Source: Polytrichum commune (taxonomy: Eukaryota > Streptophyta > Polytrichopsida > Polytrichales > Polytrichaceae). From it: 64,000 bases of DNA. Made by a program: the position numbers and the translations under genes. Where the stretch lies: positions 8,089,001 to 8,153,000 of the forward strand of contig OX485807.1 in NCBI GenBank assembly GCA_950295325.1, in the 5' to 3' direction. Numbering within the stretch: position 1 is the stretch's first letter; the number at the start of each line of letters is the position of its first letter. The notes beneath the pieces are model-generated. The model had not been told where the DNA came from, did not search any database, and saw only the letters and a program-made list of their open reading frames with translations. This document shows positions 1 through 64,000 of the stretch, in pieces.

Positions 1-88
1 TAATAATATGTACCTTACATGTTACACAGAATGTTTGGTTCCTTCATCCACTGCTGTCACTCGCCCTAATTTAAGTTCAGTTTGATCA

Positions 89-799
89 TTAATGTCTGCG
101 GCAAATCTGTGCCCAGGAAGTTTTCGGGCATGGTCGATCAACAAGATCTTACTGATTCTAAATCCAGCCGCTTACATGTTGACATCACCTTCCGGTTTTG
201 CTTCATTCATTTGAAGCATATTCTTCTATAGTTACCTCTAAAATGATCGGTATATTCTCCTGAAGTCTCCAGCTTCAACCGATTATTTTTCTCAAACTCA
301 ACCGGTTCATTTCTAACTATCTCACCGATCATCGGTTTAATGTCTGCAAATCAATGCCCGGGAAGTGTTTGGGCATATATAGTCGGTCAAGATCCCAGTG
401 ATTCTAAATCCAGCCGCTTACATGTTGACATCATCTTCCGGTTTTGCTGTATTCAATTGAGGTATATTCTTATCTAGATTCCTCTAAAATGATCGGTATA
501 TTCTCCTGAAGTCTCCAACTTCGACCGGTTATTTCTCAAACTCAAGCAGTTCATTTCTAACTAACCACCGGTTCTCCCCTATCATTGGTTTAATGTTTGC
601 AAATCAGTGCCCAGGAAGTGTTTGGGCATGTATAGTCGGTCAGTGATTCTAAATCCAGCCGCTTACATGTTGACATCATCTTCCGGTTTTGCTCTATTCA
701 ATTGAGGTATATTCTTCTCTAGATTCTTCTTAAATGATCGGTATATTCTCCTGAAGTCTCCAACTTCAACCGGTTATTTTTCTCAAACTCAACCGGTTC
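89..799. repeat. Tandem array of ~250-bp units, left part
   Basis: Three consecutive units share the same blocks in the same order: a CCGGTT-rich stretch, a stretch containing TGCCCGGGAAG-like sequence, the phrase TAAATCCAGCCGCTTACATG, and GATCGGTATATTCTCCTGAA. The shared phrase recurs about every 243-250 bases. No ORF in the array looks coding. It resembles a satellite or a tandemly amplified element fragment. Confidence 0.85.
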
Positions 800-808
800 A
801 ATTCTAAC

Positions 809-1925
809 GGCAGACATTAAGTTCCCCCCTACGAACTATGGGGGTGTCAGATCCGGGCGGGGGCAGCCTCCAGGGGAATTTTCGAACCCGACCGAAAACT
901 GCTGCCCGCCCCGCCCAACTTCAAAAAAAATGTTGCCCTAGCATTCTTGAAGGCCATTTGCCTACAAATCCCATATTGAGTGCACTTCACCTTCAAGGTC
1001 TAAAATCCAATATATATGTGCACTTCCAATTAGTAAATAAGCAATTCATTGGGATTTCATTCCGGAAATGAAACCATCAAGGAAGCACGTAATTAACTTG
1101 GAGGTCAAATAAAATTACAAAATCCTCATTAACATTGAGGTTATAATTTTTACGACTTACCATTTGAAATTGTCTTTTGTCATTCTAAAATGACACTTAA
1201 ATTTAGTGTGCTGATTTAGTATGTATATTTTATAATATTTTAGTAACGCTGCCTACTTTCACAAGTATTCATACACATGTAATTAATTAATTAAATTACT
1301 GGAATTAATTAGATTTAATTCCAGTAATTAAAATTTATAATTAATTAGTCTTACTTAATTTGGTAAGCATACTTTTCTGATTTATTTGGGCTTAACTAGG
1401 ATTAATCCAAATTAATTAGACCTAATGACATTAAATCACACTTAATTGGTTTGAATGTGTATGAATACTTGTGAAAGTAGGCGGTGTTACTAAAATATTA
1501 TAAAGTATACATACTAAATCAGCACACTAAATTTAAGTGTCATTTTAGAATGACAAAAGACAATTTCAAATGGTAAGTCATAAAAATTATAACCTCAATG
1601 TTAATGAGGATTTTATAATTTTATTTGACCTCCAAGTTAATTACGTGCTTCATTGATGGTTTCATTTCCGGAATGAAATCCCAATGAATTGCTTATTTAC
1701 TAATTGGAAGTGCACATATATATTGGATTTTAGACCTTGAAGGCGAAGTGCACTCAATATGGGATTTGTAGTCAAGCGGCCTTCAAGAATGCAAGGGCAA
1801 TATTTTTTTCGAAGTTGGGTGGGGCGGGCAGTAGTTTTCGGTCAGGTTTAGAAATTTTCCTGGAGGCTGCCCCCGCCCGGATCTGACACCCCTGAAAGTT
1901 CGTATGGAGGAACTTAATGTCCGCC
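809..1925. mobile_element. Fold-back Mutator-like element with 9-bp TSD
   Basis: The two ends are long inverted repeats of about 470 bases each (roughly 809-1281 and 1455-1925) around a ~170-base AT-rich core; the outermost bases are GGCAGACATTAAGTTCC on the left and the near-perfect complement on the right. The element is flanked by AATTCTAAC at 800-808 and 1926-1934, a perfect 9-bp target-site duplication, the length typical of Mutator-like elements. The array units on both sides show the uninterrupted site, so the insertion is precise. It has no coding capacity and must be non-autonomous. The end resembles the sequence starting at 25265, upstream of a MULE transposase pseudogene, which may mark the mobilising family. 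Confidence 0.88.
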
Positions 1926-1934
1926 AATTCTAAC

Positions 1935-2480
1935 TAACCACCGGTTCTCCCCTATCATTGGTTTAATGTCTGCAAATCAGTGCCCAGGAAATGTTTGGGC
2001 ATGGTCGGTTCACAAGATCTTTGTCATTCTAAATCCAGCCGCTTACATGTTGACATCATCTTCCGGTTTTGCTTCATTCATTTGAGGCATATTCTATAGA
2101 TTCTTCTAAAATGATCGGTATATTCTCCTGAAGTCTCTAGCTTCAACCGGTTATTTCTCAAACTCAACCGGTTCATCTCTAACTAACCACTGGTTCTCCC
2201 CGATCATTGGTTTAATGTCTGCAAATCAGTGCCCGGGAAGTGTTTTGGGCATATACAGTTGGTCAAGATCCTAGTGATTCTAAATCCAACCGGTTACATG
2301 TTGACATCATCTTCCGGTTTTGCTGTATTCATTTTAGGCATATTCTATTCTCTAGATTCCTCTAAAATGATTGGTATATTCTCTTGAAGTCTCCAACTTC
2401 GACCGGTTCTTTCCAATGATCGAGGAGAACCGGCAGTTAGTTACAAATGAACCAGTTGAGTTTGAGAAATAACCGGTTGA
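1935..2480. repeat. Tandem array of ~250-bp units, right part
   Basis: Continuation of the array interrupted at 809-1925, with two more recognisable units. The same CCGGTT and TAAATCCAGCC phrases recur with more substitutions towards the right. Degenerate CCGGTT-rich fragments continue to about 2790, and scattered remnants lie near 3550-3620. Confidence 0.8.
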
Positions 2481-4024
2481 AGTTCAAGACTGCAGGAAAA
2501 TTAGCAATCATTTTAGAGGAATTTAAGGAAAATACCCCAATTTAACAAAGGAAAACTGGAGGATGTCATCAACATGTAACCAGTTGGACTTGCAAACACT
2601 AGGATCTCAACCGATTATGCCCAAAAACCTCCCCGATCACTGGTTATTTCCCAAACTCAACCGGTTCATCTGCAACACACCGCCGGTTCTCCTCAGAACC
2701 CTCCGGTGGCCAGTGAACGGAAATAACCAGCCACTACCTACACATGAACTGGTTGATTGTGAGGAATAACTGGTTGAAGTTCAGGACGACTGCAGGAAGA
2801 CCACTGTCTTGTCTACTTAGTGTGAGTGAAAAGTTCACGAGGCTTGGGAATTAGTGTGGCCCCCCCACATTAATGTTATAGTATTTGCCTTGGTTGACAT
2901 CATTTTGGATGAAATTTGTATTGTCATTTTCAAACACTTCATCCATGTGCGTAAGGGTTCTTTTTGTGATACGCGGCCTTGGACAAAAACTAGGTTTGAG
3001 CACTGACTGTGATGTCCATCTGTTTTTTTGTTGCCAAGCTCAAGGGAGGAGGAGGAGGAGGAGCCGTTTTACACCGACTGAAGTAAGTAGGTATGTATCT
3101 TTAGTGTTGTACTTTTAGTCTTTCAACTCATCTTTATTGTTAGTTGCACTTGTGATTTCGGTCTTCGGTAAATAAGAAGGTCGGTTATTGGGTCGTCTGT
3201 TGGGATGTCTTAAGTGACCGGATTTTGGTTATTAGCATTGCTCACCTTTGATTTTCTAGCATTTCCTACAAATGTACATGTTCAATTGAGGATGGTTACA
3301 AAAAAAAAAAAATGGATGAAAATTTAGGCTTTCATCCAAATTTGCAAACGAACAAAAAAAAACCGCACACTAATGTTTCACACTGGAAACTATAGTGGGC
3401 CAGTTCAAATTATAACTATAAAGAAATAGTGTGGGTAATGGGAATTAGTGTGGCCCACACTAATCAGACAAAACATCGTACCCCTCATTTAAGAGGGTTT
3501 TAGAGAATATACCTCAAATTGATAAAGAAAACCTGAAAGATGAGTCGAGATATGACCGGTTGGATTTGGAACATGTAATCTGTTGGACTAGAAACATTAG
3601 GATCTTGATCAATTCTGCTCAAATCTCTAGTAATTGATTAATAATTTATCAATATTCCACACTATTTTGAATGTTTATTACCAAAAAAAAGATTAAGTAA
3701 TTGTTGTCTTATTGTGGGGTGCAAGCATGGTGTAGTGGACCAAAAAAGTGCTCCGATATACTAGAACCATCATTTTTTTAGTCAAAGGCCTAAAAATAGT
3801 AGCAAAGCGTTGTTTAAATTAGGTTTATTTTCATGATGACCTTTGTTGTTGTGTTGAATACTCAAATAACACTATATTCGTTAAATTGAGACTTTTTGGG
3901 CATTTTGAGATAATCACATAAATAAGAACAAGGATAAATGGAACACATATTGGAGAAAGTTGTAAGATGCGAACACTTTGAAGCGGGTGTTTAGAACAAG
4001 AACCCCATTAATAACTCATATTTG
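2481..4024. other. Intergenic, decayed repeat sequence
   Basis: No supportable gene. The stretch holds degenerate array remnants to about 2790, two copies of GGAATTAGTGTGGCCC near 2850 and 3440, poly-A runs near 3300 and 3350, and a short copy of a transposon end at 3867-3893. Short ORFs here have no recognisable domain. Confidence 0.6.
3867..3893 (-). mobile_element. Isolated copy of the DUF7869-type element terminus
   Basis: TAACACTATATTCGTTAAAT followed by TGAGACT matches the outermost bases of the large elements ending at 19887 and 56699. The hairpin that normally follows is broken here (TGAGACTTTTTGGG). It is probably a decayed or truncated insertion; no partner end was found nearby. 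Confidence 0.55.
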
Positions 4025-4275
4025 GGATTGTTTAGGGTGGGCAATCCAAACCTTAGGCCAAGTTGAAGGGGAAATCTTAAAACATTTATATTATCGCACA
4101 AAAACTTGTATGAATATGGTTTAGGTAGCGCAATCCAAACCATAGATCATATTGAAGGGGAAATATGTGAACCAATATAATATAACATACAAAATATTCC
4201 AAACTCATATTTGTGATGGTTTAGGTAGGGCAATCCAAACCTTAGACCATATTGAAGGGGAAATCATGTGACACT
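4025..4275. repeat. Three-copy ~85-100-bp tandem repeat
   Basis: The phrases GGCAATCCAAACC and TTGAAGGGGAAAT occur together three times, near 4050, 4130 and 4230, with diverged spacers. No coding function is apparent. Confidence 0.7.
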
Positions 4276-4405
4276 TATATTATTGCAAAAAAAACATACA
4301 AATTATGGCATGTAAAATGCATAGCATGCTAACACCACACATCCATTGGATAGTGCGACCCAAAATGTTCTTGCCTATGGCTCACAACCCTACGCCTACT
4401 ATGGC

Positions 4406-5211
4406 CTATCTAGCCTCGGAGACTACCTCTTTTTCTTTTGCTTCATTTTCTTTTGCTTTTTTTTCTTTTGCCTCTTTTTCTTTTGCTGCGGCTTCTTTTG
4501 CTCGCATTGCTTCAACATTCCTGAAAATCTCCGCCCCGCGACTATAGCCATTCTTGGGGTGACCGCCATCAATAACACATTTTGGATTCCGTCGGCCGCC
4601 CGAATTATACGATGAAGAATTCGAATACGATGAAGTGGACTGTCTTGCATTTCTGGTCATGGAGTAGAAACGCTCCAACTCGACGGACGCACTAGCCCGC
4701 ATAGGTCTACGGGTGGGAGCAACCTGCAACGCGTGAATGCAAGAACACACGTGTTAGTTTAGGGAGGAAGACCCAAACGTGTCACACGTTCATTTTTTAA
4801 GTGCCGGATGATTGTAATGCGCGGTTAACCATGTTTTGGGGGGGGGGGGGGGTTCACCTTGTCACCGGGGGCGTTCCCGTCGGAGTCGGCGAGGAGGGGC
4901 AATGCGTCCCGCAAAGGAATAGGAAGGGTGCCACTCTTCGTAGGCCGAGCGTCCATCCGCAGCCGCCGTTGAGGTGTACTACTGCCGCCGGGCCGAGACG
5001 GGGACGTCCGGACGCATTTGCGATTTATGCCCTTGAGCGGCGACGGGGACGGAGATGGCCGGAAGATTTGCTTGGGTGGGGGGCTATCGACGACGCCGGC
5101 GTCAATAGGCTCCTTGGAGTAGTCGATGGTGGACGCGGCATCGTAGACGGTCTCGTAGAAGAAGCTCCCCAAGTTTGATTCGCTGACGATGTCAATCGAG
5201 GGCTCCAAACG
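4406..5211 (-). CDS. Two phase-0 exons downstream of the HAD ORF
   Basis: On the minus strand an acceptor (CCCATCAG) opens an exon at 5211. It stays open to a donor AAG|GTGAAC at 4858 (118 codons, phase 0). A second acceptor (GCGTTGCAG) opens a 106-codon exon at 4723 that ends with a stop at 4406. The first exon is rich in Pro, Ser and Arg. The second has a Ser/Tyr/Asn-rich segment and then a highly charged Lys/Glu/Ala tail that could form a helix. No domain is recognised. Because both exons are phase 0, they fit the phase of all upstream exons to 11.2 kb. I could not find a donor joining them to the HAD ORF ending at 5331, so they are either the 3' end of that gene or pieces of a separate small gene. 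Part of the intron between them (4724-4857) is a G run. Confidence 0.5.
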
Positions 5212-5330
5212 CTGATGGGAAAATTAAAACAAACAAAACCCAAGGGGAGGGGGGCAGGGGGGGAGCATGAGAAAATCGATATACAATTGAGGCATACTAT
5301 ATCACACACAATGGCACACCATGTAGTATC

Positions 5331-6143
5331 TCAAATGAGTTTATTATATTTCGCGTGAGCGTACAACTCTCTGTACATATAGTCCTTCGGATCCATGTAT
5401 CTTTCGCCTATCGGATTACAACTAAGGAACCGGGGCACGGGTAGTCCGCTCCCCACGAGCGTTTGAATGTACTTAAGTAGGTCTAACAAAAAGCGGTCTC
5501 GGACCTTCTCGACCGTCCACGTGGGGCAAACTATGAAGTTCGAGGTCGGGTTCAAAATGTTCTTGGAAGCGCTGTCGTCCACCATCAACGTGTTGTCACG
5601 GGTGGGGCGAACGTCGTAGGGACAGCCGACCATGGTCGGACGCTGGTCCCATACGACTGGCTTCAAGACCTTAAGAAATTGGTTTACGGCGGGGTTGTTG
5701 GGCTTTTTCACAACCCTGCCCTCGGGGGTGTACAATGTTTTACAAGAATCCTGTCCTAGGACCAAGCACGGGGGTTGGAGTCCCTTGAAGATGAACTCCA
5801 CGACGGCCTGGGTGTTCTCGGACTTCATGGAGCTCCACACGATCACCCACCATTTGGATAGGGCGACCTGCAGGAAGCGCCGAAGCCACGGGCGGAGGTA
5901 CACTAGCTTGCTTTTGATGTACGCGGGGGGACCATCGTAGTTCCCGTCCTCGGGCTTGCAGAAAGGCACCGTGGGGACCTTGGGACAGTGCACGCACTGG
6001 ACGAGGACCCCGTTGAGGTCTAGCACCAGGAACCGTGTCTTGGGCGGCGGAGACGGGGAGGGCAAAATCGGGGGGACCACCGCGCTGTCCTCCACGCTCC
6101 TCGGGGAGGACCGGTGGGGAGCCACGACGCTATGCTCCGATCC
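5331..6143 (-). CDS. FCP1/NIF-like HAD phosphatase domain ORF
   Basis: The encoded protein resembles plant FCP1-homology (NLI-interacting-factor-like) members of the HAD phosphohydrolase superfamily. Motif I reads VLDLNGVL, so the nucleophile Asp is present but the usual second Asp of DxDx(T/V) is Asn; this may weaken or remove phosphatase activity, although from memory several plant relatives share DLNG. A later LMVDDS matches the acidic HAD motif near the end of the domain. There is no in-frame ATG before motif I: the frame runs upstream to a TAG near 6193 without one. An acceptor (TCGCCGCAG) precedes 6143 in phase 0, so this is almost certainly an internal exon with its start further upstream. 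It may join the ParB/methyltransferase gene, whose reading frame reaches a donor at 6603. The ORF ends in TGA at 5331-5333. Substrate and cellular role cannot be inferred. Confidence 0.75.
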   Translation of the reverse strand, partial: GSEHSVVAPHRSSPRSVEDSAVVPPILPSPSPPPKTRFLVLDLNGVLVQCVHCPKVPTVPFCKPEDGNYDGPPAYIKSKLVYLRPWLRRFLQVALSKWWVIVWSSMKSENTQAVVEFIFKGLQPPCLVLGQDSCKTLYTPEGRVVKKPNNPAVNQFLKVLKPVVWDQRPTMVGCPYDVRPTRDNTLMVDDSASKNILNPTSNFIVCPTWTVEKVRDRFLLDLLKYIQTLVGSGLPVPRFLSCNPIGERYMDPKDYMYRELYAHAKYNKLI

Positions 6144-6560
6144 CTGCGGCGACGAGCGAGAGAAGGCGGCGAGGACTATGTTATGCTATGTTTAATTCAA
6201 GCAGAATGGAAATTTTGTGCAAACACAAGAAGAATTGGACCATTGGTGGCAACAAAAACATACAAGGGGAACAACATACATTGGGACACGGATGCTAACA
6301 TATGGGCGCCAAAAATAATAATTTTATTGTTACAAATCTCTATGTACAATTTGAGGGGGGGGGGGCGGTGAACGAGGGCATTCACACTATCCTAATTGTA
6401 CATCTACAAAATTGGTTGCGCGCCGCCAAGGTTGAGCGTAGTCGAGTGAGGTGAGACGAAGGGGATCGCGGGGGGAGCACGTTGTTGGGTGCGTCGGGGG
6501 GGTGTAGTTCCTCATAGCTAGGGGGGACAAGACCACGCCAACAAGACAATGACCAAGGAG

Positions 6561-6582
6561 GTTTGGGTCGGTCGACCCAAAC
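6561..6582. repeat. 22-bp palindrome, single copy
   Basis: A perfect copy of GTTTGGGTCG + GT + CGACCCAAAC. It lies just inside the proposed intron between the donor at 6603 and the acceptor at 6144. Further copies sit inside coding exon 3 of the ParB/methyltransferase gene at 6883-6904 (centre GG) and 6952-6973 (centre GT), and in its second intron at 8157-8178 (centre AC). Confidence 0.9.
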
Positions 6583-6702
6583 TGGGAGGGCTCAGTGTGT
6601 TACCTCGCCCTGGTCATGTCTCGACGATGTGGATGCCTCCACCGTCCCCGGTGCCCCACCTCTCTCGCCACCGCCTTCTCCGCCTACGTCAGGGACCTTG
6701 TC

Positions 6703-9700
6703 CTACAAAGGTTGAGCATCAGGCCCTTGTCCTAAACCAATCTCCGCATATGCATCATGCATGGGTTCATCGATTTGGTTAGGATTAGAGGTATCACCAG
6801 GCCCTTGGAGGCCTTCAACATCTAACATGGTTGTGTCTCTTTGAGACACAAGTTCGTCAAGGGAGGACTGAGCTGCTCCGGGGTTTGGGTCGGGCGACCC
6901 AAACTGTCCTACATCGGGGGAGGCGCCTTGGGGCACTACAGTCGAGGGTGGGTTTGGGTCGGTCGACCCAAACATCCTGGGATCGTCCGGCTGGTGAGGG
7001 GGCGCCATCACTATGGGGGGTCGTAGTGGTGGAGGGCCCAACGGGGAGGAGGCTCCAGATACGCGCCAGATGTTGGGATCGTCCACTTGTTGGACCGGCG
7101 CGTACGGAACATGGGGCGGCCGCATCATGTGCTGGAAGCTGAATGACCCTTGCGACACTGGGTGCTGAGGGATGCTCTGCGCTGGGAAACCGGGGGGCAA
7201 GTGCGGAAACGAGCTGGATGGAGCCACCACCAATCCTTGCACCCACATCCCTTGTATGACTTGCGATATCAAGTCGGAGCTGGATGGAGGTTGGGCCATC
7301 GCCCTTAGTCTTTCTTGTTCCAAGAGGAGAGCCCTCAGCTCTGCAACCTCGTTCCGCACGGAGGGTTCTTCCGCGGCAGCCCTCTGCAGGCGGACGCGCT
7401 GCTCCTCGTCTCTACGCATCTTCTCGTTGGCTTCCTCCACAGTGAGGACTTCGGGTTTCACCCTAACCATGCCTGCGAACGCTGTCGGGGAGGGGGGATC
7501 CGATCTGAGCCGTTTGGCGAGCTCAATGTCGTCGTCGTCCTCGCTGCTAATGGCAATGGTCTCCTCCAATGCGTAATCGCCATAGAGCTTCTTTCCCTTT
7601 AACTTCCTCCTCTCCCGGAACGTGGCAGTCGCGTCCCTGGAGTACATGTCCCTCGCATCGTCCACCGTAAGGACGGGCATCATCTTACTCTGCGGGGTTG
7701 CCACACGCATAGCCTTCTTCCTCTGAGGGGCTTCAGATTCTTGCGTGAATCCTGTTGCCCCTTCCTCCACATCCCCCTCCTTTTCCTCCTCTCCGTGTTC
7801 TTCTTCTTCCTCCTCCTCTTCCACCTCTCCACCTCCTGTACGGGACGGATTGCCCGGATGCAACCCGACTAGAGGTTCGGGTAATTGGGTTGTTGCCCTT
7901 ATCGCAATTTCTTCCGGGTTGATCCGCCTCGCCCTATCAAGAGGGTTCTCACCCCCCTCAACAACCTCGTCCACGTAGCTTCCCGGGATCCAATCGAGGA
8001 TATCCATCTTCTTTGCCAGCGATTTCTGCGTCCTGTAAAATTGCAGATCGCTATCCTCTATGTACGAGTAGATGTTCAACCCCAACATCTACACAATCCA
8101 AGTTATATAGAAATTAGAATTTGCAAGACAAAAAACAAGACCAAAAACAATATTTAGTTTGGGTCGACCGACCCAAACTGCGCAAGAGCTAAAGAATGTA
8201 ACTTACCATGGCAGCATAGAGGGGTTTCGAGCCCCCGAACACGTTGAAGATACAGTCCCCTCTCCTAGTCAGCGTCCTCAGCATCCGCATGTAGAATTCC
8301 ATCCGCAGCTCATCTACAGGATAGTTTGCGTATTTGGCCTCGTCGTATAGGCATTTGCTGGAACCTAACCCATCTGGAACTTGGAAGAGCTTGTCCATCC
8401 GGGATATAGGGTGGTTCGGCACCTTCAACAACTCCGCTTTGTACACGAAGTACAAACACAGGACGTTGACGACCTTGGTCTTCTTGTCCTTCAACGACGT
8501 GTAGGCCCCCTCCGCCGGTGCGGCGATGTAGTGAGACTTGGAGACTGCATACTCCGGCTGCAATTTCCGGACAAGGTCGTACACCTGCTCCGCCCTCCTA
8601 TCCTCGACTATCCATAGCCAGACATCAACCTCCCTGAACTTAGGACTCGCATAATCGACGAACTTAGATAGGAAGGGGTCGTAAAACAGTGTGCTCATCG
8701 TACCCTCAAATGAGCTTCCAGGAATGTTCCTGAAATCTATCATTCCGAATGGGAAACGCCCCCCTGCTTTCGTCCTTATCGCCATTCTGGCGTCTTGACC
8801 TGGCCAGCCCTGAATTTTCAAAGGCTCGAAGGTGACAAGGTTGAAGTAAGCGTCCCCTTCAAACTGGACAATCTTCTTCTCTTTGATGAAGTTCGAGAAC
8901 GCACGCGCTGTGTGATCCGGAAGCGCCCGGTTCTTCCCACCCTTCACCATCTTGGCCCGCAAGAAGTCATCCCCCGCTTCCCTTATTAGAGCCGCCATGG
9001 AGGCACTGGTGAACTTATATTCAGCTTTGAATGCTCTCCAGTTAGCCTCATGAACCTCGCCGTCCACGACAATATTCCTCTCCGGCACCAATTTATGCAG
9101 CTCCTGCACTATAGTTGTCTTTTTTTTCCTATTCTCAGTCCATTCCTTCATGGTGTAGCATGAAGGGACGAAGGATTTGGGCTTTAAGAAGACAATCTTC
9201 GGGTGCACCCAGCACCTTTTCGCCGTGGGCGTGAAATGCAGGATGTGCGCCGCCGCCTTCTCCATCTCCGTCTCGGAAAGGCCTTGAAGAGTTCTAAAGA
9301 ACTCTCTCACGAGAGGCTTCATTTGTTTGAAGCGCGTGGTTTGGTTGAAGAAAATTCCTGTGTCCGGGTCGATGAGCTCACCCGTCTCATGCTTCTCAAA
9401 TACACTCTTCCACTTCATCCAAACGGAGTCGGATGCTGTTATTAAATAAATCTCCCCTCTAAGCTCGTTGTATTTCTTCTGTTTGTGACTAGCATTATCA
9501 ATGGAGGAGAATTTATTTATCATTTGGTATTTGAAGTCCTGCATGTGATCAAAACAATCATTTGAATGCATGTTAGATATGAACATGTGATTTCCAAAAC
9601 ATATCATGACCAGTGTCTGCACCAAGAGTTTGGGTCGATCGACCCAAACTAAAAAAACATGACTGCAACAAGAATTTGGGTCGATCGACCCAAACTAAAA

Positions 9701-11168
9701 AAAACATGACTGCAACAAGACTTTGGGTCGAGCGACCCAAACTAAAAAACATGACTGCAACAAGAGTTTGGGTCGAGCGACCCAAAATACACAAATAAAG
9801 CTGCAAAAGGAGTTTGGGTCGATCGACCCAAACAATACTCACCTCCCACTTGGGATTCTTGTCCTTTGCATTCTCCCTCTCCTTGGGAGGCCTACCATAG
9901 AACTCCCACACCTCCCGCGAGGCCATGATATTCCTTATCCAGGAAGCTTGGTAGGCCCTTTTCTTATTCCCCATGTTAAAGTAACGGGAGATGTCGCTCA
10001 GTCGGGTCTCATCGTCAGACCACACCACCAGTGCCTTCCACACCTTCAACTTCTCCTTCTGATGGTTGGGATCGTCCCATTCAGTCATCAGTTGGATTTT
10101 CTTGGAAGCCTCAACGCTGTGTTGGCCGTCTATGAGCCAAAAATCGCCTTTCTGAATTGTCGCCCACATTTCAGGGGTAGGCATTTTCTTCAGTCCCTGG
10201 GGCATTACTACAATGGTTTGCCTGTCGTCTTTGAATTGTTCGCTAACGATCTGCGCGATTATCCAATCGACGTAGGCGTCTTCTTTTGCTCGGACACATT
10301 TTTCTGGTGGCGCGAGATGACACTGACTGATGTTCACGTCGAATTTGAAATCCCTGCACATGAAAAAGCAATGGGAGCACTTGGTCGTGAAATTGTTCAC
10401 GATTTTTTGGATCTCCCCTGCATCCACTTCCTGCCCTGGCTTCGGCATGCGCAATTCTGGAGAGACTGGCTCGTCAGTCATCACAGATGACTCTCTCGCC
10501 CTCTTGGAGGGAGTTGTTTGGCGGCTGCCAGAAGGCGTAGGAGTCTGGCTATCCGCCGGTGTCTCCGATGGAGTGGTTCGTCTTGAGCTAGCCGGGACTG
10601 GTTGCGGCATCCTCACTGATTGAGGCCTTGACGACCCTGCACCTTCCTCAGTGGGTACCTTCCGCCTGACGGCTTGCTGAGACTTCGTTTTGCTCTGCAG
10701 GGCTTTGTTGAGCACGCTGATTGCATGCTTTAGTTTCGTAAACCGGCTCGAGACCTTTGTGTTCGATGTACTGGCATCGATGAAAATTGTCTCGGGTTTG
10801 ATTACATCAGGTTCGACACATGACTCCCTTGCATATGTAGCGTCAAAAGGTTCGACGAACTGGTGCAGAAACATATGAGCATTCTGCACAACGTTGTTCT
10901 CAAGGATGACGTCTGCGTAGTCTCCAAAAGACTGGACCGACGCCACCTCCCATCCTGTAAGAGTCGCCCAGGTATGTTTTTCCACGGTCCCTACTTTGAC
11001 AACGAATATCAGTTTGTAAATGGAGGTTTTTACTACTTGAATTGACCAGGCGAGGACAAGCCCGTCCTTAGGGACATATGAGTCATCCTGAGGTGTTTCG
11101 TGCTCCTGCCATAACACGTCTGGCGCAAGCATGAACCACCTTTCTCCTGGTCTTTTCTTTGGGGCCAT
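6703..11168 (-). CDS. ParB-like/DGQH domain + amino-DNA methyltransferase-like protein (3 exons)
   Basis: Three exons read in phase 0: 11168-9843 (442 codons), 9616-8207 (470) and 8088-6703 (461), joined through donors GAG|GTGAGT and ATG|GTAAGT and acceptors GGTGCAG and TTGTGTAG, giving about 1,373 residues. Exon 1 ends in a ParB/Srx-like region whose hallmark LIDGQHSVEASKK sits near residue 345. Exons 2 and 3 rebuild the SAM-binding end of an N6/N4 amino-methyltransferase: FNVFGGSKPLYAAM is completed across the intron by MLGLNIYSYIED, matching the F-x-G-x-G...E pattern. No canonical DPPY motif is visible; YDPF earlier in exon 2 is the only candidate, so catalysis is doubtful. ParB-methylase fusions are known from phages and bacteria. 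The C-terminal 460 residues are acidic, coiled-coil-like and Pro/Gln-rich. The ATG directly follows an acceptor (TTTCTTTGCAG), so a 5' non-coding exon is likely. After the stop at 6703 the frame stays open for 33 codons to a good donor. Confidence 0.72.
9628..9834. repeat. Five 22-bp palindromes filling intron 1
   Basis: Five copies of GTTTGGGTCG-NN-CGACCCAAAC (or one-base variants) lie about 45-50 bases apart. They alternate with short AACATGACTGCAACAAGA-like spacers and make up almost all of the 226-base first intron of the ParB/methyltransferase gene. Centres are AT or AG. Confidence 0.9.
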
Positions 11169-11406
11169 CTGCAAAGAAAGAAGCAAGGATGTTAGTTTCG
11201 GTCGTTCGACCCAAACTTCTTCACAATAGATTAGATGTCACGTGATGGAAGGGAAATGTAATGCATCAACGCATTTATTTTTGGATTGTATCTTGTTATT
11301 TTAGAACTTCATTTATATGTTTATATGGTATTTCGTTATCTTGGGTGGATTTGCGTTTTATATTGTCATCAAGGATTTCTTGAAAAGTTTATACTGTAGA
11401 GGTTGC
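11169..11406. other. Probable 5' intron or upstream region of the ParB/methyltransferase gene
   Basis: The sequence immediately before the ATG (minus strand) is a polypyrimidine tract plus CAG, an acceptor. A decayed palindrome (GTTTCGGTCG-TT-CGACCCAAAC) lies near 11193-11214. No ORF is recognisable. Confidence 0.4.
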
Positions 11407-11592
11407 GTTTGGGTCGACCGACCCAAACAGCAGGATGTGCTTTGGGTCGATCGACCCAAACAGCAAGATGTGCTTTGGGTCGATCGACCCAAACTATAGG
11501 CTGTGTTTAGGGTTTAGGGACCCAAAGCACATCGTGCTGTTTGGGTCGATCGACCCAAACTATAGGCTGTGTTTGGGTCGTCTCCCCAAACT
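11407..11592. repeat. Cluster of 22-bp palindromes with a telomere-like insert
   Basis: About five palindromes, at 11407 and onwards every ~33 bases, are separated by variants of AGCAGGATGTGC or TATAGGCTGTG. One interval carries GTTTAGGGTTTAGGGACCC, combining a telomere-like TTTAGGG pair with a half palindrome. The last copy is degenerate (GGGTCGTCTCCCC). Confidence 0.88.
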
Positions 11593-12039
11593 GTTCTATT
11601 TTAATATAGTTTTTTAAACTTGGCATGTAGCATATACAATGCTTATGCATTGTGTATGCTACAACACTGTCAATTAAGAAACACATATTGGAACCCCTTG
11701 AAAAACAATACCTTTGTTGAGGGTTTCTGTTGTAGTCGTTGCAGATGGTTGCTTTTGAACAAGTGCTCTTCTTCGACTAAGACAGAATCAGTGAATTCCT
11801 ATTCGCAGACACGCTAAAACTCACAAACAACTACCAAAGATTTCAAACCTTTCTTGAATCTCTCAATAAACCCACAATCTCTCACACAACTCCTGAGTCT
11901 CTTCAGAATCACTCAAACAACAATTGTAACTCTCAAACAACAACTGAGTCTGTTAAAACAACAACTGAATCTCTCAAAACAATAACTAAATCTCTGAAAG
12001 CACTTTTGTATCACTTTTGTATCTCTTATAGAACTTCCT
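11593..12039. other. Low-complexity region
   Basis: AT-rich sequence followed, from about 11870, by degenerate CTCTCAAACAACAACTGA-like repeats. No gene is supported. Confidence 0.5.
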
Positions 12040-12225
12040 AATCTGACAACCACTCACAAGCACTCACATGCACTCATAAGCACTCATATGCACTCACAAG
12101 CCCTCACATGCACTCACAAGCACTCACATGCACTCACAAGCACTCACATGTACTCACAAGCACTCACATGCACTCACAAGCACTCACATGCACTCACAAG
12201 CACTCACATGCACTCATCCGCACTT
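12040..12225. repeat. 20-bp tandem repeat
   Basis: The 20-base unit CACTCACAAGCACTCACATG is repeated about eight to nine times with few differences. It gives His/Thr/Ser-rich ORFs in several frames that are not genes. Confidence 0.92.
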
Positions 12226-13279
12226 CGAACTCTCGCAAGCATTGCCTAAAGCTCACACAGAATGTTGGAAAACCCTTCAACAATCTGGAAAACACTTCAA
12301 CAATGCTATATATTGCAACACTAGTGCAATCTCCCGCTACAGCAAGAGAAGGGAGGGAAGGAGAAGAAAAAAGGGTGGAGAAGGAATGTAAAGAAAAGCG
12401 CCACCCTGAATCGCCACGGCGCTTCAGGAGAGGCGGCGCTTCCACAAGAGGCGCGGAGCGAAAGGTTGGCGGGAGAGAGAGAGAGAAAGGAGGAGAATGC
12501 TTGGCGGCTGGGGTTTTGTTACCCTCGGGAATTGGCCCCCAACCGCGCGAATAGGGTGCCAACGTGATTAGGGCAGCAACGGGAATAGGGTTACGGGGAA
12601 CCCTAACTCCCATCCCTCTAAGGAGTAAACCCTTAGCGGGTAGTACAATTTTGAATAGACTTTGGAGTAGCCTAAGGTATACATCAAATGAGGTATTCTA
12701 AAAAACTAAACCATTTATACAACTAATACATCTTTACAACGCAACTTTATGCTAACACTAATACTTAATTCCTACTTACAAGACACCATTAACTAAATTT
12801 TCCAAACAAGTTGAAGTCATTGGTTTCTCGTTTGTTTGAGCACGTTATAAAAAAAATACAATTACGTGCCAAATACAATAGACTTTACCATTGATGCCAA
12901 CAACTCACACAATATGCAATGAATAAAAAAGACAATCCCCACCCCCCAACATGAAATTCGGAAATTGAGGATATTTGAATGTGGAGCCTAAATGAATACC
13001 TTCCCCAAGTGCATATTGTGAGGGTTTGGAATTGCATGATCTTTATTTCAAAATGCTAACATGCTCAAGTTTTATAGGGTATCCCCTAGATATTCACTTT
13101 GATGAATCACATAGTCGCCAATAAATCATGGATCGTGATATATGTACTTGGAATGTGATATAAAAGCAAATCGGAGAACCACAACATCATATGAAGCCCT
13201 TCAAGCAATCATGTTGTTATTGAAGGTTCGCTCCAAGTATATTAGATAATGGCGCAAGACAAACTTGATGTTGTTTGTA
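12226..13279. other. Intergenic region with a GC-rich block
   Basis: A GC-rich stretch at about 12400-12600, with GGCGC and GAGA runs, contrasts with AT-rich flanks. On the minus strand an AATATATAG sequence near 12305-12315 lies downstream of it. This could be a promoter region for the minus-strand gene below 11.2 kb, but nothing proves it. From about 13090 the sequence is the first copy of a ~480-base duplication whose second copy starts near 13570. Confidence 0.4.
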
Positions 13280-13312
13280 TATGGAGGTAGCACTGAACAA
13301 CTACAAGATTTG

Positions 13313-13345
13313 GGGTTTAGGGTTTAGGGTTTAGGGTTTAGGAGT
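13313..13345 (+). repeat. Interstitial telomere-like TTTAGGG run
   Basis: Four to five head-to-tail copies of the plant telomere unit TTTAGGG. Shorter runs occur in the same element near 14082 and 14519. The inverted copy has the matching runs near 62696 and 61970, so these are part of the element, not chance. Confidence 0.85.
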
Positions 13346-14454
13346 CATGGTTATAACATATTAATCTATCCAATATTAACGTACAACATTGACTTACTGG
13401 TGAGAAGAGTCTTATAGGAAGGTTATAGTAAAGATGATGTTGAGTATGTTAAGTTGTTATTTGGGACGTTTAAACGTGATATACTAATTGGTCTTGTGTT
13501 TATTCAAATAGCATTTCATGTTGTGGATGTTATTAGGACTTAGGGGTCTAACTTTGGATGTTTTGCTCCCTTTGATGAATCACATAGTCGCCAATAAACT
13601 ATGGTTCGTGATGTATTTAATATATGGAATGTGATATAAACGTAAATCGGTTAAGCACAACATCAAATGAAGCCATGCAAGCAATCGTGTTGTTGTTCAT
13701 TGTTCCCTCCACGTATATTAGATAATGGAGAAAGATATAAGAAATGTTGTTTATATATTAAGAAGAGTCTAATAGGAAGGTTATAGTGACCACAATCTTG
13801 ATCATGTGAATATGTTATTTGGAACGTCTAAACATGATATACTAATTGGTGTATGGTTTAGTCAATACGTATAATTTCATGTTATGGATGTTATAAGGGT
13901 TTAGGGTTCAACTTTGGATGTTTTGTTCACACACATTAGTAAGCTTGAAGTGAACTTGAGGATGGATTCAATTAGCATGGAAATATTGAACTAAAAAGCG
14001 ACATTGGTAGTTAGTATCCCCTTATCGACGTCCACATACATTCGTCATTGCCACACTTGCATGCGAGAGAAGAGGACAATATTGTAGGGTTTAGGGTTTA
14101 GGGATGACAACATATTATATATAAAAGCTCTTGTCACTTGCATTGTTGCAAATTCAGATTTGGAACAATAAATGAACTTTGTCATGACATAATTTGATTT
14201 CAAAATTAATAATTCCCCTTGCGAGGATCTTCATAACCACTTTAACTATTGTATTCAGTGACTCTTACCATAAGGCGTTACACAATGTTTAGACTTCTTT
14301 TGTCTACATATTGGTTAATGCCATACCGTAATGTTTGAATTAAAGTAGATCAATATCATCATTTAATATGTATATGATGCATTAGGGTGACATTGTAGAA
14401 GTTTTTGTTTGATCCATATATTAATTTGAGACTAGAGAAAGTCTGAATTTAACG

Positions 14455-14467
14455 AATATAGTGTTAC
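14455..14467 (+). mobile_element. Internal copy of the element's right terminus
   Basis: At about 14413-14467 the sequence repeats the 3' end of the large element: TGATCCATATATTAATTTGA, the (mismatched) hairpin, then ACGAATATAGTGTTA. It is followed by a second copy of the CATTGCCACACTT...GCGAG block already seen at 14045, now running into another TTTAGGG run. The inverted copy lacks this segment. It looks like a small internally deleted derivative sitting inside the full element. Confidence 0.6.
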
Positions 14468-14943
14468 ATACGTTTATCATTGCCACACTTCCATGCGAGA
14501 TAATAGAGCAATGTTCTAGGGTTTAGGGTTTAGGGGAGACAAATAAATAATTTTATTCATCATGACAATGGCCTCAAGCCTTGGAAACTCTCTCATAATT
14601 GCAGCCTCCAAATGGCCCCAACCCCACCGAAATAGGTTTGCACTTGAAAGCATTGAATGGAGTTGTGGTTGGGTATACATATTGGTTAAAATATACCGTT
14701 GTGACACTTGAAAAAATTAATGTGGCCGCCACCCTTCCTCCCAATGTCGTATGTCATATACACACAAAACCAAAAAAAGATTAAATATCATAGACTAAAT
14801 CATATGACGGCTGGGGTATGAGAGGGGCATTGAAAGATGCGCATTTTCTACAATAAACAGAAAACGGGGAATTCTGTCAGGAGGTTTGAAATAACAAGGC
14901 GGGAAAGGCATCCAATGAGGAAGTCGGGCAAGTGGAGGTGGAT

Positions 14944-14953
14944 AGTATAAAGG
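14944..14953 (+). promoter_or_regulatory. Candidate TATA box of the DUF7869-type gene
   Basis: AGTATAAAGGGG is conserved in the inverted copy (complement near 61533-61542), amid otherwise diverged non-coding sequence. Transcription starting ~30 bases downstream would carry the palindrome array in a ~1.3-kb 5' leader. Confidence 0.5.
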
Positions 14954-15141
14954 GGCGCACCCCCCAAAAGTTGGTTTCTTTTTGCTCTTCTCCCACTCCT
15001 GAATTCGTAGAGAGAACTCTTAGTCGGAGCTGTACTTCGAGGTTCGTTCACGCTGCTGTTCATGAAGACCTATCCACAGCATGCAAGTCCGCAGTGAACT
15101 TTGCAATGAGCTGAAATTCCACACACCTCTCAATATCCGCT

Positions 15142-15190
15142 GCATTATATGCCGCATTATACGCCGCATTATACGTTGTATTATACGTCG
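15142..15190 (+). repeat. 12-bp tandem repeat, four copies
   Basis: Four copies of a GCCGCATTATAC-like unit. The inverted element keeps a shortened version near 61298-61325 (GGCGGATAATGC). Confidence 0.75.
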
Positions 15191-15232
15191 GTCGACACTA
15201 GTGTTGGCGGGTTCCAGTCTGACCCTTGTGAG

Positions 15233-16085
15233 GTTTGGGTCGGTCGACCCAAACCCCTTCACTAGTGTTGGGGGGGGGGCCTACTCTGACCCTTGTGAGG
15301 TTTGGGTCGGTCGACCCAAACCCCTTCACTAGTGTTGGGGGGAGTCTACTCTGACCCTTGTGAGGTTTGGGTCGGTCGACCCAAACCCCTTCACTAGTGT
15401 TGGGGGGGGGTCTACTCTGACCCTTGTGATGTTTGGGTCGGTCGACCCAAACCCCTTCACTAGTGTTGGGGGGGGTCTACTCTGACCCTTGTGAGGTTTG
15501 GGTCGGTCGACCCAAACCCCTACCCCACTGTGGGCGTTTATCGTAAAACCTTTTAGAAGGTTTGGGTCGGTCGACCCAAACTTTTTCGCACATCGTGAAC
15601 GAATTGTTAATGGCCCTTACCCAAGGTACTCAGAAGGTTTGGACGGACATAGTAGGAACCTTATCCCATCATATGTAATGTTTGGGTCGAGCGACCCAAA
15701 CCTCATCCCAGTGTGGGTGGATTTACACTGTGAAAGTTTGGGTCGACCGACCCAAACCCTTTCCCGGTGTGGGTGGACTTACCCTGTGAAAGTTTGGGTC
15801 GACCGATCCAAACCCTTTCTGAGTGTGGGTGGGTTTACCCTGTGAAAGTTTGGGTCGGTCGACCCAAACCCCTTCCCCAGTTTCGGCGGTTGTAGTTGAC
15901 CATGACAAGGATTGGGTCGGTCGACCCAAAGTTTTCCCCACAGTGTGATGGAATTCTAAATGGCCCTCAACCCATCATTGTACAAGGTTTGAGTCGGTCG
16001 ACCGGAACCCGACCCTATCCCACGGGCAAGGTGGGGATGGCCCTCAATCCCTGGTGCCATAGGGTTTAGGTCGGCTGACCCAAAC
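15233..16085. repeat. Palindrome array between promoter and ORF
   Basis: The first five units are 65-67 bases long. Each holds GTTTGGGTCG-GT-CGACCCAAAC plus a CACTAGTG and a GACCCTTGTGA block. About eight further palindromes follow in more diverged spacers to about 16085, some decayed (for example GTTTGAGTCG...). The unit matches the 62-70-base unit of the array at 60521-61269 in reverse orientation, so the array belongs to the element. Confidence 0.92.
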
Positions 16086-16286
16086 TCCCACCCAAAATAT
16101 TTTGTGGAACATTTTGTGGACTGGCGCATAGTATTGGGAGCTCACATTGCATTTGTGTTGCAAATGTCTTGATCCTCAGTGTCCCCATTCATCGTGATGT
16201 TTTGCATTTTCCAATATTTGATTCTTTTGGACCCTTACGTTGTGTCCATGTTTGTTGAGATTTCATGTGCATGTGTGTAGGCGTAA

Positions 16287-19200
16287 TGGAGGGAGTTGGT
16301 GGAAGAGGGGATTCCTTCTCTGAAGACATGGGCAGCACCCAATCTCTGTCTGGGGATGAGCTAGACATTGTCGGGGAGGATAGTTTTGATGACAGTGCAG
16401 ATGAAGGTCATTTGGGGAGTCCTTCGCCATCTGACCCTTTTTGCCCCATTGTGGAATGTGCGGGGCTTTCACGAGCTTCATGGGTGAATTTGGATGTGGT
16501 ACTTGTTAATGACAGTGGAGTTGCTGTGGCGGAGGGTATTTGTCGTAACACACATCCACAAGATTGCATTGATGAACACCCCCTTGGCACCGAGGACGTT
16601 GGAATTGTTATATTAGAATCACTCGTACATTCGGAAGTCAATCCAACTCATAGGTTCTCGTTGCGAAGGTGGCCGTTGAGGAATGTGACAATTGAGGGGG
16701 TTAGCTTGCGCGACCATGAGCGACGACACGTCCAAATCCAACAGGAGCTCCAAGCAAACATTCGGCCACGCAAAGGCCTTCGGAAGTACGAAACATTGAC
16801 ACGTCCTACTCCGTCTGCAAATAAGTGTAAACGTCAAAGGTTACTCTGTGAGGAGTCTATTAGAGAAGTTGCTACGAAGGATTGTTGTGTACATCGTTGT
16901 TGCCAATTGTTCCCAAGAGATAAATTGAAGGCCATCCGTGAAGAAATGTGGCTTGGAGATTTCCGTCTAAGATCCACCAAAAAACTTGATGTCCATAGGG
17001 CGATACATGTGAACGGAGCGGGTCGCAAGGTCATCACCCTTGAGAGCATAGACGTGTGTTGTACGGCATGGTACACCATTCATGGTGTGTCGAAAGCGGA
17101 ATTTTATAGACAAGCCGCGTATGCCAATGAAGGCCGCCGTGCCCGTCACCATGGGAACATGGGCTTAAAGAAACCAAGAGAAGCAACGAGACAAGCAACA
17201 ACCACTTTGGCAACCATCATTGTCCCCCTTGCCGATGCAATGCCGCACAAAACACGCACACTCGCAACCGGTGAAAAGGTTGTGGAGAAGGTTCTTCCTA
17301 CAGGCACGAAATGGAAAGACATATTGTTGGACGTAAACGCAGTTGGCGAGAAGGCCGGGTTGGACCCAATTTCGTTGTCGAAACTGAGTGCTATAAAAAA
17401 ATCTCACTTTAGCGAATACATCACAAAAAGACGAGGCGACAAATTTGCCCGTTGTTCCAAATGCGAGAAGTTGAAACGCCTTCGAGATGCACACACGATG
17501 GGGACAGAGTCCTATGCCGCACATCAAATGAACTATTTCAAGCATGTGAACATGCAAGAGGCACACCGTAATGATTACTACACAAATAGAGCTTTGTCCA
17601 TCTCCAGGCCTTTGGAAGTCCTTACAATCATCCATGACAAGATGGACCATGCCAAAACAGCCTCACCATGTTTTGCAAATCGAATCAAAGCCACGGACGG
17701 CCTTTTTAAGCTTCCTGTTTCGGTTACAGGTGATTTTGATAACAATTGCATTGCATTACCTAAACACAAATTTGTGCGTTTAGGTTTGTACTTGGGGCCA
17801 TACATGTACACCATGTGAATTTTTTGGTGTTATAGTTGAATATTAAACCATTGGGTTGCCTTTGCAGGAATGATTGCACATGGGCATGGTGATGTCAAAT
17901 ATGCTCATTATGCTCTTGATTTGTATCCGGCGGATTCAAACCACACGATAGGATCATTTGCAAAGCTTTTACGTGATTTGGAGAAACCGCCGTCCTATTC
18001 ATCAAGATTGTTATTTGAAAACTCGGGATCAACACCTCTATATGAAGCGGTCTTAGATGGAAGAGATGTATGCGTGCACTCATTGCCGGAGCCACCAAGT
18101 GAAGATGTGATTGCCAAGAAGTTGCCCCCAACTCTGCGTGTCCAATTGGACAATTGTGCGAAGGACAATAAAAGTAGATATGTTTTTGCATATTGGTCGT
18201 TGTTGGTTGCGAAAGGCATTTTCAAGGAGGTTTTTGTGTCCTTTCTATTGGTAGGCCATACGCACGATGATATTGATGCGTCCTTTGGGCGGTGGAGCAT
18301 GAAGTTGCGCGAGGAGGATTTTCCAACAATCCCATTGTTGATGAAGTCGTACATGGATTTGGAGAACATTCCCGTCATCCCCCATATGATCGAGGAGGTT
18401 CCAGACTTCAAGGCATTTATAGAACCGTATATTCGAAGCGGAGCTCACCGATTGATCGGGCATACGAAGGCACAACAATTTCGGTTCTACGTGCGTGACG
18501 ATGGTGTCCCCGCCATGCAATACAAGTTGTTGTGCACATCACAAGACTGGAGCCCGCCGGAGGGTCTCCTTGTATGGCGTGTTGATGGGGAGGGAAGGAC
18601 GATGTTGCCTGACGGAGAGCCTAAGCCTTGCAAACCAATATCCATGAAGAATTTGGAGGACATTTGTAAAGGCATATCAGGCTTCATACAATATTGGGAG
18701 AGTTTGAGGGTAGCGGATGTTGGTGGATCGTGTTGGCTTCGTTACGGAAGTTGGATACAATATTGGACACGTGTTCGTGGCGCTTTGGCAAACCTTCATC
18801 AAGATACACCCCTTACTTTAAGGCATGGGTTTTGGCCACAAACACGTGTCAATGTACAAGCTTCGGAGGCTAGTCTTTTGGGAAATGGAGAGGTTCGAGA
18901 GGAGTTTGATGTGGACGACCATTACGTGGGGCCTGCTAGTAGTCGTCCGCCACCATCTTTCCGCATTGCAGTGGATTGTCATGAAGGTTATATGCTCATT
19001 TTGCGTCCTGGAGATGAGACATATGCAAAGCCAGTGTGGGTGGCAAGAGCTTTGTCCAAACCAAATTTTGTAACTTCCAGCCCTCATTTTCGACAAATAC
19101 AAGTAGAGTACTACCGACCGACAGCACGGAATGAAGATGTTGTTCGGCATTATACAGGCTGGAATACAAACCCTAACTTTCGGTGGAAGGTGGATTCTGA

Positions 19201-19354
19201 GCATGGTCCATCTTGGGTAGATACAGATTCCATATTCATAGCATGGAAACCACGGAAAAATCATAGTGGATCAGTGTCCATCCCTCAAAAGTACATAACT
19301 TTTGCAAAAGACAACCTTGCTCGGATCGCAGAAGAAGCAACCCACGTTGAATGA
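16287..19354 (+). CDS. DUF7869-like putative transposase, two exons
   Basis: Exon 1 runs from ATG 16287 (ATGGAGGGAG, conserved in the inverted copy) to 17783. A donor TTAG|GTTTGTAC and acceptor TTTGCAG|GAATG at 17867/17868 remove an 84-base intron and keep the frame, giving about 994 residues. The N-terminal third is acidic and then basic; cysteine pairs near residues 190-215 and later CSKCEKL suggest metal binding. The C-terminal half carries LDNCAKDNKSRYVF and GHTHDDIDASFGRW, which I recall as hallmarks of the family called DUF7869. With the earlier IIHDKMDHAK they could supply the acidic triad of an RNase-H-like transposase; that is inference. The whole gene is repeated with stops at 57231-60299. 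Intact reading frames here and the spliced structure suggest this copy could still be active. Confidence 0.75.
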
Positions 19355-19887
19355 GAAGTTGGTAGGATTGTGTTAGCATGATTATAGTGTAAACTGTAAT
19401 TCAACGAATATATATTACTCATATATGTGCTCCTCAAACTTGGGGCAAAGTTTGGGTAGAACTTGCGAATGCTATATTGTTTGGGGTTGGATGAATATCC
19501 ATTTACTATATTTCAATACAGTTGTGAAGTTCATTTTTTTTATTAAGTTTGGGACTAAATTTTCCATTGAAGAAAAATGCATTTATTGCATGCACTTTGT
19601 ATGTTGCAATGTCTATATTTTATTGACCATGCTAATAATAGAAATCATTTTATATGTTTCTTGGGTGAAACTAGTTTGGAGTGCTCTACCCAAAGTGTTT
19701 TTGTAGATGAAGTTGGTGTTGAGTGCTCTACCACATGTGCTTATGTCCACACATAATAGATTTGGGATATTAGAACATATAATATATTTGAGATCGTTCT
19801 CAATATAGTTTCGGAACACGGAATGTTGTTTGATCCATATATTAATTTGAGACTAGAGAAAGTCTCAATTTAACGAATATAGTGTTA

Positions 19888-21718
19888 AATGTAGAAAATC
19901 AAGTTGAGAGTCTTCACTACTTATCATTAAAAGTGATGCTCAAAAGCAAATGGTTGAGTCTGGTTTTGGACGTAGATTTCATGACCTTAACTATTTTGAA
20001 GTTGGAATTTTCTTTCATATTCCTTGAATTCATTATCTACTTGAGGGCATCATCACAAAACTTTGTGGAAAACCATCAAATTAATGTAGTATTATCGTAC
20101 TTTAAACAAATTTTAGACAGTCACTTGTTCAATATCACCTACTTGCACACCACTTGTACCGTCTTCTAGAATATGTAGACTTTTCTTGGAATTTTTTTTG
20201 TCATCATAATTTGTTTGGCTTTGTAGATCAATATGTTTCTTTAAATGTCTATGAATTTTTTTCTTCACAAAATTTAAAGTTAGTGTATAATTTTGAATCA
20301 CTTTCATTGAACATTGGGCAGGGATCAAGAGTTATCCACTTTACCATGCTTGCACCCTGTGGTTGTTATGCACTTGGACCGACAAAGTTATAAATTTTTG
20401 TGATCTAAGTTTGACCCAAGATAATTTGCGTGGTTAATGAGGCAACCTATTTATGAAGGCAGTCTAATTGCACATACCAATGTAGTTAAGTTACGTCATA
20501 AACAAGTTTTTGATCACAAGAAAGGATCATTGCTTAATCTAGTAGGTGTTCAAGGAAAGAGTATTGGTAACATCCTCACCGTTGGTGGGGTTGAGGGGTT
20601 TTGTGATAAATATTGCGAGAGAAGTTCCATAAACAAAATTAAACCGTAATAATATAAGTTACAATGGAGAACCTACCTTAGTGATATGTTGTCATTTGTT
20701 TGTGTTTGTTTCGAAAGTCTCCAATCGCTAATAAGATTGTTAGAGAGAAGGTTTGGCTTAACCCTTAATTTCTCACATGAGTATTTTTGTCTAAATAATT
20801 AATTTTGGAAGGGCCTAGATGCAATTGAATTGTTTTTGCTCACAACTTATTTTGTGCACCCAATAGATGGAAAGAAGAAAATGGATAATTTTACTTGTTG
20901 ATAGAGATACCCCCCCCCCCCCCCAAAAGCCGCTTATATGAAAAATGTGCTCAAAATCCATGTGCAACTGGGACTTTGTTAAGTCTTGAAACTACCAAAC
21001 CAAATGCATCATTTGGTGCATCATAATCTATATGGGGGCTCAACATACTTGGAATCAAAATCCATGCAATCTCGGTTTATGAGGAATTGTTTAGTTTGAG
21101 ACTCAAACTTTCTTACATGGAATGTTCAATGAAGACACCAAGGTCACGGATGTGATATTTAAATTGATATTAACAAGTTTGGTTCATAAAGTTTTTAAGT
21201 TTCTAACTTTGCAACCTTTGTCTCATAGCAGATGAACAGTCTTTAAATTATAATTTGAAGTATATTCCATAGATTCCTCTACAAAGATGGACGATTGACC
21301 TAAAAGTTTGAAGTTCGCAATTTTCATTCGGCCAATTTGTAACTACACTAAATATGATATTCATCACTGTGTCATATGGTATTTTATGTCACTATGGTGA
21401 CTTTTCGGATGACACTTCTTACGAACAAGTGAACAAATACTTGTCATGGATGATGGATGAGTTCATCCATTGGCCAAAACCCTACCTTCTCTTGTCAGCA
21501 ACTTGTGATGGAACATTGTCATGGATGATTGAAACTTGGATGTAAGATCACTTGGTAAGTGACATTAATTGCAACACTGTAAATCTATAATTCCCCCAAA
21601 AAATTTACATGGAGTGACAAATAATGTTGGGTTAACATGTAGTGTTGGTGACACTATACTGTGGTTTACAATTAGTATTGAGCAAGACAATCAGAATTGG
21701 TGACACTAGATCTCACAT
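19888..21718. other. AT-rich intergenic region
   Basis: No supportable gene. It contains a C run at about 20906-20923 and many short, domain-free ORFs. A repeat of the phrase ATGGATGATGGATGAG-like sequence near 21450 is not coding. Confidence 0.55.
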
Positions 21719-21721
21719 TTA

Positions 21722-22220
21722 GGGTCACTTCACACACGAGACTGAGAGCCCGTGACCATTGCACTTCAAGCACTCTCGTGGGTGGAAAAGGAGGAGCCAG
21801 TCCAAGTTCGCTTCACACTATGCTTGAGGGACCAACGGAGTATATGAATGCAAGATGGATGTAAAGTCTACATGGATTCCTGCATGGCATCAAATGGATC
21901 ATGATTCATGGTCACTTGGACTATTTTCAAAAACCACCTCTTGGAGTTAGGTCTAGCACAAAACCCCGAGACCATGGCACTCCGAATGCTCACAACCATT
22001 GATTTTATTGTATTTTATCATGTGTGAGGACTCACATGAATAGAAATTCATTGAAATAACATTTGGTTGAGCGCCTGGTCACATGTGACTTCATGGTACA
22101 CTTGAGGGTCCGTGACCACACCACATGATTTTGGAGTGTCTTGGGATGGCCTTTGGACACTTTCTTTTGAGCTCTCACAATTTCACAGTCACGGCTCTTG
22201 GCTCGTGTGTGAAGTAGCCC
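21722..22220. mobile_element. Harbinger/Tourist-type MITE with TTA duplication
   Basis: The left end GGGTCACTTCACACACGAG and the complement of the right end GGGCTACTTCACACACGAG form imperfect terminal inverted repeats of about 35 bases. TTA flanks both sides (21719-21721 and 22221-22223), the 3-bp duplication typical of PIF/Harbinger insertions. It is 499 bases long and non-coding. Confidence 0.72.
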
Positions 22221-22223
22221 TTA

Positions 22224-22926
22224 GGGCCAATTTACACCATGGACCATGGAGGATGGCCTTTTTCCATGGTCCAACTTGATGGTCCAACTCCCATGGTCCA
22301 ATTTCTTTAAAAAATCAATTCACAAAGCCTTTGGGCCCCACACTAGGTGTAAACCGAATGTGGACCAAGAAGAGTGACCATGCACCAAAAAGTGAATGTG
22401 CTGATTTTTTTTTTAATATATGCCCAAAAAGGGCAGTTTTGAAAAAAATTCAAGTTTGACCATTCTCTTGTCTTCTCTTGGGCTTCACTTCTTGTTAAAA
22501 GTGTCGAAGATGTGGCTTGCAAATCTTCTCACAACAATTTTAACAACAAAAAATGAGCGATTTAATTTGTACATGTTCAATGTAATTTACATGTGACTTG
22601 TACCTTGTGTTGTACATTGACTATTATTTGCAACCCGCTTCACCATGTGTACTCAAATTCTTGAGTTCTAGATTTCCCACATTGTTTGGTGAACCATGTG
22701 GGAGTTGGTTTAAGGGGTAGGGTAGGGAAGAAATGGTATGTCTCATGGGCTATGATATGATAGGGTAGGGAAGAAATGATATGTCTCATGGGCACATAGA
22801 GGGCAAGCTTGCTTCTCAAGATTCATTACAACACATAAATGTCGAAAATTGTGCCTTGTGAGCCTTACCTAGTGGAAAGAGTTGTATTAAAAGCCCCTAC
22901 AAAAGAAACTCATTAAAATTTTATTA
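22224..22926. other. Non-coding region with short repeats
   Basis: It contains a cluster of CCATGGTCC palindromic words near 22240-22310 and a direct duplication of GGGTAGGGAAGAAAT...ATGTCTCATGGGC at 22722-22791. No gene is seen. Confidence 0.5.
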
Positions 22927-22928
22927 TA

Positions 22929-24815
22929 CAGTTACGAAAAAAATTGAGTACACTTTGAACAAATTCATTTTCAACAAACAACCACGAACAATTGAATATT
23001 TGAAAATTGAACATGCTACTGCACAAACTTGTGCACATATATGCAAAATTTCACATTACATTAATAATAAGAAAGTATGCTACAAAGCCAAATGAGAAAT
23101 TATATACAAATGCTCAATTTTGTTCAAGTTGCCTACAAAATTTGTAGTAATTGGTCTTGTAACCCTTGCTCTTTAACACAATGTCAATTCTTTGTGGCAT
23201 GCTCTCATAAAGCGCCATGCAATTATGTTCACTAAAATTGGGATACATTGAACACACACTCCCACAATTCTTGGATACCTCTTGGAGGTGTTGTAAATTC
23301 GTTCAAGTGTCGTTCGAAAAGTGCCCATAAGTGTTGAATGGGATTCAAATCCGGAGATTGTGCAGGCCACTGAAGGAGTTGAAATGGTTGTGATGCCAAC
23401 CATTCTCGCAAGATCTTGCTCAGGTGCTTGGGACCATTATCATGTTAAAAAATCAACATACTTGGATATAGATTGTAATTTTGTATAGTGGATCACAAAA
23501 AAAATTCTAAAAAAAAATTGTATAGATGCATATCCATCCCACCTTCAATTTTGTACCATGTTCCCAGCCCAAAAGTTGTCATGCATACCCAAATCATCAT
23601 CAATCCGCCACCATGCTTCACAGTTTGATAGCCATGTTGAGGTCCAATCTCGGGGGGGGGGGGTAGTCATTGGTTGGAGTAGCAATATACGTGCGAACAA
23701 ATGATAGGGTATTTTAAAAACATGGGGGCTAAAAATTATAAATGAACTTAAGAGTAATATAGGGTATGACAAATGGCATTGGACATCTTTAAAGTACTAT
23801 AGGGTATGGAATAATAGGTAATTTGTAATTATAAGTAATGCAAGCCATTTTCCTATTAACCCAAAGTAGAAATTTACATAATGATAGCATGTGAAAAAAA
23901 GAAGAGAATTGAAAGTAATACCCCCCTATAAAATAGTGGTTGTTCACACCTATATCCTTAACTTTTTAACACACTGCCCCCCCCCCCCGAGGGTCCAATG
24001 CGCTCTCCATCTCCAATCCAACACCATGACCTACGATCTGAGTTAAACCTATTTATCTTTGTCTCGTCACTAAAAAGCATGCATTTCCAATTGTCAATGG
24101 TCCAATTCTCATACCTTTGAGCAAACCTCAAGTGTGCAAGAACATGTTTACGACTCATAAATGGCTTCCTTTGCTGCACTTGTGCACCCCAATCCAACCT
24201 CTCTCAAAGCACGCCTCATAGTAATGTCAAATAACAATTTACATGTTGTCATATCGAACTTGTATTGATGTTGCGGATGAAGTTCCAAATCAACCTTTAG
24301 TAACGAAAGTGAGACAATGCCTCTTCTTTCAGTTTGCAAGAAGCTTTGGACGCCCTCCTCATTATCTCTCAATCTCGCCCCCTACATCCTTCTTCAGATG
24401 CACTATAGAAGATTGGCCCATGCCCACTTAGGTGGCAACTTTGCAATTAGAAACACCGCTTCTAAGGGGCACCAAAGCTTGGTGCTTCTATTCTCGAGAC
24501 AACGGAGGCATACATGTACAAACGATTCTACGAATTGCACCTCACGTACTATGGAACCAAGGCTACACAATGTACAAAAATCCTCACGACGTTCTCAACT
24601 ACACAATGCACACAAAGATGTTAATGTTGGAAGAGTGGCGGCAAACAAAAATGAGTAACCCTAATTCATTTTCACTTGTTGGTTTCACAATTATGCAATT
24701 GATCACTTAAACTTTTTCTTTGATCACTTCATCACTTTGTTTGTGATTTGAATCAGCTGACAATGGGAGCCAAAGTTGAGAATGTTCAAAGTGTACTCAA
24801 TTTTGTTCATAACTA
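22929..24815 (-). mobile_element. Tc1/mariner element with TA duplication
   Basis: The left end CAGTTACGAAAAAAATTGAG and the complement of the right end (TAGTTATGAACAAAATTGAG) start inverted repeats of about 45 bases that continue with TACACTTTGAAC. TA flanks the element on both sides (22927-22928 and 24816-24817). The 1,887-base element encloses a minus-strand transposase pseudogene. CAGT-type ends and the TA target fit the Tc1 group. Confidence 0.85.
23114..24440 (-). pseudogene. Tc1-like transposase, broken
   Basis: Pieces of one transposase are recognisable in order on the minus strand, in shifted frames. An HTH-region fragment reads MRRALREVGLG. RKPFMSRKHVLAHLRFAQRY precedes the first catalytic block LFSDETKINRF. 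The second block is HDNGPKHLSKIL, followed by WPAQSPDLNPIQHLW and the C-terminal MPQRIDIVLKSKGYKTNYY. The third catalytic position, normally Glu right after NPI and 34 residues from the second Asp, is Gln here. About 500 bases of unrelated sequence with homopolymer runs separate the first and second blocks. Frameshifts, insertion and active-site loss make it dead. Confidence 0.85.
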
Positions 24816-24999
24816 TAAGAGCATTTCTTTGCCATGGGCCCCTGCCTTTTTTTTACCAGACCACCTATTTTGCCTCTCTCACCACAAAACCCATTGGACC
24901 ATGTCAGTGGATTATGTAGGCCTTAAATTATGTCTTCTGGGGACCTCAACCTCCATGGTCACTCTGACATTTTTCTCCTTGGTGTAAACCGAAGTGGTC

Positions 25000-25262
25000 C
25001 CAGGACAAGTTCAACAACCAATCAACACTCTTACATGGCCCTGGGACAATTCCAACAACCAATCAACACTCTTACATGGCCCTGGGACAATTCCAACAAC
25101 CAATCAACACTCTTACATGGCCTTGGGACGATTCCAACAACCAATCAACACTCTTACATGGCCTTGGGACAATTCCAACAACCAATCAACACTCTTACAT
25201 GGCCTTGGGACGATCCCAACAACCAATCAACACTCTTATAAATGGCCTTGGGACAACTTCAT
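25000..25262. repeat. 41-bp minisatellite, six copies
   Basis: The 41-base unit carries GGGACAATTCCAACAACCAA followed by TCAACACTCTTACATGGCC, repeated about six times with few changes (GGACGATTCC variants). Because 41 is not a multiple of three, the repeat is open in all three frames and makes spurious ORFs. Confidence 0.92.
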
Positions 25263-25264
25263 GG

Positions 25265-25345
25265 CAGACGATATGGTACCCCCTACGAGCTTTTGTAGGG
25301 GGGCCCTGACAGGTCAGAAGCTGCCCGGCGCCCCTGCCCGTTCGG
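25265..25345 (+). mobile_element. Putative MULE left terminus
   Basis: GGCAGACGATATGGTACCCC with CTACGAGCTTTTGTAGGGG resembles the end of the fold-back element at 809 (shared GGCAGAC and CCCCTACGA). It lies upstream of the MULE transposase pseudogene in the orientation expected for its left end. No right end was found, since the gene is cut at about 30490, so no target duplication can be checked. Confidence 0.45.
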
Positions 25346-25909
25346 TGACGTCAGCCGTTTACATCCAACGTCTTTTCATCCATGCGATAGACAGAAAGAC
25401 GGCAACACGATTGACATACACATGGGCAGTTCATGTCATTCAACTGATGTCATTCCAGTCATGTACTGCATATCATGTAATTCCGGGTTTTCCGGATTTG
25501 AGATCTGGATCATATGGAGCCAATGTTCTCTTTCGTGGCTTTTCGGGTTACTACGCGTAGTTTGTGATGTCTATGTTGTCTGTGATGTGCTATGCGGATT
25601 GATAGGGTGGTTTGTTAGAACCGACCACATTCACTTTCATTATGATGCTTGATCCTCTAACTCCTCATGCATGTTTAGCATTCTGATGCTTGCAGAACTT
25701 TTTGAATCACACCCAACTCTCAACCAGCATAAACATGTTGAGTTTAGGTTTTTCTCATACACACATAGAGTGGCAGCAATACAAGTGATGCAGATATTCA
25801 TGTCCACATAGTTTAGGGTTCAGCCTTTATCAGCAGGTTCATTTATCATCTGCACACCTCATTTGGTGGAGGCACACACATATGATTTGTAAGTGATCAA
25901 CCTTCTCCA
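25346..25909. other. Region between MULE terminus and coding remnants
   Basis: Mixed-composition sequence with no recognisable domain. It is probably the 5' non-coding part of the MULE. Confidence 0.4.
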
Positions 25910-26399
25910 ATGGCAAACGGCGAACTTGACTCATTATGGCATGTGGACGATGATCTCCACCAAACAGACCTTGTTGTAGATCAGGCCAAGCAGCTTGACC
26001 TCATCATGGAGATGAGAGACCAAGTCCAAAACCCCCCTCTTGGTGAATTTTGCTTCCAAGACTTGGTATGGACAAAGCATGTGACGCATGGGAAGGGGAA
26101 ATACATGACATCGATGTTGGCAGTCATTTTATGGGATAGGCTCCCTGATTTCATTCAAGGAGAGCAACATGCACCACCCTCTCTATCCCTGCAAATTCAC
26201 CAAAGAAATCATTAGGGTTACTGCAGCCAATTCATTGAGGTCCCCTCGTGCAAATAGTGCAGCTATGGTTGTGAGGTTTGTCCTTTTCAAAACTGATTTG
26301 CTATGATAATCCATGTCCTTCAGGGTTTTAGGGTGTCAATACTGCACTGGAAGTAGGTCTTTTGAGCATTTAGGGTTCACATCTGTAAACACATGTACT

Positions 26400-26670
26400 C
26401 AATGTAGAATATCTATTTCTTTTCACAATATCCTTCCCTATAATGCTTTGTTATTCTGAATTGATATTCAAATATCACCCAAATTTCATTCAACACCATC
26501 TTAACTACATATATGATTAACAATCACCTTCGATATGTAAGCAATTCATAATATGTAAATCATTCCACAATGTCCTTCCTTAGACTGTTTTGTGATTCTT
26601 AATTGATTTTCAAATATCACCTAGATTTTATTCAACACCATCTATACTATAGATATGATTAATACTCACC
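26400..26670 (+). repeat. ~135-bp direct duplication inside a MULE intron
   Basis: The phrase TTCAACACCATCT with neighbouring TTTTCAAATATCACC and TATATGATTAA sequence occurs twice (about 26450-26530 and 26590-26670). Confidence 0.7.
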
Positions 26671-28223
26671 CATGATTGTACAAAGTATACACCACTCATG
26701 CATTGGATCATCCTCTTCATGCGGCCTAGCAAGTACAAATGCAACTTTGGTCCTGAAGACAAGACAAGAATTGTCCCGCAGGACATGCAAACGCTGCTGA
26801 AATACACACAAAAAAAGGAAGAAGAACATCCATACACAGAAGAAAAAACGAGGAAAGAAGGTTGTACCTTAGTATGATTCATTTCATGTGAACAAAACAT
26901 CTGTAGCAATGGTGAAGCGTATTGGAAAAACCATGGCTAGAAACTCCATCAAGCGAGGGTGTCAACGGGCCTTTGTGGCAAAACAACCGTACCTCGATGG
27001 TGCTTTATGTGTGTTGATATATGAGAACACCGAACACTTGAATCTCCACGGCGAGCTCTGCCATGGCACAATGGTTAGTGGGACTAGGTATGCCCTAGGC
27101 GCTGGACTTTCAGAAAAATTGAAGCAGAAAATAGCTCAAATGCATGCGTATGGACTTTCTCCAGCTCAGATCATGCAACAACACACAAAGGAAGTGCGAG
27201 AGTTGGCCCTTTCCAATGGTGTTGTCACCCGCGATACATTCTTGTTGCCGGTTGATGTGAGAAACATTTGTCGAAAGCGAGCGGAGGAGCTTTGGGAAAA
27301 ACATCCGTCCGACCCTATCAGCGTGCGAATGTGGGTTATGGAAAACCCTGAAAATGTGTTCTATTATCAAGAGCATTCCTTGTTGGACATTATTCACAAG
27401 TGCAAAACGACTCCCTTTTCACTCTTGGCGTCCAATCTGGGTGGCAGTTGGAGATGATGGTGAAATTTGGACACAATAGTGCCTTCTCTATTGATTCTAC
27501 ATTTGGGACAAGCCAAACTATGGTAAGCCATATCTCAGTGCCCTTTGATTTTTCATGTCATTCAGTGTGCTTCATGGTTCTCATACTTCCAATTCAGTGT
27601 CCTTCAAGGTTATTCATTCAGTACTTCGTCTATTCAAAATTGGCAGTAGTCATTGCAAACCTTCTAGTTTATATAATCCACACATTGTCGTATTCCAGTA
27701 TCCGCTGTACACAATCATGGTATTTGATGACTGGAGAAATGACATACCTGTGGCATTCTTTGTCATATCCCGCACTCGCGAACAAGATTTGCACCCTGTT
27801 CTTGAAGCACTTCAAAATAGAGTTCACACACTCAAGCGAGATTGGGCACCTTCTTCGATCGTTGTCGACAATGCCCAGGCAGAAATCAATACTTTGAGGT
27901 ATTCATGGTCTTGCCTCACTTTCTTTGATATTCATTGTCCCATATATGTCTTTCATGCACAATTATACCAACCTGCTGTGTTAAACTAGTGTTGTTCTTG
28001 TACAACATCATATGGTCGGAGGCCAAAAAAAATTTGTGTCTATGGCACGTCCGCAAGTCTTGGGCTCAGAATGCAGTGAAGAAGATATCTGCAGTTGCTG
28101 AGAGGGTCACTGTTCTTTAGATGCTTGGAGATATAATGTATGGTAGGGGGTGCAAGGTTGATGAAGACCCAGTCGATTGGGCTGTCCGACAACTTGATAC
28201 AATAACAAACACCAGACCGCGGG

Positions 28224-29893
28224 TGTGAGGCCAAATCCACCACCCTTTAGCGTCCTAGTCCGAATGATGACTTTGAGAATCACATGTATCTATTACAACA
28301 TTGAACCATGTGCAAGGTGATTTTCATGTTCAAATGAACACATATTGTCTCACTCATTGTGCTTTATTAATGTTGGCCTCTTGGCTTGTGCTAGAGTTGG
28401 CTTTCTCAAGAGTCCAACCTGTGGCTTTGGCCGCACATGCCCTTACGGACATTCCCCTCGCCCTTTTGATCTTCACCTCCTTTCTCTTGCCATTGCAAGA
28501 GTCCTCCACATTCTCCATTAATAATGCAAGTGAGTTATTTTGACCAATAGGTGCAAGTGTTGAAAAACACTTTTAACAATGGTTAAACACACTTATTCAA
28601 ACCCACACGTGGTACCAACTAGCCCAATGAATCTAACAATTTCGCCACCCCTAAAATGGCCTAATATGATTTAGTTTTCAATGTGCTAACACCCACTAAT
28701 TGAACTAGCCTTGCTAACCCTTAGATGGCCTAATTATGAATTGTCACTAAGCCTCGCGGCTGCAACCTATTCCAAGGTCTCGGTGCAGTCCCAGTCCAAG
28801 GTCTCATGTAGTCGATCCAAGGTCTCGGTTCAGTCCCAGTCCAGGGTCTCGGTACAGTCGATCCAAGGTCTCGGTTCAGTCCCAGTCCAGGGCCTCGGTG
28901 CAGTCAGTCCAAGGTCTCGGTTCAGTCCCAGTCCAGGGTCTCAGTGCAGTCAGTCCAAGGTCTCGGTTCAGTCCCAGTCCAGGGTTTCAGGCAGTCGATC
29001 CAAGGTCTCGGTTCAGTCCCAGTCCAGGGTCTCGGTGCAGTCACAGTCCAAGGTCTCGGTTCAGTCCCAGTCCATGGTCTCGGTGCAGTCACAGTCCAGG
29101 GTCTCGGTGTAGTCAATCCAAGGTCTCGGTGCAGTCACAGTCCAGGGTCTCGGTGCAGTCAGTCCAAGGTCTCGGTTCAGTCCCAGTCGCACCTTAATAC
29201 ACCCCTCTCATTCACTAATCAAATGCCTTCTAAGTATTTCTCCTTCTTTCCTTTTCCTTGTTCCTAAGTAATGAACTAAGCTAACACACTAATCTTACTA
29301 ACTACTAACTAATCAACACATGCAATCTTAAACTTTAAGAGCCCACTCTCTTGGGAGGCATTGAGAGAGAGAGCTTAACTAACTACCTTCACTAAAACTA
29401 ATAACCCACCCACGTGGCTCAAGCTCTTAAGAGCTTGCTCCCTTGAGAGCGCTTGATGGAGAGAGAGGAAAATGAGAGAGAAAACACCTTAAGTAGCAAA
29501 GAGGGAGAGAGGGGGAGAGGGAGAGAAAGGTGAGGATAGGGTGAGAGGATAGCACCTCCAATCACAATCCCTTAACCTTCACCTTCAAAGTAGGGACTAA
29601 TCCCCTTCCACCAAGCTTCCTTCTTCCTAAACTAATAAGATGGATCCAAAAGTGGGCATTTAACCCGCGGAGCTCACCTTGCTTCACCTTACCCCTTACT
29701 CACATAATCAAGGCATTCTCCTATTGAACTCAACCCTTGAAATAACCACCCAACACATTCTAATGCCTAAACTTAAATCCACACCACACTTCACTCTTTT
29801 TATGTTTTGTGAATAATCATAACACCTCAAAGTCAAACTAAAATTGGTTTCGAAGAGTTAATCACCACATGTGGGCACCATTTTGGGCTCACA
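28224..29893 (-). mobile_element. Solo LTR in MULE gene, TSD GCGGG
   Basis: Read on the minus strand it starts TGTGAGCCCAAAATGGTGCC and ends GGTTTGGCCTCACA-like, the same family as the LTRs at 32462 and 40041. GCGGG flanks it at 28219-28223 and 29894-29898. Joining the flanks restores the MULE frame exactly. At 1,670 bases it is longer than the 1,566-base LTRs because of the GGTCTC minisatellite and an extra leader-like segment near 28300-28540 also found in the LTR at 41850-42390. Confidence 0.92.
28772..29190. repeat. GGTCTC minisatellite inside the solo LTR
   Basis: Units of about 23 bases, paired into ~46-base units, of the type CCAAGGTCTCGGTGCAGTCC / CCAGTCCAGGGTCTCGGT recur about 18 times. 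The other LTRs of this family in the window lack it, so it expanded locally. Confidence 0.9.
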
Positions 29894-30449
29894 GCGGGCT
29901 GTGGCATTCATGAAGTACATGAATGGCACTTGGAGATCCAAAACAACAATGTGGTGTGCTGCAACACGTCGCATTCCACATGCTAGTCAAAATACAAACG
30001 CTGCCATTGAATCATACCACTCCAATTTGAAAAGTATTATCAATTCTTCAAAGAAGAGGTTTGTAAGAAGACGCATGGATTGGCTAATCTATCACCTAAT
30101 GGGAGATGTTCTTACACACTACTGGTACGGTGTGCAGTGCAAGGCGTTTGGATTCATACGCAACACAAAACAAGAAGGTATTGTCGTAACAACAATAATT
30201 AGGGCCAATGTCATACCTGATACAAACGTCCTCATTTGCCCGGATGAAGATGTTGCTTATGTTGGATCCATTAACAATTGAGCCAAAGTCTGGACCATTC
30301 ATTCTCCGGACTCCGAGTGGGCCCAATATGATTGTCCCATCGTAAAAGAAGGCATGATATGCAAACATACTGTGAAGGTCTTCAAAATGCTGCACCCGGA
30401 TGTTGAGGATGGCATCATTTTTCGTGAAGCAGGCACCAAACATGGCATC

Positions 30450-31343
30450 TCTAGTAGTTGCCCTATTGAAATGTTGGCTCTTGTGTGATTCATCACATTC
30501 TCTAGAATTTTGTCTACCCTTGCTTGGGTCGTTGCTGGGACGCCTCTTTTCTCGGGGCTCCGTTCTATGGGCTTTTCTGCCTCTTCTTCTTCTGGGTACC
30601 AAGGTGCGAACTCCTCTGGCGTGGGTAGAGCTTCGCCCTGTTCCTCCTGTATATCTTTGATAGTTTTACTCACCTCCCGGTGGACTTCCCTATCAGCTTT
30701 CCATTCATCACTGTTGGCTCCTGTTGGCCTCTCTTCATTTCCTTATCATCCTCTATGTGTGTCTCTTGTTCGCGCACATCATCCTTCTCTTCATCAGAGT
30801 TATCTTCTCTTTGTTGGTGGTCTTCCTGCTCCTCAGAGCTGCCACTGCTCGAATCGTCGTCATCATCACTATCGTCACTTTCGCTATCTTCCTTGCCTTC
30901 CTCGGCTGCAGCCCGCTGGGCTCTCGTCATCACACAAACCGCCGGGGACACCGCGTTGGCTCCCACGGCCGGCTTTGTGTTTCTGAATCCATTCAACTCC
31001 TGTTGATGTTTGATATAGTGCCGACAATCCGGCTTCCGGTGCCCCTTCTGATGACAATAGAAACACTCGTCGGGGTTGCCATCTCGCTGTGGTCCGCCAG
31101 TGAACCCAGTTCTCGGCGCTGCCTTGGTGTTGTTATTATCCATCAAGCTTCTGGTATACTCATACTTGTCATGGTTGATAGGTCCTCTGGGACCTCCTCG
31201 GTAGGGGTATCCATCTTCCCTCCGGTAGTCTTGTGTTTTATAGGGGTAGTAACCTTCCCTTCTGAAATCATCTCTATAGTTGTCATTGGGCCTAAAGTAG
31301 GGCCGTTCATCTCTGCGATATTCATTTCCCCGGTAGGGGCCTC
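30450..31343 (-). pseudogene. 3' part of interrupted gypsy gag-pol (third zinc knuckle)
   Basis: On the minus strand an Arg/Tyr/Asp-rich stretch leads to a CCHC knuckle (CFYCHQKGHRKPDC), an acidic Glu/Asp/Ser stretch and, after a frame change near 30670, ANISIGQLLEM. That last phrase resembles the sequence before the protease in the 34.9-kb gypsy ORF. It continues the gag at 42533-45034, from which it was parted by the insertion at 31344-42532 (TSD GCCTC), although the two frames are one base out of step. It is truncated at about 30450-30490 against the MULE remnant, so protease and polymerase are missing here. Confidence 0.8.
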
Positions 31344-32461
31344 TGTGAGCCCAAAAGGGTGCCCACATTTAGTCTTAGACCCTTGAAACGTTAGTTGATG
31401 CACTTTGAAGTAGCATGTTACTTCACAAAAATATAAAAAGAGTGAAATGTTAGTCTTAGAAGTACCATGTTGTAAGAGGCTAGGATGTGAGTTGTTATTG
31501 TGTTTTTACCTTCGGAAGGATTTGAGTGAATGAGGATAGGTAAGGAGAACTTGGATTGAGTAGTTAGTGAGTAGGCTAGTACAAATGGATGGAGACAACC
31601 AAAGTGACTCAAGAGGCAAGTGCATTCGAATTGGGATGAATGGAGGATCACATGGAGCGCACAAGTGGACCACCTCATCATGGCCACTTAATGGGGGAGG
31701 CCCAAGGAAGAATGCAAGGTGGAGGATAAGCAAATTCTCAAAGCACCAATCAAATCACGAGTTAAGCATCGTGGTTTGAATTAAGTGGTGAGCGACGATT
31801 TGGGAAAGTAAGGGGAGAAAGGTATGGCGGCGGAAAGCGAAGGAGGCTAAGTTTGGGTTGAAGCATCCCAAGTTTGGTAAAGTGTGGTAGGTAGAAAGCC
31901 AAGGCTAGTTAAATGTTCGAATTAGGATCCTTGTTGATCATTTGAGGGAGGAAGACTTAGAAGATAGGATTGGCGCCTACTAAGTAGGAGGAAATCTCAA
32001 GGGCTTATCGTGAGCCTTGAGGGTGCTCACCCCCTCAAGCTTACTATATAATCCCTCATTCTTCCCTCACTCATCCTCTCTTTCCTTTGTGCTCCAAGGC
32101 ACCCCACGAGTTATAAGTGTGGGTGTGGGAAGCCATATTGGAGCACATGTATGTGCTTAGTTTTTAGTTTGAGAGCCAAGGCTTGTTAGCCTTGAAGAGG
32201 GCTTGACCTCTTGGTAGAATTAGTGTTGACGTGAAGGATTTTAAAGTTAATTCATGATTCCAATTTGTGGTACTTTAAGTTCATGTTTTGAATACACGTG
32301 GTTGCAAGTTCCATGTTTAAGAGTTGAGCACTTGATGTTGTGATGAGTGCAAAATTATACTTGTGTGGATTAGTTAGTCTTAGTGAAGTTAGGAAATTCT
32401 CTCTCCCCCTCTCCTCTCTAGGATTTTAGGATTTTAGGATTAGAGAAGAATTGTGTGATTA

Positions 32462-34027
32462 TGTGAGCCCAAAAGGGTGCCCACATTTAGTCTTAGACCC
32501 TTGAAACGTTAGTTGATGCACTTTGAAGTAGCATGTTACTTCACAAAAATATAAAAAGAGTGAAATGTTAGTCTTAGAAGTACCATGTTGTAAGAGGCTA
32601 GGATGTGAGTTGTTATTGTGTTTTTACCTTCGGAAGGATTTGAGTGAATGAGGATAGGTAAGGAGAACTTGGATTGAGTAGTTAGTGAGTAGGCTAGTAC
32701 AAATGGATGGAGACAACCAAAGTGACTCAAGAGGCAAGTGCATTCGAATTGGGATGAATGGAGGATCACATGGAGCGCACAAGTGGACCACCTCATCATG
32801 GCCACTTAATGGGGGAGGCCCAAGGAAGAATGCAAGGTGGAGGATAAGCAAATTCTCAAAGCACCAATCAAATCACGAGTTAAGCATCGTGGTTTGAATT
32901 AAGTGGTGAGCGACGATTTGGGAAAGTAAGGGGAGAAAGGTATGGCGGCGGAAAGCGAAGGAGGCTAAGTTTGGGTTGAAGCATCCCAAGTTTGGTAAAG
33001 TGTGGTAGGTAGAAAGCCAAGGCTAGTTAAGCATCCCAAGTTTGGTAAAGTGTGGTAGGTAGAAAGCCAAGGCTAGTTAAATGTTCGAATTAGGATCCTT
33101 GTTGATCATTTGAGGGAGGAAGACTTAGAAGATAGGATTGGCGCCTACTAAGTAGGAGGAAATCTCAAGGGCTTATCGTGAGCCTTGAGGGTGCTCACCC
33201 CCTCAAGCTTACTATATAATCCCTCATTCTTCCCTCACTCATCCTCTCTTTCCTTTGTGCTCCAAGGCACCCCACGAGTTATAAGTGTGGGTGTGGGAAG
33301 CCATATTGGAGCACATGTGTGTGCTTAGTTTTTAGTTTGAGAGCCAAGGCTTGTTAGCCTTGAAGAGGGCTTGACCTCTTGGTAGAATTAGTGTTGACGT
33401 GAAGGATTTTAAAGTTAATTCATGATTCCAATTTGTGGTACTTTAAGTTCATGTTTTGAATACACGTGGTTGCAAGTTCCATGTTTAAGAGTTGAGCACT
33501 TGATGTTGTGATGAGTGCAAAATTATACTTGTGTGGATTAGTTAGTCTTAGTGAAGTTAGGAAATTCTCTCTCCCCCTCTCCTCTCTAGGATTTTAGGAT
33601 TTTAGGATTAGAGAAGAATTGTGTGATTAGAAAGGGGTTGTTAGTAGAATTAGGGAAATTAGGTAGGAAGATTAGTTAAGGGCTTGAATAATTAGTGAGG
33701 TAGTTGGGGATTACAACTACAAAGTTGTGGGTTCATGAAGGAGCTGGGTTTATGAAGGAGCTGGGTTTGTTTAGTTAGAAAGTAAAGAGCTGGGTTTATG
33801 AAGGAGCTGGGTTTATGAAGGAGCTGGGTTTGTTTAGTTAGAAGCTAAGAAGCTGGGTTTATGAAGGAGCTGGGTTTATGAAGGAGCTAGTTAAATCCAA
33901 GACCACTTGAAGGGTGAACCTTGCACTATGGACTCATCCAAGTCCAAATCCAATACCGCGGAGGAATGTGAGCCCAAACCCACTACTCGGACTACGGACG
34001 CTTAAGGGTGGGGGGTTTGGCCTCACA
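32462..34027 (+). repeat. 5' LTR
   Basis: TG...CA ends. CTCCCCCTCTCCTCTC near 33570, a TATATAATCCC candidate promoter near 33210, and 17-base AAGGAGCTGGGTTTATG repeats at about 33735-33890. The 50-base duplication GCATCCCAAGTTTGG...CTAGTTAA lies at about 32980-33080. Confidence 0.93.
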
Positions 34028-34936
34028 TAATTGGTGCGTCCGCCGGGAGCGAAGCGGAAGGTAGTTACAAGACTTGGAGGCGACTAGGAGACTTGGAGGC
34101 AACTAGGAAAAATTAAAGACACAAACTTGAGAGAAGGGAAGGAGCACCCGAAACTCGGTAAGTATTCTCTCTTTGGGTTACATTTGAATTCATTGTATTT
34201 CAACTATTCCTTGGAATGAATTGCATTGTCAATTACGCAAATTCATTTTTGAGGAAGGAGCGCGGCGAAGGTACGTCCTCAACCTTTTTGGGGATTTGCT
34301 AAGAACTTAAAAGGAACCTATAACCGAGTAGCTCATTAAAACATTAGAGGGTAAATTCACCTTAGGACATTGAACTTTGACACTCACCTCGGGGTGAGTC
34401 TCAAAGTTTTGGGAGTTGTCATTTCATGCTCTAGATTAAATTAATATTTCACAAAGTTTATGGTGTTGTTACATTGAGTCACGATTGAGGGGAGTGCTAA
34501 CTCACAGGGGGATGCGATTGCTCAAGGTATGTTTATTTCTTCAAAGTGAACTCATTAACTAATTAAGGAATGCCTTTTGTACTCGTGATTGTTGTTATCC
34601 GTTGTAGAGGGTAATTCCCGAATTGTGGATGGTGTGAGAAGTTGAAGGGTGAAGCCTCGACTTTTAACATAATCTACTCGGAAGGTCACCCCCTCACAAT
34701 CGGTATTGTGGTGAGTGTTAATTTGCGGGAAGGTGCGGAGGTGATGCTCCGACTTAACCAAAAAATTAACATGAACATGCCTATCCCCTATTGGGATTCT
34801 TTCACCTAAGTGGGCTTGCAGGTTCTTTTCCTCACCTCCTAAAAAAATTATAACCACACCAAGACAAGTGAAAATATTAAGAGGGGAATTGCTAGGATTA
34901 TGTGTGGTCAAGTGAGGGTCGATCGATTCTTATGGA
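34028..34936 (+). other. gypsy leader with candidate primer-binding site
   Basis: TTGGTGCGTCCGCCGGGAG, two to three bases after the LTR, is the candidate tRNA primer site. The remaining ~0.9 kb is untranslated leader with no ORF I can support. Confidence 0.6.
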
Positions 34937-37900
34937 ATGCAAGGTAGGACTCGCTCACAAAAACCAAGTTTGATAGTAGGACTAGAGAAATCTACTCGAA
35001 AGAGGCGGTCCTCTAAAATCAGTGATAGATTAGAACAAGATAATGTTAGAATAGAGAGTTGTTTGAACGTCGAACCTAGGACTAGGTCAATTCTAGACAC
35101 CTTAGAACTTGGAGCTCAACTTGAAGAGGAGATCACTCCCTCCAAATTGAGTGGTGAAACTTCTTCGGAAAATTACACACTTAGAGAAGAATTCCCGGTA
35201 GAAGTTGATAGGGGATTGTTGAATAGTTCACCGGTCACCATGGCCGAGGAACGGGGGATGGATCCACCACCCATACCCCCAATTCCGCCCATACCTCCTA
35301 TACCTCCAATAGACCCATTGGTTAGGCCAAGAGGCCTACCAATTGTGGTTCCACAAAATTTAGCGGCGATGGATATGCCATCTCATCTCCCTAAATTTTA
35401 TGGGACCAAGGATGAGGACCCCTCTCGGCACATGGAACGGTATATCGAACGGTTGGCTAGCTTCCTCATAACCAACCCGGGTTATTGGTTAGTGTGGTTT
35501 CCTACCACTCTAGAGGGGGAAGCCTATGAATGGTATCGGGATCATGCCGAGGGACATTTTAGGGGATGGGAACAATTACAAAGGGAGTTTCTTAACGAAT
35601 TTAGGCCGGAAGTGGGTCAAAGTACCGCATTAAGGGCATTGTCGTCATTGAAGCAAGGAAGGGAGGAAGAAATTTCGGCTTACATTAGGAGGTTTGATTT
35701 AGTGTGCACTAGATTTGTGGGTACCATGCTCAACGACGACACGCTAAAGCAATTTTTCATTCAAGGGTTTTTTAAGTCCGGAACTATTAGGGGTGTTCTA
35801 GAAAGGAATCCCTTGACCTTGGCGGATGCCAAGCGTGCGGCTAGAGATATTGAAAACTTGGATAAAGATCACGAAAGGCTATGGAGAAGGGAGGATGAAT
35901 TGATCCCACAATTCATCCCCATACGCCCTAGGGTGGTAGCGGTAGAACCCGCTAAGTATGAGAACCAAATTCCATATGCCATTGTGGACACCGGTCCCCG
36001 ACCTTTAGCGGTTAGGGAACCGGCACCTCTTTTGGCACTACCGGCCCCTAGAACGGATCCACACTTGGAGGAGGTTGAGAGAAGACTAGGTGCTAGCCAA
36101 CTAGGATTCCAAGAGGCTATGATAAAACAAATGCAAAGCCTCACGGATCAAATGTCATTAATGATCCGGAGTCAACAACCGGGGCCTCCACCCCCGGTTG
36201 AGTCGGGTAGGCATTCTTCCGGATTATGGTGTGTCCAATGTGGCCAACCGGGCCACACGCGTCAATTTTGTAGAAGTGGACAAAACCGTGACCAAAGAGG
36301 AAACGGTAACCCACCTCAACAAAATCAACGAGGTCAAGCGCCACCTCACTATGGAAATGGAAGCAATAGAGGACCACAACCTAGAGGGCAAGGTGGCCAA
36401 AATTTAGAGAAGAAGGAATTTCATCCCTTTTGTGGAAGGTGGCACGCTCAAGGACAATGTTGGTCCGAAGGTCAAGAGTTTAATTGTAGCAATTGTGGAG
36501 GAAGTCATCCCTCGGATACGTGTCGCCAACCGGACAAAATAATTAATGTCCCTTACCCGGTGGCTAATCCACAACAACAAGCAAGGGATAATATGCGAGG
36601 TGCTAGGCCACAAGGAGTACCGGCCAATGAACTTAGGCCACCTAACTTATACTATGACCATAGTAATGCTAGGCAAACTTTTCATCCACCGGCGGGCTTG
36701 CAAACTACAACCGGTTACATTCCAATACAAAATAGACAAGGAGTTCCACCTAATGGTAGTAACGGGAGACAAGCGCCTCCAACGGATCCGGGACCATCTA
36801 ACTCCCAAGATGTTAGGTTCATGGATGGAGTGTTGGAGGCCACATGTGATGACATGCTTCCTCTCCCAACGAGAATTGGAGAGGAGCAAAGTCAATGGCC
36901 TCCTTACACCAATGCTATTACATATGAGTTAGTGAAGGGTAAGGGTGTGGTTGAAGAAGCACCTGCACTAGCGGTAACTACTAGGGCTAGGAGAGGGGAT
37001 GCCCCGTTGGAGGTAGGAATAGGAGAGCAAGGAAATTACTCTTCGGATGAAGAGATTAATCTCTCCGAGTTGGATAGGGTAGCTAGAAGAGCTACTAAGG
37101 ATGTGGAGAGGGAAAATATAATTTTACAAGATAGGGAGAGGACTAATGCGGTACATGACTTGGATAATAGCGATGTGGGTGAATGGGAAGGACCGGGGGT
37201 TCCCGTAGACGAATTCGACGTAGTGGGTAATTCTAAGGTGGAAAGATCTACCGGGTACGACTTGTGGGCGGACCTTAGTACACTCAAGGCGGATATTACT
37301 TTCGGCCAACTATTGGAAATTTCACCCACGGCAAGGAAAACATTAAAGGAGGGAATGCCGGTACACAAGAGGATGAGGAAGGTGAAAGCTAAAATAGCCG
37401 CTAGGATCCAATCACAAGGTGGAAGAGACGTGAAAGCTATAGAAATAGAAGTTGTTATAGTAGATAAGGTGGTTCCTAATGTGCTAGTCGACGGAGGGAG
37501 TAGTCTAAATATACTACCGGAGGATACTATGAAAAAATTGGGACTTGGACTCATGGGGCCTTCACCTTTGGTCATAAATATGGCAAATCAAAGTTCGACT
37601 ACGCCTTTGGGGATGATCAAGGATTGTAGAATGACTACGGGAGGTGAGGAGTACTTGGTCACCTTCCATGTCATTAAAATGCACTCCAACAAGGACACCT
37701 TCCCCATTTTGCTAGGTAGGCCTTGGTTGCGGATGGCGAATGCTATGGTCAATTGGGGTGGACCTAAACCATCCATCACTTATGGTCCGGAGGGTAATAG
37801 GGTCATAGTGTCCATTGGTTCATTAGAAGGATGGATGAAGAAGGAGATGTATTTGCCATTGGAGAAGGAAATTGATGACTTAAACGAGAATGAGATTGGC

Positions 37901-39979
37901 AAGGCATTGGTGGGAGTCGTCCATCCCGAAGGTCAAAGGGTTGTTATAGATTCGGGCTCGGGAAGTCTAGGTCCTAATTTTTACAATTATGGGGATAATG
38001 GGGATTATGCCCAATGGCTAAGGGAGTACCCCGAGTCCGAGGTTGATGTAATGGTTACATTTCACCAAGTAGGCTTAGGGAGTGAATTTCCTAGTGTTAG
38101 TTTAGGAGAGGGCTCATTGTTGGAGCCATGTGAGGTGCTCACCGAGGAAGAGTGGGTTAGCGGTGGGTTAACACCTTGGGTAGATGACGTGGAAGAGGGT
38201 GAGGTTAGTTTAATTCATGTAGATGGGACTCAAGAGGAGGATGTGATTATTGAGTCATCGAAATTGGAGGAGCCTTTACATTTCAAGACCACGTCTACGG
38301 GGATAGTTGTAGGTCAAGATGTGAAAGATTACCCCAATGTGCCTTCCGATTGGTATCGGAACAAAGAGGAACAAGCACATGTGTCGGAAGCGGATTGGCG
38401 GTACGTGGATGTGAAATTAAAGAATGGAAAAACCCGACAAATGAAGATGGGCTCCAAATTGGGGGAGAAAGAGGTTAGGGAGTATAGCAATTTGGTGGAT
38501 GAGTTTAGTGATACTTTTGCATGGTCCTACGATGAGCTTAAGGAAATTCCTAGGGAAATGGTAGAGCACCGGATTCCTTTAATTCCGGGGGCGAGGCCAA
38601 TTAGACAAAAGGAGAGGAGGATGCATTTACAAGCGGACCACTTGTCTAGGTTGTCGGAGGAGATAGGAAAAAATCCGGTAAATGATATGTTAGTAGATGA
38701 TAGCCTCTTTGTGGTCACTTCTACACCGGAGTGGTATGCGGGCATAGTGGAATTTCTAACAACCCACAAGTTGCCCAAAGAGTGGACAAAAGAAGAGAGA
38801 AGGAAGGTGAGGGTAAATAGTAGGCAATTTGTTGTAGTGGGCCATAGGTTGTTTAGAAGGGGGTCCGATGGTATTTTACGACGATGCGTGTCAAAAACGG
38901 AGGTTGAAGCGATTTTAATCGCTTGCCACGATAGCGCTTGCGGCGGTCACTTCTCGGGTCAACTCACCGGGCAAAAAATACTTAGAGCGGGCTACTTTTG
39001 GCCTACACTATTTAAGGACGCCCATTACTATGTAAGGAAATGCGACGCTTGCCAACGGTATGCCCGAGACGACCTTAGAATGGAGATGCCTTTACATGTA
39101 TCATTACCCTTAATTCCTTTCGAAAAATGGGGCATCGACTATGTGGGTGAGGTCCATCCCCAATCTTCAAAAGGAATGAAATATATTGTGGTGGCAACCG
39201 AGTACCTCACCAAGTGGGCGGAAGCCAAAGCGGTGAAGACCGACACGGCGGAACACGCGGCAACATTTATGTACGAAGACATAATTTCGCGGTTCGGGGT
39301 GCCGAAGATCCTAGTAAGCGATAGGGGTACTCACTTTTTGAATTACTTGATTCGAGAGATGACAGAGAAATTTAAAATTGATCACCGGAAGACTACTCCC
39401 TACCACCCACAAACCAATGGACAAACGGAAAGGGTTAACGGAATTTTGGTGAGTATACTACGCAAGACGGTTATAGACTCGAAGCGGGATTGGGATACGA
39501 AACTAACGGCGGCACTTTGGGCATACCGTACAACCTATAAGGTAACTACGCGTGCTACACCATTTTCCTTAGTCTATGGTCTTGAAGCGACACTACCAAT
39601 CGAATATGAAGTCGAGTCACTTAGGGTGGCCGTGAGTACGAGACTTACCGAAAGTCAATCCTTACGAAATCGACTAACCGATTTGGAAGCACTTGACGAA
39701 GGGAGGAGCATGGCGGCTCAACATATTGAGGCAATCCAAAGAAGGAGAAAGATTACTTTCGACAAACGACATAAGAGAAGGGCCCTAACACCGGGAATGA
39801 TGGTCATGATTCAAGACGCACGAAAGCTTGAATTTCCGGCGAAATTCAATGCGGTATGGTTAGGACCTTACCTTGTCTATGAGGTCTTTCCTAATAATTC
39901 AATTCAATTGGAAACGTTGAATGGTGAGCTCTTTCCTACCCGTACATCGGGAAGTAGATGTAAGGAGTACCGAGCTTGA
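34937..39979 (+). CDS. gypsy Gag-Pro-(RT/RH deleted)-Int polyprotein, 1,680 aa
   Basis: One uninterrupted ORF. Domains in order: retrotransposon gag core near residues 150-280; a CCHC knuckle CVQCGQPGHTRQFC near 430 and a second Cys-rich motif CSNCGGSHPSDTC near 517; a DITFGQLLE segment, then the aspartic protease with LVDGGSSLNIL near 850. The usual start of the reverse transcriptase region (GARPIRQKERRM, near 1225) then runs directly into HLQADHLSRL, the usual end of RNase H. No YxDD-type motif or RNase H core exists between. Next come the integrase zinc domain (CHDSACGGHFSG...CDACQR near 1330-1370) and the integrase core with GIDYVG, SDRGTHF and GQTERVNG supplying D, D and E. About 1.5-2 kb of normal pol is missing but the frame is preserved. 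It ends 61 bases before the 3' LTR. Confidence 0.92.
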   Translation: MQGRTRSQKPSLIVGLEKSTRKRRSSKISDRLEQDNVRIESCLNVEPRTRSILDTLELGAQLEEEITPSKLSGETSSENYTLREEFPVEVDRGLLNSSPVTMAEERGMDPPPIPPIPPIPPIPPIDPLVRPRGLPIVVPQNLAAMDMPSHLPKFYGTKDEDPSRHMERYIERLASFLITNPGYWLVWFPTTLEGEAYEWYRDHAEGHFRGWEQLQREFLNEFRPEVGQSTALRALSSLKQGREEEISAYIRRFDLVCTRFVGTMLNDDTLKQFFIQGFFKSGTIRGVLERNPLTLADAKRAARDIENLDKDHERLWRREDELIPQFIPIRPRVVAVEPAKYENQIPYAIVDTGPRPLAVREPAPLLALPAPRTDPHLEEVERRLGASQLGFQEAMIKQMQSLTDQMSLMIRSQQPGPPPPVESGRHSSGLWCVQCGQPGHTRQFCRSGQNRDQRGNGNPPQQNQRGQAPPHYGNGSNRGPQPRGQGGQNLEKKEFHPFCGRWHAQGQCWSEGQEFNCSNCGGSHPSDTCRQPDKIINVPYPVANPQQQARDNMRGARPQGVPANELRPPNLYYDHSNARQTFHPPAGLQTTTGYIPIQNRQGVPPNGSNGRQAPPTDPGPSNSQDVRFMDGVLEATCDDMLPLPTRIGEEQSQWPPYTNAITYELVKGKGVVEEAPALAVTTRARRGDAPLEVGIGEQGNYSSDEEINLSELDRVARRATKDVERENIILQDRERTNAVHDLDNSDVGEWEGPGVPVDEFDVVGNSKVERSTGYDLWADLSTLKADITFGQLLEISPTARKTLKEGMPVHKRMRKVKAKIAARIQSQGGRDVKAIEIEVVIVDKVVPNVLVDGGSSLNILPEDTMKKLGLGLMGPSPLVINMANQSSTTPLGMIKDCRMTTGGEEYLVTFHVIKMHSNKDTFPILLGRPWLRMANAMVNWGGPKPSITYGPEGNRVIVSIGSLEGWMKKEMYLPLEKEIDDLNENEIGKALVGVVHPEGQRVVIDSGSGSLGPNFYNYGDNGDYAQWLREYPESEVDVMVTFHQVGLGSEFPSVSLGEGSLLEPCEVLTEEEWVSGGLTPWVDDVEEGEVSLIHVDGTQEEDVIIESSKLEEPLHFKTTSTGIVVGQDVKDYPNVPSDWYRNKEEQAHVSEADWRYVDVKLKNGKTRQMKMGSKLGEKEVREYSNLVDEFSDTFAWSYDELKEIPREMVEHRIPLIPGARPIRQKERRMHLQADHLSRLSEEIGKNPVNDMLVDDSLFVVTSTPEWYAGIVEFLTTHKLPKEWTKEERRKVRVNSRQFVVVGHRLFRRGSDGILRRCVSKTEVEAILIACHDSACGGHFSGQLTGQKILRAGYFWPTLFKDAHYYVRKCDACQRYARDDLRMEMPLHVSLPLIPFEKWGIDYVGEVHPQSSKGMKYIVVATEYLTKWAEAKAVKTDTAEHAATFMYEDIISRFGVPKILVSDRGTHFLNYLIREMTEKFKIDHRKTTPYHPQTNGQTERVNGILVSILRKTVIDSKRDWDTKLTAALWAYRTTYKVTTRATPFSLVYGLEATLPIEYEVESLRVAVSTRLTESQSLRNRLTDLEALDEGRSMAAQHIEAIQRRRKITFDKRHKRRALTPGMMVMIQDARKLEFPAKFNAVWLGPYLVYEVFPNNSIQLETLNGELFPTRTSGSRCKEYRA

Positions 39980-40040
39980 CTAGGCAACTTACCCTTGGAG
40001 CAAGAGATGTTTGGATTCATCCCCCGATGGTCGCCAATTA

Positions 40041-41606
40041 TGTGAGCCCAAAAGGGTGCCCACATTTAGTCTTAGACCCTTGAAACGTTAGTTGATGCAC
40101 TTTGAAGTAGCATGTTACTTCACAAAAATATAAAAAGAGTGAAATGTTAGTCTTAGAAGTACCATGTTGTAAGAGGCTAGGATGTGAGTTGTTATTGTGT
40201 TTTTACCTTCGGAAGGATTTGAGTGAATGAGGATAGGTAAGGAGAACTTGGATTGAGTAGTTAGTGAGTAGGCTAGTACAAATGGATGGAGACAACCAAA
40301 GTGACTCAAGAGGCAAGTGCATTCGAATTGGGATGAATGGAGGATCACATGGAGCGCACAAGTGGACCACCTCATCATGGCCACTTAATGGGGGAGGCCC
40401 AAGGAAGAATGCAAGGTGGAGGATAAGCAAATTCTCAAAGCACCAATCAAATCACGAGTTAAGCATCGTGGTTTGAATTAAGTGGTGAGCGACGATTTGG
40501 GAAAGTAAGGGGAGAAAGGTATGGCGGCGGAAAGCGAAGGAGGCTAAGTTTGGGTTGAAGCATCCCAAGTTTGGTAAAGTGTGGTAGGTAGAAAGCCAAG
40601 GCTAGTTAAGCATCCCAAGTTTGGTAAAGTGTGGTAGGTAGAAAGCCAAGGCTAGTTAAATGTTCGAATTAGGATCCTTGTTGATCATTTGAGGGAGGAA
40701 GACTTAGAAGATAGGATTGGCGCCTACTAAGTAGGAGGAAATCTCAAGGGCTTATCGTGAGCCTTGAGGGTGCTCACCCCCTCAAGCTTACTATATAATC
40801 CCTCATTCTTCCCTCACTCATCCTCTCTTTCCTTTGTGCTCCAAGGCACCCCACGAGTTATAAGTGTGGGTGTGGGAAGCCATATTGGAGCACATGTGTG
40901 TGCTTAGTTTTTAGTTTGAGAGCCAAGGCTTGTTAGCCTTGAAGAGGGCTTGACCTCTTGGTAGAATTAGTGTTGACGTGAAGGATTTTAAAGTTAATTC
41001 ATGATTCCAATTTGTGGTACTTTAAGTTCATGTTTTGAATACACGTGGTTGCAAGTTCCATGTTTAAGAGTTGAGCACTTGATGTTGTGATGAGTGCAAA
41101 ATTATACTTGTGTGGATTAGTTAGTCTTAGTGAAGTTAGGAAATTCTCTCTCCCCCTCTCCTCTCTAGGATTTTAGGATTTTAGGATTAGAGAAGAATTG
41201 TGTGATTAGAAAGGGGTTGTTAGTAGAATTAGGGAAATTAGGTAGGAAGATTAGTTAAGGGCTTGAATAATTAGTGAGGTAGTTGGGGATTACAACTACA
41301 AAGTTGTGGGTTCATGAAGGAGCTGGGTTTATGAAGGAGCTGGGTTTGTTTAGTTAGAAAGTAAAGAGCTGGGTTTATGAAGGAGCTGGGTTTATGAAGG
41401 AGCTGGGTTTGTTTAGTTAGAAGCTAAGAAGCTGGGTTTATGAAGGAGCTGGGTTTATGAAGGAGCTAGTTAAATCCAAGACCACTTGAAGGGTGAACCT
41501 TGCACTATGGACTCATCCAAGTCCAAATCCAATACCGCGGAGGAATGTGAGCCCAAACCCACTACTCGGACTACGGACGCTTAAGGGTGGGGGGTTTGGC
41601 CTCACA
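40041..41606 (+). repeat. 3' LTR
   Basis: Same 1,566 bases as the 5' LTR. Immediately before it lies GATGGTCGCCAATTA, the complement of a primer-site-like TAATTGGCGACCATC, where a purine-rich tract would be expected. Confidence 0.93.
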
Positions 41607-41849
41607 GATTAGAAAGGGGTTGTTAGTAGAATTAGGGAAATTAGGTAGGAAGATTAGTTAAGGGCTTGAATAATTGGTGAGGTAGTTGGGGATTACAACT
41701 ACAAAGTTGTGGGTTCATGAAGGAGCTGGGTTTATGAAGGAGCTGGGTTTGTTTAGTTAGAAAGTAAAGAGCTGGGTTTATGAAAGACCTGGGTTTGTTT
41801 AATTAGAAAGTAAAGAGATGGGTTCATGAAGGAGCTTAGTAGATAGCCT

Positions 41850-42390
41850 ACCTAATTAGCTCATAGACAAGTAGTTAGTTACATTATGCTAGTTAGTGTT
41901 ATGTGTGGCTTTCACAAGTAAATGTATTTGAGATTGACTATAGAGAATAGTGTTTTTTTTAACACTTGCATCCTCTCTTTAAAAATAAACCACGTGCACA
42001 ACTTAATGGAGAATGTGGAGCACTCTCGCGATGGCAAGACAAAGGAAGCAAAGACCAAAGGTGCGATGGAGAGATTGACATAAGTCACATAAGTATTTCT
42101 TAATATTTAAAGGCTTATGTACGGTATGGAGACACCAAGTGAGACCTCTTATAGTAGCGATACGGAATACACAAGTGATAGTTCAAGTGGTAGTATAGAG
42201 TCAACGGCACGGACTCCATTTAGGAGAGGGATATCCTTAAGGGCTTTTGTAGCTAAAGCAGCCGGATGGACGTTAGAAACAAACAAAGACAAAATAGCAC
42301 CCGAGCATAAGGAGGTTAAAATAACATAGTTAACTTGTGCATTCTCCACATACGTATTGAAATCGTACATTGAGTTGTTAAAAGTGAAAT
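41850..42390 (+). other. Extra segment in the older LTR variant
   Basis: About 540 bases between LTR positions that are adjacent in the young LTRs. It contains AATGGAGAATGTGGAGCACT and an Ala/Lys-rich reading frame also found, reversed, in the solo LTR near 28400-28540. So it is either an ancestral part lost in the young family or a shared insertion. Confidence 0.6.
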
Positions 42391-42532
42391 TCCAGTTAAA
42401 TTCAAGACCACTTGAAGGGTGAACCTTGCACTATGGACTCATCCAAGTCCAAATCCAATACCGCGGAGGAATGTGAGCCCAAACCCACTACTCGGACTAC
42501 GGACGCTTAAGGGTGGGGGGTTTGGCCTCACA

Positions 42533-45034
42533 GCCTCCCGCCGGTAATCGCCTTCCCTGAATGGGGACCTTTCGTCTCTTCTGAATTCTATCATTGGTTC
42601 AAACCGAATCCTTCTGTCATTCGTTTCTCGCCTAGGAGTGATCGCTCCTGGCCTTCGATTGGATTGGGGTTGTATTTGATTTACCCCATATCTTCTATCC
42701 CGGGGTCTCCAAGATTCATGCCGTTCGTAAACACACTCGCTAGTGTTGTGGGTTAAGCTGTTACAATTCGTACATTGTTTCATCTGACACTCTTGCACGT
42801 AGTGCCCTTCATTTCGGCATCGCCGACAAATTATGCCCGTTCTGAATTTCCGGCTTCCCAAAGCCAGTCCTTCTATCTCTTCTCTGAGAGTTTTGATGCC
42901 ATCTTTGGTTGAGTCATTTCTTCCACTCTTTGTCTTCTTTTTCTTCTTTTTCCGTTCTTCTTCAGAATCATCGCTTGATTCATCGCTGTCACTCTCGTCA
43001 TGGAATCTCCCTTTTCTCATTTGTCCTAGCTCCAATTTCCGAGCTGAGGCTTTGGCTTCGTCTAAGTCATCGGTTGGCATTAAATCGATGTGCTTGGCAT
43101 ACTCCTTTTTCAACCCATTAAGGAACCATGTTTTCTTGAATTGATTGCTAGGTTGAGGGTGAATCTTTGATGATTCCACCATAACCCTTTCATAAAATTC
43201 TTCGACTGTCTCATCTTTCTTCTGTTTGAGGGAGCCTAAGCTCTCAATGACTTCCCCCTCCGATTTCTTTGATCTGAATCTCATAAGAAAGGCAGTTCCT
43301 AAAGTTGGCCAATCTGGAAAATGATTTGGGCCAAATTGGGAGTACCATTCTAATGCTCGCTTCTTCAAGGTGACTGGAAATAATTGCAACTTGATTGCAT
43401 ATGTGTCTTCCTGGTTGGCAAGACACACATTGTTAAATTCTTGCATGTAAGTGTCGGGATCTGTCTTACCTTTGTAGGTCGGTAAGGGAACCTTTGTTCT
43501 CCGTTGTTGTGCAGCCATGTTGGCTGAATTGGGTGGGTTGTTTCCAACACTGGGTGGATTGTTGCTCTTGGCTGGTGGTGGGCTGACTCCGGTGTTAATT
43601 CCAAGGTTTTGGAATTGCTTAAGTTTCTCTTCAAACTTTCTTCGTAGTTCGTCAAATTCTTCTTGACTGATGGGTCTTTTTACTCCTTGGTCTGTGTTAT
43701 CTTGTGTGCTCTCTCCGGAGAAGCCGGAGTCTTCAAAGCTAAATTGTTCTTCAAAATTTCTTTTCAGTTTCTCCCAACTCCTTGGGTTGAAAAGATTTTC
43801 CTCGGCCGTGTTTCTTTGATGGGTGTTGTCCTGCGCTTTATCTACTGGGGTATGCGTACCCGTGTTTTTACCTGTACCTTTTGTTCTCAACACATAGGTT
43901 CCAAGAGGGGTACCTATTATCAGATCATCCTCATCTTCCTCGTTTTCTCCCTGATCCAAGTTCTCTTCATCCAAGTCTTCATGTCCTTTGTTTGTCTCAC
44001 CATTACCTCTTCCTTCACTTTGACTTCTATGGTGGCTGGGCTTAGGGGTGTGGGAACCTATTGCCGGTGGTTCAGAAGCGTATTGGCTCTCTTCACTTCC
44101 TGTAGTTCGTTGTCTTGTACGCCTAGCGTACCTCTCTTCTCTTTCTCTCTTGAGTTGTTCGGTCCGCCTTATGCGGTCTTCTCTAGAATGCATGCGCTCC
44201 ACATGCTTCTTCTCTGCCTCCTGTTCTCTAGGAGTTGGTGATGTACTTCTTGTACTAGATGTATCCTCATGATCAACCATGTACGCTACTAAGAGTGTTT
44301 CGGGGTCATGGTCTTGGCCGGCTCTCTCAGCTCTGACGCCTCAATGCACCCGTACTTCACCTGTTTGCCTATGGATGATTACTTGGACACTTGGTTTAAG
44401 TTCTTGTTTCTTGTTCCTGCTCCTGCCCCAAATTCAAGTTCCCCACACTACCATGCAAACCACCATACAGAGGTAAGAATATCTTTCTAACATACAAATC
44501 GTACAACAGACCTTCTTGCTTGTAATGGTAACCTCGATGTCGCGTTGCTCCTAACACATAGGCGCTAATTCCTTCTCTTCCGTCATTCCATACCTTAGAG
44601 AAAATTATTGCCTGCAGCTCCTCTGGTAACTCAGCAATGTTTCTCTCAAATTGTGACCGGTACGTGAATCCTATTTCTCTTTCTTGGTGTAATTGCCAGA
44701 CCTTATCTTCATACATCTTCTGCATATCCCACATGAGATCGTGGAATCTCCTGGTTCCTTCTCATTTCTTCAAAGTTGTCCGACTGGTATCATACTTTGG
44801 ATAATCCCACGGCCACTTACCCAAAGCCAAGACTTCTTGTTGCTTTGAGTCCTCTTCTTCTCCTCCTTCGCTTCCCTGCACGTAGAATCCTCGGAGATTA
44901 AACTGTTCGAGTCTCCGTTGCACTGCTCTCTCTATACGATCTTGCTTCCGCGGTCCAAATGTTTCTTCCCATTTGCGTCTCTCATTCATCTCCTGTTGGA
45001 GTCTCCCACAATATAGGTAGTACATGTTCTCCAT
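42533..45034 (-). pseudogene. gypsy gag, 5' and central part, degenerate
   Basis: Minus strand, starting about 110 bases after the LTR end at 45144. The first ~90 codons run into a TGA at 44762 and continue in the same frame to 44396. A frameshift and stops separate this from a 580-codon block (44280-42533). That block has a charged Arg/Glu N-terminus, a gag core (CLANQEDTYAIKLQLFPVTL... to about 43120) and two knuckles, CRRCRNEGHYVQEC and CTNCNSLTHNTSEC. It stops at the GCCTC target duplication; the remainder lies at 31343-30450. Confidence 0.85.
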
Positions 45035-45120
45035 TGACGCCTGCCATCCAACTTACTCCCAAATATTGTATGTTGTAAATTTTATCTTCTAATCTAGGTA
45101 AGTGTAACGTCCATGTGGCG

Positions 45121-45143
45121 AATCCCCAGCATGGTCGCCAAAA
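45121..45143 (-). other. Primer-binding site of the minus-strand gypsy
   Basis: Directly after the LTR end (minus strand ...CTCGACA) comes TTTTGGCGACCATGCTGGGG, the TGGCG...GGGGA form common for plant gypsy primer sites. Confidence 0.65.
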
Positions 45144-47540
45144 TGTCGAGGTCACCTTCAAACCCTCAGCAAACTTAGACGTGTAACCCGCTGCTGACCG
45201 GTTTACATGGAAGTTACTCCCACCAAAATTAGATTCTCTTAGTTTCCAAAACTTGTGAAGGTGTCCGTTAACTCTTTGTTGACTAATTCTTGTGATCTTT
45301 AATTTATCGCTTTTGAAATCCTCTTGGAATCGTTGACCTGAGGTTACAAGTTTATGTTCCCCAAAATCTAATATTAAAGTGCTCTCTAAGAAACTACTTT
45401 CCCTAGTTCTTAATCATCTATTCGCTCTTGCATCTTTCATGGTTTGAAAGATCTCGTAAGATAATCTTATTTCTTCAATTCCGGAATGTTGTATTTGAAG
45501 ATCCCTTTTTATAAATCTCCAAGGAGAAAGTGCCTTAGGTTTTCGAGATTATGTTCCCCGAAATCCTAATGTCGAGGTTAAGTGTTTCAAGGGAAACTCT
45601 AAATGTTGCAAACAATATCTTTCATGGTTCGAATGCATCTAATCTTCATTACTTTCTAAGAATATTCCGAGAATGTCTTCATAAAGAGTTTCTAGTTCAA
45701 AACATATTCTTTAACATTATGAAAATCTTGAGAATCATCTTGCCTCTTTAACCTTGATTATATTGTTCTGATGGTATCCTTGGTCCTTCAACATTCCAAA
45801 TTCACTTGAGAATATTTGAGGGATTAGAATCCTTGTTGATTCTAATGTATATGGTAAACCGATTTCCACTTAAAGATGTTTGATTACTATCACCCTCATT
45901 TATGAGGTATTAAACTCATGGCCTAAATTTCCCCAAGTGTTCCCCTTAGATGCTTTGAAATCCCCTTAGGCTAATTCCCTTTGAATTGGATTTGGCACCG
46001 CGTAATAATTTAGTATCTAGTCATACCCGGTATGACGTGATGGTAAGCCGGTAAGCCCACAACTTACCTTCCTCAAATATGAGTGACTTGTGCTTTTACT
46101 GTAATAATTTATCTTACTTGGCCGGCTTGAGGTCGGGGATTAACTCGAGTGTACCGCCGAATGAGATTTCCTCCTCTCTGTAATTATTTCCCTTCGGGTC
46201 TTTCGGCTCGAAATTCTCCTTCGTCAAAGGTCTTAGTTACCGGAGCAAACTTAATCCGAAGCTTTGACTAATTTGCCTTAGTGTAGTAACATGTGCTAAT
46301 ATCCTCCGAGTTAGGATTTGAGAACCTCAGCTAAATATTTGAACACTTTAGAATGCCCTCCGAGTTAGGGTATGTATTTGCCTCGGCTAGCTATCTTCGT
46401 GCATGATTGTCTTCAATGCCCTCCGAGTTAGGGCTCAAGTATGCCTCGGCTACTCGCATTACTTTATAATGCCCTCCGAGTTAGGGCTCGTATATGCCTC
46501 GGCTACTCGCATTAATATTCCAATGCCCTCCGAGTTAGGGCTCGAATACCTCGGCTAATCGCATTAGTATTCTAATGCCCTCCGAGTTAGGGCTCGAATG
46601 CCTCGGCTAATTGCGATGCTAGCTCGATTGCCCTCCGAGTTAGGGCACGAAAACCTCGGCTAAATATACTAGCTTGAGAGAGTGCTAGAGGCTCCGACAC
46701 TCATGTAGAGTTTGCATGTTCAAATGAAGTGTATTAGGTGCCTTAACTTTGGCTTCTTATATAGTATTTGACATCTAGCTTTCTTCAAAATTCCCTAAAT
46801 GCAAGCTGCGGCTAAATATAGTCTGTAATATATTTTTAGCCTGGATTACGGGCTTCTACTTCTACTTTTATAAATCTATTCTCCTAAGATGTCCTCACGG
46901 TTTACATAAGCCTTGGTAGTTATTGGTTACATATTCATTTTGTCCTCATCCATCCCTTTAAATTAGGCACATGTGTAATTGTTCGTGCCTCTTCGGTTCC
47001 TAATTAGTCTCGTTCACACTAGATTTCCTAGGCTAAGCTCCTTGTTCCCGGTATGCTTGTGGGCGTTCCCTTCATCCGGGCGTTCCCGATGTACTCTCTC
47101 TCGTTCCCGGCCGCTCTCAGTGGTTCTCGGCCGCTCCGGTGCGCTCCCTTGTTCCCCGCCGCTCCCGGTAGGTTCCCGGTGCGCTCACTTCTCGCGGCCC
47201 TCGTTCCCGAGCCACCTCGGTTGTTCCCGGTGCGCTCCCCACGTTCCCGGGAGTTCCCCTCGTTCCCGGTGCGCTACATAACCGGTGGCCCGGTCCTCAA
47301 CCATTAACCTGCCCGGTTCTCAAGCTTCCCTTTTCGGCTCGCTCCTTAGCCGCCAATCTGTCCTTCCTGCCACGATCTCTCTCTCTCGCCGCTAATACCC
47401 GCCTGTTATCCGTCTCCCTCTAGCCGCTTCTTCGGCCACCTGCAAGCCCTTCCACCTCTGGTTCTCGGCCGCTCCTGGTCCTCTTCGACGTTTGGTTTTC
47501 TGCAGCTCATCCGCTACTCTTGGATGCTGGGAGGCATACA
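45144..47540 (-). repeat. 2,397-bp gypsy LTR shared between pol side and gag side
   Basis: On the minus strand it starts TGTATGCCTCCCAGC at 47540, right after a polypurine tract, and ends CTCGACA at 45144, right before a primer-binding site and a gag. It therefore serves as 3' LTR for the pol/accessory region above and 5' LTR for the gag below. Its GC-rich part (47050-47280) repeats GTTCCCGGTGCGCTC. Confidence 0.82.
46295..46680. repeat. ~55-bp tandem repeat in the LTR
   Basis: Seven units containing CCCTCCGAGTTAGGGCTCG and CCTCGGCTAATCGCATTA, spaced 50-68 bases apart. Confidence 0.88.
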
Positions 47541-47557
47541 TTTTATTCCCCCTCCCG
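47541..47557 (-). other. Polypurine tract
   Basis: Minus strand CGGGAGGGGGAATAAAA directly abuts the TG of the LTR, as required for plus-strand priming in LTR retrotransposons. Confidence 0.8.
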
Positions 47558-47581
47558 AAATGAAGCATGTCCCCATGCTTC

Positions 47582-50229
47582 CTACACTTCTTGATGCGCG
47601 GGACCCGGGCGATCTGGTAATCCTATTCGAAGGATTGTCCCCTGATTGATGGTGCCGAAACGGCCAGTATTGATCGTGGTTTGTTGATCTTCCAGCGTCT
47701 GATTCACATACTCCTTCAGTTGAAACAAACTTACTTGGGTGGGAAAGTTTGGGTAGTGATCCAGAAGCCACTGGTGTCGTCTTGTTGCCTCGAAGCACAC
47801 GGCGGTGTCCTCTCCTCGCAACGCGCTAACTGCATGTTGAAAGGTTGCCTTATGCTGCTGTTGTAACTTGGAAATTTCAAGTTTTTGACTGTGTGTGTAT
47901 GAGCGCAGGGATGGTAATGCATGGTTGATGTTGTAACCTCTCATCTGGTTTGCTTGGTGTTGTCCCATTGATGCTATATTGCGTAGGATGTATCTCCTGA
48001 TGAAAAATGGTGGAGATCCGGTTGTTACTTCTATACAGCCTAATGGTAACTTGAGATCCCCTACTGCCCACATGAAGGCCAAAGTATCCTTCGCCCTAGA
48101 ATCCGCGTGTGCCCACAGTTCGCCGAATTGGTCCTGATTCAGGGACGCGCCTTTTCGGATTATAGGTAAATTGCTGGTGAACAATGTGAGTGCTCCGTGT
48201 GCATGGTAACCTTGCATGATTGATGTGAGAGGTTCGGTGTGGTTCAACAGTCGTCTGAAAACTTCAGATTTAGGATGGGTCGAAGATTGCGGTAAACCCA
48301 TCTGCCCTATCGGGATCTGCTCGTGCTGAAGTTGGTGTTGTAATTCGTCCTTTTCTTGTTTGAGCATCTGAAGTTCTTGTTGAAGATCGCTGAGCAGCTG
48401 CTCTGCTGCTCCTTCGGCAAGTGTTTGCCGCTCTGTTCGGTACAGGGGTCGGTGCGTATGGGGGCCGAAATCTAGGTCCGACCTGGTGGCCGAAATTGAT
48501 GTCCTGGCAGCCATGGCTGCCCTAAGTTCCTTGTTCTCTGCTCGCAACGCAGCAAGCTCTGTCCGCTCTTGCTGTTGGTTTCGGAGGACTTCTGCTGGTC
48601 GATTTATGTGCAGGTTCCTAGATTCAGCATCCTCGCCGAATTTAAGTAGCTGGGCCGCATTGCCGCAAGTTCGATGTCATTATCCCTGCATCACTGCGAG
48701 GTGGAACTCTCGAGGTCCTGAAACTTGGTGAGTACGTCCTGGACTTCTTTCTTTAACCGCTCATTCTGTGCTTGGGTTTCAGAAAGTTGGGTTTGTATTT
48801 CAAAAGAGTCTTCTATGCACATGTTGTTAAGCTCTTCTGCATCGAGAAGTTTTTTCTCCAATTGTTCAATTTGCATATAGTGCGTTTTAAGTATCTCTGA
48901 CTGCAGCTTCTCTGAGCTGCTGCCTGGGAGTTCCATGTCCTCATGCAGGACCGCCTCCCGCTGGGCTTTGTAAAACTGAGAGTCCAATTCTCTCAGTAAC
49001 TTGGGGGGTGCTTTGTTTGCCAGGGTAGTGAGCAAATTCTCCATCCTCCGGTGTGCTTGCTTTACTTGTTTGATGATGTTGGGGATAGCGTCTGGAACGT
49101 GCCAAGGTTCCTCTGTCTCGAGTATTACCGAGCGAGGTGTTTCCGAGGTTGATGGGGGTGCGGATGCAGAAGGGCCCGTTTGACGATCCGGACCGGTTGG
49201 TGCTACCTTTACTGTGCTATGGAGAGTGGGTGGTTGTATGGAGGCCTTAGTGTACTTCCTCCTTTTGGGTGGGTCATTGTTTGCAGCTGTAGTGAAGGGT
49301 TTGGCGATGTGAAATCCCGCCTCAATTTCCTGTCTCAGATTCATAGCGCCTGCTGCCTTAATAAGAAGGGTGAGGTGGGGGCCTATTGTGGTCTTGGTCA
49401 CTTTTACTGCAGTTTGAGAATGCTTGTTGTGCAGTTTTATAACTTCTTCCCGGAATTCTTGATAGAATTCTCCTGGCCAATCTACTGCCTGACCATTTAG
49501 GGCTGCCTGGATAAGCTCCGCAAAAGTTACCGAAATGTGATTTTGGCCAGCAGTATTCAGACAAAATAAAGAACTCAAGAGCCTGAGAGGTTTCTTAGCC
49601 CCTGGGTATGTACAATCTGTTACCTTTACTGTTTCTTGTCCTGGAGCCAATGTTTCGAGTGAAGGGAAAAGCTCTGACAGTCCCCACTGTTTGGTTGAGG
49701 TGATTTTCCGATTGGTGAGGTCGAAAACACTTCGCATTTGTGGTCTCCAATCTGTTGCAATGAGTGGGAAAGTCTTTCCTTGCACTGTGGTGACCATGGT
49801 GTCTTCTTTGAGGTTTGACAAAGCCTCCCGCACCAATGCCTCATGCAATACCCCCCAGGTGTTTTTGGTCACAAAACTCTCTAAGTTGATTTGCTTAAGA
49901 AAATTGACCTCTTCCAAGGTGAACTGATGGTTCCTAAGAACTGCATCAACCACAAAAATGTACCTTGCAGGTTCCTCTTCCCCTTGTCTTCTCTTCATCT
50001 CAAAATTTGTTTCCTTGAGGTTGAGCACTGCTTGGCACCACAGATTTTGGTAGGTGTGGAACTTGCACAACAGGGGATGCCACTGCAGCTCCTTCGTGCT
50101 CCACCGCACCAAGGTGAACCCTTCCAGGCACGTAGCTCGCAACTGTTTCCAAAACATCCCCTGCTCATCTAGCTGGGGTACGAGTTCATATAGGCTTTCC
50201 ATTGCGACTCCCTTCCTTGCTTCAGGCAA
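47582..50229 (-). pseudogene. Accessory coiled-coil ORF downstream of integrase (broken)
   Basis: A 512-codon frame (50229-48691) ends in TGA. The reading continues past the stop and, after a frameshift near 48650, joins a 321-codon frame (48547-47582) whose open frame extends upstream of its first ATG, with coiled-coil character on both sides. Together they suggest one protein of about 880 residues. The N-terminal ~330 residues contain no domain I know. The centre is Pro/Thr-rich and the rest has heptad-like Leu/Glu/Gln/Lys stretches. It has no transmembrane segment or signal peptide, so it is not an obvious envelope gene. It ends 41 bases before the polypurine tract, so it lies inside the retrotransposon, in the place where some plant gypsy elements carry an extra ORF. 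Confidence 0.65.
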
Positions 50230-51882
50230 TTCTGTTACCCTGCTCTAACTTCCCGAAATTAGGTGCTGGTGTGGCAACCGCTACGTTTCTGATGTGAGCG
50301 CTGATATGAGAGTTGGGTTTCACTTGCAACGCCTTCGGTTGAGGTTCAACTGAACTTTGACAGTTGAGGTTCTTGTGTTAGGGTTTGGAGAGCTCAGCTG
50401 GCTTGCTTTCTTTGCCAGCTGGGTGGTGGGTCCCCGTCCAGGCTGGTCTTCTTTCCATCAGGTATTTCCCCTCAACCCAATTTTCCACTTTGTAACCTTT
50501 TGATTTTTTTTTTCACCTGCTAACTCTGTGTAGTGGTTTTGGTGCAGGTACTTGTAAGTCCTTACTCCTGTGGGATTCCCCACTTCGGTGGGTCGAATCC
50601 CCATTTCTTTGGGGTCCACTTGTTGGACCCCTCCCAACAAAAACAAATTGGATTGATTTTTGCTAACTTTCTGCAGTCGTTGTAGTAACTCTTATCTTTT
50701 ACTGGCCTTGTATCAAGTTTTGTGACGCAATCTCTTTTCTGTGCTTGCTTGTAAAAGGTTGAATCTGCATTGATTGTACTTTGGTCGATTCTGCCCCATT
50801 TGTTCATTTCAAACTGTTTGTGTCATGGTAACTTCCAGACTCTCTTTTCATCACACAAAATACTTGAATATTTTAATAAAAGGTTGGCAAACTGCCAGGG
50901 TAGTTATGTTCCAGCTGAACAACCTTCTGCAAAACACTTCATGACTCACTCGCCAGGCACCTTTCTTCGTGGTGTTGTAATTTCGTGATTTCGTAATCAC
51001 GCCTTGAATGAACAGAAATGCTAAATTTCCATCCAGGGTAATTCATCCCGATTTCTACTTTGTATACGATTTCCTTTTACTTCAGCAATTCGACTTCCAA
51101 TGGTTAACTCATCCGACTATCCTGAAAACATCCTCTCTTCTGTAATTTGAATGATCTGAAACCTTGCTTACTATCCGTGTAAAGTCGAACCCCTATTGGG
51201 GTACTCCGAAGCCACGTCACTACAGTCTTCCCGGTATTCAAGTTGCCCAAATTATGTGCCAATTATTTTCCGTTTCGGTTAAGTTGAGTCCATATTTTAA
51301 AACTCCTTCTGGTGATTGAAATCGTCGTAATCCTCCTTATTTGTTCATCCATTCCCGTGTTCATATACATCTTCCCCGGTAAAATTTTAAGTAATTGCCA
51401 CATTCCGTCAGCATATGTTTAAGTACGCCGTACTATCCTTCCTGGTACAATCAAGTTTCTTCTTTCCAAGCAAATTTTTGTTTGGTAATTGATTCTTATT
51501 AAAAGGTGCCCCATGTCTATAATCAGCTCCGTTTTTCAAGGTTGGGACTTAGTCTCCTTCCATGATAACACTCCGTCGGAATATGTGCTCACAAAAATAG
51601 GTCTTCTTAGTTGAATCGTCACTCAATAAGGTGGGTGGTGACACGTCCCCATGTCATTTATTTATTTGGGAATCTTCTCTCTTCTTTACTTGGTGGCTAT
51701 TGACTTCTAATGATCCTAGGTTAAATCTATTTTGGCTACATCCCTTTTGTGCTTGCTTGGGTAAATACATTTCCTATTGACTCCTTTCATCTTTCAGTGG
51801 GGCAATAGGGCTCTAACTGGTTTACTATGCCAGTGGGTTATCTCAGGTGAGTCTTTACCTGGGTTTTATTCTCTCAAAATTT
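50230..51882 (-). other. Spacer between integrase and accessory ORF
   Basis: About 1.65 kb with no conserved frame. It could be an intron or leader of the accessory ORF. Short ORFs here show no domain. Confidence 0.45.
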
Positions 51883-52019
51883 TCATATGTGAGTTGGCTC
51901 CACCCCAGTTAGCTCTAAGCCAGGTAAGGCGTGGTAGGCATGGGTTGTATTCCTCATAGGTGTTGTGGTTCCCGAATTTTCTCCCGAGCTTGGTGGTAGT
52001 TCCCATTGGGATACGGGTT

Positions 52020-52175
52020 GGCATCGTATGGTATGTAGGTTGGTTTCTTTTTCGTCCCTTTGGTCGTGCCTTATGAGGTTAAAGGTATCTCTCTCTTGTT
52101 GTAATTGTATGGTATGTAGGTTGGTTTCCTTTTCCTTCCGTTGGTCGTGCCTTATGGGGTTTAAGGTATCTTTTG
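52020..52175 (-). repeat. Internal duplication in the integrase tail
   Basis: The peptide phrase NPIRHDQRKEKETNLHTI is followed 27 residues later by NLIRHDQRDEKETNLHTI, a tandem duplication of about 80 bases. Confidence 0.85.
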
Positions 52176-53499
52176 GATGAATATTCTCTTGTTTTGAGGG
52201 ATGTATGTGGTACACTTCTAGCATGACCCTATGCATTTCCAAATCTTCAGCATCTAAGGTTTCTTGACTTTGGTGGGAAGTGGAACCAGTATGTGAAATG
52301 GTTTCCTTATTCGATTGAGAAGATGTGGTGATGGGAGTTGGTGTAGTACTAGTCCCTTTGTATAAAGGATTTTGTTTTGCTCGTATTTCCGTTTCTAAAA
52401 GGTGGCATGCTAGAATTTGTAAGGCATAAGCCTGAGTCGTTTCGGGCTCTTGGTATGGTTTTAGTTTGTTCATGTTGACTCGTCCCAAACTATCCCCTTG
52501 TAGGGTGGTAACATCCACTGATCCATTATCATAGACTTGTTGAATTAGGTAAGGTCCTGCCCATCGTATTTTGAACTTGCCCGGCCCGGGTATTTTATGG
52601 CGCAAGTGCCATAAGATTCGTTGGCCCGGATAAAAACGTGTTTTGGGTGTAGTATTTTGCTCCCCATCTTCGTTACTTCGAGAGTTTTGACTTTTCTCCA
52701 TAGCTCGAGTAGGATCCTCTTTCAAAGTGTCGTGTTTCTTAGCCTCCTTTCGTGGTGGCTTGGTTATCCCAAGGTCACAATGTTGACATTGTCTCTTCGC
52801 CCGAGGTTTGTCATGTCTTTCCTTTCGTAATAGCTGCATATGTGTCATGTTTTCTTCGGCTTCATGTCTGGTTAAATCCATAGTTCTGAGCTGTTCCATT
52901 CTCTTCTCGAGTATGGGATGAAACTCTTGATTCCGTTTCTGATAGACGTCGGGGTGAAGGTAAGCCATAGGTAACAAGGCTTCCGTCCCGAACACTAATG
53001 AGAACGGAGTGTGCTTGGTGGTAACCTTATAGGCTGTCCTATAGGTCCAAAGTGCTGCATGTAACTTGGTGTCCCAATCTGTTCGATTGGCATTAACCAT
53101 TTTGGTCAAGACAATCTTAATTACCTTGTTGGTACTCTCTGTTTGCCCGTTTGCTTGTGGGTAGTAAGTGGTTGACTTCCGATGTAAAATCATGAACTCT
53201 TGAGTAAGCACTTTGATAGTGTCATTGATAAAGTGACTTCCTTGGTCGCTCACGAACTCCAATGGACAACCAAATTTTGTAATAATTTCCTCAAAAAGGA
53301 ATTTGGCTGTGGATTTTGCCGTGTTATCCTTCAAGGCCCTGGCTTCCACCCATTTAGTGGTGTAGTCGGTAGCCGTGATAATGTACCGATTCTTGGTACC
53401 TTTAGCTGGCGGGTTGACCGGTCCGATGAAGTCCAAACCCCATTTCTGAAATACCTCTGTGGGTATCGTGGGATGTAAGGGTTGGAGATTGGTTGAGAT

Positions 53500-56400
53500 T
53501 TTTGGGCCAACCCTTTGGCAGATATCACATTGAGTGCAATAAAGATGGACATCTTTCTTCATGGAGGGCCACCAATACAAGGCAGTTAAAACCTTGTGTA
53601 AGGTGATGTTGGCTGAAAAGTGCCCTCCAGCTATTCCTTCATGAGCTTCTGCGATAATGGCTGTAGTTATTGGTCCAGCTATGCATGTCCTCCGTATACC
53701 ATCGGGCCCTTCTTTTATCAAAGTCCCGTTGTGGTTTAGCATGTATGGACGACTTCGTATGGCGATTTGTTGTCGCTGCGTGGTTGAGGCTTCCGTGGTC
53801 AGCCTCCCGTGTGTTAGGTAATCGATGAAAGGTATTCTCCAGTCCGGTTCTTCTTGGTCCTTGATCGTGACAGTTTTGCAGTCAACAACATGCTCCGGGG
53901 TTTCATTGGGCCAACAAACTCTACATTTCTTGCATAGATGGTCAATGTCCGGAGGAATTGTGGGCCACCAATAAGGCCCTTGGGTGACTTGTAAAATCAT
54001 TTCATCCATTGAAAGATGAGGGTACCGTTGATTGTGAATGGTTGTCAACCATTCGATTCCTCTTTCTTGAGAGATGCACAGTCTCGTTTGCCCATTTGCA
54101 AAACTTCGCTTTAACTTTCCTTTCTTTAGAAAGTAATGAGGTAATTCTGTCCGTAAGGTACCCAATTCTTCATGAAAGGCGAAGTCGCTTAGTTCCATTG
54201 GGTTTTCGAGGTATTGAATGATTGGTTTTCTCCAATCATGTGCCTTCTGATTCTGGAGGAAGATAGTCCCGTAGTTCTCGATTTTAAGGCCTGACGTTGT
54301 GGTGTTTTGACATGGTGTACATTCGTCAATTACTTGCGCCACATCTGAAGAAATGGTTGGCCACCAATATGGGCCTTTGTGTACTTGTGTGAGTACCTCT
54401 TTTCTCGTCAAATGTGGTATTTGGTATTCATGTATCCGTTTTATCCAATCCAACGCGTCATCTTTTGTCACACACATTTTTACTCCCTCATTTTGTAATC
54501 GATATTTCAAACCATCCTCGGTTATGAAATAAGTATCGGCGTCGGGGCTGAGTAGTCCCAACTCTTCATGTGTGCCAATACGGTTCAACTCCTCAAAGCT
54601 CTTTAGTCGTTGCGTGATCGGCTGTCTCCAATCTGGCTCAGGGGTTGGTTTTGGTGAAGACGAGTTTTGACCTTCCTTGGGATGTTTCTCCGGTGTCTTT
54701 ATTTCTCTGCAGGTTTTGCAGTATCTTAAATGATTGCACACGTCATTTCCCCATGTCGGCCACCAGTACATCCCCGTGGCCACGGCCTTCCATGTCTCTA
54801 TGGCGGCCAAGTGGGGTCCGCTTTCCCCATGGGTCTCGGCTAGGTACCTGGGAACTTGTGCCTCAGGTATACAGACTTGGTTACTCTTTCCTCCTTTGCG
54901 TATCCGTTGTAATGTGCCGTTGGTGAACACAAAATACTTATGGCTTTGCTCTACCGCCCTTTTCACTTCTGGTGGTAAGGTTTGGTCGAAGATTTTCCTG
55001 CATGTCAAGTATTCCAAGTAGGGACGTCTCCAATCTAGGTTTTTTTTACCTAGAAGTGTTTGTGTTTCCTTCTCTTTTGCAAGCCATATTTGGTTGCTGC
55101 ATACCGGACATTTCTAGTTGCACAAGTTTTTAATGTCAGCTCCGCACGTGGGCCACCAGTATGGTCCAAATATGACTAGGTGCCACATTGTCTCTTCGCT
55201 AAGATGTTGCCCGGATTCAGTAACATGTAGTTCTTGCAGGTACTTGTTGATCTCACATCCCGCAATACATATCTTAATATCTCCATTCGCCAAGATTCGC
55301 TTTAGTTTCCCTTCTTCAATGAAATATTTTCGGCTTTGCCGAATTATTTTCTTGTATTGATTTTTCGAGATGCGGGGCCCTTTCAAGTACCTGTATGTGA
55401 GGTATTCTATAAGTAATTTCCTCCAATCCTTGTTGTCATGAGCTTGTACGATGACGGACCCGCAAATTATGTTATGGAGCGGGCCTCGAAATCTTCTTCG
55501 ACAAGACGGGCAGTCGTACATAATGTAGATTTGTATGTCGCATAGCCCCATCGTGGGCCACCACCGATTCCCTTGCGAGCATCGAAGTCAACTTTGATGA
55601 TCGTCCAAGTGTCTTTGCTGGTGTACGTGCATTTTCCCTATCCAATGCTTTATTTGGTAACCAGTAATGCAGATTTTAGCCATTCCATTTTTCTCTAGTT
55701 TTCGAAGTTTTCCCTTTTCCAAAGTGAAAATTTCGCTCTCTCGTATGGTTTCCCTCTGCCCTCTCTGGGTCTCCATATCCATTTTGAATCTTCCATGCGC
55801 CAGATATTCGACTAGAGGCGTTCTCCAATCGTTGAAGGTTTTTTTGTATGGTATAATGTCCGTCCCGTTACCAGGTTCCGAAGAGCTGGCTTCTGTTGGC
55901 AACTCTTCTCCTCGTTCTTCACACCCGGTGCATAGTGTGATGAGTAGTGAGACGTCTTCCGCTATAGTTGGCCACCAATAAGGTTCTTTTAGAACCAATT
56001 TCTTGGTGGCGCTTACGGAGAGATGCCGATTTTCTCGTATGTGGAGGGTCTTGATGTAACTCCTCACATACCTTCCAAGCATACATTTCTTTGTAATGCC
56101 GTTATGAAACATGCGGTGTAACTCTCCTTCAATGAGTATGAAGAATCGGCTTCGGTACACTACCAATTTTCTCTCTTCTTTGGGTAGGGAACTCACCCAG
56201 GGGGTTCCGTGTGTTAGACAAGTTAGATGTTGGACATATGGTGTTGTCCAATCCGATTCTGCTTTTCTTGTCATGTCTTCTTGCGCTTCCAAAGGTTGGA
56301 CAGGGAGTGGATCGTCATCGTCTTCGGAATCTTGTGGGGTAATGTTTCCGGTTTCGTTTCCTTGGTCAGCAACCTTACATACTGGGCATTCTTGACAATA

Positions 56401-56698
56401 TTCCAGTACGTCTCTTCGTCGGGTAGGCCACCAATATGGGGTGCGTAGTATGTAATGCCATGTTGAAGTTAGGTTGTAGTGTATCCCATCTTGTTCATGG
56501 GCTTCATTTATGACTTCTTCAATGATATTCCCAGCTATACACTCATGTATCTTGCCGGAGATGCTGACCCGCATGAGCTTCCCGTCGTCTAGAACGAACA
56601 GCTCACTTAGTTGCCTAATCTTGTTCTGTTCTTGTGGGGTGGCTAGAGTTGACAACAACTTCCCATGGGTCAGGTACTCAATGAACGGTGCTCGCCAA
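53500..56698 (-). repeat. Eight integrase zinc-binding modules, 390-445 bases each
   Basis: Module starts (the DWR-like motif, minus strand) lie near 56700, 56258, 55833, 55430, 55037, 54636, 54237 and 53847. All eight keep the two His, the WWP core and the Cys pair at the end, while the rest differs strongly. So the duplications are old and the zinc ligands were kept. The two nonsense codons fall in modules three and four. Confidence 0.85.
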
Positions 56699-57230
56699 TA
56701 ACACTATATTCGTTAAATTGAGACTTTCTCTAGTCTCAAATTAATATATGGATCAAACAACATTCCGTGTTCCGAAACTATATTGCGAACAATCTCAAAT
56801 ATATTATATGTTCTAATATCCCAAATCTATGGGGTGTGGACATAAGCACATATGGTAGAGCACTCAACACCAACTTCATCAACAAAAACACTTTGGGTAG
56901 AGCACTCCAAACTAGTTTCACCCAAGAAACATATAAAATGATTTCTATTATTAGCATGGTCAATAAAATATAGACATTGCAACATACAAAGTACATGCAA
57001 TAAATGCATTTTTCTTCAATGGAAAATTTAGTCCCAAACTTAATAAAAAAATGAACTTCACAACTGTATTGAAATATAGTAAATGGATATTCATCCAACC
57101 CCAAACAATATAGCATTCGCAAGTTCTACCCAAACTTTGCCCCAAGTTTGAGGAGCACACATATGAGTAATATATATTCGTCGAATTACATATTACACTA
57201 TAATCATGCTAACACAATCCTACCAACTTC

Positions 57231-60200
57231 TCATTCAACGTGGGTTGCTTCTTCTGCGATCCGAGCAAGGTTGTCTTTTGCAAAAGTTATGTACTTTTGA
57301 GGGATGGACACTGATCCACTATGATTTTTCCGTGGTTTCCATGCTATGAATATGGAATCTATATCTACCCAAGATGGACCGTGTTCAGAATCCACCTTCC
57401 ACCGAAAGTTAGGGTTTGTATCCCAGCCTGTATAATGCCGAACAACATCTTCATTCCGTGTTGTCGGTCGGTAGTACTCTACTTGTATTTGTCGAAAATG
57501 AGGGCTGGAAGTTACAAAATTTGGTTTGGACAAAGCTCTTGCCACCCACATTAGCTTTGCATATGTCTCATCTCCAGGACGCAAAATGAGCATATAACCT
57601 TCATAACAATCCACTGCAATGCGGAAAGATGGTGGCGGACGACTACTAGCAGGTCCCACGTAATGGTCGTCCACATCAAACTCCTCTCGAACCTCTCCAT
57701 TTCCCAAAAGACTAGCCTCCGAAACTTGTACGTTGACACGTGTTTGTGGCCAAAACCCATGCCTTAAAGTAAGGGGTGTATCTTGATGAAAGTTTGCCAA
57801 AGCGCCACGAACACGTGTCCAATATTGTATCCAACTTCCGTAACGAAGCCAACACGATCCACCATCATCCGCTACCCTCAAACTCTCCCAATATTGTATG
57901 AAGCCTGATATGCCTTTACAAATGTCCTCCAAATTCTTCATGGATATTGGTTTGCAAGGCTTAGGCTCTCCGTCAGGCAACATCGTCCTTCCCTCCCCAT
58001 CAACACGCCATACAAGGAGACCCTCCGGCGGGCTCCAGTCTTGTGACGTGCACAACAACTTGTATTGCATGGCGGGGACACCATCGTCACGCACGTAGAA
58101 CCGAAATTGTTGTACCTTCGTATGTCCGATCAATCGGTGAGCTCCGCTTCGAATATACGGTTCTATAAATGCCTTGAAGTCGGGAACCTCCTCGATCATA
58201 TGGGGGATGACGGGAATGTTCTCCAAATCCATGTACGACTTCATCAACAATGGGATTGTTGGAAAATCCTCCTCGCGCAACTTCATGCTCCAACGCCCAA
58301 AAGATGCATCGATATCGTCGTGCGTGTGGCCTACCAATAGAAAGGACACAAAAACCTCCTTGAAAATGCCTTTCGCAACTAACAACGACCAATATGCAAA
58401 AACATATCTACTTTTATTGTCCTTCGCACAATTGTCCAATTAGACACGTAGAGTTGGGGGCAAATTCTTGGCTATCACATCTTCAGTTGGTGGCTCCGGC
58501 AAGGAGTGCACGCATACATCTCTTCCATCCAAGACCGCTTCATATAGAGGTGTTGATCCCGAGTTTTCAAATAACAATCTTGATGAATAGGACGGCGGTT
58601 TCTCCAAATCACGTAAAAACTTTGCAAATGACCCTATTGTGTGGTTTGAATCCGCCGGATACAAATCAAGAGCATAATGAGCATACTTGACATCACCGTG
58701 TCCATGTGCAATCATCCCTGCAAAGCCAACCCAATGGTTTAATATTCAACTATAACACCAAAAAATTCACATGGTGTACATCTATGGCCCCAAGTACAAA
58801 CCTAAAAGCACAAATTTGTGTTTAGGTAATGCAATGCAATTGTTATCGAAATCACCTGTAACCGATACAGGAAGCTTAAAAAGGCCGTCCGTGGCTTTTA
58901 TTCGATTTGCAAAACATGGTGAGGCTGTTTTGGCATGGTCCATTTTGTCATGGATGATTGTAAGGACCTCCAAAGGCCTAGAGATGGACAAAGCTCTATT
59001 TGTGTAGTAATCATTACGGTGTGCCTCTTGCATGTTCACATGCTTGAAATAGTTCATTTGATGTGCGGCATAGGACTCTGTCCCCATCATGTGTGCATCT
59101 CGAAGGCGTTTCAACTTCTCGCATTTGGAACAACAGGCAAATTTGTCGCCTCGTCTTTTTGTGATGTATTCGCTAAAGTGAGATTTTTTTATTGCACTCA
59201 GTTTCGACAACGAAATAGGGTCCAACCCAGCCTTCTCGCCAACTGCGTTTACGTCCAACAATATGTCTTTCCATTTCGTGTCTGTAGGAAGAACCTTCTC
59301 CACAACCTTTTCACCGGTTGAGAGTGTACGTGTTTTGTGCGGCATTACATCGGCAAGGGGGACAATGATGGTTGCCAGAGTGGCTGTTGCTTGTCTCGTT
59401 GCTTCCCTTGGTTTCTTTAAGCCCGTATTCCCATGGTGACGGGACCGGCGTCCTTCCTTGGCATACGCGGCTTGTCTATAAAATTCCGCTTTCGACACAC
59501 CGTGAATGGTGTACCATGCCGTACAACACACGTCTATGCTCTCAAGGGTGATGACCTTTCGACCCGCTCCGTTCACATGTATCGCCCTATGGACATCAAG
59601 CTTTTTGGTGGATCTTAGACGGAAATCTCCAAGCCACATTTCCTCGCGGATGGCCTTCAATTTATCCCTTGGGAACAATTGGCAACAACGATGTACACAA
59701 CAATCCTTTGTGGCAACTTCTCTAATAGACTCCTCACAGAGCAACCTTTGACGTTTACATTCATTTGCAGACGGAGTAGGACGTGCCAATGTATCGTACT
59801 TCCGTAGGCCTTTACGTGGCCGAATGTTTGCTTGGAGCTCCTGTTGGATTTGGATGTGTCGTCGCTCATGCTAATGCAAATTAACCCCATCAATTGTCAC
59901 ATTCCTCAACGGCCACCTTCGCAACGAGAACCTATGAGTTGGATTCACTTCGGAATGTACGAGTGATTCCAATATAACAACTCCAACGTCCTCGGTGCCA
60001 AGGGGGTTTTCATCAATGCAATCTTGTGGATGTGTGTTACGACAAATACCCTCCGCCACAGCAACTCCACTGTCATTAACAAGTACCACATCCAAATTCA
60101 CCCATGAAGCTCGTGAAAGCCCAGCACATTCCACAGTGGGGCAAGAAGGGGCAGATGGCGAAGGGCTCCCCAAATGACCTTCATCTGCACTGTCACCAAA

Positions 60201-60299
60201 ACTATCCTCCCCGACAATGTCTAGGTCATCCCCAGACGAAGAATGGGAGTTGCCCATGTCTTCAGAGAAGGCATCCCCTCTTCCACCAGCTCCCTCCAT
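57231..60299 (-). pseudogene. DUF7869-like putative transposase, two nonsense codons
   Basis: Near-identical along its whole length to the gene at 16287-19354, including start context and intron position (exon 2 of this copy starts near 58718). A TAG at 59873-59871 and a TAA at 58442-58440 (where the plus copy has Gln, just before LDNCAKDN) interrupt it. The GHTHDDIDASFGRW block is intact. The copies differ by scattered substitutions. Function is lost unless readthrough occurs. Confidence 0.82.
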
Positions 60300-60520
60300 T
60301 TTGCCTACACACATGCACATGAAACCTCAACAAACATGCACACCATGTAAGGGTTCAAAAGAATCAAATATCAAAAAATGCAAGACATCATGATAAATGG
60401 GGACACCGAGGATAAAGACATTTGCAACACAACTACAATGTGAACTCCCAATACTTTGCGCAAGTTCCAAAAAACATTTTGGGAGGGGGTCAACCTCCAG
60501 CCGGCCAAGATGGGGTTGGG

Positions 60521-61269
60521 GTTTGGGTCGGTCGACCCAAACATTGTATGTCAAGGGGTCGAGGGGTTTTGGTCAAGCCCGCCCACACTGGTCGAGGGGT
60601 TTGGGTCGACCGACCCAAACCTGATCACAGTCAGGCTGAACCCACCCACACTCGTGGAGGGGTTTGGGTCGACCGACCCAAACCTAGTAAGGGTCAGGTT
60701 GAAACCCTCCCACACTAGTGGAGGGGTTTCGGTCGACTGACCCAAACTTGGTAAGGGTCAGGCTAAGACCCGCCCACACTAGTGGAGGGGTTTCGGTCGA
60801 CCGACCCAAACCTGGTAAGGGTCAGGCTGAAACCCTCCCACACTAGTGGAGGGGTTTCGGTCGACCGACCCAAACCTGGTTTAGGGTTTAGGGTTAAACC
60901 CACCCACACTAGTGGATGGGTTTCGGTCGACCGACCCAAACCTGGTTTAGGGTTTAGGGTTAAACCCACCCACACTAGTGGATGGGTTTCGGTCGACCGA
61001 CCCAAACCTGGTTTAGGGTTTAGGGTTAAACCCACCCACACTAGTGGATGGGTTTCGGTCGACTGACCCAAACCTGGTTAAGGGTCAGGCTGAAACCCTC
61101 CCACACGAGTGGAGGGATTTCGGTCGACCGACCCAAACCTGTGTAAGGGTCAGGCTGAAACCCTCCCACACGAGTGGAGGGGTTTCGGTCGACCGACCCA
61201 AACCTGTGTAAGGGTCAGGCTGAAACCCACCCACACTAGCGGAGGGGTTTGGGTCGACCGACCCAAACC
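60521..61269. repeat. Palindrome array of the inverted element
   Basis: About twelve units of 62-70 bases, each with GTTTGGGTCG or GTTTCGGTCG, a two-base centre and CGACCCAAAC, plus CACACTAGTGGAGG and AAGGGTCAGGCTG blocks. In three successive units (near 60880, 60947 and 61012) the spacer is replaced by TTTAGGGTTTAGGGTTAAAC, a telomere-like insert. Confidence 0.92.
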
Positions 61270-61532
61270 TGATAAGAGTCACACTAAAACCCTCAAAATC
61301 CGGCGGATAATGCGGCGGATAATCCGAAATCCCATATGATTTTGAGCTCATTGCAAAGTTCCCGGTGGGCTTCCATGCTGTGGATAGGTGCTCATGAACT
61401 TGCATGCTGTGGATAAGTGGTAATGAACGGCAGCATGCACGAACCTTGAAGTATAGCTCCGACTAAGAGTTCTCTCTACGAATTCAAAAGTGGGAGAAGA
61501 GCAAAAAAGGACAGAGTTTTGGGGGGTGCGTC

Positions 61533-61542
61533 CCTTTATACT
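61533..61542 (-). promoter_or_regulatory. Candidate TATA box of the inverted gene
   Basis: The complement reads AGTATAAAGGG, conserved with 14944-14953 and flanked by matching sequence on both sides. Confidence 0.45.
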
Positions 61543-62695
61543 ATCCACCTCCGTTTCTCCGACTTCCTCATTGGATGCCTTTCCCGCCTTGTTCTCCTGC
61601 AGCGGTTTTTTCAAACCTCCTGACATAATTCCCCGTTTTCTGTTTATAGTAGAAAATGCGCATCTATCAATGCCCCTCTCATACCCCAGCCGTCATATGA
61701 CTTAGTCTATGATATTTAATCTTTTTTTTTTGTCTTGTGTGGATATGACATACGCCGTTGGGAGGAAGGGTGGCGGCCACATTAATTTTTTCAAGTATCA
61801 TCAAGGTATATTTTAACCAATATGTAGACCCAAACACAACTCCATTCAATGCTTTCAAGTGTAAACCTATTTAGGTGGGGTTTGGGCCATTTGGAGGCTG
61901 CAATTATGAGAGAGTTTCCAAGGCTTGAGGCCATTGTCATGATGAATAGAAATATTTATTTGTCTCCCCTAAACCCTAAACCCTAGAACCTTGCTCTATT
62001 ATCTCGCATGCAAGAGTGGCAATGACGAACGTATGTGGACGTTGTTAAGGGGATACTAACTACCAATGTCCCTTTTTAGTTCAATATTTTAATGTTACTT
62101 GAATCCATCCTCAAGTTCACTTCAAGTTTACTAATGTGTGAGAGCAAAACATCGAAGATTGGACCCTAAACCCTTATAACATCCACAACATGAAATACGC
62201 ATTGACTAAATACAAAACCAATTAGGATATCATGTTTAAACGTCCCATATAACATATTAACATGATCAAGATTGTATTTACTATGACCTTCCGATTAGAC
62301 TCTTCTTCATATTATGCAAACAATATCTGTTATATCTTCCTCCATTATCTAATACACGTGGAGAGAACAATGAATAACAACATGATGTTGTGCTTCTCCG
62401 ATTTACTTTTACATCACATTCCATATATTAAATACATCATGAACGATGGTTTATTAGCGACTAATATGTGATTCCCTAAAGTGAGCGAAACATCCAAAGT
62501 TGGACCCCTAGCCCCTATTAACATCCACAATATTTCATGTTATTTGAATAAACACAAGACCAATCAATATATCGCGTTTAAACGTCTCAAATAAACACAA
62601 TATCGTCTTCACTATAACCTTCCTATAAGACTCTTCTCACGAGTAAGACAATGTTATACATTGACATTGGATAGATTAATATGTTATAACCCTAT

Positions 62696-62724
62696 CCCCT
62701 AAACCCTAAACCCTAAACCCTAAA
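62696..62724 (-). repeat. Telomere-like CCCTAAA run
   Basis: Four copies of CCCTAAA matching, in reverse, the run at 13313. A shorter run lies at 61970-61986. Confidence 0.85.
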
Positions 62725-62780
62725 CACCAAAATTTAGTAGTGGTTCACTGATGCCCCCATATACAAACAACATCTATTTT

Positions 62781-64000
62781 AAACGTTCTTATTAAGTGTA
62801 TCAAACACTAACTATCATATTGAGTGTAATTATCATATTCATTGTAGTGACACTACAACACTTTCATTGACTAGATAAAACTAAATTGGATATATAGAGT
62901 TTGATACACTAAATATGAATGCATACACTAATTACCAATATCCCTATGACAATATGTAAGGTTATATCTAAGGGATTTTATTCTACTTGGAGTCAAACAT
63001 TGTGGTATAATTCAAACAATATATTGACAAAAGAGGTGCCAATATTATAAAACCTCATATACTAAAAGTCACTAAATATAATAGTTAATGCAATTATTTA
63101 GACCCTCACATGAGGACTTATATTTTGAAAACAAGGAATTGATGCCATGACAAAGTTGAATATTTTGGCCAACTTTCAATTTGCGCTAATCAAAAGAACA
63201 TATGTTGTTTGTAATGTGTGCACACAACATTGCTCCATCCTCAAGCATGCAAGTGTGACATTAACCTACGTATGTGGAAGTCATTAATGGAACCATAAAT
63301 CACAAATGACATTTGTGAGTTCATTCTTTTGTGAATTAGGATGTTATGATGACAATATACATTTGTATTGAGAACTACAAGCACCAAGGCCCTGTCATTT
63401 GACGTGTGTGCCATTCATTTATGGTTTGTGGTGTTTAGGGTTTAGGGTTTAGGCATCATCGAACAAAAAACTGAATGTTTAAATGGCTTCATATGATATG
63501 TGAAGTCCATGGGGTTGAAGTAGATATATTTGTTATCATTTTGTTTCTCCCATGTACTTCAAATTTGAGCTTCTAAGTACATATGTTAATGTTCACTGTA
63601 ATGCTACTTGTTAGGGTATCCATTGTAGTCTAGAGCTTTGTCCTCTACCAACAACCATCATAGAAATTAGAATACATAACCCAATACCCTTAACCATGTG
63701 AACGGTTACCATATTTATATTATTGCACCGTGTAATTGCCTTTGAAGATTGCAATATAATTATGAATTACTCCTCTTAGATTTTGTAACACTCTCATATG
63801 ATTCCATACGACTACATTATTGAAATACCAAAACAAATAATGGCTACGATGTTATCAATTATCAATTCCAATGGGCGATCATTCAATTCAACACCATTAA
63901 AATCAGAGTTGGCGATGGTGTAAATATTGTGCAACACCTTAGTCTATGTAGCTTTTTGAATGTTTTTGAATTGCCGGTAATGAATACCGGGTTAGAATGC
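62781..64000. other. AT-rich region, no gene seen
   Basis: No recognisable coding sequence. A further plus-strand GTTTAGGGTTTAGGGTTTAGG run lies at 63431-63452, beyond the visible end of the element. The gypsy pol sequence interrupted at 56698 does not resume here. Confidence 0.55.

What the first reader, a model, noticed from the sequence alone, without database searches (positions are those of the whole stretch)
53500..56698. Eight tandem integrase zinc-binding (H2C2) modules in one gypsy pol gene
Normal Ty3/gypsy pol has one H2C2 domain before the integrase core. Here eight diverged modules of 130-148 residues all keep the His pair, the WWP core and the Cys pair. Strong divergence with conserved ligands points to an old expansion maintained by selection before the frame was broken by two stops. 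A multi-finger integrase might bind DNA or RNA along a longer target, or target specific chromatin.
Basis: partly seen in the sequence, partly recalled or inferred. Interest (0 to 1): 0.88.

Follow-up and report, generated by a model that had tools for sequence, protein, structure and literature searches.

The report
Retrotransposon integrase with repeated zinc modules
A family of plant-type jumping genes carries not one but several (5, 8 or 11 in the copies examined) tandem copies of the front end of its DNA-inserting enzyme, and selection has kept these extra domains, which suggests an undescribed way of building or aiming that enzyme.

Summary
Confirmed: eight diverged integrase HHCC modules lie in tandem on the minus strand at 53506-56700. 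Each is a whole N-terminal extension plus HHCC domain (NED-NTD), as in Ty3 and foamy-virus integrase. The window copy is dead: two stops, and an unrelated element cuts it at 56699.

It is no local copying error. In the same genome, 16 of 23 fetched relatives carry module positions M1-M8 in the same order (many with breaks), 6 carry eleven (an M1-M3 block twice) and 1 is truncated; a second family has five in 3 of 3. Where it was looked for, the array follows RNase H and precedes the core. Modules group by position across copies, so the expansion is old. Median dN/dS is 0.07-0.18 per module; pooled it is 0.09-0.25, against 0.26-1.04 in the linkers. Eighteen database proteins repeat the order.

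Best reading: a Ty3/gypsy lineage whose integrase has a multivalent NED-NTD arm, probably for LTR-DNA or partner binding; this mechanism is inferred. Nine paper searches listed no earlier description. New variant of a known kind.

The parts
56365..56700 (-). Module M1 (NED-NTD); first module after RNase H in complete relatives; its first residue is cut by the element that ends at 56699
   Evidence: orthologue P0011 follows RNase H directly; same in genome copies
55909..56253 (-). Module M2 (NED-NTD)
   Evidence: position clade 100/99
55495..55830 (-). Module M3 (NED-NTD, RWWP core), interrupted by a stop at 55588-55590
   Evidence: clade 100/100
55090..55428 (-). Module M4 (NED-NTD), interrupted by a stop at 55114-55116 next to its Cys pair
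   Evidence: clade 100/99
54697..55035 (-). Module M5 (NED-NTD); predicted fold matches Ty3 integrase NED-NTD
54298..54633 (-). Module M6 (NED-NTD); predicted fold matches PFV integrase NED-NTD
53902..54237 (-). Module M7 (NED-NTD), sister of M6
   Evidence: M6+M7 100/99
53506..53844 (-). Module M8, the canonical integrase NED-NTD just before the core
   Evidence: (Ty3 7q5b and PFV integrase by sequence)
52492..53460 (-). Integrase core (rve) with intact D-D(35)-E (codons starting at 53433, 53247, 53139) and C-terminal part; exact limits approximate
   Evidence: (PF00665)
51883..55113 (-). Open frame holding the end of M4, M5-M8, core, C-terminal domain and tail
56699..62780 (-). Unrelated element with a DUF7869 gene that cuts the array; its inverted relative is at 13261-19887

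Best explanation
This is a dead, truncated copy of a lineage of Ty3/gypsy-type retrotransposons whose polyprotein carries a tandem array of complete integrase NED-NTD domains between RNase H and the integrase core. SHOWN: architecture and order in many copies, array length that differs by whole modules (5, 8, 11), divergence by position before the copies split, purifying selection on each module, and fold similarity of M5 and M6 to Ty3 and PFV NED-NTD. INFERRED: the array grew from the canonical domain by in-frame duplication, at least partly before the two families split. In known intasomes the NED helps to hold the viral DNA ends, and Ty3's NED is reported to touch TFIIIC; here one chain would offer several such surfaces, each specialised by position, so the integrase makes a long multivalent contact with LTR ends, neighbouring integrases or a host factor.
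For: Eight modules. Order RT-RNaseH-array-core in genome copies (RNase H and core), and RNase H joined to M1 in homologue P0011. Own genome: of 40 other strong M7 places listed I fetched 23; 16 have positions M1-M8, 6 have eleven modules, 1 is truncated. Of 26 family-II places I fetched three, all with five. Position clades with 98-100 bootstrap; M1 with family II's first module 96/84 and M6+M7 with its fourth 93/92. Median dN/dS M1-M7 0.10-0.18, M8 0.07, core 0.04, RNase H 0.05; pooled modules 0.09-0.25, pooled linkers 0.26-1.04. Ligand columns rank 2, 3, 9 and 12 of 110 among extra modules. Structure. Ty3 NED: passages of PMC8632968. Foamy-virus NED: passages of PMC3738965.
Confidence: 0.6

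Rival explanations
1. Targeting arm: the array mainly binds a chromosomal protein or chromatin mark and fixes where the element inserts; module number and type set the specificity.
For: Ty3's NED is reported to interact with TFIIIC (PMC8632968 passages). Extra modules evolve faster than M8 (median dN/dS 0.10-0.18 against 0.07) and differ in charge, as expected for partner-binding surfaces.
Against: No insertion-site analysis was done; no LTR pair of this family was found in the window.
Confidence: 0.25
2. Separate products: the element's protease cuts the linkers and releases single NED-NTD domains that act on their own, for example as RNA or cDNA chaperones or regulators of integrase assembly.
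For: Linkers of 18-37 residues are nearly unconstrained at several joints (pooled dN/dS 1.04, 0.84, 0.85 for links 3-4, 4-5, 5-6), so modules look like independent beads.
Against: No cut motif was looked for; free linkers also fit a flexible joined array.
Confidence: 0.2
3. Passenger array: modules multiplied by recombination and are tolerated but not used.
For: Array length differs by blocks of three; single positions lose ligands (M6, IIb).
Against: Low dN/dS in all eight positions while most linkers beside them drift; ligand and WWP columns kept although window modules are only 22-40% identical.
Confidence: 0.06
4. Local copying error or assembly artefact in this locus.
For: The finding was seen in one broken copy.
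Against: 26 genome loci on seven contigs, 25 with 5, 8 or 11 module positions and one truncated; 24 of 45 database proteins with two or more module hits, partial ones counted; one clade of window modules rejected, p 3e-10.
Confidence: 0.01

Closest known systems
Ty3 integrase (Saccharomyces, PDB 7q5b)
   Different: One NED-NTD per chain; has a chromodomain (PMC8632968 abstract), none was matched here by Pfam
Prototype foamy virus integrase (3l2q, 4e7k)
   Different: One NED-NTD per chain; a retrovirus
Single-module Ty3/gypsy elements of plants: P0030 from Fagus and the window's plus-strand element (their assignment to the OTA clades is recalled, not tested)
   Same: NED-NTD just before the core
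   Different: One module; Tat elements have an extra RNase H instead (Neumann et al. 2019, PMC6317226, passages seen); the lineage of the present family was not placed by an RT tree
Family II of the same genome (P0012, L029-L031)
   Same: RT-RNaseH-array-core order; first, fourth and last modules related to M1, M6/M7 and M8
   Different: Five modules; second and third modules not assignable to M2-M5

Membership tests
Ty3/gypsy LTR retrotransposon pol | Order RT - RNase H - integrase | tested here: met
   Not in the window (5' part cut off), but in genome copies: of 20 family-I loci L009-L028, RT is matched in 17, RNase H in 19 and core in 20 (two of them in part), in this order; in L024-L027 the fetched stretch begins within or after RT
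Ty3/gypsy LTR retrotransposon pol | Integrase core with D-D(35)-E | tested here: met
   Residues 561, 623, 659 of the open frame, 35 residues between the second D and E; PF00665 41.2 bits
Ty3/gypsy LTR retrotransposon pol | Flanking LTRs, primer binding site, target-site duplication | tested here: inconclusive
   No LTR pair found around the array in the window; whole copies were not fetched; primer site and target-site duplication not looked for
Integrase NED-NTD (HHCC) domain | Two His, then two Cys (CxxC), with the WWP core, in each module | tested here: met
   Window modules. Genome loci, full modules scored: HHCC in 27 of 27 M1, 24 of 24 M2, 24 of 25 M3, 15 of 18 M4 (one further M4 had no core by the pattern), 21 of 22 M5, 10 of 16 M6, 21 of 22 M7, 20 of 20 M8. 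Not met in M6 of some copies and in most IIb rows
Integrase NED-NTD (HHCC) domain | NED-NTD fold in extra modules | tested here: met
   M5 and M6; M7 and M8 show a similar order of helices and strands; M1-M3 model unusable; M4 not modelled
Chromovirus | C-terminal chromodomain | tested here: inconclusive
   No chromodomain matched in the open frame 51883-55113 at E 0.01 against Pfam; a diverged one could be missed by sequence
OTA/Tat lineage | Additional RNase H (aRH) and RT phylogeny | not tested
   No lineage reference set at hand; RNase H is followed directly by module M1
Known integrases with one NED-NTD | A single NED-NTD | tested here: not met
   5, 8 or 11 module positions in 25 of 26 genome loci, one truncated with six

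The most novel reading that the evidence does not exclude
A new integrase architecture, the poly-NED-NTD integrase: one chain carries a modular array whose positions are each specialised and whose length (5, 8, 11) evolves by whole modules, and which sets intasome assembly or target choice much as repeat arrays do in other DNA-binding proteins.
Probability: 0.3. Interest if true: 0.9.

Novelty: new variant of a known kind. Interest (0 to 1): 0.75.

Why it matters
The integrases outside this lineage that were compared here have one N-terminal zinc domain per chain, as do all that I know of (recalled), and what the NED does beyond touching the DNA ends is open. A lineage that multiplied this domain up to eleven-fold, and kept the copies under selection while most linkers drifted, is a natural experiment on that domain. 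It makes questions on intasome multivalency and target choice testable, and it suggests that domain surveys of LTR elements that count only domain types can miss large architectural change.

Full report
Observation. On the minus strand, three open pieces in one frame (55588-56703, 55114-55587, 51883-55113) hold eight WWP...CxxC cores. Pfam Integrase_H2C2 matches the three pieces, the short one below its cut-off, and the integrase core rve follows in the third. A profile made from database homologues alone finds the eight modules (M3 in two pieces) and the plus-strand one in the window's 1200 stop-free stretches, and nothing in 20 shuffles of each. Module limits and linkers are: M1 56365-56700, M2 55909-56253, M3 55495-55830, M4 55090-55428, M5 54697-55035, M6 54298-54633, M7 53902-54237, M8 53506-53844; linkers 18-37 residues. 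Window modules are 22-40% identical to each other.

The window copy. It is broken by two stops, and its upstream part is missing: the similarity between two inverted copies of an element with a DUF7869 gene ends at 56699, at the first residues of M1. Probes with RT and RNase H found neither for this element in the window. The DDE triad is intact.

Relatives in databases. Three searches of the large protein set gave 45 proteins. A module profile gives two or more hits, partial ones counted, in 24 of 45. Eighteen belong to this family, and all of these hold modules in the order M1 to M8 without a skip; six belong to a second family. Six more of this family show one hit, mostly a partial M8; of the 15 others 14 have one module and P0044 none. 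P0011 joins RNase H to M1-M3; P0001 and P0003 join M3-M8 and M4-M8 to the core.

Relatives in the same genome. The genome (407.8 Mb) answered, which scored 150 of 1006 candidates, so counts are lower bounds. It lists 41 M7 places at 61% identity or more, the window among them. I fetched 23 of the other 40: 20 near the top of the list and three picked for long open frames, so the sample is not random. Sixteen carry module positions M1-M8, many with breaks; six carry eleven as M1-M2-M3 twice, then M4-M8 (L024, L025, L026, L027, L032, L033); one (L020) is truncated to M3-M8. L024 and L025 are alike and 27 kb apart, and L011 and L012 share a break 14 kb apart, so these are not independent. All hits lie in one frame without a stop between them in 6 of 23, and one search lists open frames of up to 3716 residues. 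In the 20 first-fetched loci RT is matched in 17, RNase H in 19 and core in 20, in that order. Of 26 family-II places I fetched three, chosen for long open frames; all have five modules between RNase H and the core.

Age. In the 86-module tree each position is a clade (bootstrap 98-100), the extras from both families form one clade (92/83) beside the M8 clade, and single-module elements fall outside (97/92). The smaller tree instead put M1 with M8 and the single-module row (96/88). In the 89-row tree with genome copies M1 joins family II's first module (96/84), and M6+M7 (100/99) join its fourth (93/92). At least three modules thus probably predate the split, though AU tests done before did not decide. 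M2 of the second block is closest to M2 of the 8-module copies L014, L016 and L017 (91% in L027; 99% in L032), and M3 likewise (78-79%); M1b is nearer to their M1 (78-80%) than to the other M1 compared (67-74%). This fits gain and loss of whole blocks by unequal recombination; the direction is not settled.

Selection. Counting substitutions between distinct copies (pairs with dS 0.05-1; window and 20 loci), median dN/dS is M1 0.10, M2 0.17, M3 0.14, M4 0.14, M5 0.17, M6 0.18, M7 0.15, M8 0.07, core 0.04 and RNase H 0.05. The seven linkers have medians 0.25, 0.16, 0.90, 0.76, 0.72, 0.50, 0.26 and pooled values 0.26, 0.26, 1.04, 0.84, 0.85, 0.56, 0.38, against 0.09-0.25 pooled in modules. Pairs share ancestry, linkers are short and link 1-2 rests on three pairs, so the numbers are rough; links 1-2, 2-3 and 7-8 are also constrained to a degree. 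Still, all eight pooled module values lie below all seven pooled linker values, by a hair at the edge (0.25 and 0.26). Dead copies push values up, so real constraint is probably stronger.

Zinc ligands. Across extra modules, weighted by position, the four ligand columns rank 2, 3, 9 and 12 of 110. In genome loci HHCC is complete in nearly all full modules except M6 (10 of 16; five of the six failures are close copies L023-L027 with the same changes). L033 and L034 show similar losses in M6, as do P0003 and P0004. Family II's IIb lost its Cys pair in 3 of 4 database rows. Thus most positions keep zinc ligands; a few keep the WWP core without them.

Mechanism. Shown: an array of NED-NTD domains, each under purifying selection, in front of an ordinary-looking core. 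Inferred: how it works. [quoted passage not shown] An array could multiply such contacts along LTR DNA, between subunits or to a host factor. I put multivalent DNA/subunit binding first, then targeting, then release of single modules by protease.

Novelty. Nine paper searches listed no paper that, by its title and the start of its abstract, reports repeated integrase zinc domains in a retroelement. The main survey of plant LTR elements names eight polyprotein domain types, with no repeat of the integrase front end in the passages seen. It is a new variant of a known kind: a Ty3/gypsy integrase with a poly-NED-NTD array.

Noticed in passing
13261-19887 (+) and 56699-62780 (-): Two inverted copies, 96% identical over 3.8 kb, of an element with a DUF7869 gene and TTTAGGG-like repeats at its outer part; one copy cuts the integrase array.
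   Followed up: partly
31344-42533, open frame 34916-39979 (+): A gypsy element with 99-100% identical long repeats at both sides and one 1687-aa frame in which no RT was matched; all 150 places scored in the genome are 98% or more identical over a 205-residue piece, many with a 2086-aa frame and several with a 1687-aa frame, so a deletion form may be spreading.
   Followed up: partly
42439-44340 and 30670-31368 (-): A gag-like frame with zinc-knuckle motifs (by eye) seems split by the plus-strand element; two further long frames (47582-48676, 48691-50244) of unknown kind lie upstream on the same strand; the second has no Pfam match, the first was not scanned.
   Followed up: no
P0007, P0027, P0028, P0029: Homologues in which M7 (P0007, P0027) runs straight into the C-terminal part, or the start of the last module (P0028, P0029) into other sequence, without the integrase core: apparent internal deletions that keep part of the array.
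   Followed up: partly
L023-L027, L033, L034 (module M6): Zinc ligands of M6 are lost although its WWP core stays.
   Followed up: partly
9617-9833, 11400-11591, 15196-15877, 60578-61292: Minisatellites whose units hold near-palindromes of the GGGTCGATCGACCC type.
   Followed up: no
L011 and L012: Two copies about 14 kb apart in opposite orientation that share the same break in M4: probably one copy duplicated with its surroundings.
   Followed up: no
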